From Pseudomonas delhiensis (lineage in GTDB: Bacteria > Pseudomonadota > Gammaproteobacteria > Pseudomonadales > Pseudomonadaceae), in assembly GCF_900187975.1 (NCBI RefSeq), contig NZ_FZPC01000007.1, positions 62,001-126,000 on the forward strand: a stretch of DNA of 64,000 bases, written 5' to 3'. A program made the position numbers and the translations under genes. A model generated the notes under the pieces. That model did no database searches. It was not told where the DNA came from and saw only the letters and a program-made list of their open reading frames with translations. Shown here in pieces: positions 1 to 64,000 of this stretch; positions within the stretch are counted from its first letter, which is position 1, and every line of letters starts with the position of its first letter.

Positions 1-1202
1 GCAGCAGCCAGGACGGCGACGCCCCCGGCCTGGCCATGCTCACCAACGCCATGCTCAACGAAGGCGTGCCGGGCAAGGACACCAGCGCCATCGCCGCTGG
101 CTTCGAGGACCTGGGCGCCGACTTCATGAACGGCTCCTACCGCGACATGGCGGTGGCCGGCCTGCGCAGCCTGAGCGAGAAGGACAAGCGCGAAGCCGCC
201 GTCGCCCTGTTCGACCAGGTGGTGGGCCAGCCGACCTTCCCCGAGGAAGCCCTGGCGCGCATCAAGAACCAGGTGCTGGCCGGCTTCGAGTACCAGAAGC
301 AGAACCCCGGCAAGCTGGCCGGCCTGGAACTGTTCAAGCGCCTCTACGGCGACCACCCCTACGCCCACTCCAGCGACGGCAACGAGCAGTCGGTGCCGAA
401 GATCGGCGTCGCCCAGCTGCGCGCCTTCCACCAGAAGGGCTACGCCGCCGGCAACACGGTGATCGCGCTGGTCGGCGACCTCAGCCGCGCCGAGGCCGAG
501 GCCATCGCCGCCAAGGTCTCCGCCTCGCTGCCCAAGGGCCCGGCGCTGCCGCCGGTGGCTCAGCCGGCCGTGCCCAAGCCGGGCCCCAGCCACATCGAGT
601 TCCCCTCCAAGCAGACCCACCTGCTGCTGGCCCAGCTCGGCATCACCCGCAACGACCCGGACTACCCGGCGCTCTACCTGGGCAACCAGATCCTCGGCGG
701 CGGCGGCTTCGGCACCCGCCTGATGGACCAGGTGCGCGAGAAGCGCGGGCTGACCTACGGCGTGTCCTCCGGCTTCACCGGCATGCAGGCGCGCGGCCCC
801 TTCACCATCGGCCTGCAGACCCGCGCCGAGCTGAGCGAGGGCACCCTCAGGCTGGTCCAGGACATAGTCCGCGACTACGTGAAGAACGGCCCGACGCAGA
901 AGGAACTGGACGACGCCAAGCGCGAGCTGGCCGGCAGCTTCCCGCTGTCCACCGCGAGCAATGCCGACATCGTCGGCCAGCTCGGCGCCATCGGCTTCTA
1001 CGGCCTGCCCTCGGACTACCTGGAGACCTTCCTGGCCCAGGTCCAGGCGCTGGACGTGGACAAGGTCAAGGCGGCCATGCAGCGCCACGTCGACCCGGAC
1101 GCCTTCGTCGTCGTCACCGCCGGCCCGACCGTGCCGCAGAAACCGCTGCCGCCGCCCACCGACAAACCGGCCGAACAGCCCCTCGGCGTTCCGGAGCATT
1201 GA
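1..1202 (+). CDS. M16 family zinc-peptidase-like protein, non-catalytic subunit (5' end outside window)
   Basis: The reading frame is open from base 3 and ends at TGA 1200-1202; the start lies before the window. It carries the second half of an M16 (insulinase/pitrilysin) protein. Where active members have the HxxEH zinc motif, the visible sequence reads GLAMLTNAMLNEG, so the zinc ligands are absent. The C-terminal R/Y substrate-binding signature survives (REKRGLTYGVSSGF, coded near 738-779). Paired M16 proteins with one active and one inactive subunit are common in proteobacterial periplasms, so the partner is probably the gene just upstream. Its stop codon overlaps the rsmD start, implying co-translation. 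Its substrate cannot be read from the sequence. Confidence 0.9.
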   Translation, partial: SSQDGDAPGLAMLTNAMLNEGVPGKDTSAIAAGFEDLGADFMNGSYRDMAVAGLRSLSEKDKREAAVALFDQVVGQPTFPEEALARIKNQVLAGFEYQKQNPGKLAGLELFKRLYGDHPYAHSSDGNEQSVPKIGVAQLRAFHQKGYAAGNTVIALVGDLSRAEAEAIAAKVSASLPKGPALPPVAQPAVPKPGPSHIEFPSKQTHLLLAQLGITRNDPDYPALYLGNQILGGGGFGTRLMDQVREKRGLTYGVSSGFTGMQARGPFTIGLQTRAELSEGTLRLVQDIVRDYVKNGPTQKELDDAKRELAGSFPLSTASNADIVGQLGAIGFYGLPSDYLETFLAQVQALDVDKVKAAMQRHVDPDAFVVVTAGPTVPQKPLPPPTDKPAEQPLGVPEH

Positions 1203-1807
1203 TGAACAGACGACCCAAGGCCCCCGCCCAGGCCGCCCGCCAGCACGGCGGGCAGGGCCAGCTGCGCATCATCGGCGGGGAATGGCGCAGCCGCCGCTTC
1301 GCCTTCCCCGAGGGCCCGGGCCTGCGCCCGACCCCCGACCGGGTGCGCGAGACGCTGTTCAACTGGCTGGCCGCCTACGTGCCCGGCGCCCGCGTGCTCG
1401 ACCCCTTCGCCGGCAGCGGCGCGCTCTTCCTCGAAGCCCTGTCCCGCGGCGCCAGCCGCGGCACCGCCCTGGACCTGAACCGCGAAGCCGTGGCCGCCCT
1501 GCGCGGCCACCTGGCCACGCTGAAGTGCGAGAACGGCGAAGTGCAGCTGCAGGACGCCCTCGCCTACCTGGCCAAGCCGGCCCCCGGGCCGGTGGACCTG
1601 GTATTCCTCGACCCGCCCTTCCACCAGGACCTGCTGCAGAACGCCTGCCGCCTGCTGGAGGAAAACGGCTGGCTGGCCCCCGACGCCTGGGTCTACACCG
1701 AGAGCGAAAGCCTGCCCTCCAGCCTCGGCCTGCCGGCCAACTGGCGGCTGCACCGGGAGAAGCAGGCGGGGAACGTGCATTACGCGCTGTGGCAGCGCGA
1801 AGGATGA
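1202..1807 (+). CDS. rsmD: 16S rRNA (guanine(966)-N(2))-methyltransferase RsmD
   Basis: RsmD methylates N2 of G966 in 16S rRNA in the assembled small subunit, using SAM. The 201-residue protein has the N-terminal LRIIGGEWRSR and RPTPDRVRETLFNWL blocks typical of the family, SAM motif I LDPFAGSGALFLEAL near residues 66-80, and the catalytic DPPF near 137-140. Length is normal. ATG at 1202 overlaps the TGA of the preceding M16 gene by one base. A TTG three bases upstream (1199) is a possible but less likely start. The M16-rsmD pairing is a conserved Pseudomonas arrangement. Confidence 0.95.
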   Translation: MNRRPKAPAQAARQHGGQGQLRIIGGEWRSRRFAFPEGPGLRPTPDRVRETLFNWLAAYVPGARVLDPFAGSGALFLEALSRGASRGTALDLNREAVAALRGHLATLKCENGEVQLQDALAYLAKPAPGPVDLVFLDPPFHQDLLQNACRLLEENGWLAPDAWVYTESESLPSSLGLPANWRLHREKQAGNVHYALWQREG

Positions 1808-1852
1808 GTTGATCCCCCAGGGGAAGGCGGTCAGACAAAAAGGATGTGCTGG

Positions 1853-2857
1853 ATGAGCGATACCGATGAGCAGGGGATTCTGATCTACGAAGCGGACGAC
1901 GGTCATCTGGCAGTCGAGGTTCGATTGGAGCACGACACGCTCTGGCTCAGCCTGCAGCAACTGTCCGACCTTTTCGGGCGTGACAAGTCGGTCATTTCGC
2001 GGCACCTGAAAGCCATCTTCGACAGCAGGGAACTGGATCGCGAACGAACCGTTGCAAAAAGTGCAACCGTTCAACGCGAGGGGGATCGCGAAGTCACCCG
2101 GCAGATCGACTACTACAACCTCGACGCCATCATCTCCGTGGGCTACCGCGTCAACTCCCGGCAAGGCACGCGGTTCCGCATCTGGGCCAACCAGGTGCTC
2201 AAGGACTATCTGGTTCAGGGTTACGCACTCAACGAGCAACGCCTGAAAGCCCAGCAGGCACGGGTTCGCGAACTGGAGCGGACGCTGACGCTGTTCCAGC
2301 AGAACCTCATCGACCAGGCCAACCTACCCGAGGCGCGGGGCCTGGTGAGTGTCATCGCCGGCTATGCGCGCACCTTCGTGCTGCTCAACCAGTTCGACAG
2401 CGAGCGCCTGCCCGCGGAAGGTTTCGATGAAAGCATCCGCTACGCCATCGAACCCGCCGATGCTCACGCCGCGATCACGGCCCTGAAGACCGACCTGCTG
2501 GCCAAGGGCGAGGCAAGCGAGTTGTTCGGACGCCCCAAGGACGACAGTTTCCTCGGCATCCTCGGCAACGTCACGCAGTCCTTCGCCGGCCAGTTCCTCT
2601 ACCCCAGCATCGAGGAGCAGGCTGCACACCTGCTTTACTTCATCATCAAGAACCATCCGTTCACCGACGGCAACAAGCGTATTGGCGCCTTCCTGTTCAT
2701 CTGGTTCCTGCAGCGCAACCAGCATCACCTCAAGCACGACGGCGAACTGAAGATCAACGACAACGCCCTGGCCGCCATCGCCCTGCTGGTGGCGCAAAGC
2801 GATCCACGACAGAAAGAACTGATGATCCACCTGATCATGAACCTCATCCGCAACTGA
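1853..2857 (+). CDS. RhuM-type N-domain fused to a Fic/Doc C-domain (toxin-like)
   Basis: A 334-residue two-domain protein. Residues about 10-130 match the virulence-protein RhuM family: WLSLQQLSDLFGRDKSVISRH, then DYYNLDAIISVGYRVNSRQGTRFR. A charged helical linker follows (about 130-155). The C-terminal half carries the Fic/Doc signature HPFTDGNKR at about 268-276. Lysine replaces the second glycine of canonical Fic HPFxxGNGR, as in Doc, a kinase of EF-Tu; the motif's last Arg is also missing, so phosphotransfer may be more likely than AMPylation. ATG 1853 is preferred over ATG 1844 because the AAAAAGGA ribosome site sits 9 bases upstream. No small antitoxin-like partner is adjacent. The gene sits between two housekeeping genes and looks somewhat less GC-rich than they are, suggesting insertion. 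Target unknown. Confidence 0.85.
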   Translation: MSDTDEQGILIYEADDGHLAVEVRLEHDTLWLSLQQLSDLFGRDKSVISRHLKAIFDSRELDRERTVAKSATVQREGDREVTRQIDYYNLDAIISVGYRVNSRQGTRFRIWANQVLKDYLVQGYALNEQRLKAQQARVRELERTLTLFQQNLIDQANLPEARGLVSVIAGYARTFVLLNQFDSERLPAEGFDESIRYAIEPADAHAAITALKTDLLAKGEASELFGRPKDDSFLGILGNVTQSFAGQFLYPSIEEQAAHLLYFIIKNHPFTDGNKRIGAFLFIWFLQRNQHHLKHDGELKINDNALAAIALLVAQSDPRQKELMIHLIMNLIRN

Positions 2858-2868
2858 GCCCTGCCCCC

Positions 2869-3864
2869 ATGACACCGCCCTTCCAACCCGCCTGGTGGCT
2901 CCCCGGCCCGCACCTGCAGACGCTCTACGGCTCGCTGCTGCGCAAGGCGCCGGTGCTGCAGCGCGAGCGCGAGCGGCTGTGGCTGGAGGATGGCGACTTC
3001 CTCGACCTCGACTGGCATGGCCCGCACAACGCCCGCACGCCGCTGGTGCTGGCCGTCCACGGGCTGACCGGTTCCTCCGACTCGCACTACATCCGCGGCC
3101 TGCAGTTCGCCCTGCAGGCCCGCGGCTGGGCCAGCGTGGCGCTGAACTGGCGCGGTTGCTCGGGCGAGCCCAACCTGCTGCCGCGCGGCTACCACTCGGG
3201 CATCAGCGAGGACCTGGCAGCGGTCATCGAGCACCTGCGGCGCATGCGCCCGCTGGCGCCGCTGTACGCGGTGGGCTATTCGCTGGGCGGCAACGTGCTG
3301 CTCAAGTACCTGGGCGAGCGCGGCGGCGACAGCCCGCTGCGCGGCGCCGTGGCGGTGTCGGTGCCGTTCCGCCTGGACCGCTGCGCCGACCGCATCGGCA
3401 TCGGTTTCTCGCGCATCTACCAGGCGCACTTCATGCGCGAACTGGTGGCCTACGTGCGCAACAAGCAGCAGAGCTTCGCCGAGCGCGGCGCCCAGGAGCA
3501 CCTGGCGGCCCTGGAACGCCTGGGGCCGCTGGACGGCATGCGCACCTTCTGGGACTTCGACGGCCGCGTCACCGCGCCGCTGCACGGCTTCGCCGACGCC
3601 CACGACTACTACAAGCGCGCCTCCAGCCGCTTCTACCTGGGCGGCATCCGCACCCCGACGCTGATCATCCACTCCAGCGACGACCCCTTCATCGACGCCG
3701 GCAGCATCCCGCCGGCGGACGAACTCTCCGCCAGCACCCAGCTGGAGCTGCACGAGCACGGCGGCCACGTGGGCTTCATCGGCGGCACGCCCGGGCAGCC
3801 GGACTACTATCTGGAAAGGCGCATCCCCGACTGGCTGCTGGCCCTGCACGGCAACGCCGGCTGA
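2869..3864 (+). CDS. YheT-type alpha/beta hydrolase
   Basis: A 331-residue serine hydrolase of the YheT/ABHD1-3 family, putative lipases or esterases of unknown physiological substrate. It opens with the family hallmark WWLPGPHLQTLYGSLLR. It then shows the oxyanion block HGLTGSSDSHYIRGL (about 64-78), NWRGCSGEPN, and the nucleophile elbow GYSLGG with Ser138. A likely acid lies in HSSDDPF near residue 270 and the catalytic His in HGGHVGF near 298. It starts 11 bases after the RhuM-Doc gene, so the insertion kept both genes in one transcription direction. Confidence 0.9.
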   Translation: MTPPFQPAWWLPGPHLQTLYGSLLRKAPVLQRERERLWLEDGDFLDLDWHGPHNARTPLVLAVHGLTGSSDSHYIRGLQFALQARGWASVALNWRGCSGEPNLLPRGYHSGISEDLAAVIEHLRRMRPLAPLYAVGYSLGGNVLLKYLGERGGDSPLRGAVAVSVPFRLDRCADRIGIGFSRIYQAHFMRELVAYVRNKQQSFAERGAQEHLAALERLGPLDGMRTFWDFDGRVTAPLHGFADAHDYYKRASSRFYLGGIRTPTLIIHSSDDPFIDAGSIPPADELSASTQLELHEHGGHVGFIGGTPGQPDYYLERRIPDWLLALHGNAG

Positions 3865-3943
3865 CGCGGGCTTGACCGGGATCAGCATCGGCCGGCCAGC
3901 GATGGTCCAGGCTGGAGGCGCCAAAGGGCAAGGAGGGGAAGCC

Positions 3944-4354
3944 ATGAGCGAAGCGACCATCCGGATTCACCGCGTCACCTCACTGGACGACGCCCAGTGC
4001 GCTGGCATAGCGGCGCTCTACCGCACCGTCGGCTGGGGCCACCCGAACGACGCGGATGAATTGCGCGATCTCTGCGAATCGTCCGGCTACGTGCTGCTGG
4101 CCAGCGAGGGCGAGCAGGTGGTCGGCCTGCTCCGCGCCGAGCCGGAGAACGCCCAGACCACCTGGCTGGCCGAGCTGGCGGTGCTGCCCGCTCACCAGGG
4201 CCGTGGCATCGGCACTTCGCTGATGCAGCGCTTCATCGCCGACCATCCCGGCGCTCGCCTGTACACCGATGCCACCGCTGGGGTGGAGGGATTCTTCCTC
4301 CGCCATGGCCTGGAACTGCGCCAGCCGCTGGTGCCGGGGCCGCGCAAAGATTGA
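3944..4354 (+). CDS. GNAT family N-acetyltransferase
   Basis: A 136-residue single-domain GNAT. The acetyl-CoA pyrophosphate loop is VLPAHQGRGIGTSLM at about residues 83-97, followed by the C-terminal strand-helix block ARLYTDATAGVEGFFLRHGLEL. The start at ATG 3944 has an excellent AAGGAGGGG site 4-5 bases upstream; the frame stays open back to a TTG at 3872, but nothing supports that start. Acceptor substrate unknown; short stand-alone GNATs modify small molecules or protein N-termini. A repeat-filled gap follows. Confidence 0.85.
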   Translation: MSEATIRIHRVTSLDDAQCAGIAALYRTVGWGHPNDADELRDLCESSGYVLLASEGEQVVGLLRAEPENAQTTWLAELAVLPAHQGRGIGTSLMQRFIADHPGARLYTDATAGVEGFFLRHGLELRQPLVPGPRKD

Positions 4355-4380
4355 TACCGGCGGGGCCGATTCGGCTTTTC

Positions 4381-4403
4381 GTAGGAGCGAGCTTGCTCGC
4401 GAA
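4381..4403 (+). repeat. REP element (right-facing)
   Basis: Pseudomonas REP palindrome with core GTAGGAGCGAGCTTGCTCGC, then GAA. The internal GCGAGC-TT-GCTCGC forms a tight hairpin. It pairs with the inverted copy at 4645-4667. Confidence 0.9.
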
Positions 4404-4443
4404 CGGTGTTTGCCGGTGAGTGCTTGGTGTTTGCCCAAGAGCG

Positions 4444-4478
4444 CCCTCTCCCTAACCCTCTCCCTGAAGGGAGAGGGG
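4444..4478. repeat. CCCTCTCCC-type palindromic repeat
   Basis: Reads CCCTCTCCCTAACCCTCTCC and then CTGAAGGGAGAGGG. The second pyrimidine block and the GGGAGAGGG arm form a hairpin with a short loop. Related copies are at 4568-4602, 47802-47835, 54535-54571 and 54661-54707. Confidence 0.85.
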
Positions 4479-4567
4479 ACCGTTCGGTGTGCTCGGTTGC
4501 TTCGGCGTTAGCCGGTTATCACTAAGGCATCCAGCGAGCGACGTTCTTCCCGTTGGCACGGACAAGC

Positions 4568-4602
4568 CCCCTCTCCCTTCAGGGAGAGGGCTGGGGAGAG
4601 GG
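4568..4602. repeat. CCCTCTCCC-type palindromic repeat (inverted copy)
   Basis: CCCCTCTCCCTTCAGGGAGA followed by GGGCTGGGGAGAGGG: the reverse-complement form of the copy at 4444-4478, about 90 bases away. Confidence 0.85.
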
Positions 4603-4644
4603 AAAGGAATTCAACGTCGCACCGAAGCAACCGGCATACGCCCG

Positions 4645-4667
4645 TTCGCGAGCTTGCTCGCTCCTAC
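4645..4667 (-). repeat. REP element (left-facing)
   Basis: TTCGCGAGCTTGCTCGCTCC then TAC, the reverse complement of the REP at 4381-4403. Together the two make a REPIN-like doublet spanning about 290 bases. Confidence 0.9.
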
Positions 4668-4714
4668 GAAAAGCCGAACGTAGGACGCTGTCCGCGATCA
4701 TCCCTGTGGATAAC

Positions 4715-5386
4715 TCACACGCCCTGCGAAGGACTTTCCGCCAACGGCACATACAGCCTTTCGGCGATCCGCTCCACCGCCGCCTGCGAGCCCTCGGCAA
4801 TGTGCCCGCTCTCCAGCGCCAGCACCTGGTAGATGCCGCGCCGCAGCAGCTCCTCGCTGAGGTCGCCGGTGACCTGGTGGGTGGTGCAGAGGAAGCGCAC
4901 CCAGGAGGTGAGGATGATCCAGGCGTTGAGGGTCAGGGCCTCCAGCTGGATCTCGTCCATCCGCAGGATGCCGGCCTCGACGAAGCCGCGGTAGATGGCC
5001 TTGGCGTTCACCAGCGCGCGCCGGGCGAAGGCGCGGTAGGCCGCGGCCAGCTCCGCGTCGCTTTCCAGCAGGTGCTCCAGGTCCCGGTGCAGGAAGCGGT
5101 AGCGCCACATGGCCGCCAGCAGCGCCTCCAGGTAAAAGGTCTTGTCCTCGATGGTCAGCCCGCGGCCGTCGGGCAGGCGCAGGAAGTCGTCCACCCGCGC
5201 CTCGTACTCGGCGAACAGCTCGGCGATGATCGCCTGCTTGTTGCGGAAGTGGTAGTACAGGTTGCCCGGGGAAATCCCCAGGTGCGCGGCGATGTGGTTG
5301 GTGGTGACGCTGCGCTCGCCCTGGGCGTTGAACAGCGCCAGGCTCTCCTGGACGATGCGGTCGCGGGTCTTGATGCGTGGGGCCAT
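4715..5386 (-). CDS. TetR/AcrR family transcriptional regulator
   Basis: A 223-residue TetR-type repressor. The N-terminal helix-turn-helix covers about residues 8-52, with SVTTNHIAAHLGISPGNLYYHFRNK as the recognition region. The rest is a helical ligand/dimer domain. ATG at 5386 is chosen because the family block MAPRIKTRDRIV begins there; an upstream in-frame ATG at 5404 adds only six residues. The gene is divergent from the aldehyde dehydrogenase operon and its operator is probably the palindrome at 5534-5551. The inducer is unknown; an aldehyde or aromatic or lipid alcohol would fit the adjacent operon. Confidence 0.9.
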   Translation of the reverse strand: MAPRIKTRDRIVQESLALFNAQGERSVTTNHIAAHLGISPGNLYYHFRNKQAIIAELFAEYEARVDDFLRLPDGRGLTIEDKTFYLEALLAAMWRYRFLHRDLEHLLESDAELAAAYRAFARRALVNAKAIYRGFVEAGILRMDEIQLEALTLNAWIILTSWVRFLCTTHQVTGDLSEELLRRGIYQVLALESGHIAEGSQAAVERIAERLYVPLAESPSQGV

Positions 5387-5525
5387 GCGCGGGCTCGGAA
5401 TCACTTTTCTACGGCAAGGGGCAAAGGTACACGGATTGCTACGTGCGGTGCAGCCGGCGTAACACTCCGGGCGCTCGCCCAGCTTTTCGTTGGGTAGGCC
5501 GCGCGGCGTTGGCGCGGCATGCTAT

Positions 5526-5552
5526 TTGACATATTAGAGTAATTGCTCTAAA
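5526..5552 (+). promoter_or_regulatory. Candidate promoter with TetR operator palindrome
   Basis: TTGACA at 5526-5531 is a perfect -35 box. Immediately after it, 5534-5551 is a perfect inverted repeat, TTAGAG-N6-CTCTAA, filling the spacer up to a weak -10 region (about 5547-5552). This is the expected geometry for repression by the divergent TetR protein. The surrounding sequence is notably AT-rich for this genome. Confidence 0.65.
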
Positions 5553-5631
5553 AATCCAGCGACAAGCACAACGCGAAGCGCCCCCCCCCACCCGGAGCGC
5601 TTCCCCCAGCCGGTCCGCCGAGGAGCCCGCC

Positions 5632-7062
5632 ATGGTCGCCGACATCGCCTACCTGCAGCAGACGCAGCAGGACATCAACCAGCTTCAGAGCCTGTTCGAG
5701 CGCCAGCGCCAGGCCTACCGCGCCAACCCGCTGCCCAGCGCCGGCCAGCGCCAGCAATGGCTCAGGAGCCTGGCCGACCTGCTGGTGCGCGAGCAGCAGC
5801 CGATCATCGACGCCATTTCCCGCGACTTCAGCAACCGCTCCGCCGACGAGACCCGCCTGGCCGAGATCATGCCCAGCCTGCACGGCGTGCACTACGCGCG
5901 CAAACGCGTGGCGCGCTGGATGAAGCCCTCGCGGCGCAGCGTCGGCATGCAGTTCATGCCGGCGTCGGCCCGCGTGGAGTACCAGCCGCTGGGCGTGGCC
6001 GGGGTGATAGTGCCGTGGAACTACCCGCTGTTCCTCGCCATCGGCCCGCTGACCGCGGCCCTGGCCGCCGGCAACCGGGTGATGATCAAGATGAGCGAGT
6101 CCACCCCGGCCACCGCCCAGGTGCTCAAGGAGTTGCTGGCCAAGGTCTTCCCCGAGGACCTGGTGGCCGTGGTCCAGGGCGAGGTGGACGTCGGCGTGGC
6201 CTTCTCCAGGCTGCCCTTCGACCACCTGCTGTTCACCGGCGCCACCAGCGTCGGCAAGCACGTGATGCGCGCCGCGGCGGAGAACCTCACCCCGGTCACC
6301 CTCGAGCTGGGCGGCAAGTCGCCGGCACTGGTCTCGGAGAACGTGCCGATCAAGGACGCCGCCGAACGCATCGCCTTCGGCAAGTCGCTCAACGCCGGGC
6401 AGACCTGCGTGGCACCGGACTACGTGCTGGTGCCGCAGCAGCGCGTCGAGGAATTCGTCAGCGCCTACCGCGAGGTGGTGCAGGGCTTCTTCCCCAGCGT
6501 GGAGAACAACCCGGACTACACTGCCATCATCAACGAACGCCAGCTGGCCCGTCTCAACGGCTACCTGAGCGACGCCGAGGCCAAGGGCGCGCAGGTCATC
6601 CGCCTGCTGCCGGAAGCCAGCGGGCGGCGCCTGCCCCAGGCGCTGCTGCTGAACGTCGACGACGACATGAAGGTGATGCAGGACGAAATCTTCGGCCCGC
6701 TGCTGCCGATCATCCCCTACCAGCGCCTGGACGAGGCCCTGGCCTACATCAACGACCGGCCGCGGCCGCTGGCGCTGTACTACTTCGGCTACGACAAGCG
6801 CGAGCAGGACCGGGTGCTGGCGCAGACCCACTCCGGCGGCGTGTGCCTGAACGACACCCTGCTGCACGTCGCCCAGGACGACATGCCCTTCGGCGGCGTC
6901 GGCCCCTCGGGCATGGGCCACTACCACGGCCACGAAGGCTTCCTCACCTTCAGCAAGGCCAAGGCGGTGTTCAGCAAGCCGCGCTTCAACGCCGCCCGGG
7001 TGATCTACCCGCCCTACGGCAAGTCGCTGCAGAAACTGGTCTACAAGCTGTTCATCCGCTGA
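5632..7062 (+). CDS. Coniferyl-aldehyde-dehydrogenase-like NAD(P)-dependent aldehyde dehydrogenase
   Basis: A 476-residue class-3-like aldehyde dehydrogenase that oxidises an aldehyde to the acid. Visible features are the coenzyme-site VPWNYP (about 127-132), the general base Glu225 in LELGGKSPA, the nucleophile Cys259 in NAGQTCVAPDY, and the EIFGPLLP block near 349. The C-terminus, ending in a hydrophobic and basic stretch, resembles CalB/ALDH3 enzymes. ATG 5632 follows GAGGAGCC. The 5' leader contains a run of nine C (5581-5589). It is the first gene of a three-gene operon with the Tat lipoprotein and GMC oxidoreductase, suggesting stepwise alcohol to aldehyde to acid oxidation. Confidence 0.9.
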   Translation: MVADIAYLQQTQQDINQLQSLFERQRQAYRANPLPSAGQRQQWLRSLADLLVREQQPIIDAISRDFSNRSADETRLAEIMPSLHGVHYARKRVARWMKPSRRSVGMQFMPASARVEYQPLGVAGVIVPWNYPLFLAIGPLTAALAAGNRVMIKMSESTPATAQVLKELLAKVFPEDLVAVVQGEVDVGVAFSRLPFDHLLFTGATSVGKHVMRAAAENLTPVTLELGGKSPALVSENVPIKDAAERIAFGKSLNAGQTCVAPDYVLVPQQRVEEFVSAYREVVQGFFPSVENNPDYTAIINERQLARLNGYLSDAEAKGAQVIRLLPEASGRRLPQALLLNVDDDMKVMQDEIFGPLLPIIPYQRLDEALAYINDRPRPLALYYFGYDKREQDRVLAQTHSGGVCLNDTLLHVAQDDMPFGGVGPSGMGHYHGHEGFLTFSKAKAVFSKPRFNAARVIYPPYGKSLQKLVYKLFIR

Positions 7063-7095
7063 GACCGCGTACTCCACCCAGGTGAAACAACAAGA

Positions 7096-7641
7096 ATGAC
7101 AGACACCTCCCTGAGCGCGCCGGGACTCTCCCGGCGCGGCGTGCTCAAGATCGGCCTGCTCGGCGGCGCCTTCCTGGCCACCGCCGGCGTCACCGCCACC
7201 CTCAGCGGCTGCTCGGCCAGCACCCCGGCCGCCGGCATGAAGGTCATCCGCGAATCCGACCTGCCCTTCCTGCGCGCCCTGATCCCGGTGATGCTGGCCG
7301 GCGCCGTGCCGGCCGAGCGCATGGCCGAGGCGGTGCAGGGCACCCTCGCGGGCCTGGACCACACCCTCGACCACCTCTCGCAGGAGATGCTCAAGCTCAC
7401 CGTGCAGCTGTTCGACGTGCTGGCCCTGCCGGTCACCCGCGGCCCGCTCACCGGCGTCTGGGGCAGCTGGGAGAAGGCCAGCGCGGACGACGTGCGGCAT
7501 TTCCTGGAGCGCTGGCAGAACAGCTCCATCGGCCTGCTGAAGATGGGCCACAGCTCGCTGCTGCAGCTGGTGATGATGGCCTGGTACGGGCGCCCGGAAT
7601 CCTGGGCGCACTGCGGCTACCCCGGGCCGCCGAAGGTCTGA
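7096..7641 (+). CDS. Tat-exported lipoprotein, probable small subunit of the GMC dehydrogenase
   Basis: A 181-residue protein with a twin-arginine signal: SRRGVLKIG (Arg13-Arg14), a hydrophobic core, then lipobox LSGC with Cys39. It is therefore probably exported folded and lipid-anchored. The mature part has no motif I can name. Two-subunit GMC dehydrogenases such as gluconate 2-dehydrogenase use a Tat-bearing small subunit to carry the FAD subunit across the membrane, and the GMC gene here lacks its own signal. Piggy-back export is therefore inferred. It lies 33 bases after the aldehyde dehydrogenase gene and 42 before the GMC gene. Confidence 0.75.
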   Translation: MTDTSLSAPGLSRRGVLKIGLLGGAFLATAGVTATLSGCSASTPAAGMKVIRESDLPFLRALIPVMLAGAVPAERMAEAVQGTLAGLDHTLDHLSQEMLKLTVQLFDVLALPVTRGPLTGVWGSWEKASADDVRHFLERWQNSSIGLLKMGHSSLLQLVMMAWYGRPESWAHCGYPGPPKV

Positions 7642-7683
7642 GCCCCGCCACTCCCATAACAAGAATTCCCGAGAGTACCCCTG

Positions 7684-9279
7684 ATGCCCGTACCCGATCT
7701 GTTCGCCGAAGGCCTGGCCCGCGGCTGGAAAGTCCACGACGGCTCGCGCCTGGACAACGACCTGACCCTGGAAGCCGACGTGGTCGTCATCGGCTCCGGC
7801 GCCGGCGGCGGCACCACCGCGGAAATCCTCAGCGGCGCCGGCTACAAGGTGCTGCTGGTGGAGGAAGGCCCGCTCAAGACCAGCTCCGACTTCAAGCTGC
7901 AGGAGCCGGAGGCCTACTCCAGCCTGTACCAGGAAGGCGTCGGGCGGATGAGCAAGGACGGCGCCATCACCATCCTCCAGGGCCGCGCCGTGGGCGGCAC
8001 CACCCTGGTCAACTGGACCTCCAGCTTCCGCACCCCGGACGCCACCCTGGAACACTGGGCCAGGGAACACGGCGTGAAGGGCCACAGCCCCGCGGAAATG
8101 GCGCCCTGGTTCGCCAGGATGGAAGAGCGCCTGGGCGTGGCGCCCTGGATCATGCCGCCGAACTTCAACAACGACGTAATCCGCCTGGGCTGCGAGAAGC
8201 TCGGCTATCACTGGAAGGTCATCCCGCGCAACGTGCGCGGCTGCTGGAACCTCGGCTACTGCGGGATGGGCTGCCCGACCAACGCCAAGCAGTCGATGCT
8301 GGTCACCACCATCCCGGCCACCCTGGACAAAGGCGGCGAGCTGCTGTTCCTGGCCCGCGCCAACCGCCTGCTGCTGGACGGCGACAAGGTGAGCGGCCTG
8401 GAATGCCTGGCCATGGACGCCCGCTGCGTGGCGCCCACCGGCCGCAAGGTCATCGTCAAGGCGCGCCACTACGTGCTCGCCGGCGGCGGCATCAACAGCC
8501 CGGCGGTGCTGCTGCGCTCCAAGGCCCCGGACCCCAACGGCCGCGTCGGCCAGCGCACCTTCCTGCACGTGGTGAACTTCAGCGCCGCGCAGTTCGAGCA
8601 GGTGGTCAACCCCTTCTACGGCGCGCCGCAGTCGATCTACTCCGACCACTTCCAGTGGGACGACGGCACCGCCGGGCGCATGTCCTACAAGCTGGAGGTG
8701 CCGCCGCTGCAGCCGGCCCTGGCGACCACCCTGCTCGGCCGCTTCGGCATCGACAACGCCCTGCGCATGGAGCAACTGCCGCACACCAACATGATCCTCG
8801 CCCTGATGCGCGACGGCTTCCACCCGGACAGCGCGGTGGGCAGCGTGAGCCTGCGCGGCGACGACACCCCGGTGCTCGACTACCGCATGACCGACTACAC
8901 CTGGGACGGCATCCGCCGTGCCTTCCACACCATGGCCGAGGTGCAGTTCGCCGCCGGCGCCAAGGCCGTGCTGCCGCTGCACGCCGACGCCGGCTACGTG
9001 AAGACCCCCGCCGAGGCTCGCGCGCTGATCGACGGCCTGAGCCTGGAGCTGTACCGCACCCGCCTGGGCAGCGCCCACGTGATGGGCGGCTGCGCCATGG
9101 GCGAGGACCCGAAGCAGTCGGTGTGCGACAGCCTCGGCCGCCACCACCAGCTGGAGAACCTGTCGATCCACGATGGCTCGCTGTTCCCCACCAGCATCGG
9201 CGCCAACCCGCAGCTGTCGGTCTACGGCCTGACCGCGCAACTGGCCAGCGGCCTCGCCGAACGCCTCGGCAAGGCCTGA
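7684..9279 (+). CDS. GMC family FAD-dependent oxidoreductase
   Basis: A 531-residue GMC (glucose-methanol-choline) flavoprotein. The FAD Rossmann motif is VVVIGSGAGGGTTAEIL at about 33-49, with the acidic end of the second strand in LLVEEGP (57-63). GMC signature 1 is in GRAVGGTTLVNWTSS. The C-terminal block is GGCAMGE ... GANPQLSVYG, where the catalytic base pair lies. There is no signal peptide; the protein probably works with the preceding Tat lipoprotein. It likely oxidises an alcohol whose aldehyde is passed to the operon's aldehyde dehydrogenase. Substrate unknown. Confidence 0.9.
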   Translation: MPVPDLFAEGLARGWKVHDGSRLDNDLTLEADVVVIGSGAGGGTTAEILSGAGYKVLLVEEGPLKTSSDFKLQEPEAYSSLYQEGVGRMSKDGAITILQGRAVGGTTLVNWTSSFRTPDATLEHWAREHGVKGHSPAEMAPWFARMEERLGVAPWIMPPNFNNDVIRLGCEKLGYHWKVIPRNVRGCWNLGYCGMGCPTNAKQSMLVTTIPATLDKGGELLFLARANRLLLDGDKVSGLECLAMDARCVAPTGRKVIVKARHYVLAGGGINSPAVLLRSKAPDPNGRVGQRTFLHVVNFSAAQFEQVVNPFYGAPQSIYSDHFQWDDGTAGRMSYKLEVPPLQPALATTLLGRFGIDNALRMEQLPHTNMILALMRDGFHPDSAVGSVSLRGDDTPVLDYRMTDYTWDGIRRAFHTMAEVQFAAGAKAVLPLHADAGYVKTPAEARALIDGLSLELYRTRLGSAHVMGGCAMGEDPKQSVCDSLGRHHQLENLSIHDGSLFPTSIGANPQLSVYGLTAQLASGLAERLGKA

Positions 9280-9356
9280 GCCCCGCTCCCGGCGCGAAGG
9301 CTCTGCCACGGGCCTTGCGCGCCGGCCGGCGGCATTCGCCGGGAAAAATCAGGTAG

Positions 9357-9944
<588 letters not shown>

Positions 9945-9982
9945 TCCAGCGCCTGCGCGCCGCCAGGGAAGGCGGCAATTGA

Positions 9983-10327
<345 letters not shown>

Positions 10328-10471
10328 CCCCGGCGGCTTGACAGGCCGATCGCCGGCTTCCCACAGCGCATTCGGCAACCGCGAGGCAGCGGGATTGTCT
10401 ATCCTCCCAATTCGCTCCCGTGGTTTTTCCCGGACGCCGGTCCGGGGCCACCCGACGATTCGTGAGATGCC

Positions 10472-12175
10472 ATGTCCCTGCTGAACCGCTGCTTCCATTC
10501 CCTCGCCCTCTCCTGCGGCCTGCTGCTGCTCGGCGCCGCCAGCGTCCACGCCGCCAGCCAGCCGGTGGCCCAGGCCACCGTGGCCAGCGCCCACCCGGCG
10601 GCCACCGTGGCCGGCCTGGAAACCCTCGCCGGCGGCGGCAACGCCTTTGACGCCGCGGTGGCCATCGCCGCCGCGCTGGCGGTGGCGGAGCCCTACAGCT
10701 CGGGCCTGGGCGGTGGCGGCTTCTTCCTGCTGCGCCAGGCCGGGCCGACGCCCAGCTACCGCTTCATCGACGCCCGCGAGCGCGCGCCGCTGGCCGCCAG
10801 CGCGCAGATGTACGTGCGCAACGGCAAGGTGCAGCCGGAACTGTCGCTGAACGGCCCCCTGGCCGCCGCCATTCCCGGCCTGCCCGCGGCCCTGGTGGAG
10901 CTCACCAGCCGCTTCGGCCGCAAGCCGCTGGCCGACAACCTGGTGCCGGCGATCCGCCTGGCCACCGACGGCGTCTCCGTCGACCGCATCTACATCACTC
11001 GCGCCGCCGGCCGCCTGGAGGCCATGCGCAAGGACCGCGAGACCTCGCGCATCTTCCTGCAGCAGGGCAACCTGCCCGAGGAATGGGACCTGCTGCGCCA
11101 GCCGGAACTGGCCAACACCCTGTCGCGCCTGGCGCGCTACGGCCGCAGCGGCTTCTACGAAGGCGAGACGGCGGACAAGCTGGTGCAGGGCGTGCGCGCC
11201 GCCGGCGGCATCTGGAGCCTGGAAGACCTGCGCAGCTACCAGGTGGTGGAGCGCCAGCCGCTGCGCTACCCGCTGGGCGAAGGCCGCGAGCTGGTCAGCG
11301 CGCCGCCGCCCTCGGCCGGCGGCGTGGCCATCGCCCAGAGCCTGGGCATGCTGGCCCAGCTGCCCTGGCAGAAGGCCGAGCCGATCCAGCGCGTGCACTA
11401 CGTGGCCGAAGTCCTGCGCCGCGCCTACCACGACCGCAGCATGCTCGGCGACCCCGACCGCATCGCCAACCCGGTGCAGCAACTGCTGGCCCCCGACTAC
11501 CTCAAGCGCCTGGCCGCCGGCATCGACCCGCGCCGCGCCACCCCCAGCGCCGCCCTGCCGCCGGCGCCGAGCTGGCGCGAAGGCGACCACACCACGCACT
11601 TCGTGGTGATCGACGAACAGGGCAACGCGGTGGCCGCCACCCTCTCGGTGAACCTGCCGTTCGGCGCCGCCTTCACCGCGCCCGGCACCGGCGTGCTGCT
11701 CAATGACGAAATGGACGACTTCGCCGCCGACATCCAGGGCAGCAACGCCTATGGCCTGGCCGGCAGCGCGGCCAACGCCATCGCCCCCGGCAAGCGCCCG
11801 CTGTCGAGCATGAGCCCGAGCTTCATCGAGAGCCCCGGGGAACTGGCGGCCTTCGGCACCCCGGGCGGCAGCCGCATCCCCAGCATGGTGCTGCTGGCCA
11901 TGCTGCAGTACCTGGACGGCCGCTCGGTGCAGAACTGGGTGGGCGCGCCGCGCTACCACAACCAGTACCTGCCCGACGTGCTGGAGCACGAGCCGCGCAC
12001 CTTCACCGAGGCGCAGAAGGCCGAGCTGGCCGGCCGTGGCTACAGCCTCAAGGAAGTCGCGCCCTCCTACGGCAACCAGCAGGTGCTGCTGTGGCGCAAG
12101 AAGACCGGCGACGTGGACGCCGCCAGCGACCCGCGCGGCATCGGCCTGGCCGCCGGGACCACGGTGCACTACTGA
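10472..12175 (+). CDS. ggt: Gamma-glutamyltranspeptidase precursor
   Basis: A 567-residue periplasmic Ntn-hydrolase that cleaves gamma-glutamyl bonds of glutathione. An N-terminal signal peptide ends near HAASQ (about 28). Autoprocessing would occur before Thr374 in GDHTTHFVVID, the usual catalytic Thr-Thr-His context, giving large and small subunits. Other family marks are SSGLGGGGFFLL (76-87), FIDARERAP (98-106) and the glycine loop PGGSRIPSMVL. It ends one base short of the convergent Na/Pi symporter gene. Confidence 0.95.
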   Translation: MSLLNRCFHSLALSCGLLLLGAASVHAASQPVAQATVASAHPAATVAGLETLAGGGNAFDAAVAIAAALAVAEPYSSGLGGGGFFLLRQAGPTPSYRFIDARERAPLAASAQMYVRNGKVQPELSLNGPLAAAIPGLPAALVELTSRFGRKPLADNLVPAIRLATDGVSVDRIYITRAAGRLEAMRKDRETSRIFLQQGNLPEEWDLLRQPELANTLSRLARYGRSGFYEGETADKLVQGVRAAGGIWSLEDLRSYQVVERQPLRYPLGEGRELVSAPPPSAGGVAIAQSLGMLAQLPWQKAEPIQRVHYVAEVLRRAYHDRSMLGDPDRIANPVQQLLAPDYLKRLAAGIDPRRATPSAALPPAPSWREGDHTTHFVVIDEQGNAVAATLSVNLPFGAAFTAPGTGVLLNDEMDDFAADIQGSNAYGLAGSAANAIAPGKRPLSSMSPSFIESPGELAAFGTPGGSRIPSMVLLAMLQYLDGRSVQNWVGAPRYHNQYLPDVLEHEPRTFTEAQKAELAGRGYSLKEVAPSYGNQQVLLWRKKTGDVDAASDPRGIGLAAGTTVHY

Positions 12176-12176
12176 G

Positions 12177-14042
12177 TCAGGGCACCAGCAGCGGCGACGC
12201 CTCGTCGGCGGCGCGCTCGGGCAGGGCGCCGTCCAGGCCCTGCTCGATGCGCAGCTGCAACACGTTGCGCAGGCTCTGCACGATACGGCTGGCGTAGCCC
12301 AGGTCGTTCATCAGCGAGCTGGTCCGGGCGCCGTCCAGCTCATGGCGGCGCACCGCGGCGAACAGGTGGTTGCGGAAGGCGCCGTCGAACTGCGCGGCCT
12401 GCTCGTCGAACAGCGCCAGGCGCGCGGCCCAGGCGCCTTCCGGTAGCTGGCGGGGGTCCAGGGCGCCGATGGCGCGAACCTCGCGCAGCGCGCCCAGCAG
12501 GTGGCGGCGCAGTTCCAGGTAGCAGTCCCGCGCCACCGAAGGCTCGCCCTGCAGGGCCGCGCCCAGGTTCTTCTGCAGGTGCTTGGCGTCCTTCACCGCG
12601 TCCACCAGTTGCAGCGCCGCCACCTGGCAGGCCATCCAGAAATGCTGATGGGCCTCGTCCAGCGGCGTCTCCAGGCGCCCCATGAAGCTCAGCAGGTCGC
12701 CGTACACGCCCTTGATGTGCTGCTGGTAGAGCGCCTGGGCGTCCATGGCGAAGCGCTCCGGCCCCGCCTGCAGGGCGGCCTCGTCCACCTTCGGCTGGTT
12801 GAGCAGGTCCACCGGCAGGTAGAGCGCGTGGCAGATCACCTCGATGCTCAGGCGCCCCAGGTGCTGCAGCTCCTGGGTCACCGCGCTGGCGGCGGCGTCC
12901 GCCGAGTCCAGGGCGCGCTCGCTGAGGTAGCGCGCATGGGTACGCTCCGGCAGTGGCGCCGCCGTCGCCGGGGCCAGGTCGGTGATCAGCACCGAAGGTT
13001 CCTCCACGTCCGGCAGCCAGCGGATCAGCCACTGCGCCAGGCGCGTCTGCAGCGGCCAGAACAGCAGCACGCCCATGCCGTTGAACAGGGTGTGGAACAG
13101 CGCCAGCTGGATCAGCAGGTTGTCGCCCAGGCCGACCTGGGCGGTCAGCCAGCGCACCAGCCAGGTCAGCGGCGCCAGCAGGGCGAAGGCGAGCACCCCG
13201 CTGACCAGGTTGAACAGCACGTGGGCCAGGGCCAGGCGCTGGCCGTTGCGGTTGCCGCCCAGGGAGCCGACGAAGGCGGTGGTGACGCTGCTGCCGACGT
13301 TGGAGCCGATGGCGATGGCCAGGCTCTGGCCCAGCTCCAACTGGCCGCCGGCCAGGGCCGCCAGAGTCAGCATCAGGGTGGCATGGCTGGACTGCAGCAC
13401 CACGGTGATCAGGGTGCCGATGCCGACGAACAGCAAGGCCCCCGGCACACCCTCGGCCTGCAGGCCGGTCATGTCCAGGGCGTCGCCGAAGCTGGAGAAG
13501 CCGTCCTTGATCTGGTCGATGCCCAGGAAGATGAAGGCGATGCCCATGAGGATGCGCCCGGCGGCCTTGCTCTTCGGCCCGTTGAAGCCGGCCAGCACGC
13601 CGAACACCAGCAGCGGCAGGGCCAGGGGGCTGAGGCTCAGGTTCTGCCCGGCCAGGGCCAGCAGCCAGATGCCGCTGGTGGCGCCGAGGTTGGCGCCGAA
13701 GAGAATGGCGATGCCACTGGCCAACTGGATCAGCCCGGTGCTGATGAAGGCGATGGTGAGCAGCGAGACCAGGGTGCTGGACTGCAGCACGAAGGTGCCG
13801 CACAGGCCGAACAGCAGGCTCTTGGACGGTGTCGAGGTGCTGCGTTCGAGCCACAGCTCCAGTTGGCTGCCGGCCAGGTCGCGCAGGCCCTCCTCCAGGC
13901 ACTGCATGCCGAACAGGAACAGCGCCAGGCCCGCGCCCAGCTGCAGCAACCCGGCGCTGGACCAGAAGGCGTAGCCGAGCACGCCCGCCGCCAGCAGCAG
14001 GAGCAGCGGGCGCAGGTGCTTCTTCAATTCGCTACGGGCCAT
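12177..14042 (-). CDS. Na+/phosphate symporter family protein with PhoU-like C-terminal domain
   Basis: A 621-residue inner-membrane protein of the NptA/PhoU-fusion type. The N-terminal half has eight or more membrane segments and the duplicated QSS signatures, LQSSTLVSLL (about 106-115) and LQSSHATLML further on, that define the PF02690 family. The C-terminal 250 residues are soluble and helical, PhoU-like. The substrate is probably phosphate, driven by sodium, though homologs can work in efflux. It is convergent with ggt, leaving a one-base gap, so neither has its own terminator in the gap. Confidence 0.9.
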   Translation of the reverse strand: MARSELKKHLRPLLLLLAAGVLGYAFWSSAGLLQLGAGLALFLFGMQCLEEGLRDLAGSQLELWLERSTSTPSKSLLFGLCGTFVLQSSTLVSLLTIAFISTGLIQLASGIAILFGANLGATSGIWLLALAGQNLSLSPLALPLLVFGVLAGFNGPKSKAAGRILMGIAFIFLGIDQIKDGFSSFGDALDMTGLQAEGVPGALLFVGIGTLITVVLQSSHATLMLTLAALAGGQLELGQSLAIAIGSNVGSSVTTAFVGSLGGNRNGQRLALAHVLFNLVSGVLAFALLAPLTWLVRWLTAQVGLGDNLLIQLALFHTLFNGMGVLLFWPLQTRLAQWLIRWLPDVEEPSVLITDLAPATAAPLPERTHARYLSERALDSADAAASAVTQELQHLGRLSIEVICHALYLPVDLLNQPKVDEAALQAGPERFAMDAQALYQQHIKGVYGDLLSFMGRLETPLDEAHQHFWMACQVAALQLVDAVKDAKHLQKNLGAALQGEPSVARDCYLELRRHLLGALREVRAIGALDPRQLPEGAWAARLALFDEQAAQFDGAFRNHLFAAVRRHELDGARTSSLMNDLGYASRIVQSLRNVLQLRIEQGLDGALPERAADEASPLLVP

Positions 14043-14086
14043 GGCCCCCTCGGGAAGGGCGCGCCGGCATCACCGGCGCGGCAGGG

Positions 14087-14428
14087 TCAGTCCTGCTTGT
14101 AGCCGCTTTCGGTGCAACCCAGGCAGCGCACGAAGGTGGCCTTGCCCGGGTCCACCACCAGGGCCTGGCCGGCTTCCTTGACGTTGCCGCCCAGGGCGGT
14201 GAACGGCAGGCTGACGATGAAGGCCGCGGTGCCGATCACGGTGGCGCCCAGCAGCAGCGGGCGGGCGATGATCAGGTCGCCGAGCATCTTGTAGAACGGC
14301 GGCGAGTTGGTGCTGTAGATCGGGTCCCCGCTGGAGGTGTTGCTGATCGCGTCGGAGGCCTGGGCGGGAACGGCCGACAGGCCGAGGGTCAGGGCCAGAA
14401 CGACGGCCAGGGCGCGGAACAGGTTCAT
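14087..14428 (-). CDS. Small exported/membrane protein, conserved in Pseudomonas
   Basis: A 113-residue protein with a signal peptide ([20 protein letters not shown], cleavage near AQAS) and one hydrophobic segment at about 55-77. It ends with a conserved-looking [15 protein letters not shown] tail containing a CxxC pair. Homologs are often loosely labelled multidrug transporter without evidence, so I assign no function. A possible hairpin terminator (GCGCCGG-N5-CCGGCGC, 14061-14079) lies between it and the symporter gene. Confidence 0.75.
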
Positions 14429-14513
14429 GGCGTAAATCCTTTTTCATGCTGGGTTGGCAGGCAGACTGCCATTAACTATATCAGCGCGACAGGGCTTGTC
14501 AGCGTGATGGCCA

Positions 14514-15092
14514 TCAACCGCCGAGGAAGGCGTATGCCGGCTTGCGCGGTACGAAGGGGCGGTAGAAGGCCAGCATCCGCCCCAGGTCGGCCGCTTCGTC
14601 GCCGCTGGGCCAGAACGGCTCGCCGATGACGATGCGCCGGTTGCCGTAGTCCAGCGCGGCCAGCACCACCGGAACCCCGGCGCCGCGGGCGATGTGGTAG
14701 AAGCCCATCTTCCAGCGCTCGACCTTCTTGCGCGTGCCCTCGGGGGAGATGATCAACATCATCTCGCGGCTGTCGCGGAAGGCCTGCACCGCCTGGTCCA
14801 CGGTGTTCAGCCTGAGGTGGCGCCGGATCGGGATGCCGCCCCAGCGCCGCAACAGGCCGCCGAAGGGCCGGCGGAACAGGGTGTGCTTGGCGAACCAGCG
14901 GGCGTTCAGGCGCAGCACGAACTTGGCCGCCAGGAACAGCATGAAATCCCAGTTGGAGGTGTGGTGCGCGCCTATCACCACGAACTTGTCCAGGGCCGGC
15001 AGCGCGCCCTCGATGCGCCAGCCGGCGATTCTCAGCATGCTGCGGCCGAGCCACTCGGCGAAAGGGTTGGGGGGCAGGTAGTTGCCGGACAT
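14514..15092 (-). CDS. PlsC-like 1-acyl-glycerol-phosphate acyltransferase family protein
   Basis: A 192-residue acyltransferase of the glycerolphosphate acyltransferase superfamily. The catalytic HxxxxD motif is HHTSNWD at about residues 53-59 (His and Asp spaced as in PlsC), and the substrate-binding SPEGTRKK lies near 132-139. It is shorter than canonical PlsC, as in the YihG/PlsC-like group. It probably acylates a lipid precursor at the inner membrane; acceptor unknown. Confidence 0.85.
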   Translation of the reverse strand: MSGNYLPPNPFAEWLGRSMLRIAGWRIEGALPALDKFVVIGAHHTSNWDFMLFLAAKFVLRLNARWFAKHTLFRRPFGGLLRRWGGIPIRRHLRLNTVDQAVQAFRDSREMMLIISPEGTRKKVERWKMGFYHIARGAGVPVVLAALDYGNRRIVIGEPFWPSGDEAADLGRMLAFYRPFVPRKPAYAFLGG

Positions 15093-15129
15093 CGATGGAC
15101 CTTCTTGTTGTTATGGGTGCAGGACATGG

Positions 15130-15152
15130 TTCGCGAGCAAGCTCGCTCCTAC
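15130..15152 (-). repeat. REP element
   Basis: TTCGCGAGCAAGCTCGCTCC then TAC, a single left-facing REP between the acyltransferase start and the mutM stop. Confidence 0.9.
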
Positions 15153-15204
15153 AGACGGCCGCTCTTCGCGAACCGCCCAATAGCAATAGCGGAAAAGCGC
15201 CCGC

Positions 15205-16017
15205 TCAGCGTTGGCAGCGCGGACAGTAGACGCTGGCGCGCTGGCCCAGGCGCACCTCGCGCAGGGTGCCGCCGCAGGCCTTGCAGAACTCCCCGCCGCG
15301 GCCGTAGACGAACAGCTCCTGCTGGAAGTAGCCCGGCTGGCCGTCGCCGCCGACGAAGTCGCGCAGGGTGGTGCCGCCGCGCTCGATGGCGATGGCCAGG
15401 ATGCGCTTGATCTCCTCGGCCAGCTTCAGGTAGCGCGCCCGCGAGATGCTCCCGGCCTCGCGGCGCGGGTCGATGCCGGCGGCGAACAGCGCCTCGGTGG
15501 CGTAGATGTTGCCCACCCCGACCACCACGGCGTTGTCCATGATGAACGGCTTGACCGCCATGCTGCGGCCGCGGGACAGCTGGAACAGGCGCTCGCCCTC
15601 GAAGGCATCGGTCAGCGGCTCCGGGCCCAGGTGGCGCAGCAGTTCGTGCTCCAGCGGCGCCTGGCTCCAGAGCAGCGCGCCGAAGCGCCGCGGGTCGGTG
15701 TAGCGCAGCGCCAGGCCCGACTCCAGCTCGATGTCGACGTGCTCGTGCTTGGCCGCCGCCAGCCCGCATTCCACCAGGCGCAGGCTGCCGGACATGCCCA
15801 GGTGGCTGATCAGCGTGCCCGCCTCGGCCTCCAGCAGCAGGTACTTGGCCCGCCGCCCCACGCTCAGGATGCGCTGCCCGGACAGGCGAACGTCCAGGTC
15901 CTCGGGCACCGGCCAGCGCAGGCGCCGGTCGCGGACGACCACACGGCTGACGCGCTGGCCTTCGAGATAGGGCGCGATGCCCCGGCGGGTAGTCTCGACT
16001 TCGGGTAGTTCAGGCAT
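15205..16017 (-). CDS. mutM: Formamidopyrimidine-DNA glycosylase (Fpg)
   Basis: MutM removes 8-oxoguanine and Fapy lesions and cuts the abasic site by beta/delta elimination. The 270-residue protein starts [13 protein letters not shown], giving the Pro2 nucleophile and Glu3. It has the conserved RRAKYLLLE lysine near 58 and the beginning of the H2TH region in [12 protein letters not shown]. It ends with a zinc finger (CKACGG ... YCPRCQR). All catalytic positions are present. Confidence 0.97.
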
Positions 16018-16045
16018 GGAAAGTCACGGCGATGATGATCGGTCT

Positions 16046-16222
16046 GTAGGCGCAAGCTTGCTCGCGAACCGCCTCGCTTGCCAGTAGGAGCGGGCCCTGC
16101 CCGCGAAATCGCGCGCAGGGCGCGCTCCTGCAGGGGAATGGCGCGGAGGCGTGGCGTAGGAGCGGATCTTATCCGCGAATCGCGCCGGTGTATCCGGCTA
16201 TCGCGGACAAGGTCCGCTCCTA
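16046..16222. repeat. Cluster of divergent REP-like palindromes
   Basis: Between mutM and cysQ lie at least four REP-related units: GTAGGCGCAAGCTTGCTCGC at 16046-16065; a GTAGGAGCGGGCC palindrome with an inverted partner ending CGCTCCTGC (16084-16130); and an inverted pair GTAGGAGCGGATC (from 16157) and GGTCCGCTCCTAC (to about 16222). The GTAGGAGCG head is shared with the main REP family but the stem sequence differs in each. Confidence 0.8.
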
Positions 16223-16253
16223 CGGGAAGCGATTTCGCGCGCAAGGCGTGAAA

Positions 16254-17072
16254 TCAATCCAGCGCCCGGGCCAGTTGGATCAGCTCGTCGCGCCAGGCGG
16301 CCGCCTTCGGCAGGGCCAGGAAGGAGCCGTTCAGGTAATCCTCGCGGGCCTCGTAGGTGAAGGCCTCGCCGCGCAGGTCCAGCACTTCGCCGCCGGCGCC
16401 TTCCAGCACGCCCTGGGCCGCCGCGGTGTCCCACTGCGAGGTGGGCGCCAGGCGCGGGTAGCAATCGGCGGCGCCCTCGGCGAGCAGGCAGAACTTCAGC
16501 GAGCTGCCGATGTTGGCCAGCGTCAGGTCGCCGAAGCGCTCGCCCAGGCCGGCCAGCAGGCGCTCCTGGGCCGGGCTGGAGTGGCGCTTGCTGGCCACCA
16601 CGGTGAAGGCTTCGGCGGGCGCGTTGCGCACGCTGATCGGCTCGATGGCGCCGCCCGCGTCCTGGCGCCAGGCACCCAGGCCGGCGCCGCCGTGGTAGCA
16701 ACGGCCGGTGGCCGGCACGCCCACCACGCCGAACAGCACCTTGCCGCGCTCGATGAGGGCGACGTTGACGGTGAATTCCTCGCTGCCGGCGATGAATTCC
16801 TTGGTGCCGTCCAGCGGATCGACCAGCCACCAGCGCGACCACTGGCGGCGCTCGGCCAGGGCGATGGCGCAGTCTTCCTCGGACAGCACCGGCACTTCCG
16901 GCGCCAGCGCCCGCAGGCCCTCTTCCAGCACACGGTGGGCGGCCAGGTCGGCGGCGGTCACCGGCGAGGCATCGGCCTTCTCGTCGACTTTCAGTTCGCT
17001 GCGCCAGAACGGCAGGATGACGTCGCCGGCGCGCTGCACCAGCGCCACGACGGATGGAATCAGGTCTTGCAT
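16254..17072 (-). CDS. cysQ: 3'(2'),5'-bisphosphate nucleotidase CysQ
   Basis: CysQ dephosphorylates PAP, recycling the by-product of sulfate assimilation. It belongs to the Li+-sensitive inositol-monophosphatase superfamily. The 272-residue sequence shows the metal motifs LSEEDC and WWLVDPLDGTKEFI and the C-terminal SQWDTAAAQGVLEGAGGEV block. ATG 17072 overlaps the nudE stop by one base (TGATG), implying translational coupling; the long open frame upstream of it is nudE read in another frame. Confidence 0.95.
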   Translation of the reverse strand: MQDLIPSVVALVQRAGDVILPFWRSELKVDEKADASPVTAADLAAHRVLEEGLRALAPEVPVLSEEDCAIALAERRQWSRWWLVDPLDGTKEFIAGSEEFTVNVALIERGKVLFGVVGVPATGRCYHGGAGLGAWRQDAGGAIEPISVRNAPAEAFTVVASKRHSSPAQERLLAGLGERFGDLTLANIGSSLKFCLLAEGAADCYPRLAPTSQWDTAAAQGVLEGAGGEVLDLRGEAFTYEAREDYLNGSFLALPKAAAWRDELIQLARALD

Positions 17073-17638
17073 CAGAGCTGCAGCTCCCCACGCTGGGTCA
17101 GGATGTCGCGCACCAGGTAGAGCGCGGCCAGGGCGCGGCCTTCGCTGAAGGCGGCGTTCTGCGCCAGGCTCGACAGCTCGCGCAGGTTGATGCGGTCCAC
17201 TCGCAGCGGCTCCGGTTCGTCGCCCGGCAGGCTTTCGGGGTAGAGGTCGCGGGCCAGCACCACCTGGATGCGCTGGCTCATGTAGCCCGGCGACAGCGAC
17301 AGCTCGGTGATGTGCTCCAGCCGCCCGGCGCCGTAGCCGGCCTCTTCCTTCAGCTCGCGGTTGGCCGCGGCCAGCACGTCCTCGCCCGGCTCCACCAGCC
17401 CCTTGGGTAGCGACAGCTGGTACTCGTCGACGCCGGCGCAGTATTCCTCCACCAACACCGCGTGCTCGGCGTCCAGCAGCGCCACCACCATCACCGCGCC
17501 GTAGCCCTGGCCCTTGCCCACCAGGCGCTCGTAGGTCCGCTCGACGCCGTTGGCGAAGCGCAACTGCAGCTCTTCGACTGCGAACAGGCGGCTCTTGGCG
17601 ACGATCTCGCGGGCGAGCACCTCGGGTTTCTGACGCAT
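17072..17638 (-). CDS. nudE: ADP compounds hydrolase NudE
   Basis: A 188-residue Nudix hydrolase that cleaves ADP-ribose, Ap3A and NADH-type dinucleotides. The Nudix box is complete: GLVEPGEDVLAAANRELKEE then AGY, fitting Gx5Ex7REUxEExGU. It forms an operon with cysQ and is divergent from yrfG, an arrangement also seen in enterobacteria. Confidence 0.95.
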   Translation of the reverse strand: MRQKPEVLAREIVAKSRLFAVEELQLRFANGVERTYERLVGKGQGYGAVMVVALLDAEHAVLVEEYCAGVDEYQLSLPKGLVEPGEDVLAAANRELKEEAGYGAGRLEHITELSLSPGYMSQRIQVVLARDLYPESLPGDEPEPLRVDRINLRELSSLAQNAAFSEGRALAALYLVRDILTQRGELQL

Positions 17639-17752
17639 GGGACGACTCCTGGGGCGGGTCCGGGTGGGCTATGATACCCGCCTTTTCCGATAATCCGTGC
17701 CGAACCTTGCGCCCCGGCGGCGACAGGGCGGCACTTCGCGACAGGGCAGAGC

Positions 17753-18415
17753 ATGCCACGCCTGGACTGGGCCGGGATCGACAGCGTATTGCTGGACATG
17801 GACGGCACCCTTCTCGACCTGCACTTCGACAACCATTTCTGGCTGCAGCACCTGCCGCAGCGCTACGCCGAGCACCACGGCATCAGCCGCGAGCAGGCCG
17901 ACGCCGAGCTGCTGCCGCTGTTCCGCGACAACGCCGGGCAGCTCAACTGGTATTGCCTGGACTTCTGGAGCCGCGAACTGAGGCTGTCGGTCCGCGACCT
18001 CAAGCGCGAGGTGGCGCACCTGATCGCCCTGCGCCCGGACGCCGACACCTTCCTCGCCGCATTGCGCGGCGCCGGCAAGCGCGTGGCGCTGATCACCAAC
18101 GCGCACCGCGATTCGCTGTCGCTGAAGCTGGAACGGGTGGAGCTGGCGCCCTGGTTCGACCGCCTGATCAGCTCCCACGACTACGGCTTCCCCAAGGAAG
18201 ACCAGCAGTTCTGGCAGGCCCTGCACACCGACTTCGGCTTCGAGCCGGCGCGCAGCCTGTTCATCGACGACAGCCTGCCGATCCTGCGCAGCGCCCGCAC
18301 CTTCGGCATCGCCCACCTGCTGGCGGTACGCCAGCCGGACAGCCGCCAGGGCGCGAAGGACACCGCGGAATTCGCGGCGGTGGACGACTATCGCAGCCTG
18401 ATCGAGGGGCTTTAA
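17753..18415 (+). CDS. yrfG: HAD-family GMP/IMP nucleotidase YrfG
   Basis: A 220-residue HAD phosphatase. Motif I is LLDMDGTLLDL (nucleophile Asp15, acid Asp17), motif II is the Thr in ALITNAH, and motif III/IV are PKEDQQFW and FIDDSLPIL. The close match to YrfG-specific blocks (DNHFWLQHLPQRYAE) and the divergent nudE neighbour support purine 5'-nucleotidase activity. Its own start is ATG 17753. Confidence 0.9.
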   Translation: MPRLDWAGIDSVLLDMDGTLLDLHFDNHFWLQHLPQRYAEHHGISREQADAELLPLFRDNAGQLNWYCLDFWSRELRLSVRDLKREVAHLIALRPDADTFLAALRGAGKRVALITNAHRDSLSLKLERVELAPWFDRLISSHDYGFPKEDQQFWQALHTDFGFEPARSLFIDDSLPILRSARTFGIAHLLAVRQPDSRQGAKDTAEFAAVDDYRSLIEGL

Positions 18416-18419
18416 GAGC

Positions 18420-18492
18420 GGCTACAGGCCGCAGGCTGCAGGCAAAAGCCCAGCCCGCTCTCGCCTGCAGCCTGCCGCCTGAAGCCTGCCGC
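18420..18492. repeat. CAGGCTGCAGGC-type inverted repeat
   Basis: GGCTACAGGCCGCAGGCTGC and, about 40 bases on, GCCTGCAGCCTGCCGCCTGA form a long imperfect hairpin between the convergent yrfG and LysM genes. The same vocabulary recurs at 39235-39262 and 39391-39418. It may also serve as a bidirectional terminator. Confidence 0.65.
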
Positions 18493-18497
18493 CGCGT

Positions 18498-18935
18498 TTA
18501 TTCCGGAATCCGCAGCACCTGCCCCGGGTAGATCTTGTCCGGGTGGCTGAGCATCGGCTTGTTGGCCTCGAAGATCTTCATGTAGGCGTTGGCGTTGCCG
18601 TACTCGGCCTTGGCGATGGCGCTCAGGGTGTCGCCCTTCTTCACCGTCACGAAGCGCGCCGCCGGCGCCGCCTGGGCCACGCTGATGCTGTCCTCCACGC
18701 CGGCCACGCCCTCGACGTTGCCCAGCGCCAGGAGGATCTTTTCCTTTTCTTCCTGGCTGGCCGCCTCGCCGCTGACGATCACCTTGTCGCCCTCGACGCT
18801 GACCTGGATGTTCGGGTTGCCCAGGCCGACCTTGGCCACGTGCTCCTTCAGCGACTCGGCGGCCTGCGCCTTGTCGCCCAGCAGGCCGCCCAGCAGCTTC
18901 TCGCCGGCTTCCTTAACGAATGACAGAATGCCCAT
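18498..18935 (-). CDS. BON-LysM potassium-binding protein family (Kbp/YgaU)
   Basis: A 145-residue protein of the YgaU/Kbp type: an N-terminal amphipathic region (MGILSFVKEAGEKLLGGLLG), a BON domain (about 20-88, VSVEGDKVIVSGEAASQEEKEK), and a C-terminal LysM domain (about 93-144, VKKGDTLSAIAKAEYGNANAY). In E. coli the homolog binds K+ in the cytoplasm. There is no signal peptide, consistent with that. ATG 18935 matches the invariant MGILSF family start. Confidence 0.9.
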   Translation of the reverse strand: MGILSFVKEAGEKLLGGLLGDKAQAAESLKEHVAKVGLGNPNIQVSVEGDKVIVSGEAASQEEKEKILLALGNVEGVAGVEDSISVAQAAPAARFVTVKKGDTLSAIAKAEYGNANAYMKIFEANKPMLSHPDKIYPGQVLRIPE

Positions 18936-19186
18936 GTCCTTTCTCCTTGCGATTAGAGTTCCTGCGGCCGACTCCGGGCTGACCGCGCCGCCAGGAAGTC
19001 TAGACGCCAGCGCCGGGGGCAACGATAGGAGCCGTCCGAAAGCCGCCGGCCGCCGACGAAAAGCCCGCGACGAGCGCCACGGCGCCGTGATAGATGGCGT
19101 CGATCAAGGCATTGGCACTTCCGATTAGACGCTCCCGCGGCGGGGCCCTAGGCTGGCGCCACTATTCCAATACAGGGCCCCAGCCC

Positions 19187-20011
19187 ATGCCTTGCCAGCC
19201 CCATTGCCCGGCGCCCGCGGATGCCACGGCCCGCGGCGCCTACGCCTACGCCGAACTGGGCGCCGAGCCCGCTTCCGACCGCGCCGAGCTGGCCGGGGAG
19301 GTGGCCCTGGCGATCGCCTACAACGGCCTGAGCCAGGCCGTGATGATGACCTCTCCCGAGGACATCGAGGACTTCATCCGCGGCTTCAGCCTGAGCGCCG
19401 GCCTGGTCGAGTCCATCGACGACATCTATGACATCCGCCTGAACCGCTTCGCCGAGGCCGTCAGCGCCGAGGTGCAGATATCGAGCCGGGCCTTCTGGGC
19501 GCTCAAGCAGCAACGCCGGCGCCAGGCCGGCACCAGCGGCTGCGGCCTGTGCGGCGTGGAGGCGCTCGAGCAGGCACTGCCCGAACTGCGCCCGCTGGAG
19601 CCGGCGCCGCTGCCGCCGGCGGCCCACCTGCTGGGCCTGCGCCAGCGCATCGACCAGGTGCAGAAGCTGGCGCGGCGCAGCGGCGCGCTGCACGCGGCGC
19701 TCCATGTCGACGGCGCCGGCCAGGTCGTCCTGTGCCGCGAGGACATCGGCCGGCACAACGCCCTCGACAAGCTGATCGGCGCGCTCAAGCGGCAGCGCCG
19801 CGACTGCCGCGACGGCTTCGCCGTGGTCACCAGCCGCTGCAGCCTGGAGCTTATCCACAAGGCCGTGCGCGCCGGCATCGCCACCCTGGTCAGCCTGTCC
19901 GCGCCCACCGCGCTCACCGTCGAGTGGGCGCGCCGGCACCGGCTGAACCTGATCCACCTCCCCCATCACAACGCGCCGCGGGTCTACAGCCCGGCGCCGG
20001 CCCCCCACTGA
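19187..20011 (+). CDS. fdhD: Formate dehydrogenase accessory sulfurtransferase FdhD
   Basis: FdhD moves sulfur from IscS to the molybdenum cofactor of formate dehydrogenases, a step essential for their activity. The 274-residue protein carries the redox CxxC in GTSGCGLCGVEAL (Cys119, Cys122) and the conserved AYNG, SPEDIEDFIRGF and REDIGRHNALDKLIG blocks. ATG 19187 is preferred to an in-frame upstream ATG at 19094. It is directly followed, 13 bases on, by the molybdoenzyme gene it probably serves. Confidence 0.95.
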   Translation: MPCQPHCPAPADATARGAYAYAELGAEPASDRAELAGEVALAIAYNGLSQAVMMTSPEDIEDFIRGFSLSAGLVESIDDIYDIRLNRFAEAVSAEVQISSRAFWALKQQRRRQAGTSGCGLCGVEALEQALPELRPLEPAPLPPAAHLLGLRQRIDQVQKLARRSGALHAALHVDGAGQVVLCREDIGRHNALDKLIGALKRQRRDCRDGFAVVTSRCSLELIHKAVRAGIATLVSLSAPTALTVEWARRHRLNLIHLPHHNAPRVYSPAPAPH

Positions 20012-20024
20012 CGCCCGACATCCG

Positions 20025-22346
20025 ATGAGCCTGCAACCGATCAACCCCCGTTACCAACCCTACAAGAGCCCGGCCGCCGGCTGGGGCGCGCTGATCAGCG
20101 TCACGCGCTTCTGGCTGGACAGCAAGCAGCCATTGAAGAACCTGCGCGCGCTGCTCAAGACCAACCAGAACGGCGGCTTCGACTGCCCCGGCTGCGCCTG
20201 GGGCGACTCCCCCGAGGACGGCCGGGTGAAGTTCTGCGAGAACGGCGCCAAGGCGGTGAACTGGGAAGCCACCAAGCGCCGCGTGGACGCCGCCTTCTTC
20301 GCCCGCCACAGCGTCAGCGCGCTGCGCCAGCAGAGCGACTACTGGCTGGAGTACCAGGGCCGGCTGACCGAGCCGATGCGCTACGACCGCGCCAGCGACC
20401 GCTACGTGCCGGTGGCCTGGGACGAGGCCTTCGCCCTGGTGGCCAGGCACCTGCACGACCTGGAAAGCCCCGACCAGGCCGAGTTCTACACCTCCGGCCG
20501 GGCCAGCAACGAGGCGGCCTTCCTCTACCAGCTGTTCGTCCGCGCCTTCGGCACCAACAACTTCCCGGACTGCTCGAACATGTGCCACGAGGCCAGCGGC
20601 GTGGCCCTGGGGCGGAGCGTCGGGGTCGGCAAGGGCACCGTCACCTTCGACGACTTCGAGCATGCCGACGCCATCTTCGTGTTCGGCCAGAACCCCGGCA
20701 CCAACCACCCGCGCATGCTCGAACCGCTGCGCGAGGCGGTGAAGCGCGGCGCCCAGGTGGTGGCCTTCAATCCGTTGAAGGAACGCGGCCTGGAACGCTT
20801 CCAGCACCCGCAGCACGCCCTGGAGATGCTGACCAACGGTTCCGAGCCGCTGAACACCGCGTTCTTCCGCCCCGCCCTGGGCGGCGACATGGCCGCCGTG
20901 CGCGGCATGGCCAAGTTCCTCCTGCAGTGGGAGCGCGAGGCCCAGGCCAAGGGCGAGCCGGCGGTGTTCGACCACGCCTTCATCGCCGAACACACCCACG
21001 GCGTCGAGGCCTACCTGGCCGAGCTGGATGCCACCGCCTGGGACGCCATCGAGCGCCAGTCGGGCCTGAGCCTGGCCGAGATCGAGGCGGCGGCGACCAT
21101 GTACCGCCGCGCCGAGCGCGTCATCATGTGCTGGGCCATGGGCCTGACACAGCACCGCCATTCGGTGCCGACCCTCCAGGAAGTGGTCAACCTGCAGTTG
21201 CTGCGCGGCAACCTCGGCCGGCCCGGCGCCGGCCTGTGCCCGGTGCGCGGCCACAGCAACGTGCAGGGCGACCGCACCATGGGCATCAACGACCGGCCGC
21301 CGGCGGCGCTGCTCGATGCCCTGGAGAAGCGCTTCGCCTTCCAGGTGCCGCGGCACAATGGCCACAACACCGTGGAAGCCATCAACGCCATGCTCGAAGG
21401 CCAGGCCAGGGTCTTCATCGGCCTGGGCGGCAACTTCGCCCAGGCCACGCCGGACAGCCCGCGCACCCACAGCGCCCTGGAGCGCTGCGCGCTGACCGTG
21501 CACATAAGCACCAAGCTCAACCGCAGCCACCTGACCTGCGGCGAGGACGCGCTGATCCTGCCCTGCCTGGGCCGCACCGACATCGACCGCCAGGCCGGCG
21601 GCCCGCAGGCGGTGACCGTGGAAGACTCCTTCAGCATGCTCCACGCCTCCTACGGCCAGTTGGAGCCGCTGTCGGCGCAGATGCGCTCGGAACCGGCGAT
21701 CATCGCCGGCATCGCCAAGGCCACCCTGGGCGACCACCCGGTGGACTGGGACGCGCTGATCGCCGACTACGACCGCATCCGCGAGCTGATCGCCGACACC
21801 ATCCCCGGCTTCGCCGACTTCAACCAGCGGCTGAAGCACCCCGGCGGCTTCTACCTGGGCAACGCGGCCCGGGAGCGGCGCTGGAACACCGCCAGCGGCC
21901 TGGCCAACTTCAGTGCCGCGCCGCTACCCGAGGACCTGCTGCCGGAACAGGTGCGGCGCACCGGCGAGCGCCCCCACCTGATCCTCCAGACGCTGCGCTC
22001 CCACGACCAGTACAACACCACCATCTACGGCCTGGACGACCGCTACCGCGGCGTGCGCGGCCAGCGCGAGGTGGTCTTCGCCAACGAGGCGGACATCCGC
22101 CGGCTGGGCTTCGAGCCCGGGCAGAAGGTGGACATGGTTTCGCTGTGGGACGATGGCGTGGAACGGCGGGTCAGCGGCTTCACCCTGCTGGCCTTCGACA
22201 TCCCCGCGGGCCAGGCGGCCGCCTACTACCCGGAGACCAACCCGCTGGTGCCGCTGCAGAGCCACGGCGAAGGCAGTTTCACCCCGACCTCGAAGTTCGT
22301 CGCGGTACGCCTGGAAAACGCCCGGGACGACGGCCGCATCCTTTGA
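20025..22346 (+). CDS. FdhF/YdeP-family molybdopterin oxidoreductase
   Basis: A 773-residue molybdopterin-bis(MGD) enzyme of the YdeP branch. The N-terminus has GFDCPGCAWGD and FCENGAKAVNWE, family marks that replace the full Cys cluster motif of FdhF. Later blocks include the MGD-binding FGQNPGTNHPRM and the C-terminal dinucleotide-binding LRSHDQYNTTIYGL. No Tat signal is present, so the enzyme is cytoplasmic. YdeP is linked to acid resistance in E. coli but its reaction is not established. The fdhD pairing suggests a sulfurated Mo centre. Confidence 0.9.
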   Translation: MSLQPINPRYQPYKSPAAGWGALISVTRFWLDSKQPLKNLRALLKTNQNGGFDCPGCAWGDSPEDGRVKFCENGAKAVNWEATKRRVDAAFFARHSVSALRQQSDYWLEYQGRLTEPMRYDRASDRYVPVAWDEAFALVARHLHDLESPDQAEFYTSGRASNEAAFLYQLFVRAFGTNNFPDCSNMCHEASGVALGRSVGVGKGTVTFDDFEHADAIFVFGQNPGTNHPRMLEPLREAVKRGAQVVAFNPLKERGLERFQHPQHALEMLTNGSEPLNTAFFRPALGGDMAAVRGMAKFLLQWEREAQAKGEPAVFDHAFIAEHTHGVEAYLAELDATAWDAIERQSGLSLAEIEAAATMYRRAERVIMCWAMGLTQHRHSVPTLQEVVNLQLLRGNLGRPGAGLCPVRGHSNVQGDRTMGINDRPPAALLDALEKRFAFQVPRHNGHNTVEAINAMLEGQARVFIGLGGNFAQATPDSPRTHSALERCALTVHISTKLNRSHLTCGEDALILPCLGRTDIDRQAGGPQAVTVEDSFSMLHASYGQLEPLSAQMRSEPAIIAGIAKATLGDHPVDWDALIADYDRIRELIADTIPGFADFNQRLKHPGGFYLGNAARERRWNTASGLANFSAAPLPEDLLPEQVRRTGERPHLILQTLRSHDQYNTTIYGLDDRYRGVRGQREVVFANEADIRRLGFEPGQKVDMVSLWDDGVERRVSGFTLLAFDIPAGQAAAYYPETNPLVPLQSHGEGSFTPTSKFVAVRLENARDDGRIL

Positions 22347-22350
22347 CGGT

Positions 22351-22386
22351 CTCGGGCGTACGACCCCGCACGGTTGTACGCCCGAG
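22351..22386 (+). terminator. Hairpin terminator after the YdeP-type gene
   Basis: CTCGGGCGTAC (22351-22361) and GTACGCCCGAG (22376-22386) form a perfect 11-bp stem, loop 14, starting five bases after the stop codon. The following TCATTCG is only weakly T-rich, so termination efficiency is uncertain. Confidence 0.65.
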
Positions 22387-22678
22387 TCATTCGTCCGGAA
22401 AATTCGACGGGAAAGAGCCGAGGCTGGTCTACGGAACCGGCTTTCGCCTTTTTCCTCATCGCGTGAAATGCCATCATTGCAACAGCACTTTGTGCGAACA
22501 ACACGCGAAATTCATACCCTCGGAATGTCATTCAGACAGCCCGAAATAGAAAAAGTTCTGTTCTTAAATCAAATACTTGCCTTTTTTGATGAAAGTCGCG
22601 TCACTCGTCGGCAGAGGCTTGTAAGCCTTGTCACGCAACAGCAGCATCGACGCCAACATCCACACAGAGAACCTCTCT
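22387..22678. other. Long AT-richer leader upstream of glycine-zipper genes
   Basis: Of the 332 bases between the molybdoenzyme and the first glycine-zipper gene, this part shows no supported ORF. It is clearly more AT-rich than its surroundings (for example around 22540-22600) and probably holds the promoter and a long 5' leader for the zipper gene. I cannot place -35/-10 boxes with confidence. Confidence 0.5.
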
Positions 22679-23170
22679 ATGAAGTACTCCTCGATGCTCC
22701 TGTTGTCTCTTGCGCTGGTCGGTGGTTCCGCCTTCGCGGACGGCGACACCCGTGCCGGCGTCGGTGGCGCCCTGGGCGGGGTATTGGGTACCGTCGTCGG
22801 CCAGGCGGTCGGCGGCAGCACCGGTGCCGCCATTGGCGCCGGTGTCGGCGGCGCGGCCGGTGGCGCGGTCGGCGCCCGCCGCGGCAACAAGACCGAAGCG
22901 GCCATCGGCGGCGGCCTCGGCGCGGCCGGCGGCCAGGTCATCGGCAACAAGATCGGCGGCAGCACCGGCGGCCTGATCGGCGCGGCCCTGGGCGGCGGCG
23001 GCGGTGGCGCGCTGGGCAACCACTATGCCGACAGCAACCGCCACGACGATGACGACGACTACCGCGGCTACCGCCGCGCCCGCTACGACGACCGCCACTG
23101 GCACGGGCACGACCGCGGCCGCCATCGTGGCTGGTACAAGCACCATCGCCACCACAAGCACTGGGATTGA
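22679..23170 (+). CDS. Glycine-zipper outer-membrane-type protein with His/Asp-rich tail
   Basis: A 163-residue exported protein. A signal peptide (to about SAFA-DGD, residue 20) is followed by a long glycine-zipper region (about 25-118) built from repeats of the type GGALGGVLGTVVG, GAAIGAGVGGAAGG and AAIGGGLGAAGG. The C-terminal 45 residues are extremely charged: DDDDD, then Arg/Tyr/His, ending in alternating His and basic residues (HWHGHDRG, KHHRHHKHWD). Zipper segments pack in membranes; the tail looks metal- or nucleic-acid-binding. ATG 22679 gives the signal peptide; TTG 22628 is rejected. It is paralogous to the next gene. Confidence 0.85.
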   Translation: MKYSSMLLLSLALVGGSAFADGDTRAGVGGALGGVLGTVVGQAVGGSTGAAIGAGVGGAAGGAVGARRGNKTEAAIGGGLGAAGGQVIGNKIGGSTGGLIGAALGGGGGGALGNHYADSNRHDDDDDYRGYRRARYDDRHWHGHDRGRHRGWYKHHRHHKHWD

Positions 23171-23205
23171 CCCAGGGCAGGCTCCCCGCGATAAACCCTG
23201 CAGCT

Positions 23206-23234
23206 CAGCCGGACAGACTTGTCCGGCTGTTTTG
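23206..23234 (+). terminator. Rho-independent terminator
   Basis: CAGCCGGAC (about 23206-23214) and GTCCGGCTG (23221-23229) form a 9-bp stem with loop AGACTT, followed by TTTTG. It lies 36 bases after the first glycine-zipper gene and separates it from the second. Confidence 0.85.
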
Positions 23235-23280
23235 CGTTGGGAACAATGCTTCCGACTTTCCCTCTCTGAAAGGTTAGAAC

Positions 23281-23700
23281 ATGCGCAAGACTCTCTCGGT
23301 CCTGGCCATCGGCCTGGTCGCCAGCCAGTATGCCCTGGCCGGCGACAACACCAACGCGGCAGTCGGTAGCGGCCTGGGCGGTGCCCTGGGCAACGTCGTC
23401 GGCGGCGCCCTGGGCGGCAGCACCGGCGCGGCCATCGGCGCCGGCGTCGGCGGTGCGGCCGGCGGCGCCGTGGGCGCCAAGGACGGCAAGAAGACCGAGG
23501 CCGCCATCGGCGGCGGCCTGGGCGCGGCCGGCGGCTCGGTGCTGGGCAACAAGGTCGGCGGCTCCACCGGCGCGGCCATCGGCGCCGGCCTGGGCGGCGC
23601 GGCCGGCGGCGCGGTGGGCAGCTCGCTGGCCGATGACGACGACCACCACGACGGCGGCCACAAGCACAAACACAAGCGCAAGCATAAGCACCGCGACTGA
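23281..23700 (+). CDS. Second glycine-zipper protein with His/Lys tail (tandem paralog)
   Basis: A 139-residue protein: signal peptide (MRKTLSVLAIGLVASQYALA), then zipper repeats (GGALGNVVGGALGGS, AAIGAGVGGAAGG, AAIGGGLGAAGGSVLGN, AAIGAGLGGAAGG). A short DDDDHHDGG stretch leads into an alternating KHKHKHK-type tail to the C-terminus. The zipper section is nearly superimposable on that of the upstream gene, so this is a local duplication whose tails have diverged. Each copy has its own terminator and AGGTTAG-type ribosome site, so they can be regulated separately. Confidence 0.85.
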   Translation: MRKTLSVLAIGLVASQYALAGDNTNAAVGSGLGGALGNVVGGALGGSTGAAIGAGVGGAAGGAVGAKDGKKTEAAIGGGLGAAGGSVLGNKVGGSTGAAIGAGLGGAAGGAVGSSLADDDDHHDGGHKHKHKRKHKHRD

Positions 23701-23725
23701 GCCATCGTTCGCTCGGGCAAGACAG

Positions 23726-23763
23726 AAACGCCGTTTCCTCCATAGGGGGGAAACGGCGTTTTT
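23726..23763 (+). terminator. Strong rho-independent terminator
   Basis: AAACGCCGTTTCC and GGAAACGGCGTTT form a 13-bp stem around loop TCCATAGGGG, ending in a T run. It lies 26 bases after the second glycine-zipper gene. Confidence 0.93.
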
Positions 23764-23850
23764 CATGGTGCCTGGCGTCCCTGACCGTAGCGGATCTGTG
23801 CCGGCTGCGCCGCCCAGACCGGCGCCGATGGCCGCGCCGGGCTGCTCTTC

Positions 23851-23917
23851 GTAGGAGCGAGCTTGCTCGCGAACAGGTTCCGCAGCGGGGCTCATTCGCG
23901 AGCAAGCTCGCTCCTAC
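23851..23917. repeat. REPIN (inverted REP pair)
   Basis: Right-facing REP at 23851-23873 and left-facing REP at 23895-23917, separated by 21 bases. This is a compact REPIN, able to fold into one long hairpin, between the convergent zipper and thioesterase genes. Confidence 0.92.
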
Positions 23918-23959
23918 GAGAGGCCGTGCCTGCCGCTGCGCGCTCGACGAGACCTGGCC

Positions 23960-24391
23960 TCAGCCGGCCAGCAGAGCCTGCATGGCCTCGCGCAGGCCGG
24001 CGGGAATCGGCACCGGGCGGTTGCTCGCGCGTTCGACGAAGACATGCACGAAGCGCCCGGCGGCGCAGGCCAGTTCCTCGCCCTCGCGGAACACCGCCAG
24101 CTCGTACTGCACCGAACTGCTGCCCAGCTTGCCGACGCGCAGGCCGACCTCGATGCGTTCGGGGAAGGCCACCGGGGCGAAGTAGTCGCAGCTGGAGCTG
24201 ACCACGAAGCCGACCACCTCGCCGTCGTGGATGTCCAGCCCGCCCCGTTCGATCAGGTAGGTGTTCACCGCGGTGTCGAAGAAGCCGTAGTAGGTCACGT
24301 TGTTCACGTGGCCATAGACGTCGTTGTCGTGCCAGCGCGTGGTGATCGGCTGGAAGTGCCGGTAGTCGGCGCGGCTGGGGTGTTCGCTCAT
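23960..24391 (-). CDS. Acyl-CoA thioesterase, 4HBT hot-dog fold
   Basis: A 143-residue hot-dog thioesterase of the 4-hydroxybenzoyl-CoA/YbgC type. The catalytic loop is [20 protein letters not shown] (about 18-37), with the usual acidic residue in [10 protein letters not shown]. It hydrolyses acyl- or aroyl-CoA; the chain specificity cannot be read. ATG 24391 is just downstream of the alcohol dehydrogenase stop-side junction (stop 24399), so the two minus-strand genes form an operon with a 7-base gap. Confidence 0.88.
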
Positions 24392-24398
24392 GTCGTCC

Positions 24399-25562
24399 TC
24401 AGTAGGCGGCGCGGTAGATCGCCAGGGCATCGGCCTCGCCGACCTCGCGCGGGTTGTTGACCAGCAGGCGCTGCTGCTGCATGGCGTCGCTGGCCAGCAC
24501 GACCAGCGCGTGCTCCGGCACGCCGGCATCGCGCAGCCGCGAAGGCAGGCCGCAGCGCGGGCTGAGGGCCGCCAGTTCGTCGATGAACTGCTCGACCAGG
24601 CCGTCGCGGTCGCCGCGGCGCAGGCGCTCGCCGAGCAGCAACGGCGCCAGCTCCGCATACAGCGCGGCGGCGGCCGGCGCATTGAAGCGCATCACCTCCG
24701 GCAGCACCAGGGCATTGGACAGGCCGTGGGGAATGTGGAAGTGCCCGCCCAGCGGGTAGGCCAGGGCGTGCACCGCCGCCACCGGCGCGTTGGCGAAGGC
24801 CTGGCCGGCCAGGCAGGCGCCCAGCAGCATGGCCTGGCGCGCCTCGCGGTTGGCGCCGTGGTGCACCACCGTATCGAGGTTCCGCGCCAGCAGGCGCAGG
24901 GCCTCGCGGGCCAGCAGGTCGGACAGCGGGTTCTTCTTCAGCTTGCTGGTATAGGCCTCGATGGCGTGGACCATGGCGTCGATGCCGGTGGCGGCGGTCA
25001 CCGCCGGCGGCAGGCCGAGGGTCAGGTCGGCGTCGAGCAGCGCCAGGTCCGGCAACAGGTGCGGGCTGACCACGCCGCTCTTGGTGGTGGCGCCAGTGGT
25101 GACGATGGCGATGGGGGTGACTTCCGAACCGGTGCCGGCGGTGGTCGGCACCTGGATCAGCGGCAGCCGCGGGCCGCGGGCATTGCCCACGCCGAACAGC
25201 TCCGGCAGGGCCTGGGTGGCCTGCGGGTGGGCCAGCAGCGCGACCAGCTTGGCCACGTCCATGGAACTGCCGCCACCGAAGCCGACGACCAGTTGCGCGC
25301 CCATCTCCAGCGCCTGCATGGCGGCCTGCAGGACCACGGCCTCCGGCGGGTCCGCCAGCACCTGGTCGAACACCCGCACCGCCACCCCGGCGGCGGCGAA
25401 GCCCGGCAGCACCCCGTCGAGCAGGCCCAGGCGGGTGATGCCGGGGTCGCTGACGATGAGCACGCGCGCGGCACCGCGCTCCCGGCAAAGCGCGCCGAGG
25501 CGGGCGGCGGAGCCGCTCTCGCAGAGGATCTGCGCGGTGGTGGCGAAGCTGAAAGGCTGCAT
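24399..25562 (-). CDS. Iron-containing (group III) alcohol dehydrogenase
   Basis: A 387-residue NAD(P)-dependent, Fe-type alcohol dehydrogenase. Cofactor motif [15 protein letters not shown] (about 94-108), [14 protein letters not shown] (about 139-152), and the metal ligands in [22 protein letters not shown] are all present. The ATG at 25562 excludes 24 in-frame residues rich in atypical sequence. It may feed an aldehyde or ketone pathway with the co-transcribed thioesterase. Substrate unknown. The AT-rich island begins just upstream of its start. Confidence 0.9.
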
Positions 25563-25864
25563 GACGTTTCCCGATCTTGTCGTTGTATTGCGGAAAATCC
25601 ATAGGCCGCCAGTGACGGCCAGCCTTCGCAGCATAGCAATGTAGCCCAGAGTCGCGAAACCATATACCGCCAGGCGAAACTCTTATTCATTGGGTGAATA
25701 GGAATGCAGATCGGAGTAGGACCCAAAGCAGCATTAGTCTCGAATTAGCCCCAAACTTAATTGCATAAGATATCTAGTTCAAACCTAAAGAATAATTACA
25801 CACGACAACGAGAAACATCCTACATGGAAAGACTATAAAATCCGAGTTTTCAAGGAGTAAAAAA
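25563..25864. other. Start of AT-rich island; divergent promoter region
   Basis: The 302-base gap between the divergent alcohol dehydrogenase and CARDB genes changes from high GC to about 35-40% GC (by eye) around 25640. It holds no convincing ORF. A TATAAA box at 25834-25839 and AAGGAGT at 25851-25857 suit the rightward gene; no clear -35 box could be matched. Confidence 0.55.
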
Positions 25865-27151
25865 ATGCCCGGGAATATCGCTAAAAAAATAATAAACTCG
25901 GTATTCGTGACCACTGCAGCATTTCTTCCCACACAGGCACAATCTGCAGAGCCAAAAGAAATAAATATGCTCTATGCAAGCATACCTAAAGCCATCACTC
26001 AGAAATATCGTGAAGATTTAAGCTCTCTCCGCTACGCAGGTATAAACACCATTGCAGTGAAAGGATACTCCATAAACGAGATACAAACCAAAATAGTCAA
26101 TTTTCGCTCAGACCCTACCTTATCCAGATTCGAACTAATAATAGACATATCTGGGATACTCCACGACACGTGGAGTCTAAGGTCACCCAGCGTATGTGCG
26201 AAAGGGAGTGAGTATTTACCAGACGAAACAAAGGACATACTTAAATCAATAACATCCTTGGGCTTATCCAACGACACTATCTCCGGCTACTACACATTCG
26301 ACGAACCGGCAATTACTATCTCCCAGACAGGAAAGAAAGGAATCTGCAAAGAATTCCAAGAGCTAATCTACAAGCAAATCAGAAGCCTAGATACAAACAA
26401 AGAAAAAAGACCAGTACTAGTTTCCAACACTTTCTGGAGTTTGAGTGACGACAAGATCAAAGAAACAATGAGCACCAACATTCAAGATGCAACATTCCTA
26501 GAGATATATGATGGAGATATTCGAGCACTCATAGACACATTTGAAAAACTAAAAAGAAATAATTTACACAAAAACAAATATATATACACCTTTCCTGCCT
26601 ACAATACAGAAGCATGCGCATCCCCTTATTTTAACGAGCAATTTCAACCCGCCTTGTATCAGGCGATAAAAAGCACCTTTGGAAACACATCCATACCCAG
26701 CCTAGGGGTTTCATACTTTGCCTATTGGCCAGAAAACAAACCAGACTTCAAATACTCGATAGACAACTGCAGGGAAATAGCAGAATCAACAATAGAACAC
26801 CTAAAAAATCTACCCGACCTCATTATAACAAAGCTATCAAATACCCCTAAAGACTTCCTCCCAGGCGAGCCTGTGGAATTTTCCGCAGAGATAAAAAACA
26901 TAGGAGGCAGAGAGCTACCAAACCAATGGATTGGAGTCTTGCTTTTAATTGATGGCAAATGCCCAGCCTCAGGCTGCATGTGGGGAGGAACAACGAGCTC
27001 TTTAGCGATTGGAGAAACAAAGAAAATTTCAATTAACGGCAATGGCTCTTGGCGAGCAGAAGCAGGCACACACAAGATCACAGCATTGGTCGATGACCAA
27101 AAATATGCAGTTGAAGCAAAAAAATCAATAACACTATTTCAAGAAAAATAA
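25865..27151 (+). CDS. Secreted protein with TIM-barrel-like N-domain and CARDB-like C-domain (probably frameshifted)
   Basis: A 428-residue protein from a strong AAGGAGT site. A signal peptide ends near QAQSA-EPK (about 28). Residues 30-315 look like a glycosidase-like barrel: strand-helix units (NMLYASIPKAIT, YAGINTIAVKGY, FELIIDISG) and the motif GYYTFDEPA, whose Asp-Glu could be catalytic. I cannot name a family. Residues about 318-425 are a CARDB-like beta domain (PDLIITKLSN ... EIKNIGGRELPNQWIGV ... CPASGCMWGG ... AGTHKITALVDDQ). The stop TAA at 27149 comes directly after an A5 run. The next frame continues with a second copy of the same domain, so the original gene probably ran to 27522. 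Very AT-rich; foreign origin likely. Confidence 0.75.
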   Translation: MPGNIAKKIINSVFVTTAAFLPTQAQSAEPKEINMLYASIPKAITQKYREDLSSLRYAGINTIAVKGYSINEIQTKIVNFRSDPTLSRFELIIDISGILHDTWSLRSPSVCAKGSEYLPDETKDILKSITSLGLSNDTISGYYTFDEPAITISQTGKKGICKEFQELIYKQIRSLDTNKEKRPVLVSNTFWSLSDDKIKETMSTNIQDATFLEIYDGDIRALIDTFEKLKRNNLHKNKYIYTFPAYNTEACASPYFNEQFQPALYQAIKSTFGNTSIPSLGVSYFAYWPENKPDFKYSIDNCREIAESTIEHLKNLPDLIITKLSNTPKDFLPGEPVEFSAEIKNIGGRELPNQWIGVLLLIDGKCPASGCMWGGTTSSLAIGETKKISINGNGSWRAEAGTHKITALVDDQKYAVEAKKSITLFQEK

Positions 27152-27213
27152 ACATTCAAAACAAGCCAGACCTCACTCCTACCAGCCTACATTGGAGCCC
27201 ATCATCGCCAGTT

Positions 27214-27522
27214 GTGGGAAGCCCCCTAGCTCTCTCCGTGGAAGTTGAAAACATAGGAAATATTACCACACCAAATGATTGGATAGGCGTTCTATACACC
27301 ATCAACGGCATATGTCCCGAAGCAATGCACTGCCAATGGGGCGGTGTAAAAACAAGCTTAGAACCTGGTGAAAAAATAATAATCGGCACCAATGAGAGCT
27401 TATGGAACTCCACGCTAGGAACGCATCAAATAGGAGCATTGATCGATGACCAAAATCTAATAAAAGAATCAAACGAAGACAACAACATCATAACAAGGCC
27501 CATAACAGTCAAACCAAAATAG
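27214..27522 (+). CDS. Second CARDB-like domain, likely displaced 3' part of the preceding gene
   Basis: The open frame encodes a second CARDB-like domain closely parallel to the last domain of the preceding gene: NDWIGVLYTINGICPEAMHC-QWGG ... LGTHQIGALIDDQN. Homology begins at codons for PDLTPTSLHWSP (from 27166), yet the only possible start is GTG 27214, inside the domain; no ATG, GTG or TTG lies between 27151 and 27214 in this frame. Independent translation would therefore give a broken domain. A -1 shift at the A5 run 27144-27148 joins it seamlessly to the upstream gene (EK-INIQNKPDL). It is either a pseudogene fragment, a sequencing error, or a product of slippage. Confidence 0.6.
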   Translation: MGSPLALSVEVENIGNITTPNDWIGVLYTINGICPEAMHCQWGGVKTSLEPGEKIIIGTNESLWNSTLGTHQIGALIDDQNLIKESNEDNNIITRPITVKPK

Positions 27523-27527
27523 GCATT

Positions 27528-28349
27528 ATGAAAAGCAAAATCATAATCAACGACTACTCTACATATTCCCCCAAAAGAAGAGACAGCCTGGAAAACTCTC
27601 CAGTAAGATACTTACTAGACAAGCACTACCTTGAAAACAAAACAAAAATAGAAAACAAACTAAATAGATTTATATCACTCAAGGAGCAGCTTTGTGAAAT
27701 AAGCAGGGATTTCAACAAGGACAGGCCGCAGGCGCCCAACTGGATAAATGGCTGGTTGCCTGGCGCCGACGCCCTTTCGCTCTACGGCTATGCGGCCCTC
27801 GGGAACCCCCGCCACTACGTCGAGGTCGGTTCGGGCAACTCGACGAAGTTCGTCCGCCAGGCCATCAAGGACCATGACCTGCAAACCAGGATCATTTCGA
27901 TAGACCCATGTCCCCGTGCCGAGATAGATGCCATTTGCGATGAAGTCGTCAGGGCTCCGCTGGAGGAGCTGGATACAGGCTTCTTTTCGATGCTTCAGGA
28001 GGGGGATGTCTTCTTTATCGACAACAGCCATCGGTCATTCCAGAATTCCGATGTGACGGTCTTCTTCACAGAGATACTTCCCACCCTGCGTGCCGGCATA
28101 ACCATTGGCATACACGACATCTACCTCCCATTCGACTACCCCAACGAATGGGCGGACCGCTTCTACAACGAACAGTATCTACTGTGCTGTTACTTGCTGG
28201 GCGGGATGAACAGGCTGGAGATCGAACTACCTCTGGTTTACCTCTACTACTGCACCGAGAGCATGCAGTTACTGAACGACCTCTGGGCCGACGAGAGAAT
28301 GAAAGGCGTAGAGAAGCATGGGGCAGCGTTCTGGCTCAGAACGACCTAG
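27528..28349 (+). CDS. Class I SAM-dependent methyltransferase-like protein
   Basis: A 273-residue protein with a Rossmann methyltransferase core: motif I YVEVGSGNSTKFVRQA (about 97-112), an acidic second strand IISIDPCPRAE, then GDVFFIDNSHRSFQNSDV and GITIGIHDIYLP. This resembles the Methyltransf_24 type found in glycan and surface-polysaccharide loci. Substrate unknown. Base composition changes inside the gene: codons 1-64 are AT-rich like the island, and from about 27720 onward the sequence is GC-richer. The start ATG 27528 lies five bases after the CARDB stop. Confidence 0.75.
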   Translation: MKSKIIINDYSTYSPKRRDSLENSPVRYLLDKHYLENKTKIENKLNRFISLKEQLCEISRDFNKDRPQAPNWINGWLPGADALSLYGYAALGNPRHYVEVGSGNSTKFVRQAIKDHDLQTRIISIDPCPRAEIDAICDEVVRAPLEELDTGFFSMLQEGDVFFIDNSHRSFQNSDVTVFFTEILPTLRAGITIGIHDIYLPFDYPNEWADRFYNEQYLLCCYLLGGMNRLEIELPLVYLYYCTESMQLLNDLWADERMKGVEKHGAAFWLRTT

Positions 28350-28413
28350 CCCCGCAAGGGGCTCCGGCAGCAAGTCCACAGGCTACGGACCAGGTAGCCT
28401 GCGGAGCGTCCTT
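28350..28413. terminator. Possible bidirectional terminator region
   Basis: Between the convergent methyltransferase and thyA: AGCCCC-GCAA-GGGGCT (28349-28364) and AGGCTACGG-ACC-AGGTAGCCT (about 28379-28399) are short hairpins. Neither has a clear T run, so confidence is low. Confidence 0.35.
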
Positions 28414-29208
28414 CTAGACCGCCACGGGCGCCTTGATGTGCGGATGGGCTTCGTAGCCGACCAGTTCGAAGTCCTCGAAGCGGAAGTCGAACAGGTCCTT
28501 CACCGCCGGGTTGAGCTTCATGGTCGGCAGCGCCAGCGGCTCGCGGGTCAGCTGCAGGTCGGCCTGCTCCAGGTGGTTGGCGTACAGGTGGCAGTCGCCG
28601 CCGGTCCAGATGAAGTCGCCCGGCCGCAGGCCGGCGACCTGCGCCACCATCAGCGTCAGCAGCGCGTAGCTGGCGATGTTGAAGGGCACGCCTAGGAAGA
28701 TGTCCGCCGAGCGCTGGTACAGCTGGCAGCTGAGCTTGCCGTCGGCGACGTAGAACTGGAACAGCGCGTGGCACGGCGGCAGGGCCATCTCGTCGATCAG
28801 CGCGGGGTTCCAGGCCGAGACGATCAGCCGGCGCGAGTCCGGGTTGTTCTTCAGCATCGTCATCAGGTTGGCGATCTGGTCGATGTGGCGGCCATCCGGC
28901 GCCGGCCAGGAGCGCCACTGGTAGCCGTAGACCGGGCCCAGCTCGCCGTTCTCGTCGGCCCATTCGTCCCAGATGGAGACGCCGTTTTCCTTCAGGTAGG
29001 CGATGTTGGTCGAACCCTTGAGGAACCACAGCAGCTCGTGGACGATCGATTTCAGGTGGCACTTCTTGGTGGTCACCAGGGGGAAGCCTTCGCCCAGGTC
29101 GAAGCGCATCTGGTGGCCGAACACGCTGTAGGTGCCGGTGCCGGTACGGTCGCTCTTGAAGGTGCCGTGCTCGCGCACGTGGCGCATCAGGTCGAGGTAC
29201 TGTTTCAT
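28414..29208 (-). CDS. thyA: Thymidylate synthase
   Basis: ThyA converts dUMP to dTMP using methylene-THF. The 264-residue protein is the same length as the E. coli enzyme, with nucleophile Cys146 in [23 protein letters not shown], the [20 protein letters not shown] core and the C-terminal [10 protein letters not shown]. In most pseudomonads lgt lies immediately upstream in the same operon; here lgt is absent and a 300+ base gap precedes the gene. Confidence 0.98.
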
Positions 29209-29569
29209 GGAAAACCCGTGTCGTAGAGAGGTCCGCGAGGCACGCCGAAGGTTCGGCGCGGGCGCATTCGCCCTGCAGAATCGCGAGATGCCGCAATACT
29301 AAGGGGCAGGCCTGCGTACCGCCAGCCTTGCCGACGATGTGCGGCGTCGTGGCCGTGGAACACAGCCTCCAGTACCTGCTGCCCGGCTACCTGCGCAGTG
29401 CCAGGGCGGCCAGCGACGGCGAGCGCAAGCCACGCCATCCTCCAGCCCTGAACCTGGCCTCACACCCAAGGGTGAAGCCGCCCCCCTGACCGGGGGTTTG
29501 ACATCCCCCCGCCTGTCACTGAAGCTGCTGCCACCGTGATACATGCCTGCCCGAACAACGGACGTCCGC
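29209..29569. other. Divergent intergenic region, thyA / octaheme cytochrome
   Basis: No well-supported gene. A 50-codon ORF (29337-29489, + strand) exists but has no ribosome site or recognisable family. A GC hairpin CCCCC-TGAC-CGGGGG lies at about 29482-29497, ahead of TTTGACATC. The gap probably contains both divergent promoters. It may mark the site where the lgt side of the thyA operon was lost or rearranged. Confidence 0.5.
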
Positions 29570-31939
29570 ATGCAGAAGCCTGCCAAGAAGAAAGACCGGA
29601 AAGGGGCCGCACCGGCCCACACCCCCGCCACCCCGCGCCTGGCGCGGAACCTGGCCACCGCGCTGGTCGCCGTGCTGTTGCTGGCCAGCGCCGCCGCCTG
29701 GTGGTACGTGGAACACAGCGCCCCGTCGCTGCCCATCGCGGCCCCGCCCGCCCCTCCGGCGAAGCCCGTGGTGGCCGAGGCGCCCAAGGCCGGCTTCGTC
29801 GACGAGCAGCAATGCCAGGGCTGCCACCAGGGCCAGTTCCAGGACTGGCAGGGCTCGCACCACCACAAGGCGATGCAGGTGGCCAGCGAGGCCAACGTGC
29901 TGGGCGACTTCGCCGACGTGAAGTTCAAGGGCGAGGCCGAAAGCACCCGCTTCTTCCGCAAGGGCGGGGAATTCTGGGTCAACACGCCCGGCGCCGACGG
30001 CAAGCCGGCGGACTTCAAGGTGGCCTACACCTTCGGCGTGGCCCCGCTGCAGCAGTACCTGCTGGAATACCCCGGCGGCCGCCTGCAGGCCCTGGGCGTG
30101 GCCTGGGATACCCAGAAGCACCGCTGGTTCGAGCTCAACCCCGGGCAGCGCGTCGACTTCAAGGACGAGCTGCACTGGACGCGCCCGACGCAGAACGCCA
30201 ACTTCATGTGCATCGAGTGCCACACCACCGACTTCAAGCGCAACTTCGACGCCGGCAAGAACGCCTTCGCCAGCCACTGGCAGAGCCTGGGCGTCGGCTG
30301 CCAGGCCTGCCACGGCCCGGCCTCGCGCCACCTGGAGTGGGCGAAGAAGCCCGACGGCGACGCCAGCCGCGGCTTCGACAAGCCGCTGGGCGCCAGCACC
30401 GCCGCCAGCGAGCTGGTGGAGAACTGCGCGCGCTGCCACGCCCGCCGCGCGCCGCTGGGCGACGGCTTCCAGCACAGCCACCGGTTCATGGACGACTACC
30501 TGCCCAGCCTGCTGACCCGCGAGCTGTACCAGATCGACGGCAAGATCAAGGACGAGGTCTTCGAGTGGGGTTCCTTCACCCAGAGCAAGATGTTCGAGAA
30601 GGGCGTGAAGTGCACCGACTGCCACAACCCCCACAGCGGCCAGGTGAAGATCGCCGGCAACGGCCTCTGCCTGCAGTGCCACAACAAGGCCGGCAAGCCG
30701 GTGCGCCCGGGCATCGACGGCAAGGGCCTGCTGGCGAAGGACTACGACTCGCCCGAGCACCATCACCATGAACCCGGCACCCCGGGCGCGCAGTGCACCG
30801 CCTGCCACATGCCGGGCAAGTACTACATGGTCAACCACTACCGGCATGACCACAGCTTCAGCATCCCCGACCCGCAGCACGCGCAGAAGATAGGCGCGCC
30901 GGATGCCTGCATGGGCTGCCACCGCGACAGCGCCTCGAAGGTCGCCGAGCAGTTCCGCCTGTGGTACGCCAGCGAGGCGAAGCAGCGCGGCAGCGTGCCG
31001 CGCTACGACGACACCCTGTGGAAGGCCCGCAACGGCCAGCCCGGCGCCTCGCGGGCGCTGCACCTGCTGCTGGCCAGCAACGAGCTGCCGGCGATCCGCC
31101 GCGCCACCCTGCTCGCCGAACTGCCCGCCTACCCCAGCTCGCGTTCCCTGGAGCTGGCCAGCCAGGGCCTGCGGGACGCCGACCCACAGGTGCGCAACAC
31201 CGCCATAGGCGCGGTCGCCGCCCTGGCCGGCCCGCCGCGCCAGGCGCTGCTGCTGGCGCCGCTGCTGGACGACCCGCTGCGCGCCGTGCGTCTCTCCGCC
31301 ACCTGGCAGCTGGCGCAGTTGCCGCCGGAAGTGCGCGCCGGGCTGCAGGCGCCGCTGGCCAAGGGCCTGAAGGAGTACGAGGAAGTCCAGTTGAGCCTGG
31401 CCGAGCGCGCCGAGTCCAACCTCAACCGCGCCATGCTCTACCAGGTCACCGGCCGCGACGCCGAGGTGGAGCCGGCGCTGCGCGCGGCCCTGGTGCGCGA
31501 CCCCGACTTCCTGCCGGCACTGGTCAGCCTCTACCAGTGGCTGGAAGCCCGCCAGCGCCCCGACGAAGCCCGCCAGTTGCTGGACGGCGCGCTCAAGCGC
31601 CACCCGCAGTCGGGCCTGCTGCACCACGCCCTGGGCCTGGCGCTGATCCGCCAGGGCCAGCGCGACGCAGCGCTCAAGGAACTGCAGGAGGCGGTGCGCC
31701 TGGCCCCGGACAGCGCGCAGTTCCGCTACATCCTGGCCATCGGCCTGCACGACAGCGGCCAGGCCGACGCTGCCTGCCGCCAGTTGGAGCAACTGCTGCA
31801 GCGCCACCCGGCCAACCGCGACGCACGCCTGGCGCTGATCGCCTACCTGCGCGAGATCGGCCAGTTGGAGAAGGTGCAGATGCAACTGGCCGAGCTGGAA
31901 CAGCAGAACCCCGACGACCCGGCGCTCAAGGGCGAATGA
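29570..31939 (+). CDS. Membrane-anchored octaheme cytochrome c with HEAT and TPR repeats
   Basis: A 789-residue protein (798 if the weaker ATG 29543 is used). A basic N-terminus and one membrane anchor (ATALVAVLLLASAAAWWY) lead to a periplasmic multiheme domain with eight CxxCH motifs: CQGCH, CIECH, CQACH, CARCH, CTDCH, CLQCH, CTACH and CMGCH. The spacing resembles the cytochrome c554/NrfA-related multiheme fold. The second half is HEAT-like helical repeats (about 480-580), then TPRs (about 595-780, HPQSGLLHHALGLALIRQGQ and similar). It probably moves electrons in the periplasm while the repeats recruit a partner. No redox partner gene is adjacent. ATG 29570 has a better-spaced CGGA site. Confidence 0.85.
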   Translation: MQKPAKKKDRKGAAPAHTPATPRLARNLATALVAVLLLASAAAWWYVEHSAPSLPIAAPPAPPAKPVVAEAPKAGFVDEQQCQGCHQGQFQDWQGSHHHKAMQVASEANVLGDFADVKFKGEAESTRFFRKGGEFWVNTPGADGKPADFKVAYTFGVAPLQQYLLEYPGGRLQALGVAWDTQKHRWFELNPGQRVDFKDELHWTRPTQNANFMCIECHTTDFKRNFDAGKNAFASHWQSLGVGCQACHGPASRHLEWAKKPDGDASRGFDKPLGASTAASELVENCARCHARRAPLGDGFQHSHRFMDDYLPSLLTRELYQIDGKIKDEVFEWGSFTQSKMFEKGVKCTDCHNPHSGQVKIAGNGLCLQCHNKAGKPVRPGIDGKGLLAKDYDSPEHHHHEPGTPGAQCTACHMPGKYYMVNHYRHDHSFSIPDPQHAQKIGAPDACMGCHRDSASKVAEQFRLWYASEAKQRGSVPRYDDTLWKARNGQPGASRALHLLLASNELPAIRRATLLAELPAYPSSRSLELASQGLRDADPQVRNTAIGAVAALAGPPRQALLLAPLLDDPLRAVRLSATWQLAQLPPEVRAGLQAPLAKGLKEYEEVQLSLAERAESNLNRAMLYQVTGRDAEVEPALRAALVRDPDFLPALVSLYQWLEARQRPDEARQLLDGALKRHPQSGLLHHALGLALIRQGQRDAALKELQEAVRLAPDSAQFRYILAIGLHDSGQADAACRQLEQLLQRHPANRDARLALIAYLREIGQLEKVQMQLAELEQQNPDDPALKGE

Positions 31940-32039
31940 CGGCGCCATTCGGAAGCGCCCTATTCCACCGGGCGCTCCGGAACTCGCCGGCGGGCAGGCA
32001 CTCTGAGGGGACGCGAACGCAGTCACCCAAGGAGCACCC

Positions 32040-32363
32040 ATGCGTATCCCCGGAGCGGCCCTGGCCGTCGCCCTGTCCACCCTCCCCTTCGCCGGCGCCC
32101 AGGCCGAAGACGCCGGCTTCTGGCGCGGCGTGCTGTCCACCGGCGCCACCACCGCCTCCAGCTACCTGACCAGCCGCGACGACCACAAACTGGTCGGCCC
32201 GCTGGCCGAGGACGCCGGCAGCTTCGTCGCCAGCGCCGGCGCCATCCGCGGCCCCTGGCTGGAAGCCGAACTGCAGCGCCTGCGCAGCGACTACCCGCAG
32301 TTGCAGCAGCACAGCGACCTGGAGCTGGCCAGCGCCATCCTCGGCGGTCGAGAGGCGCCCTGA
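32040..32363 (+). CDS. DUF2388 exported protein, copy 1
   Basis: A 107-residue exported protein: signal peptide to AQA-ED (about 22), then the DUF2388 block FWRGVLSTGATTASSYLTSR ... DDHKLV ... DAGSFVASAGAIRGPWLEAELQRLR ... DLELASAIL. The family is small, Pseudomonas-restricted as far as I know, and of unknown role. AAGGAGCACCC precedes ATG 32040. The next gene is a paralog; tandem copies are typical for this family. Confidence 0.88.
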   Translation: MRIPGAALAVALSTLPFAGAQAEDAGFWRGVLSTGATTASSYLTSRDDHKLVGPLAEDAGSFVASAGAIRGPWLEAELQRLRSDYPQLQQHSDLELASAILGGREAP

Positions 32364-32481
32364 ATCAGATGCTCCGGGCCCATCGGCGCGGGCCCGGAAC
32401 TTACCGCCGAGCAGTTTCCCTGAACTCCCCGGCGCAGTTGCGGCTCACAGAAGCATGCGGACCTACGGAGGAGAAACTCCC

Positions 32482-32808
32482 ATGCGCATGCTCAAACTGA
32501 CCGGCATCCTCGCCCTCTTCAGCCTGCTGCCCCTGGCCCCGGCCATGGCCGACGGTTTCTGGCGCGACATCATCTCCTCCGGGGCCACCACCGCCTCGAC
32601 CTACCTGACCTTCAAGCACGACCACAAGCTGATCCTCGCCGCCCGCGACGACGCCGGCAGCTACGTGGCCAGCGACGGCGCCATCCGCGGCCCCTACCTG
32701 GAAGCCGCGCTGCAGCGCCTGCGCAACGACCATCCGGAGCTGCAGCAACGCAGCGACATGGAGCTGGCCAATGCCATCCTGATGAGCCAGGAAGGTGTGG
32801 TGCAGTAA
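32482..32808 (+). CDS. DUF2388 exported protein, copy 2
   Basis: A 108-residue paralog of the preceding gene with the same plan: signal peptide to PAMA-DG, FWRDIISSGATTASTYLTF, DHKLILAARDDAGSYVASDG, AIRGPYLEAALQRLRNDHPE, SDMELANAILM. ATG 32482 sits after GGAGGAGAAAC; a second ATG six bases later is possible. It is 118 bases from copy 1, so it may have its own promoter. Function unknown. Confidence 0.88.
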   Translation: MRMLKLTGILALFSLLPLAPAMADGFWRDIISSGATTASTYLTFKHDHKLILAARDDAGSYVASDGAIRGPYLEAALQRLRNDHPELQQRSDMELANAILMSQEGVVQ

Positions 32809-32819
32809 TGCCGTGTGCC

Positions 32820-32972
32820 GTGGCGATGGGTATCGCTGCGCTCAACGCCATCCTACGGAGCTGCACCCGCCCGAACCGTAGGGCGAATAACGCGAAGCGT
32901 TATCCGCCGCCGGCCGGAACACCGGAGCTTGAGGGTAACGGCGGATAACGCCGTAGGCGTTATGCGCCCTAC
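32820..32972. repeat. Two further intergenic repeat types
   Basis: GATGGGTATCGCTGCGCTCA ending in CATCCTACG (about 32826-32857) matches the common Pseudomonas 'GGGTATCGC-GCTCAACCC' palindrome. It is followed by an inverted pair GTAGGGCGAATAACGC / GCGTTATGCGCCCTAC (32878-32972) with internal GCGTTATCCGCCG. A degraded relative of the second type occurs at 54767-54834. They lie between convergent DUF2388 and gcvP genes. Confidence 0.75.
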
Positions 32973-33005
32973 GAAAATGCCCCGCCACATCCCGGGCGGC
33001 TGCCT

Positions 33006-35882
<2,877 letters not shown>

Positions 35883-35940
35883 GGCCTGGACCTCGATCGG
35901 GAATGCACGATCAAGACAGGATAGGCCAGGCAGGAAGAAC

Positions 35941-35964
35941 AAGGCCCCGACTGAGCGGGGCCTT
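35941..35964 (-). terminator. Hairpin between gcvH and gcvP
   Basis: On the minus strand AAGGCCCCG-CTCAGT-CGGGGCCTT forms a 9-bp stem followed by GTTCTTCC. It lies 17 bases after gcvH and about 60 bases before gcvP. It probably terminates part of the gcvTH transcription and sets lower gcvP levels. Confidence 0.8.
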
Positions 35965-35981
35965 GGGGGGCGGCAGGGCGA

Positions 35982-36371
35982 TCAGGCGTCTGCGTCGCAG
36001 GCGGCCTGGTAGCCGGCGGCGTCCAGCAGCTTGTCCAGCTCGGCCGGGTTGCTCGGCTTGAGCTTGAAGAACCAGGAGCCGTAGGGGTCGTTGTTGACTT
36101 CCTCGGGGGTGTCGGCCAGGACCTCGTTGATGGCGATCACCTCGCCACCGACCGGGGCGTAGATGTCAGAAGCGGCCTTGACCGATTCCACCACGCCGGC
36201 TTCCTGGCCAGCGTTGAGTTGCTTGCCGAGTTCCGGCAGCTCGACGAAGACCACGTCGCCCAGGGCTTCCTGGGCATGGTCGGAGATGCCCACGGTGACG
36301 GTACCGTCGGCTTCCAGGCGCGCCCACTCGTGGCTGGCGGCGTAACGCAGGTCGGCGGGAACATTGCTCAT
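35982..36371 (-). CDS. gcvH: Glycine cleavage system H protein
   Basis: GcvH is the lipoyl shuttle of the glycine cleavage system. The 129-residue protein has the lipoylation lysine Lys65 in [15 protein letters not shown] and the family blocks [20 protein letters not shown] and [14 protein letters not shown]. It sits between gcvT and gcvP. Confidence 0.97.
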
Positions 36372-36422
36372 CTTGTTTTCCTCGGGGACGGGGCAGCGGC
36401 GACGACGGGTCGCCTATGCAAT

Positions 36423-37505
36423 TTAGATCAGGGCCTTGCCATGACGCACGAAATTCGGCTGAACGACGCGCACCGGGTACCACTTGCCACGGATTTCCAC
36501 CTCGGCGCGGTCGCCGGTGGCCGCCGGCAGGCGGGCCAGGGCGATGGACTTGCCGAGGGTCGGGGAGAAGCTGCCGCTGGTGATCTCGCCTTCGCCGATG
36601 CCGGCCACCCGCACCACCTGGTGGGCGCGCAGCACGCCGCGCTCCTCCAGCACCAGGCCGACCAGCTTCGGCTGGTCGCCGGCGGCGCGCTGGGCCTCCA
36701 GGGCCTGGCGGCCGATGAAGTCGCGATCGGCCGGCTCCCAGGCGATGGTCCAGCCCATGTTGGCGGCCAGGGGCGAGATGTCCTCGTCCATGTCCTGGCC
36801 GTAGAGGTTCATCCCGGCTTCCAGGCGCAGGGTGTCGCGCGCGCCCAGGCCGGCGGGGGCGATGCCGGCGCCCACCAGTTCGTTGAGGAAGCCCGGCGCC
36901 TCGGCGGCCGGCAGCATGATCTCCAGGCCATCCTCGCCGGTGTAGCCGGTGCGGGCGATGAACCAGTCGCCATCGGCCTTGCCCTGGAAGGGCTTGAGTT
37001 CGCGGATCAGGGTGGCGCGGGAGGAGCTGACCAGCTCGGCGGTCTTGTCCCGCGCGTTGGGACCCTGGACGGCCAGCATGGCCAGGTCCGGGCGCGCGTG
37101 CAGCTGGACCTCGAAGCCCTCGGTGTGGGCCTGCATCCAGGCCAGGTCCTTCTCGCGGGTGGCGGCGTTGACCACCACGCGGTAGCCGTACACGCCCAGG
37201 TAGACGATGAGGTCGTCGACCACCCCGCCACGCTCGTTGAGCATGCCGCTGTACAGCGCCTTGCCGGGCACCTGCAGGCGTTCGACGTCGTTGGCCAGCA
37301 GACGCTGCAGGTATTCCCTGGACTGCGGACCAGTGACGTCGACCACGGTCATGTGGGAGACGTCGAACACGCCGCAGTCGCGACGGACCTGGTGGTGCTC
37401 TTCGACCTGGGAGCCGTAGTGCAGGGGCATGTCCCAACCGCCGAAATCGACGATTTTCGCGCCGAGCGCGACATGCAGGTCGTAGAGCGGGGTGCGCTGT
37501 CCCAT
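36423..37505 (-). CDS. gcvT: Aminomethyltransferase, glycine cleavage T protein
   Basis: GcvT transfers the methylene group from lipoyl-GcvH to tetrahydrofolate, releasing ammonia. The 360-residue protein starts [33 protein letters not shown] (family start) and has [28 protein letters not shown] and [23 protein letters not shown] 37505 follows AAGGAGAAC. I saw no glycine riboswitch in the short leader (37506-37578). Confidence 0.97.
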
Positions 37506-37578
37506 GGGTGTTCTCCTTCCGGGAATGGCGGATGCGGAGCGCGAGGGCGGCCCGCACGAAACCGGCGCATTGTAGCCG

Positions 37579-39225
37579 CTAGGCGGGAGCCTGGACACCT
37601 CGGCCGACGGCCGAGTCGCGCCCCGCCGCGCTGGCCGCGGAACGGCGGATCAGCAGCACCACCGGCAGCAGCCCGGCCAGCACCAGGCTCAGCGCCGGCA
37701 GCGCGGCGCGGGCCCATTCGCCCTCGCTGGTCATCTCGAACACGCGCACGGCCAGGGTGTCCCAGCCGAAGGGGCGCATCAGCAGGGTCGCCGGCATTTC
37801 CTTGAGCACGTCGACGAACACCAGCAGTGCGGCGCTCATCAGCCCCGGCGCCAGCAGCGGCAGGTAGACCCGCGCGAACAGCGCCGGCCCCGCCACGCCG
37901 AGGCTGCGCGAAGCCTCGGCGAAGGACGGGCGGATGCGCACCAGGGTGCTTTCCAGCGGGCCCTCGGCCACCGCCAGGAAGCGGATCAGGTAGGCCAGCA
38001 GCAGCGCCCCCAGGCTGCCCAGCAGCAGCGGCTTGCCGGCGCCGCCCAGGGCGCTGGAGAGCGGGATCACCCAGCGGTTGTCCAGCCAGCTGAAGGCCAG
38101 CATGATCGCCACCGCCAGCACCGAGCCGGGCACCGCGTAGCCGAGGTTGGCCAGGCCCACCGCGGCGCGCACCGACCTCGCCGGCGTCTGCCGGCGGGCG
38201 AAGGCCAGCAGCAGGCCGACCGCCACGCACAGCGCCGCCGCCGTGGCGCCCAGGCCAAGGCTGTGCCAGAGCAGGCCCCAGTAGCGCTCGTCGAGGTCGA
38301 AGCGGCCGCGTTGCCAGCACCACGCCAGCAACTGCGCCATGGGAATGGCGAAGGCGCAGGCGAACACCAGGCCGCACCAGGCGCTGGCGGCCCAGGCCCT
38401 GGCCCCGCGCAGGCGGTACAGCGGCGCGGTGCGCGGCTTCTCGCTGCCGGCCACGACGCGGCCACGGCTGTGGCGCTCGCCGAGCACCACCAGGAACACC
38501 CCGAGCAACAGCAGGCTGGCCAGCTGGGTGGCACTGGACAGGCTGTAGAAGCCGTACCAGGTCTTGTAGATGGCGGTGGTGAAGGTGTCGAAGTTGAACA
38601 CCGAGACGGCGCCGAAGTCGGCCAGGGTCTCCATGATCGCAAGCGCCAGGCCGGCGCCGATGGCCGGCCGCGCCATGGGCAGCGCCACGCGCCAGAAGGC
38701 CCGCCAGGGCGACAGCCCGAGCACCCGCGCCGCCTCGGTGAGGCCGCGGCCCTGGGCCAGGAAGGCGCCGCGCGCCAGCAGGTACACGTAGGGGTAGAAG
38801 ACCAGCACCAGGACCAGGATCACCCCGCCGGTGGAACGCACCCGCGGCAGTCGCAGGCCGCTGCCGAACCACTCGCGCAGCAGGCTCTGCAAGGGCCCGG
38901 CGAAATCCAGCAGGCCGACGAAGACGAACGCCAGCACATAGGCCGGGATGGCGAAGGGCAGCATCAGCGCCCAGTCCAGCCAGCGCCGCCCGGGGAACTC
39001 GCAGAGCGCGGTGAGCCAGGCCAGGCTGGTGCCCAGGACGGTCACCCCGACGCCCACGCCGAGCACCAGCACCAGGCTGTTGCCCAGCAGGCGCGGCAAC
39101 TGGGTGTCCCACAGGTGCGCCCAGATTTCCGTGTCGATCTCGCCCCAGCTCAGCGCCAGCACGACGAGCGGCAACGCCACCAGGGCGGCAACGGAGAAGG
39201 TGATGGGATACCAGCGGCGGGACAT
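37579..39225 (-). CDS. Fe(3+) ABC transporter permease (FbpB/SfuB type)
   Basis: A 548-residue inner-membrane permease made of two fused BPD-type halves, each with about six membrane segments, as in FbpB/SfuB. The two EAA-like loops read [20 protein letters not shown] (about 164-183) and [20 protein letters not shown] (about 453-472). It imports ferric iron with the binding protein encoded upstream. No ATPase gene is adjacent, so the energising subunit must be encoded elsewhere. A repeat-filled 193-base gap separates the two genes. Confidence 0.9.
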
Positions 39226-39234
39226 GGTTATTCG

Positions 39235-39418
39235 GGCTGCAGGCTACAAGCGGCAGGCTGCAGGCGAAGAGCGGGGGGCGGGCTTTTCGTAGGAGCGAGC
39301 TTGCTCGCGAACGCCTCGGCACGCGGCCCGAGTTCGCGAGCAAGCTCGCTCCTACAGGGGAAGCAGGCCACGGCTCCGTCGCTCTGACCTGCAGCCTGTA
39401 GCCTGCCGCCTGCAGCCA
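39235..39418. repeat. Nested inverted repeats with REPIN
   Basis: Outer arms CAGGCTACAAGCGGCAGGCT (from about 39239) and CAGCCTGTAGCCTGCCGCCT (about 39393-39412) are inverted copies of the CAGGCTGCAGGC type seen at 18420-18492. Between them lie a right-facing REP (39289-39311) and a left-facing REP (39333-39355). A whole REPIN has thus landed inside, or been trapped by, another repeat. Confidence 0.8.
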
Positions 39419-40420
39419 TCAGTTCCACCCTGCCCGATCCATCAGCTTGATCGCCTCGGCCTGGCGCTTGCCGGCGACTTCCACCGGGATGCTGTCGGCC
39501 TTGAAGCTGCCCCAGGCCGCCACTTCCTCGGAGGGCGCGACCTTGGGGTTGGCCGGGAACTCCTGGTTGAGGCCGGCGAACAGCGCCTGGGCGTCGGGGC
39601 CGGTCATCCATTCCACCAGGGCCTTGGCCTGCTCGGGGTGCGGCGCATGCTTGGTCAGGCCGATGCCCGAGAGGTTGACGTGCACGCCGCGGTCGGCCTG
39701 GTTCGGCCAGAACAGTTTCACCGGCAGGTCCGGCTTCTGCTTGTGCAGGCGCCCGTAGTAGTAGGTGTTGACGAGGCCGACGTCGCACTGGCCGGCGGCG
39801 ATGGCCTGGAGCAGCGCGGTGTCGTCGGAGAACACGTCGGTGGCCAGGTTGCCCACCCAGCCCTTGAGGATCTGCTCGGTCTTCTGCTCGCCGTGGGTCT
39901 CGATCAGGGTGGCGGTCAGCGACTGGTTGTAGACCTTCTTCGCCGTGCGCAGGCACAGGCGGCCTTCCCACTGCTTGTCGGCCAGGGCCTCGTAGGTCGA
40001 GAGTTCCTCCGGCTTCACCCGCTGGGTGGAATAGGCGATGGTCCGCGCGCGCAGCGACAGGCCGGTCCAACTGTCGGTGCCGGAGCGGTACTGCGGGGGA
40101 ATGTTGGCGTCCAGGGTCGGCGAGTCGAACGGCTGCAAGATGCCCATCTTCTCGGCCTGCCAGAGGTTGCCGGCGTCCACGGTGAGCAGCAGGTCGGCCG
40201 GGGTGTTGGCGCCTTCGGCCTTGATCCGCGCCATCAGCGGCGCTTCCTTGTCGGTGATGAACTTCACCTGCACGCCGGTCTTCCGGGTGTAGGCGTCGAA
40301 CACCGGCTTGATCAGCTCGTCGATGCGCGACGAATAGACCACCACCTCGTCGGCGGCCTGGGCGGTGCCGGCCAGGGCGGTGAGGGCGAGGGAAGCGAGA
40401 AGGCCTTTGCGTACCGACAT
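39419..40420 (-). CDS. Fe(3+) ABC transporter substrate-binding protein (FbpA/FutA type)
   Basis: A 333-residue periplasmic iron-binding protein. The signal peptide is [24 protein letters not shown]. The mature start [19 protein letters not shown] and the tyrosine cluster NTYYYGRL (Tyr220-222) supply the Fe(3+) ligands seen in this family. It delivers iron to the permease encoded downstream. Upstream is a perfect inverted repeat at 40443-40472 that could be its operator. Confidence 0.93.
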
Positions 40421-40442
40421 GCTGGCGGCTCCTGGGTAGCGG

Positions 40443-40472
40443 AATGAGGTTCCAGATGATAAGGAACCTCAT
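40443..40472. promoter_or_regulatory. Perfect palindrome upstream of the iron-binding-protein gene
   Basis: AATGAGGTTCC and GGAACCTCATT form an 11-bp perfect inverted repeat around AGATGATA, about 23 bases upstream of the start codon. No T run follows on either strand. A TTATCAT core is reminiscent of half a Fur box, but the flanks do not fit Fur. It could be a regulator operator or the end-hairpin of the preceding gene. Confidence 0.5.
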
Positions 40473-40537
40473 TTAGCCCCGGAGCCGGCCTTTGTGACCG
40501 GGTGTTTCACAGGGCCGCGACACGGGGTCGCGGCGCC

Positions 40538-41755
40538 TCAGACCCGCGCCAGCGCCGGCAGGTCGCCGGACAGCCCAAGTGCCTGGCGGACGAACAGCCC
40601 CTTGGCCTCGTGGTGGCGGTCGACCAGGCGCAGGCCGGCGTTGCGCAGCCAGCGCACGGCCAGCGGGTCGGCCTGGAACAGGCGCTGGAAGCCTTCCATC
40701 GCCGCCATCATCGCCAGGTTGTGCGGCATGCGCCGGCGCTCGAAGCGGCTCAGCACGCGCTCGTCGGCGATGCGCTCGCCACGGGCGTGGGCGTGCATCA
40801 GCACCTCGGCCAGTACCGCGGCGTCGAGGAAGCCCAGGTTGACGCCCTGCCCGGCCAGCGGGTGGATGGTGTGCGCGGCGTCGCCGATCAGCGCCAGGCC
40901 CGGCTCCACGTAGCGCTTGGCGTGGCGCTGGCGCAGCGGGATGCACAGGCGCGGGTCGACCTGCTCGATGCCGCCCAGGCGCTGCTCGAAGGCCTGGCCG
41001 AGGGCGGCGCGGAAACCGTCGTCGTCCAGCGCCATCAGGCGTTCGGCCTGCTCCGGGGTGGTCGACCAGACGATCGAGCACCAGTGCGCATCGCCCCCGC
41101 GGGACAGCGGCAGGAAGGCCAGCGGGCCGTCGTCGGTGAAGCGCTGCCAGGCGGTGGCCTGGTGCGGTTTTTCGCAGCGCACGCTGGTGACGATGGCGTG
41201 GTGCAGGTAGTCCCACTCGCGGGTGGCGCAGCCGGCCAGGCGGCGCACGGCGGAGTTGGCGCCGTCGGCGGCGACCACCAGCGGCGTGCGGATCTGCCGG
41301 CCGTCGGCCAGGGTCAGCAGCCAGTCGTCGCCGGAATGGCGCAGCTGCTCCAGGCGCGCGCCGGGCAGCAGGCCGAGTGTGGTGTCGTGCAGGCGCTCCA
41401 GCAGGGCGTCCTGCACCACGCGGTTCTCGACGATGTGGCCGAGCACCTCGGCGTGCACGCTGGCCGCGCTGAAGTGCACCTGGCCGGTGCCGGAGCCGTC
41501 CCATACGTGCATCTCGCGGTAGGGCTCGGCGCGCCGCGCGAGTATGCCGTCCCAGGCGTGCAGGCGCTGGAGGATGCGCCGGCTGGCCTCGGACAGGGCG
41601 CTGACGCGCGGCTCGAAGCGCGCCTCGCGGTCGAAGGGCTTCACGCTCAGCGGCGAGCCGTCGAGCAGCAGGATTTCCAGGCCGCTGCCCTGCAACGCCA
41701 GGGCCAGCGCGCTGCCGACCATCCCCGCCCCGACAATCACCAGATCCGCGTGCAT
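40538..41755 (-). CDS. UbiH/UbiI/Coq6-family FAD-dependent hydroxylase (probable ubiI)
   Basis: A 405-residue flavin monooxygenase of the ubiquinone-hydroxylase group. The FAD GxGxxG is in HADLVIVGAGMVGSALALAL, the second FAD motif is GDAAHTIHPLAGQGVNLGFLD, and the DG motif region (VVAADGANSAVRRL) is present. ATG 41755 is preferred to 41773 or 41761 because AAAAAGGA lies six bases upstream of it. It likely hydroxylates C5 of the ubiquinone ring (VisC/UbiI role) alongside UbiH encoded nearby. It is last in the pepP-ubiH-DUF4442 run. Confidence 0.85.
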   Translation of the reverse strand: MHADLVIVGAGMVGSALALALQGSGLEILLLDGSPLSVKPFDREARFEPRVSALSEASRRILQRLHAWDGILARRAEPYREMHVWDGSGTGQVHFSAASVHAEVLGHIVENRVVQDALLERLHDTTLGLLPGARLEQLRHSGDDWLLTLADGRQIRTPLVVAADGANSAVRRLAGCATREWDYLHHAIVTSVRCEKPHQATAWQRFTDDGPLAFLPLSRGGDAHWCSIVWSTTPEQAERLMALDDDGFRAALGQAFEQRLGGIEQVDPRLCIPLRQRHAKRYVEPGLALIGDAAHTIHPLAGQGVNLGFLDAAVLAEVLMHAHARGERIADERVLSRFERRRMPHNLAMMAAMEGFQRLFQADPLAVRWLRNAGLRLVDRHHEAKGLFVRQALGLSGDLPALARV

Positions 41756-41777
41756 CTGCATTCCTTTTTCCATGTCG

Positions 41778-42260
41778 TCAGCCGGCCTTGCGCAGGCGCG
41801 GCTTGAGCCTGATGTAGAGGGTCTTCTGCACCCGCGCGACCAGCGTGCCCTCGCCGTCGCGCACCTCGGCGTGCAGCCTGGGCAGGAACTTGCCGCCGTC
41901 GGCGGTGCGCTCGCGGGCCTCGTCCAGCAGTTGCTGGTCGATGCGGAACTCGGCGTACACCGGCCCCTTGCCCGGGGTGATGAATTCGATGTTGGCGGCC
42001 TTGTCCCAGACGATGTAGTCGCGCCCCAGGTTCTCCATCAGCATGAGCATGAAGAAGGGGTCGGTCATGCTGTACAGGCTGCCGCCGAACTGGGTGCCGA
42101 CGTAGTTGCGGTTGAACCAGGACAGCACCATCTTCACCCGCACCTCGCGGAAGTCCGGGCTGATGTGGCGCACCCGCACGCCGGCGCCGATGTACGGCGG
42201 GTAGAGGTTGAGGCCGAAGCGCAGCAGGCGGGCGCGGCGGGCCATCTTGCCTGAGGACAT
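41778..42260 (-). CDS. DUF4442 hot-dog thioesterase-like protein
   Basis: A 160-residue protein of the DUF4442 (YiiD C-terminal-like) hot-dog family: LYPPYIGAGVRVRHISPDF, RNYVGTQFGGSLYSMTDPFFMLML, then IEFITPGKGPVYAEF. These proteins resemble acyl-CoA thioesterases; activity is not assured. It sits between the two ubiquinone-type hydroxylase genes, nine bases from ubiH and 22 from the next gene, so co-expression with them is certain and a membrane-quinone or lipid link is possible. Confidence 0.85.
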   Translation of the reverse strand: MSSGKMARRARLLRFGLNLYPPYIGAGVRVRHISPDFREVRVKMVLSWFNRNYVGTQFGGSLYSMTDPFFMLMLMENLGRDYIVWDKAANIEFITPGKGPVYAEFRIDQQLLDEARERTADGGKFLPRLHAEVRDGEGTLVARVQKTLYIRLKPRLRKAG

Positions 42261-42269
42261 CGCCGCTCC

Positions 42270-43454
42270 CTAGACCGGCCGCGCGCCCAGGCCCATGGCC
42301 TGGCGGGCGAACCAGCGCTTGGCCGGTGGCAGCAGGTCGAGGCCGAGCAGGCCCAGGTTGCGCCCGGTGGCCAGCACCGGCTGGGCGTTGGAGAACAGGC
42401 GGGTGACGCGGTCGGAGAAGCCGACGGTCATCTGCTGGTCCAGGCGCTGGGCGTCCAGGTAGCGCTGCAGCACGGCGAAGTCGCCGGGCACGGTGTCCGC
42501 GCCGAGCAGCTGGTCGGCCAGGGCCTGGGCATCGCGCAGCGACAGGTTGAAGCCCTGGCCGGCGATGGGGTGCAGGCTGTGCGCGGCGTTGCCGAGCACC
42601 ACCAGGTGCGGGCGCACCTGTTCCTCGGCCTCGCTGAGGGTCAGCGGGTAGCAGTAGCGCGCGCCGACCTGGCGGAAGCCGCCCAGGCGGTAGCCGAAAG
42701 TGGCCTGCAGCTCGTCGAGGAACTGCCGCTCGGGCAGCTCGCGCAGGCGCTCGGCGTCGCGCGGCGGGCGCGTCCAGACCAGCGCGCAGCGGTTGTCCGG
42801 CAGCGGCAGCAGGGCCATGGGCCCGTGTTCGGTGAAGCGTTCGAAGGCCTGGCCGCGGTGTTCCTCGCTGGGACTGACGTTGGCGATCAGCGCGGTCTGC
42901 CCGTAGGGCGCCTCGCGCACGCCGATGCCCAGCTGCTCGCGCAGGCCGGAGCGGCCGCCGTCGGCCAGCACGGCCAGGCCGCAGTCCAAAAGCGAGTCGT
43001 CGTCCAGGGTCAGCCGGTAGCCGTCGTCCAGGGCCTCCATACGGCGCACTTCGGCCGGGCAGCGCCAGCTCACCACCTCGTGGTCCAGGGCCTGCCACAG
43101 GCACTGGCCGAGCCAGGCGTTCTCCACCACGTAGCCCAGCGCCGGCACGCCCTCCTCCACCGCGGTCAGGCGCGCGGAGCCGAAGCGCCCGCGGTCGGAC
43201 ACGTGGATCTGGCTGATCGGCGCGCCGCGCTGGGCGATGCGTTGCCACACCCCCAGGCGCTCGTAGATCTGCCGGCTGCCGAAGGACAGCGCCGAGGAGC
43301 GGGCGTCATAGCTGGGCTGGTAGGCATCGCCGGGGGCGAAGGGCTCGATGAGCACGATGCGCCAGCCGCGCTCGCGGGCGCCGGCCTGCAGGATCAGCGC
43401 CAGGCTGGCGCCGACCAGGCCGCCGCCGATGATCGCCAGGTTCGCGCGTTGCAT
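42270..43454 (-). CDS. ubiH: 2-octaprenyl-6-methoxyphenyl hydroxylase UbiH
   Basis: UbiH hydroxylates C1 (numbering varies) of the ubiquinone ring, an O2-dependent flavin step. The 394-residue protein has LAIIGGGLVGASLALIL at the N-terminus, ADGGRSGLREQLGI, and the UbiH-typical GNAAHSLHPIAGQGFNLSLRD. The single-base gap to pepP and the pepP-ubiH order match the classic enterobacterial and pseudomonad cluster. Confidence 0.93.
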   Translation of the reverse strand: MQRANLAIIGGGLVGASLALILQAGARERGWRIVLIEPFAPGDAYQPSYDARSSALSFGSRQIYERLGVWQRIAQRGAPISQIHVSDRGRFGSARLTAVEEGVPALGYVVENAWLGQCLWQALDHEVVSWRCPAEVRRMEALDDGYRLTLDDDSLLDCGLAVLADGGRSGLREQLGIGVREAPYGQTALIANVSPSEEHRGQAFERFTEHGPMALLPLPDNRCALVWTRPPRDAERLRELPERQFLDELQATFGYRLGGFRQVGARYCYPLTLSEAEEQVRPHLVVLGNAAHSLHPIAGQGFNLSLRDAQALADQLLGADTVPGDFAVLQRYLDAQRLDQQMTVGFSDRVTRLFSNAQPVLATGRNLGLLGLDLLPPAKRWFARQAMGLGARPV

Positions 43455-43455
43455 C

Positions 43456-44790
43456 TCAGGCCGCCTGGGCCTTGGCTTCGGCCATCAGCGCCTCGATGGC
43501 GGCGACGGTCTTGGGCACGCCGTTGGTCAGCACTTCGCAACCATTCCTGGTCACCACCACGTCGTCCTCGATGCGCACGCCGATGCCGCGCCATTTCTTC
43601 GGCACGTCGGTGTTGTCCGGCGCGATGTAGATACCCGGCTCGACGGTCATCGACATGCCCGGTTCCAGCACGCGCCATTCGCCGCCGACGCGGTATTCGC
43701 CGACGTCGTGCACGTCCATGCCCAGCCAGTGGCCGGCGCGGTGCATGTAGAAGGCCTTGTAGGCTTCGCTGGCGATCAGTTCGTCGACGTCGCCCTTGAG
43801 CAGGCCGAGCTTCACCAGGCCGGCGGTGATGACGCGCACGGTGGCCTCGTGGGCCTCGTTCCAGTGGCGGCCGGGGGCGATGTAGTCGAAGGCGGCCATG
43901 TTGGCCTCCAGCACCAGCTCGTAGATGGCCTTCTGCTCGGGGCTGAACTTGCCGTTGGCCGGGAAGGTGCGGGTGATGTCGCTGGCGTAGCAGTCGATCT
44001 CGCAGCCGGCGTCGATCAGGATCAGGTCGCCGTCCCTGATCTGCGCGTCGTTCTCCCGGTAGTGCAGGATGCAGGCGTTGCGCCCGGTGGCGACGATCGA
44101 GCCGTAGGCCGGCATCTTCGCCCCGCCCAGGCGGAAGGCGTATTCCAGCTCGGCCTCCAGGTGGTATTCGTAGAGCCCCGGCCGACAGGCCTGCATGGCG
44201 CGGATGTGGGCGCCGCAGGAAACCTCGGCGGCGTAGCGCATCACCTTCACCTCGCCGGCGCTCTTGTACAGGCGCAGGTCGTGCAGCAGGTGGTCGAGGG
44301 CGACGAACTCGTTCGGCGGCTGCGCGCCCTGGCGGGCCTTGGAGCGGATGACGTTGATCCAGTCCATCAGCCGGCGGTCGAACTCGGGGTTGGCGCCCAG
44401 CGCGTAGTAGACGCGGTCGCGGCCCTCGATCAGGCCGGGGAGGATGTCGTCGATGTCGCCGATGGGGAAGGCGTCGTCGGCGCCGAAATCCCTGACCGCG
44501 CCGTCCTGGCCGGCGCGCAGGCCGTCCCAGAGTTCGCGCTCGGGGTCGCGCTCGCGGCAGAACAGTACGTATTCGCCGTGCTCGCGGCCGGGGATCAGCA
44601 CCATCACCGCTTCCGGCTCGGGGAAGCCGGTGAGGTACTGGAAGTCGCTGTCCTGGCGGTACACGTGCTCGACGTCGCGGTTGCGGATGTACATCGGCGC
44701 CGCCGGCAGGATGGCGATGCTGTTGGGCTCCATCTGCGCCATCAGCGCCTTGCGCCGACGGGCGTATTCCGGTTTGGCGATACGGATCAT
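43456..44790 (-). CDS. pepP: Xaa-Pro aminopeptidase (aminopeptidase P)
   Basis: PepP removes N-terminal residues preceding proline, using a dinuclear Mn centre. The 444-residue protein has the creatinase N-domain, then the pita-bread metal ligands: the two Asp of LIDAGCEIDCYASDITRTFP, His in HRAGHWLGMDVHDVG, and the two Glu in TVEPGIYI and GVRIEDDVVVT. It lies nine bases after ygfB and one before ubiH. Confidence 0.96.
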   Translation of the reverse strand: MIRIAKPEYARRRKALMAQMEPNSIAILPAAPMYIRNRDVEHVYRQDSDFQYLTGFPEPEAVMVLIPGREHGEYVLFCRERDPERELWDGLRAGQDGAVRDFGADDAFPIGDIDDILPGLIEGRDRVYYALGANPEFDRRLMDWINVIRSKARQGAQPPNEFVALDHLLHDLRLYKSAGEVKVMRYAAEVSCGAHIRAMQACRPGLYEYHLEAELEYAFRLGGAKMPAYGSIVATGRNACILHYRENDAQIRDGDLILIDAGCEIDCYASDITRTFPANGKFSPEQKAIYELVLEANMAAFDYIAPGRHWNEAHEATVRVITAGLVKLGLLKGDVDELIASEAYKAFYMHRAGHWLGMDVHDVGEYRVGGEWRVLEPGMSMTVEPGIYIAPDNTDVPKKWRGIGVRIEDDVVVTRNGCEVLTNGVPKTVAAIEALMAEAKAQAA

Positions 44791-44799
44791 GCAGCTACC

Positions 44800-45354
44800 T
44801 CAGTGCAGGGAGGGTTTGTCGGCCGGCGCCGGCACCTTGCCGAATTCGGAGAACAGCAGCAGCGGGGCGACCCGCAGGTATTCCTGGACTTCCATGTAGT
44901 CCGTCTCGCCGTCCTCGGACTCTTCCAGCTGGCCCTGGACCTGGGCGATGGCGGCGATGTCCTGGAGCACTTCGTCGGCCTCGTCGGACAGGCTGGCCTG
45001 GCGCAGCGCCAGGCCGAAACCGGCGAGGAAGCCCTGGCACCACTGGCCCAGGGCCTGGGCGCGCTCGGCCAGCGGGGCGTCGTCGTTGGGCAGCATCAGC
45101 ACCACGGCCATCTCGCCGGCGCTCAGGTCCTGCTGGACCATGCCCAGCAGGCCGCCCAGGGCTGCCTGCAGGCGTTCGCCGAGTTCGCCGCCGAGCAGTT
45201 CGGCGGCGGCCTGCAGCCACTCGCCCTGGTCGAAGCCGGCGCCGGCGCAGACGCGCCCGAGCAGGTGGCCATGCAGTTCCGCCGGGGAGATCGGCAGGGC
45301 CGCCTCGGCGAGCAGGTTGGCGAAAGCGGTGTAGGCGGAATTTACTGTGGACAT
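44800..45354 (-). CDS. ygfB: UPF0149 family protein YgfB
   Basis: A 184-residue acidic helical protein of the YgfB/YecA family: [28 protein letters not shown], then [20 protein letters not shown] and [17 protein letters not shown]. In P. aeruginosa a YgfB protein is reported to influence ampDh3 expression and beta-lactam resistance; whether that holds here is inference. ATG 45354 gives the family [15 protein letters not shown] start. It heads the pepP-ubiH operon and is divergent from the zapB-like gene. Confidence 0.92.
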
Positions 45355-45526
45355 GCGCGGGACCTGAATATCGACGCTAGGCGCCACCAGGCGCTATGCA
45401 TAGAATGAGAGTGGCTATCCTAGCACCGCCGGGCGCGCTCAGACCATGCGACGGCGTGTCGGGCAGCCCGGTGCGCTGCCGCACCCTGTATAGTTTCCGG
45501 TCATCCCCTTGCCCAAGCGAGAGCCC

Positions 45527-45736
45527 ATGGAAGACGCCGACCTGCAAACGCTGATCGCCAAATTCGACCTCCTGCTCCAGCGCCTGGAACAGCTCAAGGC
45601 GGAGAACCGGCTGCTGCGGGCCAACGAGAAGAGCTGGCGCGAGGAGCGCGCTCATCTGATCGAGAAGAACGAATTGGCGCGCCACAAGGTCGAAGCGATG
45701 ATTTTGCGCCTGAAAGCCCTGGAGCAGGACTCATGA
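45527..45736 (+). CDS. ZapB-like coiled-coil protein (TIGR02449 family)
   Basis: A 69-residue protein that is almost one continuous heptad-rich helix: LQTLIAKFDLLLQRLEQLKA, ENRLLRANEKSWREERAHLI, then ALEQ. Short coiled coils encoded directly before zapA in gamma-proteobacteria are placed in TIGR02449 and resemble ZapB, which stabilises the FtsZ ring. ATG 45527 is used; the TTG at 45509 is unnecessary. Its stop overlaps the zapA ATG (ATGA, 45733-45736), so translation is coupled. Confidence 0.88.
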   Translation: MEDADLQTLIAKFDLLLQRLEQLKAENRLLRANEKSWREERAHLIEKNELARHKVEAMILRLKALEQDS

Positions 45737-46047
45737 GCCAGACGAACACCCTGAACGTGCAGATTCTCGACAAGGAATACTGCATCACGTGCCCCGCCGA
45801 GGAGCGCGTCAACCTGGAAAGCGCCGCGCGCTACCTGGACAGCAAGATGCGCGAGATCCGCTCGAGCGGGAAGGTCATCGGCGCCGACCGCGTCGCCGTG
45901 ATGGCCGCGCTGAACATCACCCACGACCTGCTGCACAAGCAGGAGCGCATGGACAACGAGCACAGCTCCACCCGCGAGCGCGTGCGCGAGCTGCTCGAGC
46001 GCGTCGACCGCGCCCTTACCACCGATCAGCCCGGGCGGGAAGACTGA
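45733..46047 (+). CDS. zapA: Cell division protein ZapA
   Basis: A 104-residue ZapA: the N-terminal beta domain (NTLNVQILDKEYCITCPAEE, RVNLESAARYLDSKMREIR) and a C-terminal coiled coil. ZapA cross-links FtsZ filaments at midcell. The following 6S RNA gene and fau complete the conserved zapA-ssrS-fau order of gamma-proteobacteria. Confidence 0.95.
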   Translation: MSQTNTLNVQILDKEYCITCPAEERVNLESAARYLDSKMREIRSSGKVIGADRVAVMAALNITHDLLHKQERMDNEHSSTRERVRELLERVDRALTTDQPGRED

Positions 46048-46073
46048 CCCCGGAGAAAACCCTGGGGTATACT
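46044..46073 (+). promoter_or_regulatory. 6S RNA promoter
   Basis: TATACT at 46068-46073 is a near-consensus -10 box, with a weak CTGACC -35 at about 46044-46049 (18-base spacing). It would start transcription near 46081, the predicted 6S RNA 5' end. It overlaps the end of zapA. Confidence 0.7.
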
Positions 46074-46080
46074 GGCCACG

Positions 46081-46254
46081 CTCCCTGGTGTGTTGGCCAG
46101 TCGGTGATGTCCCTGAGCCGATAATCGCAACAACGGAGGTTGCCAGTTGGGCTGGTGTGCATGTCCGCACGACGGAAAGCCTTAAAGCCTACTGCAACCG
46201 CCACCTTGAACTTTCGGGTTCAAGGGCTAACCCGACAGCGGCATGTCCGGGGAG
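46081..46254 (+). ncRNA. ssrS: 6S RNA
   Basis: 6S RNA mimics an open promoter and sequesters sigma-70 RNA polymerase in stationary phase. The ~174-nt segment has closing-stem arms CTCCC (46081-46085) and GGGAG (46250-46254). It contains segments I recall from Pseudomonas 6S RNA, such as TTGGCCAGTCGGTGATGTCC, GTGCATGTCCGCACGACGGA and ACCTTGAACTTTCGGGTTCA. The location between zapA and fau is diagnostic. Ends are estimated from the closing stem. Confidence 0.93.
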
Positions 46255-46267
46255 CTTTCCTCCTGCC

Positions 46268-46909
46268 ATGATCCACGCCCAAGACCTTTCCCGCGCCGCC
46301 CTGCGCCGCCTGCTGCGCCAGGCCCGCCGCCAGCTCAGCGCGCAACAGCAACGCCAGGCCGCCCGCGACCTGCAGCGCCGCATGGCGCAACACCCGCTGT
46401 TCCGCCGCGCCCGCCACATCGCCCTGTACCTGCCCGCCGACGGCGAGATCGACCCGCGCCCGCTGCTCAAGGCCGCGCAGAAACGCGGCAAGGCCACCTA
46501 CCTGCCGGTGCTCAGCCGCTGGCCGCACACCCACATGACCTTCCAGCGCGTCGGCAACGGCGAGCGCTGGCGGAACAACCGCTACGGCATCGCCGAGCCG
46601 CTGCCGGACCGCGGCCGCCAGCGCGAGCCCTGGGCGCTGGACCTGGTGCTGCTGCCGCTGGTGGGTTTCGACGAACGGGGTGGGCGCCTGGGGATGGGCA
46701 AGGGGTTCTACGACCGCACCCTGGCGTACCTGGGCAGGCGCAAAATCTGGCGCAAACCGACACTTTTGGGCCTGGCGCACGAATGCCAGAAGGTGGACAG
46801 GCTGGACCTGGCCAGCTGGGATGTGCCGCTGCAGGGCATCGTCAGCGACGCCGGCTGGTACGGCGCGCTCGCACAGGCGCCGCGTTCCCTGCGGCGCCAG
46901 GCGGGGTGA
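46268..46909 (+). CDS. fau: 5-formyltetrahydrofolate cyclo-ligase
   Basis: The enzyme (YgfA/Fau) converts 5-formyl-THF to 5,10-methenyl-THF using ATP, clearing a folate inhibitor. The 213-residue protein has LRRLLRQARRQLS near the start, YLPADGEIDP, and the signature LGMGKGFYDRTLAYL. ATG 46268 is chosen; the frame is open back through the 6S RNA gene, but that stretch is RNA, not coding. Co-transcription from the 6S promoter is usual in related bacteria. Confidence 0.93.
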   Translation: MIHAQDLSRAALRRLLRQARRQLSAQQQRQAARDLQRRMAQHPLFRRARHIALYLPADGEIDPRPLLKAAQKRGKATYLPVLSRWPHTHMTFQRVGNGERWRNNRYGIAEPLPDRGRQREPWALDLVLLPLVGFDERGGRLGMGKGFYDRTLAYLGRRKIWRKPTLLGLAHECQKVDRLDLASWDVPLQGIVSDAGWYGALAQAPRSLRRQAG

Positions 46910-46910
46910 A

Positions 46911-47042
46911 TCAGGGCTGTCTGGTCACCTGGACCGGGACCTCGCCCTGGCGGTCCCACAGGCTCTGGGTGTAACCGGTGGTGACAACACCCAGGCCGAA
47001 CAGGATCACCAGCACCCACAACAGATCGGGCTTACGCTTCAT
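46911..47042 (-). CDS. 43-residue single-span membrane protein
   Basis: The protein is MKRKPDLLWVLVILFGLGVV followed by a short polar tail (TTGYTQSLWDRQGEV...). It has one N-terminal membrane helix preceded by Lys/Arg, giving an N-in topology. A good GGGAGGCAATCG site precedes ATG 47042. Both the ribosome site and the sequence type argue that it is real despite its size. It is convergent with fau, with a one-base gap. Function unknown. Confidence 0.7.
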   Translation of the reverse strand: MKRKPDLLWVLVILFGLGVVTTGYTQSLWDRQGEVPVQVTRQP

Positions 47043-47229
47043 CGATTGCCTCCCCCTTCCAGGCAAACTGTCAACGATGGCCGGCGGTGGTTTTTGGTCC
47101 GTCCGGCGCGTGCCAAGCTGAAAAACGGCGGCATTCTCCGACAATGGAAAGCGTCTCGCAATTCCATGCCTGGTCCAGTCGTCGGAGTCAGCCACTTCCC
47201 ACAAAAACGGCGAAACTGGAGCAAGGATC

Positions 47230-47685
47230 ATGCCGCACTGGTTGATGAAATCCGAACCCGACGAACTGTCGATCCACGACCTGCAGCGCCTGGGCAAGGC
47301 GCGCTGGGACGGCGTGCGCAACTACCAGGCGCGCAACTTCGTGCGCAGCATGCAGCCCGGCGACCTGTTCTTCTTCTACCACTCCAGCTGCCCGCAGCCG
47401 GGCGTGGCCGGCATCGGCCGGATCGAGGGCGAGGCCTACCCCGACCCCACGGCGCTGGACCCGCAGAGCCCCTACCACGACGCCAAGGCCAGCGCCGGGA
47501 AGAACCCCTGGAGCGCGCGGGACGTGAGTTTCGTCGAGGCGTTCAGGGAAGTGCTGCCGCTGGCTGCCATCCGCGCCGCCGCCGGGCTGGAGGAACTGGC
47601 CCTGGTGCAGCGCGGCAGCCGTTTGTCGGTGATGCCGGTGAGCGAGGAGCAGTGGAAGATCATTCTTGGGTTGGCGCGGCGCTAG
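47230..47685 (+). CDS. EVE domain-containing protein
   Basis: A 151-residue EVE (PUA-like) domain covering the whole protein: HWLMKSEPDELSIHDLQRLG, WDGVRNYQARNFVRSM, PGDLFFFYHSSC. EVE domains bind modified bases in DNA or RNA, and the family includes human THYN1. In bacteria stand-alone EVE proteins are conserved near zapA/fau in Pseudomonas. Its nucleic acid target is unknown. Confidence 0.92.
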   Translation: MPHWLMKSEPDELSIHDLQRLGKARWDGVRNYQARNFVRSMQPGDLFFFYHSSCPQPGVAGIGRIEGEAYPDPTALDPQSPYHDAKASAGKNPWSARDVSFVEAFREVLPLAAIRAAAGLEELALVQRGSRLSVMPVSEEQWKIILGLARR

Positions 47686-47736
47686 GACACAGGCCGGTTG
47701 TCGGGTGGGGCGCTCAATTGGGCAGAGATGCTTTTC

Positions 47737-47835
47737 GTAGGAGCGAGCTTGCTCGCGAATGGTGGTTTGCCGGTGGCACTTGGTGTTCATCCCCAAGAGC
47801 GCCCTCTCCCCAGCCCTCTCCCTTCAGGGAGAGGG
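47737..47835. repeat. REP plus CCCTCTCCC composite repeat
   Basis: A right-facing REP (47737-47759) preceded by GCTTTTC, then GTTTGCCGGTG spacer text and CAAGAGCGCCCTCTCCC leading into the CCCTCTCCC palindrome (47802-47835). After it come GCTCAACCTCGCACCGAAGC and a decayed second REP (CGTTCACGAAC, about 47875). It is the same composite as 4381-4667, shortened, between convergent genes. Confidence 0.85.
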
Positions 47836-47887
47836 AACGGAGCTCAACCTCGCACCGAAGCGACCGGCAGACCCCCGTTCACGAACA

Positions 47888-49012
47888 TCAAGCCATCTGC
47901 GAAATGGTCCTGCGGAACCGCCACAACGCCCCACAGAAAAATGCCGCGCCTATGCCGATGATCGCCAGCAGCTGCGGCCAGACGATGGCCAGCCCGGCGC
48001 CGCGGAACAGGATGGCCTGGGCCAGGCTGACGAAGTGGGTGGTCGGGGCGAACAGCATGATGTTCTGCACCAGCTCCGGCATGCTCTCGCGCGGCGTGGT
48101 GCCGCCGGAGAGGATCTGCAGCGGCATCAGGGTGAGGATCACCAGCAGGCCCAGCTGCGGCATCGAGCGCGCCACCGTGCCGAGGAAGATGCCCATCGAG
48201 GTGGTGGCGAACAGGTGCAGCGCCGCGCCCAGCAGGAACAGCGCCACCGAGCCGCTGATCGGCACGTCCAGCCAGCCGCGCACCACCAGCTGCAGCGACA
48301 GCGCGGCCGCCGCCAGCACCACCACGCCCATGGACCAGACCTTGGCCAGCATGATCTCGAAGGCGGTCAGCGGCATCACCAGCAGGTGCTCGACGGTGCC
48401 GTGCTCGCGCTCGCGGATCAGCGCCGCGCCGGTGAGGATGATCGACAGCATGGTGATCTGGTTGATCACCTCCATCACCGCGCCGAACCAGGCCTGGGTC
48501 AGGTTCGGGTTGAACTCCATGCGCACCGCCAGCTCCGCCGGCATGCTCGGCTCGGCGCGGTAGCGGCTGACGAACTCGCGCACCTCGGTGGCGACGATGT
48601 TCTGGATGTAGCCGGCGCCGGAGAAGGCCTGGGCGGTCTGGGTGGCGTCGACGTTGACCTGGATCGCCGGCTGCCGGCCGGCCAGCACGTCGCGCTGGAA
48701 GTCCGGCGGGATGTCCAGGGTGAAGGTGTACAGGCCGGTGTCCATGCCGCGGTCCATCTGCGCGTGGCCGATCATTTCCGGCGGGCGGAAGTACGGGGGC
48801 TGGAAGGCGTTGACGATGCGCGAGGAGAGCTGCGACTGGTCCTCGTCGACCACCGCGATGGGCGCGTGGTGCAGCGTCTCCGGCACGCCGGTGGCGGAGC
48901 TGTAGACGCCCAGGGTGAAGGCCCAGGCGATCAGGATCAGCATCGCGTAGTCGCGGCCGAGGCTGCGGAACTCCTTGATGCCCAGGTTGAAGATGTTGGC
49001 CAGCTTGCGCAT
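47888..49012 (-). CDS. ABC-2 type exporter permease (YhhJ-like)
   Basis: A 374-residue ABC-2 permease: one membrane helix near the N-terminus (MLILIAWAFTLGVYSSATGV), a large periplasmic domain (about 45-170), then five membrane helices. The conserved EREHGTVEHLLVMPLTAFEIM loop is at about 213-233. It pairs with the fused ATPase/permease of the next gene and the HlyD adaptor to make an efflux system of the YhiI-RbbA-YhhJ kind. Confidence 0.92.
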   Translation of the reverse strand: MRKLANIFNLGIKEFRSLGRDYAMLILIAWAFTLGVYSSATGVPETLHHAPIAVVDEDQSQLSSRIVNAFQPPYFRPPEMIGHAQMDRGMDTGLYTFTLDIPPDFQRDVLAGRQPAIQVNVDATQTAQAFSGAGYIQNIVATEVREFVSRYRAEPSMPAELAVRMEFNPNLTQAWFGAVMEVINQITMLSIILTGAALIREREHGTVEHLLVMPLTAFEIMLAKVWSMGVVVLAAAALSLQLVVRGWLDVPISGSVALFLLGAALHLFATTSMGIFLGTVARSMPQLGLLVILTLMPLQILSGGTTPRESMPELVQNIMLFAPTTHFVSLAQAILFRGAGLAIVWPQLLAIIGIGAAFFCGALWRFRRTISQMA

Positions 49013-49013
49013 C

Positions 49014-51752
49014 TCAGTCCTCCTGCTTCTTCAACAGGAGCACGCTGAACAGCGTCAGCACGCCGATGGCCGCCAGCAGCGGCAGGTAGTACGGCCACAG
49101 ATCGGCCAGGCCCAGGGCCTTGGAGAAGGCGCCGCGGCTGATGACCAGGAAGTGGCTGGTCGGGTAGAGCCTGCCGATCAGCGCCGCCGCGCCCTCCAGC
49201 GAGGACACCGGGTGGATCAGCCCGGCGAACTGGATGGCCGGGATCATGGTGGCGATGGCGGTGCCGAACACCGCGGCGATCTGGCTCTTCATGAAGGTCG
49301 ACAGCAGCAGGCCGAGGCCGGTGCTGGTGATCACGTACAGCAGCGCGCCGAGGCTCAGGGCCAGCAGGCTGCCCTTGAGCGGCACACGGAACAAAAGCAC
49401 CGCCATGGCCAGCATCAGCACGAAGTTGACCATGCCCATGCCGATGTACGGCAGTTGCTTGCCGAGCAGGAACTCCAGGCGCGTCACCGGGGTGACGTAG
49501 AGGTTGGTGATCGAGCCCAGCTCCTTCTCGCGCACCACGCCCAGGGCGGTGAGCATCGCCGGGATCATGATCAGCAGCAGCGGGATCACCGCCGGGACCA
49601 TGGCCTTGAGGCTCTCCACGTCGGGGTTGTAGCGGTAGCGCACCTCGGTGCTGGCCGCCGCGCTGGCCTCGGCGTTGCCGCTCTGCCGGGCCAGGTCGGC
49701 CAGGTAGCTGCCGTGCAGGCCCTGCACGTAGCCCTGCACGGTGTTGGCGCGGGTGGGCATGGCGCCGTCGATCCACACGCCGATGGCCGGGTCGTCGCCG
49801 CGCTTGAGGTCGCGGCCGAAGTGCGGCGGGATTTCCACTGCCAGGCTCAGCTCGCCGCTGCGCAGGCGCCGGTCGAGGTCGTCGGGGTCGCGGATCGCCG
49901 GGTGCTCGATGAAGTAGCGCGAGCCGGCGATGTTCAGCGCATAGGCCTGGCTGGTGGTGGTCTGGTCGCGGTCGAGCACGGCGTAGGAGAGGTCCTCGAC
50001 GTCCATGTTGATGCCGTAGCCGATGATGAACATCAGCAGCGCCGTGCCCAGCAGCGCCAGGGTCAGGCGGATGGGGTCGCGGCGCAGCTCCATGGATTCG
50101 CGCCGCGCATAGCTGAACAGGCGCAGCGGGCTGAAGCGCTGGCGCTGCGGCTTGTGCGGCGCCTGCCCGACGCTGGCCGGCTCCGTCGGCTCGGGCGGCG
50201 GCGCGGCGCTGCCGGCGGCCTCTTCCAGGTAGGCGATGAAGGTCGCCTCCAGGGTCGGCAGCCCGCGCTTGTCCATCAGGCCCTGCGGGGTGTCGCTGTC
50301 GAGCACCTTGCCGGCGTGCATCAGCGAGATGCGGTCGCAGCGCTGGGCCTCGTTCATGAAGTGGGTGGAGATGAAGATGGTCACCCCGTCGCGCCGCGAC
50401 AGCTCGACCATCAGCTGCCAGAAGCCGTCGCGGGCCACCGGGTCGACGCCCGAGGTGGGCTCGTCGAGGATGAGGATCTCCGGCTTGTGGATGACCGCCA
50501 CGGCCAGCGACAGGCGCTGGCGGATGCCCAGCGGCAGGCTGTCCGGCAACTCGTCGCGGACCTTGCCGAGGTCGAAGCGCGCGAGCATCTCCTCCACCCG
50601 CGGGCCTATCGCCTCGGCCGGCAGGTGGAACAGCCTGGCGTGCAGTTCCAGGTTCTGCAGCACCGTCAGCTCGGCGTACAGCGAGAAGGCCTGGGACATG
50701 TAGCCGACGCGGCGGCGAGTGTCCATGTCCCTGGCGTTCACCGGCTGGCCGAACAGTGCGCAGCTACCCTCGCTGGCCGGCAGCAGGCCGGTGAGCATCT
50801 TCATGGTGGTGGACTTGCCGCAGCCGTTGGAGCCGAGGAAGCCGAAGATTTCCCCGCGCTCGATGCGGAAGCTGACGTGGTCCACGGCGACGAAGTCGCC
50901 GAAGCGGCAGGTCAGGCCCTCGGCCTCGATGGCGATCTGCGGCGCGCCTTCGCTGCTCTGGCGCGGCGGGATCACCAGGGCGTGGTGGCCGGCGCGCTTG
51001 CGCTCGGGCAGCAGGGCGACGAAGGCCGCCTCCAGGTTATGGGTGCCGGTCCGCTCGCGCAGCTCGGCGGGGGTGCCGGTGGCCAGCACCTTGCCCTCGT
51101 CCATCGCCACCAGGGTGTCGAAGCGCTCGGCCTCCTCCATGTAGGCGGTGGCCACCAGCACGCTCATGCCCTCGCGGCCGGCGCGGATGCGCCCGATCAG
51201 TTCCCAGAACTGGTTGCGCGACAGCGGGTCGACGCCGGTGGTGGGCTCGTCGAGGATCAGCAGGTCGGGGTCGTGGATCAGCGCGCAGCACAGCCCGAGC
51301 TTCTGCTTCATGCCGCCGGAGAGCTTGCCCGCCGGGCGCTCGGCGAAGGGCGCGAGGCCGGTGCTGTGCAGCAGGTCGGCGATGCGCCGCTCGCGCTCGG
51401 CCTTGTCGTGGCCGAACAGGCGGCCGAAGAAGTCGACGTTCTCGAACACCGAGAGCGTCGGGTAGAGGTTCTTGCCCAGGCCCTGGGGCATGTAGGCGAT
51501 GCGCGGGCACACCGCGCGGCGGTGGCGGGCGTCGCGCATGTCGCCGCCGAGGACGTGCACCTGGCCGTCCTGCAGCTTGCGCGCGCCGGCGATCAGCGCC
51601 AGCAGGCTGGACTTGCCGACGCCGTCCGGGCCGATCAGGCCGACCATGCGGTTGGCCGGGATCTCCAGGCTGACGTCGTCCACCGCGCGGGTCTGCCCGT
51701 AGCGCAGCGAGACGCCGGCCAGGCTGGCCACCGCGCCGTGCCGGGCGCTCAT
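49014..51752 (-). CDS. RbbA-type ABC protein: two ATPase domains fused to an ABC-2 permease
   Basis: A 912-residue fusion. ATPase 1 has Walker [10 protein letters not shown], signature [10 protein letters not shown] and Walker B LLILDEP. ATPase 2 has Walker [11 protein letters not shown], a degenerate signature [11 protein letters not shown] and Walker B EILILDEP. The C-terminal 370 residues are an ABC-2 permease ([20 protein letters not shown] loop). In E. coli RbbA was described as ribosome-bound, but the operon context here argues for export. ATG 51752 overlaps the stop of the HlyD gene (ATGA). Confidence 0.92.
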
Positions 51753-52822
51753 TGCGGGACCTTGATCTGCAGGTGCTCCGGCCATTGTGCCTCAGGGTCC
51801 AGGCGCAGGTAGGCCATGCCGGGCACGCCGGTCTTCACGTAGGTGATGTATTTCTCCAGCAGCGCCGGGTCCAGCCGCGCCTTGACGCGGAACATCAGCT
51901 TCTCGCGCTCGTTGGCGGTCTCCACGGTCTTGGGGGTGAACTGGGCGACGCTGGCGACGTAGGAGACCTTGGCCGGGATCACGTACTGCGGCACCGCGTC
52001 TATCACCAGGCGCACCTCCTGGCCCAGCTCCACGCGGCCGGCCTGGGCGGAGGGCAGGAAGAAGGTCATGTAGACGTCGGTCAGGTCGACCATGTTGAGC
52101 AGCTTGCCGCCGGCGGCCAGCACCTCGCCGGGCTGCGCCACGCGGTACTGCACGCGGCCGTCGCGGGGAGCGCGCAGCAGGCTGTCGTCGATGTCGGCCT
52201 GCAGCCGGGCGACGCTGGCGGTGGCGGCCTCGATGGCCGACTGCGCCTCGATCACCTGGGAACGCCCGGCCTCGATGGCGGCCTGGGCCGAGATCACCTG
52301 GGAACGCGCGGCGGACAGCGCGGCCTGGGCGCTCTGCAGCACGGCGCGGTCGTCGTCCAGTTGCTGCTGCGGCAGAGCGTTGCGTTTGACCAACTGCTCG
52401 GTGCGGGCAAAGCGCTTCTGCGCGGCGGTGAGCTCGGCCTGGCGCTGCGCCACCACCGCCTCGGCGGTGCTCTTCTCGCTGTTGCGCTGGGTCACCACGG
52501 ATTCGGCGGTGAGCTTGGCGTTCTGCGCCTGGCGCACCTCGGCCTGGGCCTGGGCCAGCTGCGCTTGCAGCACCTGGGTGTCCATGCGCGCGACCACTTC
52601 GCCGGTCTGGACGAAGTCGCCCTCGTCCACCTTGATCTCGGCCACGCGGCCGGGCAGCTTGGTGGCCACGTCCACCTCGGTGGCCTCGATGCGCCCGTTG
52701 CCGCTGGCGAAGCCCTCGCCCAGGCCGTTGGGCTTGAGCGTCTGCCAGGCCAGGGCGGCGACCACCGCGCAGGCGGCGAGCACGCCGCCACGGAACAGCC
52801 AGCGTTTCGAATTACCCTTCAT
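51749..52822 (-). CDS. HlyD-family periplasmic adaptor (YhiI-like)
   Basis: A 357-residue membrane-fusion protein: N-terminal anchor ([19 protein letters not shown]), a biotinyl-lipoyl-like domain ([20 protein letters not shown], about 54-73), a long alpha-helical hairpin with many Gln/Ala heptads (about 80-210), then the second lipoyl half and beta-barrel. It links the inner-membrane ABC exporter to an outer-membrane channel encoded elsewhere. First gene of the three-gene export operon; substrate unknown. Confidence 0.93.
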
Positions 52823-52960
52823 CGTACCCCCTGATCAACGCTCATTCCGAGCGATCTTGTAGGGATCTTCAGCGAAGGGAGGGGAAAAGGCCTTGATACA
52901 GGTCAGAGCCGCCCGAAAAGACCTGGATAACGGGCGAAAACGCGCGAAACCTGCTCCGTC

Positions 52961-53368
52961 TCAGGGCTGCACGATCAGGTTGTTGAACAGCAGATCGTCC
53001 ACCAGTGGCTTCCCTTCCTCTTCTTTGAGGACCGTCTGTACCTGCTTGAGCGCCTCCTGGCGCAGTTTCTCCTTGGCCTCGACGCTGCCGAGGGTCTCGT
53101 CGGTCTGCTGGGCGAACAGCATGATCAACTGGTTGCGGATCAGCGGCTCGTGGTGCTCGACCTTCTCCTCGGCCTCCTTGCCGGTGACCTTCAGGGCGAT
53201 ATCGGCCTTGTAGTACTTCAGCTTCGGCCCGCTGCCGTAGTTGCCGACCAGGGCCGGGGTGAGGTCGACGAACAACGGCTTGTTGGCGTCTTCCGGCTTG
53301 GCTTCCTCTTCCGAGGCCATCACGGGGGCGAGGAACAGCATCAGGGTCAGGGCGATCAGGGCTTTCAA
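52961..53368 (-). CDS. Orphan FliL-domain exported protein
   Basis: A 135-residue protein with an N-terminal hydrophobic signal (KALIALTLMLFLAPVMA-SEE) and a FliL-like domain: FVDLTPALVGNYGSGPKLKYYKADIALKV ... ALKQVQTVL ... LLFNNLIVQP. Start is taken as TTG 53368 because GGAGAA lies six bases upstream; no ATG gives a sensible signal peptide. FliL stabilises flagellar stators, but no flagellar gene is nearby, so this is a stand-alone paralog of unknown role. Confidence 0.8.
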   Translation of the reverse strand: MKALIALTLMLFLAPVMASEEEAKPEDANKPLFVDLTPALVGNYGSGPKLKYYKADIALKVTGKEAEEKVEHHEPLIRNQLIMLFAQQTDETLGSVEAKEKLRQEALKQVQTVLKEEEGKPLVDDLLFNNLIVQP

Positions 53369-53527
53369 GGCGACTTCTCCATGCACGATGCCGGCAAGCA
53401 TAGCCATACCGGGCGCGCGGCCCAAGCCCGGCGGTTATGCAGCGGCATAAGCCGGGACCATACTGATTTGCCCTCCGCCCTACCACTCCTACACTGCCGG
53501 GCATTACACGAAAGGAGTACACCCCCG

Positions 53528-54508
53528 ATGAAAGCCGTGCTGTGCAAAGCCTTCGGCCCCGCCGAAACCCTGGTGCTGGAAGAAATCGCCAGCCCCACGC
53601 CTGCGAAGAACGAGGTGCTGCTGGACGTCCACGCCGCCGGGGTGAACTTCCCCGACACCCTGATCATCGAGGGCAAGTACCAGTTCAAGCCGCCCTTCCC
53701 CTTCGCCCCGGGCGGCGAGGCCGCCGGCGTGGTCGCCGCGGTGGGCGAGAAGGTTTCCCACGTCAAGCCCGGCGACCGCGTCATCGCCCTGACCGGCTGG
53801 GGCAGCTTCGCCGAGCAGGTGGCGGTGGGCGCCTACAACGTGCTGCCGATCCCGGCGGGCATGGACTTCACCACCGCCGCCGCCTTCGGCATGACCTACG
53901 GCACCTCGATGCACGCGCTGAAGCAGCGCGGCAACCTGCAGCCGGGCGAGACCCTGCTGGTGCTCGGCGCCTCCGGCGGCGTGGGCCTGGCGGCGGTGGA
54001 GATCGGCAAGGCGATGGGCGCCAGGGTGATAGCCGCGGCCAGCAGCGACGCCAAGCTGGAAGTGGCCAGGACTGCGGGAGCCGACGTGCTGGTCAACTAC
54101 AGCGAGGGCAGCCTGAAGGACAAGCTCAAGGAAATCACCGGCGGCCAGGGCGTGGACGTGATCTACGACCCGGTGGGCGGCGAGCTGTTCGAGGAAGCCT
54201 TCCGCAGCATCGCCTGGAACGGCCGCCTGCTGGTGGTCGGCTTCGCCAGCGGGACCATCCCCTCGCTGCCGGCCAACCTGCCGCTGCTCAAGGGCGCTTC
54301 CCTGGTAGGCGTGTTCTGGGGCGCCTTCGCCCAGCGCCAGCCGCAGGACAACGCGGCCAACTTCCAGCAGCTGTTCCAGTGGTTCGCGGAGGGCAAGTTG
54401 AAGCCGTTGGTTTCGCAGACCTATCCGTTGGAGAAGGCTGGGGAGGCGATCGATCACCTGGGGCAGCGTAGGGCTGTCGGGAAGGTGGTGGTGCAGGTGC
54501 GCGCCTGA
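53528..54508 (+). CDS. Quinone oxidoreductase, zinc-independent MDR family
   Basis: A 326-residue NADPH:quinone-oxidoreductase-type MDR protein: catalytic-domain blocks HAAGVNFPDTLIIEGKYQ and FPFAPGGEAAGVV, then the Rossmann motif LVLGASGGVGLAAVEIG (about 143-159). Zinc-ligand cysteines are absent, as in QorA. It probably reduces quinones or enones. ATG 53528 follows AAAGGAGTACACCC. Confidence 0.9.
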   Translation: MKAVLCKAFGPAETLVLEEIASPTPAKNEVLLDVHAAGVNFPDTLIIEGKYQFKPPFPFAPGGEAAGVVAAVGEKVSHVKPGDRVIALTGWGSFAEQVAVGAYNVLPIPAGMDFTTAAAFGMTYGTSMHALKQRGNLQPGETLLVLGASGGVGLAAVEIGKAMGARVIAAASSDAKLEVARTAGADVLVNYSEGSLKDKLKEITGGQGVDVIYDPVGGELFEEAFRSIAWNGRLLVVGFASGTIPSLPANLPLLKGASLVGVFWGAFAQRQPQDNAANFQQLFQWFAEGKLKPLVSQTYPLEKAGEAIDHLGQRRAVGKVVVQVRA

Positions 54509-54835
54509 TGTGATGGTGTTTGGGGAGAATCCGCTCCCTCTCCCTAACCCTCTCCCTGAAGGGAGAGGGGACCGTTGGGCAGATGCGGGTGTTTTGGAGT
54601 TAGCTGGTTAGCCCGGCAGGTTCCGGCTGAAGCCATTACTTCTCTCGGCACGAACTAGCCCCCTCTCCCTTCAGGGCGGGGCGCGCAGCCGAGGGCTGGG
54701 GAGAGGGTGCTTTTCGGCGCCACCGACAGGCCCCCGTTCGCGAGCAAGCTCGCTCCTACGAAGAGCCGTTATCCGCCGTCGGCCTCGGCGCCGCGGCCAA
54801 CGGTGGATAATCGCGAACGGCTATGCGCCCTGCGC
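54509..54835. other. Repeat-filled intergenic region (no gene)
   Basis: The 327-base gap between convergent quinone oxidoreductase and matB carries the third copy of the composite repeat: CCCTCTCCC palindromes at 54535-54571 and 54661-54707 (the latter carrying an inserted CGGGGCGCGCAGCCGAGG), a left-facing REP at 54737-54759, and a degraded GTTATCCGCCG / GGCTATGCGCCCTGC pair at 54767-54834. Nothing coding. Confidence 0.85.
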
Positions 54836-56359
54836 TCAGGCGTACAGCTGCTTGAAGCGCTCGCGCAGCTGGTTCTTCTGCACCTTGCCCATCACGTTGC
54901 GCGGCAGCGCGTCCACGAACACCACCCGCTTGGGTTGCTTGTAGCGCGCCAGATGACCGTCCAGGCCGGCGAGGATATCCGCCTCGCTCGGCGCCTCGCC
55001 GGGCCTGGCCACCACCACCGCCGTCACGCCTTCGCCGAAGTCGCGGTGCGGCAGACCTATCACTGCCGACTCGGCCACGCCGGGCAGGGTGTCGATGATC
55101 TGTTCCAGCTCCTTCGGGTACACGTTGTAGCCGCCGCTGATGATCATGTCCTTGCTGCGCCCGACGATCTGCACGTAGCCCTTGTCATCGATGAAGCCGA
55201 TGTCGCCGGTCATGAAGAAGCCGTCGCCGCGCAGTTCCTCGGCGGTCTTCTCCGGCATGCGCCAGTAGCCGCGGAACACGTTGGGGCCGCGCACCTCGAT
55301 CATCCCCGGCTCGCCTTGCGGCAGCAGCTTCGCCTCCTTCTCGGCCGGGTCGGTGATGCGCAACTCCACGCCCGGCAGCGGGAAGCCGACGGTGCCGGCG
55401 ATGCGCTCGCCATCAAGCGGGTTGGAGGTGTTCATGCCGGTTTCGGTCATGCCGTAGCGCTCGAGGATGGCCACCCCGGTGCGCTCGCGGAAGGCCTTGT
55501 GGGTCTCGGCGGTGAGCGGCGCCGAGCCGGAGACGAACAGGCGCATGTGCGCCACCGCCTCGCGGGTCAGCCCCGGTTGGTCGAGCAGGCGGGTGTAGAA
55601 GGTCGGCACGCCCATCAGCAGGTTCACCTGGGGCAGCAGGCCCAGCACTTGCGCGGCGTCGAACTTGTCCACGTAGAGCAGCGAACCGCCGGCCATCAGC
55701 AGGCTGTTGATGGCCACGAACAGGCCGTGGATGTGGAAGATCGGCAGCGCGTGCAGCAGCCAGTCGGCGCGGGTGATGCCCCAGGCCTCGACCAGCGCGC
55801 GGGCGTTGGAGACCAGGTTGCCGTGGCTGATCATGGCGCCCTTGGAGCGCCCGGTGGTACCGGAGGTGTAGAGGATGGCGGCGAGGTCGTCGCGGCTGCG
55901 CGCGACGTCGGCGAAGCGCGCCGGCTTGCCTTCCACGTGGCGCATCAGGCTGCCTTCGCAGTGCTGCCCGAGGGTCGCCACGCGGGCCACGCCGCACTGT
56001 TCGGCCAGTGCCTTGGCCTGCTCCTCGAAGGCCGGGGTGCAGACGAACAGCGAGGGTTCGGCGTCGCCGAGGAAGTAGCTCAGCTCGTCGCTGGTGTAGC
56101 CGCTGTTCAGCGGCAGGTAGACGGCGCCGGCGCGCAGGGTGCCGAGGTAGAGCATGATCGCCTCGGGGCTCTTGTCCACCTGCACGGCGACGCGGTCGCC
56201 CGGCTGCACGCCCAGTTCCACCAGGGCGTGGGCGAACTGCGCGCTGCTGCGCAGCATCTCGGCATAGCTGTAGCCGCCGCCATCCGGGGTGCGGAGGAAG
56301 GGCTTGTTGAGGTCTTCGGGCAGGTGCTCGCCGACGGCGGCGAAAAGGCTCTGGTTCAT
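54836..56359 (-). CDS. matB: Malonyl-CoA synthetase
   Basis: MatB activates malonate with ATP and CoA to malonyl-CoA. The 507-residue ANL enzyme has AMP-binding motifs ILYTSGTTGRSKGAMISHGN (about 160-179), RYGMTETGMNTSNP and the hinge region GFFMTGDIGFIDDKGYVQIV. Motif wording matches malonyl-CoA synthetases rather than long-chain acyl-CoA ligases. Eight bases after matA in the same operon, which strongly supports the specificity. Confidence 0.9.
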   Translation of the reverse strand: MNQSLFAAVGEHLPEDLNKPFLRTPDGGGYSYAEMLRSSAQFAHALVELGVQPGDRVAVQVDKSPEAIMLYLGTLRAGAVYLPLNSGYTSDELSYFLGDAEPSLFVCTPAFEEQAKALAEQCGVARVATLGQHCEGSLMRHVEGKPARFADVARSRDDLAAILYTSGTTGRSKGAMISHGNLVSNARALVEAWGITRADWLLHALPIFHIHGLFVAINSLLMAGGSLLYVDKFDAAQVLGLLPQVNLLMGVPTFYTRLLDQPGLTREAVAHMRLFVSGSAPLTAETHKAFRERTGVAILERYGMTETGMNTSNPLDGERIAGTVGFPLPGVELRITDPAEKEAKLLPQGEPGMIEVRGPNVFRGYWRMPEKTAEELRGDGFFMTGDIGFIDDKGYVQIVGRSKDMIISGGYNVYPKELEQIIDTLPGVAESAVIGLPHRDFGEGVTAVVVARPGEAPSEADILAGLDGHLARYKQPKRVVFVDALPRNVMGKVQKNQLRERFKQLYA

Positions 56360-56367
56360 GGCGGTTC

Positions 56368-57669
56368 CTAGCGGCGGGGCTTGGCCGGTGGGGCGAGATG
56401 TCGCTTGACCTCGTTGGCGGCGATCACCGTGCCCTGGTTGGCGTAGGCTTCGTGGTTTTTCTCGATCTGACGCAATTCGTAGCGGTAGTTGACCATCAGC
56501 CCGGCGGCCTGGCGCAGGCCGCCGGCGGAGAGGTCGCCGCGCCAGTTCAGGCGCTCCAGGCGGGCGCCGTTGCCCAGGTGGAAGCGCGCCACCGGGTCCG
56601 GCGGCAGGCCCTGGTCGTTCTTGGCCTGCAGGAAGTATTCGGCGGCCAGCGCCAGCAGCGGCTGTTCAAGGCGCGGGGCCGGCGACGCGTCGGGCTTGAG
56701 CGCCTTCAGGCATTCGGCGACCTCGGGGCGCCCGGCCTGGCTGTCGAGCCAGCGGCGGAAACCGGGCACCGGCGAGAGGGTGACGTACTGCTTGAGGCCG
56801 GGCACTTCGCGGGCCAGTTCCTCCACCACCTGCTTGATCAGGAAGTTGCCGAAGGAGATGCCGCGCAGGCCTTCCTGGCAGTTGCTGATGGAGTAGAACA
56901 CCGCGGTGTCCGGCGCATCGGCGGCCTCGCCGGGTTGTTCGAGGATTTCGGCGATGGCGGCGGGCATCTGCCGGGTCAGCGCCACCTCGACGAAGATCAG
57001 CGGCTCCTCCGGCAGCGCCGGGTGGAAGAACGCGAAGCAGCGGCGGTCGGCCGGCTGCAGGCGGCTGCGCAGGTCGTCCCAGTCCTTGATGGCGTGCACC
57101 GCTTCGTAGCGGATGATCTTTTCCAGGATCGCCGCCGGGGTCGACCAGTCGATGCGCCGCAGAACCAGGAAGCCGCGGTTGAACCAGGAGGCCAGCAGGT
57201 GCTGCAGGTCGTGGTCCACCGCCGCCAGTTGCGGCCGCGCCTTGAGCTCCTGCAGCAGCAGGCGGCGCATGGCGATCAGTTCGGCGGTGCCGCCGGGGGC
57301 CTGGTTGAGGCGACGGAACAGCTCCTGGCGCGGCGGCTCGCAGGCCTCGAACAGCGCGGTGACCTGCTCCGCGCCGGGGTTTTCCAGGTAGCGCCGGCAG
57401 GCGTCGGCCAGGGCCTCGGCGGGCGGTGCGAAATCGTTGAGCAGGTTGTCGAAGAAGGCCTTCTGCTGCTCCGGCGGGCAGTCGCGGTAGGCGCACAGCA
57501 CCTGCCGCGCCAGGGCCACGCCGGAGGCCTCGCCGTGGCCGGAGAGCAGGCGGCGGCTGGCCTCCACCAGCGACGCCGCGCTGATCGGCACCGGCTCGCG
57601 GGACTCCAGCAGCTGGCGGCCGCGTTCGCTGATGCTCTGCAGCAGTTCCTGGAAGAAGCTGACGTTCAT
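56368..57669 (-). CDS. matA: Malonyl-CoA decarboxylase
   Basis: MatA (MCD family) decarboxylates malonyl-CoA to acetyl-CoA and CO2. The 433-residue protein has the helical N-domain and the GNAT-like catalytic C-domain: YEAVHAIKDWDDLRSRLQPA, RCFAFFHPALPEEPLIFVEV, FYSISNCQEGLRGISFGNFL, TLSPVPGFRRWL, and ARFHLGNGARLERLNWRGD. The HPALP/EEPL and SPVPGF blocks hold the catalytic Ser/His region of the family. ATG 57669 follows AGGAGGTTCG. Confidence 0.95.
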   Translation of the reverse strand: MNVSFFQELLQSISERGRQLLESREPVPISAASLVEASRRLLSGHGEASGVALARQVLCAYRDCPPEQQKAFFDNLLNDFAPPAEALADACRRYLENPGAEQVTALFEACEPPRQELFRRLNQAPGGTAELIAMRRLLLQELKARPQLAAVDHDLQHLLASWFNRGFLVLRRIDWSTPAAILEKIIRYEAVHAIKDWDDLRSRLQPADRRCFAFFHPALPEEPLIFVEVALTRQMPAAIAEILEQPGEAADAPDTAVFYSISNCQEGLRGISFGNFLIKQVVEELAREVPGLKQYVTLSPVPGFRRWLDSQAGRPEVAECLKALKPDASPAPRLEQPLLALAAEYFLQAKNDQGLPPDPVARFHLGNGARLERLNWRGDLSAGGLRQAAGLMVNYRYELRQIEKNHEAYANQGTVIAANEVKRHLAPPAKPRR

Positions 57670-57692
57670 CGAACCTCCTTCTTCGGCGCGCC

Positions 57693-59150
57693 TCACTGCG
57701 CCAGCAGCGGCGGCGGGCAGCGCCGGTACCATTGGGTGGCCTGCTCGTAGGCATGGGCCAGTTGCAGCACGGCCATGTCGGCCTGGTGCCGGCCGATGAT
57801 CTGCAGGCCCATGGGCAGGCCCTGTTCATTGAAGCCTACCGGCACGTTGGCGACGGGGCATCCGGACAGGGTGCCGGGGATCACCACTTCCATCCAGCGG
57901 TGATAGGTGTCCATGGCGCGGCCGGCGACTTCCTTCGGCCAGTGCAGGTGCTTGTCGAAGGGGAACACCTGGGCGCTGGGCAACAGCAGGTAGTCGTAGC
58001 GCTCGAACAAGCGCTGGATGGCGCGGTACCAGTCGCTGCGCGCCACCGTGGCCTGGAACACCTCCATGGCCGACAGGCGCAGGCCGTTCTCCACTTCCCA
58101 GCAGGCCTCTTCCTTGAGCAGCGCGCGCTTGGCCGGGTCGGCGTAGGCGGCGCCCAGGGAGCCGGCGACGAACCAGTGGCGCAGGGTGCGCCAGCAGTCC
58201 CACAGGCGTTCGGCGGGGAAGCCCAGCTCGCAGGGCTCGACCTCGCAGCCGATGGCCTGGAAGTCGGCGAACGAGCGCTGGCACAGCTCCAGCACGCCGC
58301 GCTGCATGGCCAGGTGGCCGCCGAGGTCGCCCAGCCAGCCCAGGCGCGCGCCCTTGAAGTCGCGCTCCAGCGGGCCGGCGAAGGCCTTGCCGGATTCGGC
58401 GATGGACAGCGGCGCACGGGCGTCCGCCCCGGCCTGCACCGACAGCAGCAGGGCCACGTCGCGCACGCTGCGGCCCATGGGGCCTTCGTAGCCGAGCTGG
58501 TCGCAGAACAGGTCGGCGGCGTCGTCGAAGGGCACGCGGCCCTGGGACGGACGGAAGCCGACGATGTTGTTGAACGCCGCCGGGTTGCGCAGCGAGCCCA
58601 TCATGTCGCTGCCGTCGGCCACCGGCACCAGTTGCAGGGCCAGGGCCGCCGCCGCGCCGCCGCTGCTGCCGCCGGCGGTGCGGGCCGGGTCGTAGGCGCA
58701 GCCGGTGGCGCCGAACAGCGGGTTGTAGCTCTGCGAGCCGAGGCCGAATTCCGGGGTGTTGCTCTTGCCGATGAGGATGGCGCCGGCGGCGCGGATGCGC
58801 TCGACCATGATGCCGTCGCGCTCGGGCACGTAGTCGCGGTACAGCGGCGAACCCAGGGTGGTGCGGATGCCGCGGGTCAGCGACAGGTCCTTGATGGCGT
58901 GGGGCATGCCGTGCATCCAGCCGCGGTATTCGCCGCGGGCCAGCTCGGCGTCGCGCGCGTCGGCCTGGGCCAGCAGCGCTTCGGCCGGCTGCAGGCTGAC
59001 CAGGGCGTTGACCGCCGGGTTGAAGCGCTCGATGTGCGCCAGGTAGTCGCCCATCACCTCGCGGCAGGAGACCTGGCGCAGGCGGATGAGCTGCGCCAGT
59101 TCGTGGGCCTGGAGCTGGACGAGGGGGCTGATATTCGGGTTCTGGCTCAT
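57693..59150 (-). CDS. Amidase-signature family hydrolase (putative malonamidase/ureidomalonase-like)
   Basis: A 485-residue amidase-signature enzyme. The catalytic triad is intact: Lys87 in PHAIKDLS, cis-Ser162 in AGGSSGG and nucleophile Ser186 in GSDMMGSLRNPA. The intervals of 75 and 24 residues match the family. The fold hydrolyses linear amides. Clustering 23 bases upstream of matA-matB suggests that it releases malonate from an amide such as malonamate or ureidomalonate. The exact substrate is inference; alternatives include any polyamine- or amino-acid-linked malonyl amide imported by the transporter. Confidence 0.88.
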   Translation of the reverse strand: MSQNPNISPLVQLQAHELAQLIRLRQVSCREVMGDYLAHIERFNPAVNALVSLQPAEALLAQADARDAELARGEYRGWMHGMPHAIKDLSLTRGIRTTLGSPLYRDYVPERDGIMVERIRAAGAILIGKSNTPEFGLGSQSYNPLFGATGCAYDPARTAGGSSGGAAAALALQLVPVADGSDMMGSLRNPAAFNNIVGFRPSQGRVPFDDAADLFCDQLGYEGPMGRSVRDVALLLSVQAGADARAPLSIAESGKAFAGPLERDFKGARLGWLGDLGGHLAMQRGVLELCQRSFADFQAIGCEVEPCELGFPAERLWDCWRTLRHWFVAGSLGAAYADPAKRALLKEEACWEVENGLRLSAMEVFQATVARSDWYRAIQRLFERYDYLLLPSAQVFPFDKHLHWPKEVAGRAMDTYHRWMEVVIPGTLSGCPVANVPVGFNEQGLPMGLQIIGRHQADMAVLQLAHAYEQATQWYRRCPPPLLAQ

Positions 59151-59303
59151 GTGACGCGGCCTTTCTCTGGGTTCCCGCGTTCGCGGGAATGACGGAACAG
59201 TTCAGGGGATATCGCTTTCGACGGGGTGAGCGAAGCCACGGCGCCTCGCGGCGCCCTGCCCCACCCCGTCACCCCCGCGGACGCGGGGGCCCAGCGCCTT
59301 CGG
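59151..59303. repeat. GTTCCCGCGTTCGCGGGAAT-type repeat pair
   Basis: GTTCCCGCGTTCGCGGGAAT (about 59171-59190) and an inverted GTCACCCCCGCGGACGCGGG (about 59270-59289), bracketing a GGGGTGAGC...GCCCCACCCC palindrome. This is a widespread intergenic repeat type. The pair fills the 153-base gap between the binding-protein gene and the amidase gene within the operon and may act as a processing or attenuation site. Confidence 0.65.
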
Positions 59304-60338
59304 TCAGCGCATCAGGTTGGTCCACAGGCGGTCGGCCAGGCGGATGGCGCCCTCGCCGCAGGTCTTGCTGAAGACCACCTTGGTGCCCTCGGGGATGTGT
59401 AGCTCGGGCGCATCCTTCAGGCTCGGGTCGAGGAAGGCGTCGGTGCCCTTGATCGGGCTCTGGTGCTTGAGGAAGTTCTGGGTGATCGCCGAGTTCTCCG
59501 GCTGGCTCATGAAGGCGATGAACTGCCGGGCCGCCTCGGGGTTCTTGCTGCCCTTGGGGATCACCAGGTTGTCCACCCAGGCCATCACGCCTTCCTTGGG
59601 GTACAGGTACTTCAGGCTCGGTTTCATTTCCCGGGCGCGCAGCGAGGAACCGCCCCAGAACAGCGACATGGAGGTCTCGCCAGAAGCGAGGTTCTCGCGC
59701 ACCGAGCCGGCCTTGGAGCTGTACGTCTTGACGAAGGGCTTCTGCGCCTTGAGCAGGTTCAGCACCTGCTGCACCTGTTTCGGGTCCTCGCTGCACAGCG
59801 GCACGCCCAGGTACAGGCTGGCGGTGTCCATCACCTCGTTGACCGAGTCGAGCATGTTGATCTTGCCCTGCAGCTCCTGCGGCGGCTGGAACAGTAGCGA
59901 GTAGCTGTCGGCCGGGCCCTTGTAGGTGGCGGTGTCGTAGACCACGCTGGTGGTGCCCCAGATGAAGGGCACCGAGTAGCCGCCCTGCGGGTCCCAGGTG
60001 GGTTTGCGCAGGTTGTCCTCGATGTTCGCGTAGTACGGCTGCTTGATCGGGTCGAAGCGCTCCAGCAGGTTCTCGTGGACCAGGATGGGCACGAACTGGT
60101 GCGAGGGGATGGCCACGTCGTAGCCGCTGCCGCCCTGCTTGAGCTTGGCCAGCAGGGTCTCGTTGGAATCGTAGGAATCCACCGTGACCTTGATGCCGGT
60201 CTGCTTCTCGAACTTCTCCAGGATCTGCGGCGAGAAGTAGCCGCTCCAGCTGATGACGTTGACCTGGCCGGCGGCGTTGGCCGCGCCGGCCAGGCCCAGC
60301 GACAGGGTGGCGGCGATGACTGCGATCGACTTGCTCAT
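59304..60338 (-). CDS. Polyamine-type ABC substrate-binding protein (PotD/PotF-like)
   Basis: A 344-residue periplasmic binding protein. Signal peptide MSKSIAVIAATLSLGLAG-AANA; mature start QVNVISWSGYFSPQILEKFEKQTGI is the PotD/PotF type, with YDVAIPSHQFVPIL and FIWGTTSVVYDTATY. It supplies substrate to the two permeases encoded just upstream. The family binds polyamines but also opines, glycine betaine-like and other amines, so family membership does not fix the ligand. Confidence 0.9.
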   Translation of the reverse strand: MSKSIAVIAATLSLGLAGAANAAGQVNVISWSGYFSPQILEKFEKQTGIKVTVDSYDSNETLLAKLKQGGSGYDVAIPSHQFVPILVHENLLERFDPIKQPYYANIEDNLRKPTWDPQGGYSVPFIWGTTSVVYDTATYKGPADSYSLLFQPPQELQGKINMLDSVNEVMDTASLYLGVPLCSEDPKQVQQVLNLLKAQKPFVKTYSSKAGSVRENLASGETSMSLFWGGSSLRAREMKPSLKYLYPKEGVMAWVDNLVIPKGSKNPEAARQFIAFMSQPENSAITQNFLKHQSPIKGTDAFLDPSLKDAPELHIPEGTKVVFSKTCGEGAIRLADRLWTNLMR

Positions 60339-60363
60339 GTTGACTCCCGTAGTGGCGTGGCGC

Positions 60364-61170
60364 TCAGGCCTTGGCTTTGCCGAGCAGGTAGGAAAGGCTG
60401 ACGAAGAACACGGATACCCCGAGGATCAGCGTCGACACCGCGTTGACGTCGGGGGTGACGCCCATCCGCAGCAGGCCGAAGATGAAGATCGGCAAGGTGG
60501 TGGTGCCGGCCTGGGAGACCATCATCGAGATCACGAAGTTATCCAGCGAGACGATGAAGGCCAGCATCAGCCCGGAGAAGATCCCCGGCATCAGCAGCGG
60601 CAGGGTGACCTTGCGGAAGGTCCGCCAGGGCCCGGCGTAGAGGTCGGCGGCGGCCTGCTCCAGGGACAGGTCCATGTCCTCCAGGCGGGCGCGGATCGGC
60701 AGGTAGGCGAAGGGGATGCAGAACACCGTGTGGGCGATGATCAGGTTGCCATAGCCCAGCGACACACCGAGGCTGGAGAACAGCGCCAGGGTGGCGACGC
60801 CGACCACGATCTCCGGCAGCACCAGCGGCAGCATGATGGTGCCCATGGACAGGCGCATGCCCTTGAACTTCGCCCCGCGCGAGGTGCCCAGCGCGGCCAG
60901 GGTGGCGATGGCGGTGGCGATCGCGCTGGCGCACACGGCGATCAGCAGGCTGTTGCCGGCCGCGCTGCGCAGCGCCTGGTTGGCGAAGGCGGCGCGGTAC
61001 CAGTCGAGGCTGAAGCCGGTCCACACGGTGGCGGACTGGTTGGCGTTGAACGAGTAGATCACCAGCACCACGATGGGCGCGTAGAGGTACAGGTAGAACA
61101 GCAGGCTGAAACCGCCGAAGCCGGGGAAGTCCTGCACGCCGAGACGGCGCTTGCGCAACAGGGCCAGCAT
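60364..61170 (-). CDS. ABC transporter permease (PotC-like)
   Basis: A 268-residue permease with six membrane helices and the EAA-type loop EQAAADLYAGPWRTFRKVTLP (about 163-183). It is the second permease of the polyamine-type importer. ATG 61170 overlaps the stop of the preceding permease by one base; the GTG one codon upstream is also possible. Confidence 0.92.
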   Translation of the reverse strand: MLALLRKRRLGVQDFPGFGGFSLLFYLYLYAPIVVLVIYSFNANQSATVWTGFSLDWYRAAFANQALRSAAGNSLLIAVCASAIATAIATLAALGTSRGAKFKGMRLSMGTIMLPLVLPEIVVGVATLALFSSLGVSLGYGNLIIAHTVFCIPFAYLPIRARLEDMDLSLEQAAADLYAGPWRTFRKVTLPLLMPGIFSGLMLAFIVSLDNFVISMMVSQAGTTTLPIFIFGLLRMGVTPDVNAVSTLILGVSVFFVSLSYLLGKAKA

Positions 61171-62096
61171 CACACACCTCCCCGGGCCACGCGCAGGCGC
61201 TCGGCGCGCATGGCGTAGAAGGTCAGGGCGAGCATCACCGCTGCCATCAGCACCAGCGACAGGGCGGCGCCGAAGGGCCAGTTACGGGCGTCGGCGAACT
61301 GCCGGAAGATCAGGTTGCCGAGCATCATCTTGGTGCCGCCGCCGAGCAGCTCGGGGGCGATCATCGCGCCCAGGCAGGGCACGAAGGTGAGGATGGCGCC
61401 GGCCAGGATGCCCGGCCGGGCGATCGGCAGGACCACCTTGCGCAGGGTGCGCAGGCGCCCGGCGTAGAGGTCCTGGGCGGCTTCCAGCAGGCGCATGTCC
61501 ATCTTCTCCAGGGTCGAATAGATCGGCAGCACCACGAAGGGCGCGTAGGTGTAGACCAGGCCCAGCAGCACCGCGCCGTCGCTGTACAGCAGCGGCAGCG
61601 GCTGGTGGATCAGGCCCAGGCCCATGAGGCCGTTGTTGATCACCCCGGTGCCGCGCAGCAGGAGGATCCAGGCGTAGGTTCGGATCAGCAGGTTGGCCCA
61701 GAACGGCACGGTGATCAGGAAGATCAGCAGGCCGCGCCGGCTGGCCGGCTGCATGGCCAGCCACACCGCCACCGGGAAGCCCACCAGCAGGGTGATGGCG
61801 GTGGTGGCCGCGGCGATGCCCAGCGAGCGCAGGGCGATGACCAGGTAGGAATCGGCGAAGGCCAGGCTGTCGTCCAACTGGCGCTCGAACAGCAGCGAGA
61901 CGTAGGCGTCGCTGCTGAACACGTGGTTGACGCCGCCATAGGGGTTGGCCTGCATCAGCGAGTAGGCGACGACGATGAGGATCGGCACCACCAGGAACAG
62001 GCCGATGGCCAGCAGCGCCGGCGATACGCCGAGCAGGTTGCCCAGGGCCCGGCGCCGCTCCAGGGCGTTGCCGGGGCGTACGGTGAGGGAAGACAT
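61170..62096 (-). CDS. ABC transporter permease (PotB-like)
   Basis: A 308-residue permease with six membrane helices and EAA loop LLEAAQDLYAGRLRTLRKVVLP (about 203-224). It is the first permease of the importer, 15 bases after the ATPase gene and translationally coupled to the PotC-like gene. Confidence 0.92.
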   Translation of the reverse strand: MSSLTVRPGNALERRRALGNLLGVSPALLAIGLFLVVPILIVVAYSLMQANPYGGVNHVFSSDAYVSLLFERQLDDSLAFADSYLVIALRSLGIAAATTAITLLVGFPVAVWLAMQPASRRGLLIFLITVPFWANLLIRTYAWILLLRGTGVINNGLMGLGLIHQPLPLLYSDGAVLLGLVYTYAPFVVLPIYSTLEKMDMRLLEAAQDLYAGRLRTLRKVVLPIARPGILAGAILTFVPCLGAMIAPELLGGGTKMMLGNLIFRQFADARNWPFGAALSLVLMAAVMLALTFYAMRAERLRVARGGV

Positions 62097-62111
62097 GGCG
62101 CGCTCCTCGGC

Positions 62112-63230
62112 TCAGTCCAGCAGGACGCTGGCGCTGTCGCGGTCGAACTGCAGGCCCAGGCGCTCGCCCGGGGCGAAGCGCTGGCTCTGCCCGGCGCTGT
62201 TGGGCGTGCGCACGCGCAGGCGGGTGCCATCGGCGAGGCTGACCTGGTACTGCAGGTCGGTGCCCAGGTAGATCTGCTCGGCGAGGGTGCAGGGCGTGGC
62301 CTGCGGGTCCTCGGCGCCGACCAGGCGCAGGCGCTCGGGGCGGATCGACAGCGTCACCTCGGCGCCCGGGCGCAGGCCCTCGCGGCTCGCCGCGCGCAGC
62401 GTGCGGCCGCCGGGGATGCGGAACAGCGCCTGGCCGCCGGCGATCTCGTCGACCTGCGCCGGGAGGAAGTTGGTCTCGCCGATGAAGTCGGCGACGAAGC
62501 GGTTGCGCGGCTGCTCGTAGATGTCCGCCGGGCGCCCGACCTGCTGCACCTCGCCCTCGGCCAGCACGGCGATGCGGTCGGACATGGTCAGGGCTTCTTC
62601 CTGGTCGTGGGTGACGAAGATGAAGGTGATCCCGGTCTTGGCCTGGATCGCCTTGAGTTCCTCGCGCATGGCCTGGCGCAGCTTCAGGTCCAGGGCCGAG
62701 AGCGGCTCGTCGAGCAGCAGCACCTTGGGGTGCGGGGCCAGCGCGCGGGCCAGGGCCACGCGTTGCTGCTGGCCGCCGGAAAGCTGGGTGGGGCGGCGTT
62801 CGGCGAAGCGCTCCATCTGCACCAGGGCGAGCATCTCGCGCACCCGCCCGGCGACCGCCGCCTTGCCCAGGCGCTGGCCCATGGGGTGCGATTCCAGGCC
62901 GAAGGCCAGGTTCTGCGCGATGGTCATGTGCGGGAACAGCGCGTAGTGCTGGAACACCGTGTTGACCGGGCGATCGTAGGGCGCGCGGTCGGCGATGTTC
63001 TCGCCGTAGAGGAGGATCTCGCCGGCGGTGGGGAACTCGAAGCCGGCGATCATCCGCAGCAGGGTGGTCTTGCCGCAGCCGGAGGGCCCGAGCAGGGTGA
63101 AGAATTCGTTGTCGCGGATGTCCAGGTCGACGCTCTTCAGCGCCACCGGGCCGCTGTCCGGGTCGCCGTAGACCTTGCGCACCGATCGAATGGAGACGGC
63201 GGCCGTCTGCAGGCCGTGCAGGGCACTCAT
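62112..63230 (-). CDS. ABC transporter ATPase (PotA-like)
   Basis: A 372-residue ATPase: Walker A GPSGCGKTT (about 49-57), Q-loop in VFQHYALFPHM, signature LSGGQQQRVALARAL, Walker B VLLLDEPLSALD, H-loop FVTHDQEEA, then a TOBE domain typical of PotA/CUT2-like importers. ATG 63230 has GGAGGTACATCC upstream. The frame's in-phase extension to 63473 lies in AT-rich promoter DNA and is rejected. It heads the nine-kb malonate-type operon. Confidence 0.93.
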   Translation of the reverse strand: MSALHGLQTAAVSIRSVRKVYGDPDSGPVALKSVDLDIRDNEFFTLLGPSGCGKTTLLRMIAGFEFPTAGEILLYGENIADRAPYDRPVNTVFQHYALFPHMTIAQNLAFGLESHPMGQRLGKAAVAGRVREMLALVQMERFAERRPTQLSGGQQQRVALARALAPHPKVLLLDEPLSALDLKLRQAMREELKAIQAKTGITFIFVTHDQEEALTMSDRIAVLAEGEVQQVGRPADIYEQPRNRFVADFIGETNFLPAQVDEIAGGQALFRIPGGRTLRAASREGLRPGAEVTLSIRPERLRLVGAEDPQATPCTLAEQIYLGTDLQYQVSLADGTRLRVRTPNSAGQSQRFAPGERLGLQFDRDSASVLLD

Positions 63231-63380
63231 GGATGTACCTCCGGTTCCCTCCCCCGCTGGCGCGGTGCGCGCGGAGGCTTGTACTTGTTGTGGCAGGAAT
63301 GGGGAAAGCGCTGCAGCGTGTGCCGGTGACCGGCTGGTTTTGTGGTGAGGCTGCTGGGGCCGAGTGTGGCCAGATTGCAG

Positions 63381-63397
63381 TTGAGCAAAAAGCTCAA
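63381..63397. promoter_or_regulatory. LysR operator candidate
   Basis: TTGAGC-AAAAA-GCTCAA is a perfect 6-5-6 palindrome in the AT-rich divergent region, 150 bases upstream of the ATPase start and 48 bases upstream of the LysR start. It is a suitable recognition site for the LysR regulator. The region 63395-63430 is the most AT-rich of the divergent gap and probably holds the promoters. Confidence 0.6.
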
Positions 63398-63444
63398 TTT
63401 TCTTACATTCGCTATTAAATAAATTAACAGCCTGCGAGCCGCCC

Positions 63445-64000
63445 ATGTCCCTGCCCCGTCTGCCGCCGCTCAACGCCGTGCGTGCCTTCGAGGCGGCGGC
63501 GCGCCTGGGCAGCTACGTCGCCGCCTCGAAGGCGCTGCACGTCACCCAGCCGGCCATCGGCCGCCACGTGCGCCTGCTGGAGGACTGGCTGGGCGTGCAG
63601 CTGCTGGAGCGCACGCCGCGGGGGGTCAGCCTGACGCCCGCCGGCCAGCGCTACTACGCGAAGATAGCCACGGCGCTGCAGCAGATCGCCGAGGCCAGCC
63701 GCGAACTGGCCCCCGGCGGCTCGGCGCGCTGGCTGAAGATCCTGGTGGTGCCGGCCTTCGCCAAGCGCTGGCTGATGCCGCACCTGGAAGCCCTGCGCCA
63801 GCAGCGTCCGGGGCTGAAGGTGGCGATCGAGCCGAACCCGACCTTCACCGAGGTGGACGGCAACAGCGCCGACCTGGGCATCGTCTACGGCATGCCCGGG
63901 CAGTACCCGCAGAGCTGCGCCACCCTGCTCCACCCGCAGGTATTCCCGGTGTGCTCGCCGGCCTACCTGGCGGCCCACGGCCCGCTGGGCAGCGCCGAAG
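63445..64000 (+). CDS. LysR-family regulator, GcvA-like (3' end outside window)
   Basis: The first 185 residues of a LysR regulator. The winged HTH spans 1-62: LPPLNAVRAFEAAARLGSYV and LHVTQPAIGRHVRLLEDWLG. The effector domain begins near 95 (LKILVVPAFAKRWLMPHL). The wording is of the GcvA type, which usually activates adjacent amino-acid or amine catabolic genes. It is divergent from the importer-amidase-mat operon and probably controls it. The gene runs off the right edge. Confidence 0.9.
   Translation, partial: MSLPRLPPLNAVRAFEAAARLGSYVAASKALHVTQPAIGRHVRLLEDWLGVQLLERTPRGVSLTPAGQRYYAKIATALQQIAEASRELAPGGSARWLKILVVPAFAKRWLMPHLEALRQQRPGLKVAIEPNPTFTEVDGNSADLGIVYGMPGQYPQSCATLLHPQVFPVCSPAYLAAHGPLGSAE

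What the first reader, a model, noticed from the sequence alone, without database searches (positions are those of the whole stretch)
54836..63230. Importer-amidase-MatA-MatB operon: a putative pathway for an amide of malonate
One minus-strand operon encodes a full polyamine-type ABC importer (ATPase, two permeases, binding protein), an amidase-signature enzyme with a complete Lys87-Ser162-Ser186 triad, malonyl-CoA decarboxylase and malonyl-CoA synthetase, under a divergent LysR gene. Spacings of 1-25 bases (one 153-base gap) support co-transcription. Known chemistry: MatB makes malonyl-CoA from malonate and MatA gives acetyl-CoA. Inference: the amidase supplies malonate from an imported amide such as malonamate, ureidomalonate or a malonylated amine. 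The pairing with a PotABCD-like importer instead of a malonate carrier is the unusual part. I know of no described system with this exact set, but cannot search.
Basis: partly seen in the sequence, partly recalled or inferred. Interest (0 to 1): 0.8.

Follow-up and report, generated by a model that had tools for sequence, protein, structure and literature searches.

The report
Importer and amidase feeding malonate breakdown
A Pseudomonas carries one gene cluster that probably imports an as yet unknown amide, cuts it, and burns the malonate released; the same importer-amidase pair recurs in many Pseudomonas species with either of two interchangeable malonate-degrading systems, which gives a testable function to genes now labelled polyamine transporter.

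Summary
The operon is real: ABC ATPase, two permeases, binding protein, amidase-signature enzyme, MatA and MatB, behind a divergent LysR gene. It recurs. In 398 Pseudomonadaceae genomes an orthologous amidase occurs in 52, always 33-220 bp from the orthologous binding-protein gene (52 of 52). MatA follows directly in 24 of 52. Of the 28 without MatA, 26 carry the other malonate enzyme, malonate decarboxylase (mdcA), plus the carrier MadM; only 3 of the 24 with MatA do. Two genomes (G026, G423) have neither route, and the link outside the family is weak. At one chromosomal site the operon exists with and without MatAB. In PA7 the operon's LysR gene is followed directly by mdcA. Related amidases in four other places on the family tree also lie beside matAB, madLM or mdcA. 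So malonate as the amidase product is well supported by genomics; no chemistry is shown. The conserved core is importer plus amidase; MatAB is one of two exchangeable modules. The binding protein has the polyamine-receptor fold with an altered pocket, one change of it specific to this group. The imported amide is unknown; malonamate or an N-malonyl amine fits best. Malonamidase E2 is the nearest precedent, only distantly related. New variant of a known kind.

The parts
63445..64000 (+). divergent LysR-type regulator, cut by the window end (300 aa in L082)
   Evidence: PF00126 + PF03466; orthologue beside the same operon in L002-L014, L016, L017, L038, L142, L152 and L155-L158
63381..63427 (.). 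possible LysR operator: TTAATTTATTTAA (63415-63427, T-N11-A) and palindrome TTGAGC-N5-GCTCAA (63381-63397)
   Evidence: T-N11-A element present at the aligned place in the 23 intergenic regions compared; the palindrome exact in 7 of 23 (window, L002-L006, L155), one mismatch in L009 (sequence); binding not tested
62112..63230 (-). ABC importer ATPase, PotA-like (372 aa)
   Evidence: PF00005 + PF08402; TIGR01187 361.8 bits against cut-off 355.6 (longer frame 62112-63473)
61170..62096 (-). ABC permease, PotB/PotH-like (308 aa)
   Evidence: PF00528; PotB model 216 bits, below its cut-off 348
60364..61173 (-). ABC permease, PotC/PotI-like (269 aa)
   Evidence: PF00528; PotC model 227 bits, below its cut-off 326
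59304..60338 (-). periplasmic binding protein of PotD/PotF fold (344 aa) with an altered pocket
59151..59303 (-). 153-bp gap that folds strongly, including palindrome TTCCCGCGAACGCGGGAA
   Evidence: -84.5 kcal/mol, z -3.2; with up to 3 mismatches the palindrome occurs at this one place in the window
57693..59150 (-). amidase-signature hydrolase, PRK07486 subfamily (485 aa)
   Evidence: NF005686 810 bits against cut-off 465; triad K87-S162-S186 invariant in 39 aligned members; AF2 pLDDT 92.4
56368..57669 (-). MatA, malonyl-CoA decarboxylase (433 aa)
   Evidence: PF05292 4e-100 and PF17408 4e-26 (query began one codon late); one PF05292 match in the genome
54836..56359 (-). MatB, malonyl-CoA synthetase (507 aa)
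   Evidence: NF005702 808 bits against cut-off 558

Best explanation
The operon is a scavenging pathway for a malonyl amide. The binding protein captures the amide in the periplasm and the ABC importer brings it in. The amidase hydrolyses it to malonate plus ammonia or an amine. MatB makes malonyl-CoA and MatA decarboxylates it to acetyl-CoA. The LysR protein controls the unit. Importer plus amidase is the conserved core; malonate disposal is a plug-in module, MatAB in the operon here, Mdc (with MadLM) in other pseudomonads. Shown by sequence: gene content, order, conservation, exchange of modules. Inferred: substrate class, direction of flow, regulation. Best guess for the ligand: malonamate, or a small N-malonyl amine or amino acid.
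Against: G026 and G423 have the operon but neither MatA nor mdcA nor MadM. Outside the family the link is weak: in 249 genomes across the phylum 13 of 29 amidase genomes have MatA, 5 of them within 5 kb (4 are the window's genome and three of its genus); without Pseudomonadaceae 9 of 25 against 32 of 215, p 0.02. Of the 62 loci without this ABC operon only 6 show a malonate gene in their flanks; 23 have an M20-hydrolase/MFS context. The pocket changes E36 and D168 are shared by binding proteins outside this group. The P. aeruginosa MdcR iModulon is described as mdc plus madLM, without the amidase operon (passage in PMC10943186). Malonamidase E2 is not the closest relative: aryl acylamidase 190.7 bits, malonamidase E2 about 69. 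Counts are not corrected for shared ancestry. No biochemical data.
Confidence: 0.7

Rival explanations
1. The ABC system imports malonate itself, and the amidase is a side activity for related amides. The operon is then a mat operon with an ABC importer in place of MatC.
For: 21 of 24 genomes with MatA beside the amidase lack MadM. PotD-fold proteins can bind small carboxylates such as GABA (4eq7, 8jv1). The pocket lost acids and gained a histidine.
Against: 26 of the 28 operon genomes without MatA have MadM besides the importer, so the importer is not simply a substitute for it. The amidase has the importer's binding protein beside it in 52 of 52 genomes, which fits an amide better than malonate. 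Two acids of the amine site remain.
Confidence: 0.13
2. The importer carries polyamines or an acylated polyamine and the amidase removes an acyl group; the malonate genes are neighbours without a metabolic link.
For: Closest solved structures are PotF, SpuD, SpuE, PotD and kin; a review's table lists PA0203 and PA0205 as polyamine transport homologues (passage in PMC9397018). E171, D257 and the two tryptophans of the amine site are largely kept, and the losses at E36 and D168 also occur in homologues outside the group.
Against: PotD Y293 is H in 19 of 19 rows at 63% identity or more and Y in 36 of 36 more distant rows; E36 is G in 19 of 19. The link to malonate genes recurs at separate places on the tree.
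Confidence: 0.1
3. Ureidomalonate from barbiturate breakdown is the substrate, the amidase being a ureidomalonase.
For: Ureidomalonase yields malonate and urea (recalled chemistry).
Against: None of the neighbour genes that I had annotated is a barbiturase; barbiturase was not searched for in whole genomes, so this is thin.
Confidence: 0.04

Closest known systems
mat operon of rhizobia (MatA, MatB, carrier MatC)
   Same: MatA and MatB, malonate to acetyl-CoA; MatA, MatB and MatC are named together for Rhizobium leguminosarum (passage in PMC3333776)
   Different: no MatC-type carrier in this operon; an ABC importer and an amidase stand upstream; LysR regulator instead of the GntR-type MatR (recalled)
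mdc-madLM malonate decarboxylase cluster
   Same: the alternative malonate module; in PA7 mdcA follows this operon's LysR gene
   Different: unrelated enzymes; in P. aeruginosa assigned to MdcR (passage in PMC10943186). The window's genome also holds mdcA and madM, on contig C17
Malonamidase E2 of Bradyrhizobium japonicum
   Same: amidase-signature fold; makes malonate from malonamate
   Different: 25% identity over 405 aligned residues; other amidases are closer in sequence
PotFGHI / SpuDEFGH / PotABCD polyamine importers
   Same: binding-protein fold and subunit make-up
   Different: changed ligand pocket; binding protein 140-160 bits against PotD and PotF equivalog cut-offs of 582 and 636

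Membership tests
mat-type malonate operon | MatA (malonyl-CoA decarboxylase) | tested here: met
   PF05292 4e-100, PF17408
mat-type malonate operon | MatB (malonyl-CoA synthetase) | tested here: met
   NF005702 808 bits, cut-off 558
mat-type malonate operon | MatC dicarboxylate carrier in the operon | tested here: not met
   no such gene among the seven; the operon is followed by a quinone oxidoreductase gene and preceded by LysR, fre-like, ubiD and rho genes; MatC elsewhere in the genome not tested
Malonamidase E2 | amidase-signature fold with Lys, cis-Ser, Ser triad | tested here: met
Malonamidase E2 | close sequence kinship | tested here: not met
   3e-18 over about 206 residues against 4e-55 for aryl acylamidase
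Malonamidase E2 | hydrolysis of malonamate | not testable with these tools
   needs an enzyme assay
Polyamine importer (PotABCD, SpuDEFGH) | PotD/PotF-fold binding protein with PotA-type ATPase and two permeases | tested here: met
Polyamine importer (PotABCD, SpuDEFGH) | carboxylates that hold the ligand's amines (PotD E36, D168, E171, D257; site list recalled) | tested here: inconclusive
   E36 and D168 lost, E171 and D257 kept as E or D; the two losses are also common in homologues outside the group whose ligands are unknown
Barbiturate pathway (ureidomalonase) | barbiturase in the genome | not tested
   no call made

The most novel reading that the evidence does not exclude
Pseudomonads, and some other proteobacteria with other transporters, own a dedicated system for scavenging N-malonyl conjugates, such as the malonylated amines, amino acids or xenobiotics that plants store (recalled), and burn the malonyl half through whichever malonate module the genome holds. 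In P. aeruginosa PA0202-PA0206, now labelled amidase and polyamine-type transporter, would be this system.
Probability: 0.27. Interest if true: 0.75.

Novelty: new variant of a known kind. Interest (0 to 1): 0.52.

Why it matters
It proposes a testable role for an importer-amidase unit found in 52 of 398 Pseudomonadaceae genomes, whose parts are listed as polyamine transport in the one review seen. The swap of two unrelated malonate enzyme systems behind one conserved uptake unit is a natural experiment that points to the intermediate. If right, malonyl amides are a nutrient for these bacteria, and the annotation of the P. aeruginosa PA0202-PA0206 genes should change.

Tried and rejected
Polyamine import as the main role: fold met, pocket changed, but the pocket argument is weaker than I first wrote. 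One search counted one 52% homologue (P0081) among the operon-type rows; the recount uses 19 rows at 63% or more and 36 more distant rows. It shows that only Y293 to H separates the groups cleanly; E36 is G in 19 of 19 near rows but also in 19 of 36 distant ones, and D168 is kept in none of the 55. I raised the polyamine rival from 0.08 to 0.1 for this and set that membership row to inconclusive. Malonamidase E2 membership: only distant. MatA as an essential part: absent in 28 of 52 operon genomes, 26 of which have mdcA. A universal malonate role for the PRK07486 amidase family: not supported, 23 of 80 loci have an M20-hydrolase/MFS context, and other neighbours include a copper amine oxidase in Variovorax. 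MatB-like hits of 28-31% in L019, L047, L050 were not counted as MatB. Promoter scan: 0 sites, 0.5 expected; terminators 5 found, 4.0 expected. PA14 locus tags in two papers were exbB1/exbD1 or an unnamed gene, no use. Passages of three P. aeruginosa papers on malonate or LysR proteins showed mdc genes but nothing on this operon (PMC6506614, PMC11419262, PMC10926688).

Literature: no functional assignment of this operon seen in ten searches of the held library, judged from listings and passages. Most subscription papers are not held, so this is no proof of absence. The malonamidase E2 structure paper is not held.

Limits: Fisher values ignore relatedness. The amidase tree is a quick one with long branches. 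Several loci are cut by contig ends. Of the Mdc subunits only MdcA was searched in loci and genomes. Barbiturase, MatC and other malonate carriers were not searched in whole genomes. Genomes overlap.
Full report
What is there. Seven minus-strand genes at 54836-63230 follow a divergent LysR gene. Gaps are 15, -4, 25, 153, 23 and 8 bp. The 153-bp gap folds strongly (z -3.2), which could set different mRNA levels for binding protein and amidase; that is inference.

Is it conserved? Of these 80, 5 (L002-L006) carry the whole operon with MatAB at 75-93% identity; 12 (L007-L017, L038) carry importer and amidase without MatAB, one of them (L015) cut by the contig end before its ATPase and LysR genes; L018 has LysR and amidase only; 62 have the amidase in other settings. 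In 398 Pseudomonadaceae genomes drawn evenly from the family, the orthologous amidase (E up to 1e-225) is in 52; the binding-protein orthologue sits 33-220 bp away on the same strand in 52 of 52; a MatA domain sits 522-546 bp from it in 24 of 52. MatB was not searched in this sample.

The swap. mdcA, the alpha subunit of malonate decarboxylase, occurs in 229 of 398 genomes. Among the 52 amidase genomes it is in 3 of 24 with MatA and 26 of 28 without. The malonate carrier MadM is in the same 29 of 52. So 50 of 52 amidase genomes have MatA or mdcA, against 201 of 346 without the amidase (p 5.5e-9, not corrected for relatedness). The exceptions are G026 and G423. In the loci sample mdcA is over cut-off in 13 of 13 genomes holding L007-L018 and L038 and in 0 of 5 holding L002-L006. 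The operon of L152, L155 and of the MatAB carriers lies at the same site, between rho-ubiD-fre and a quinone oxidoreductase gene, with MatAB present or absent at its 3' end; L156 shares the quinone oxidoreductase side only. L155's genome (G124) has mdcA; L152's (G423) has not. In PA7 (L142) the LysR gene ends at 14978 and the mdcA frame opens at 15080-15127, same strand, followed by a CitG-family gene, mdcB by recall. The three genomes with both modules include the window's own, whose mdcA and madM lie on contig C17, with a second amidase of 63% identity about 4 kb from mdcA in a porin-M20-MFS-amidase row.

Other lineages. Six of the 62 other loci hold malonate genes in their flanks (up to 10 kb; queries MatA, MatB, MadL, MadM, MdcA): L028, L045, L056, L059, L069, L078. 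On a quick tree of 91 amidases they fall in four places apart from the window's clade (L056; L028 with L045; L078; L059 with L069), so the link is either old or repeatedly made. The four with matB have no mdcA over cut-off. Across 249 genomes of the phylum, outside Pseudomonadaceae, 9 of 25 amidase genomes have MatA against 32 of 215 others (p 0.02), and only one (G498) has it within 5 kb. The amidase family as a whole is therefore not a malonate family; the window's clade is tightly tied to malonate.

Regulation. The LysR-ATPase region keeps a T-N11-A element in the 23 sequences compared, and an exact 17-bp palindrome in 7 of 23. In P. aeruginosa the MdcR iModulon is described as mdc and madLM (passage in PMC10943186), so the importer-amidase unit may answer to its own LysR and its own inducer; that is inference.

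What is known in print. PA0203 and PA0205 are listed among polyamine transport homologues (table in PMC9397018); PA0202-PA0205 appear in a list of down-expressed genes (table in PMC5605626). That PA0202-PA0206 in PAO1 is the orthologous unit next to mdcA is recalled and fits the PA7 layout; I did not fetch PAO1. No paper found in the held library assigns a substrate (searches listed under Tried and rejected).

Verdict. The exact amide, and the whole chemistry, remain to be shown.

Noticed in passing
L143 (G000 C17:1-17552), 9239-14732: A second amidase (63% identical) in the window's genome follows a porin, an M20 hydrolase and an MFS carrier and lies about 4 kb from mdcA; the 23 other loci with this M20-MFS-amidase row showed no malonate gene in the flanks held.
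   Followed up: partly
window 59151-59303: Gap between binding protein and amidase that folds strongly and holds a perfect REP-like palindrome TTCCCGCGAACGCGGGAA, the only such place in the window.
   Followed up: partly
L144 (G026), 8894-14811: In G026 the amidase is followed by an Amidohydro_3 enzyme, a C45-type acyltransferase/hydrolase and an OprD porin, and neither MatA nor mdcA was found: perhaps a variant for another amide. Its kind of binding protein also differs at PotD positions Y37 and D257.
   Followed up: partly
L064, 6351-11443: In Variovorax a related amidase follows a copper amine oxidase and an AraC regulator, suggesting amides of amines as substrates in that branch.
   Followed up: no
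window 52961-53425: A short FliL-like reading frame stands here, judged by eye only.
   Followed up: no
L018, 8952-12913: Pseudomonas sp. T1-3-2 shows LysR and amidase without the importer genes in the 21 kb held, followed by a Fic-domain gene; it has mdcA elsewhere.
   Followed up: no
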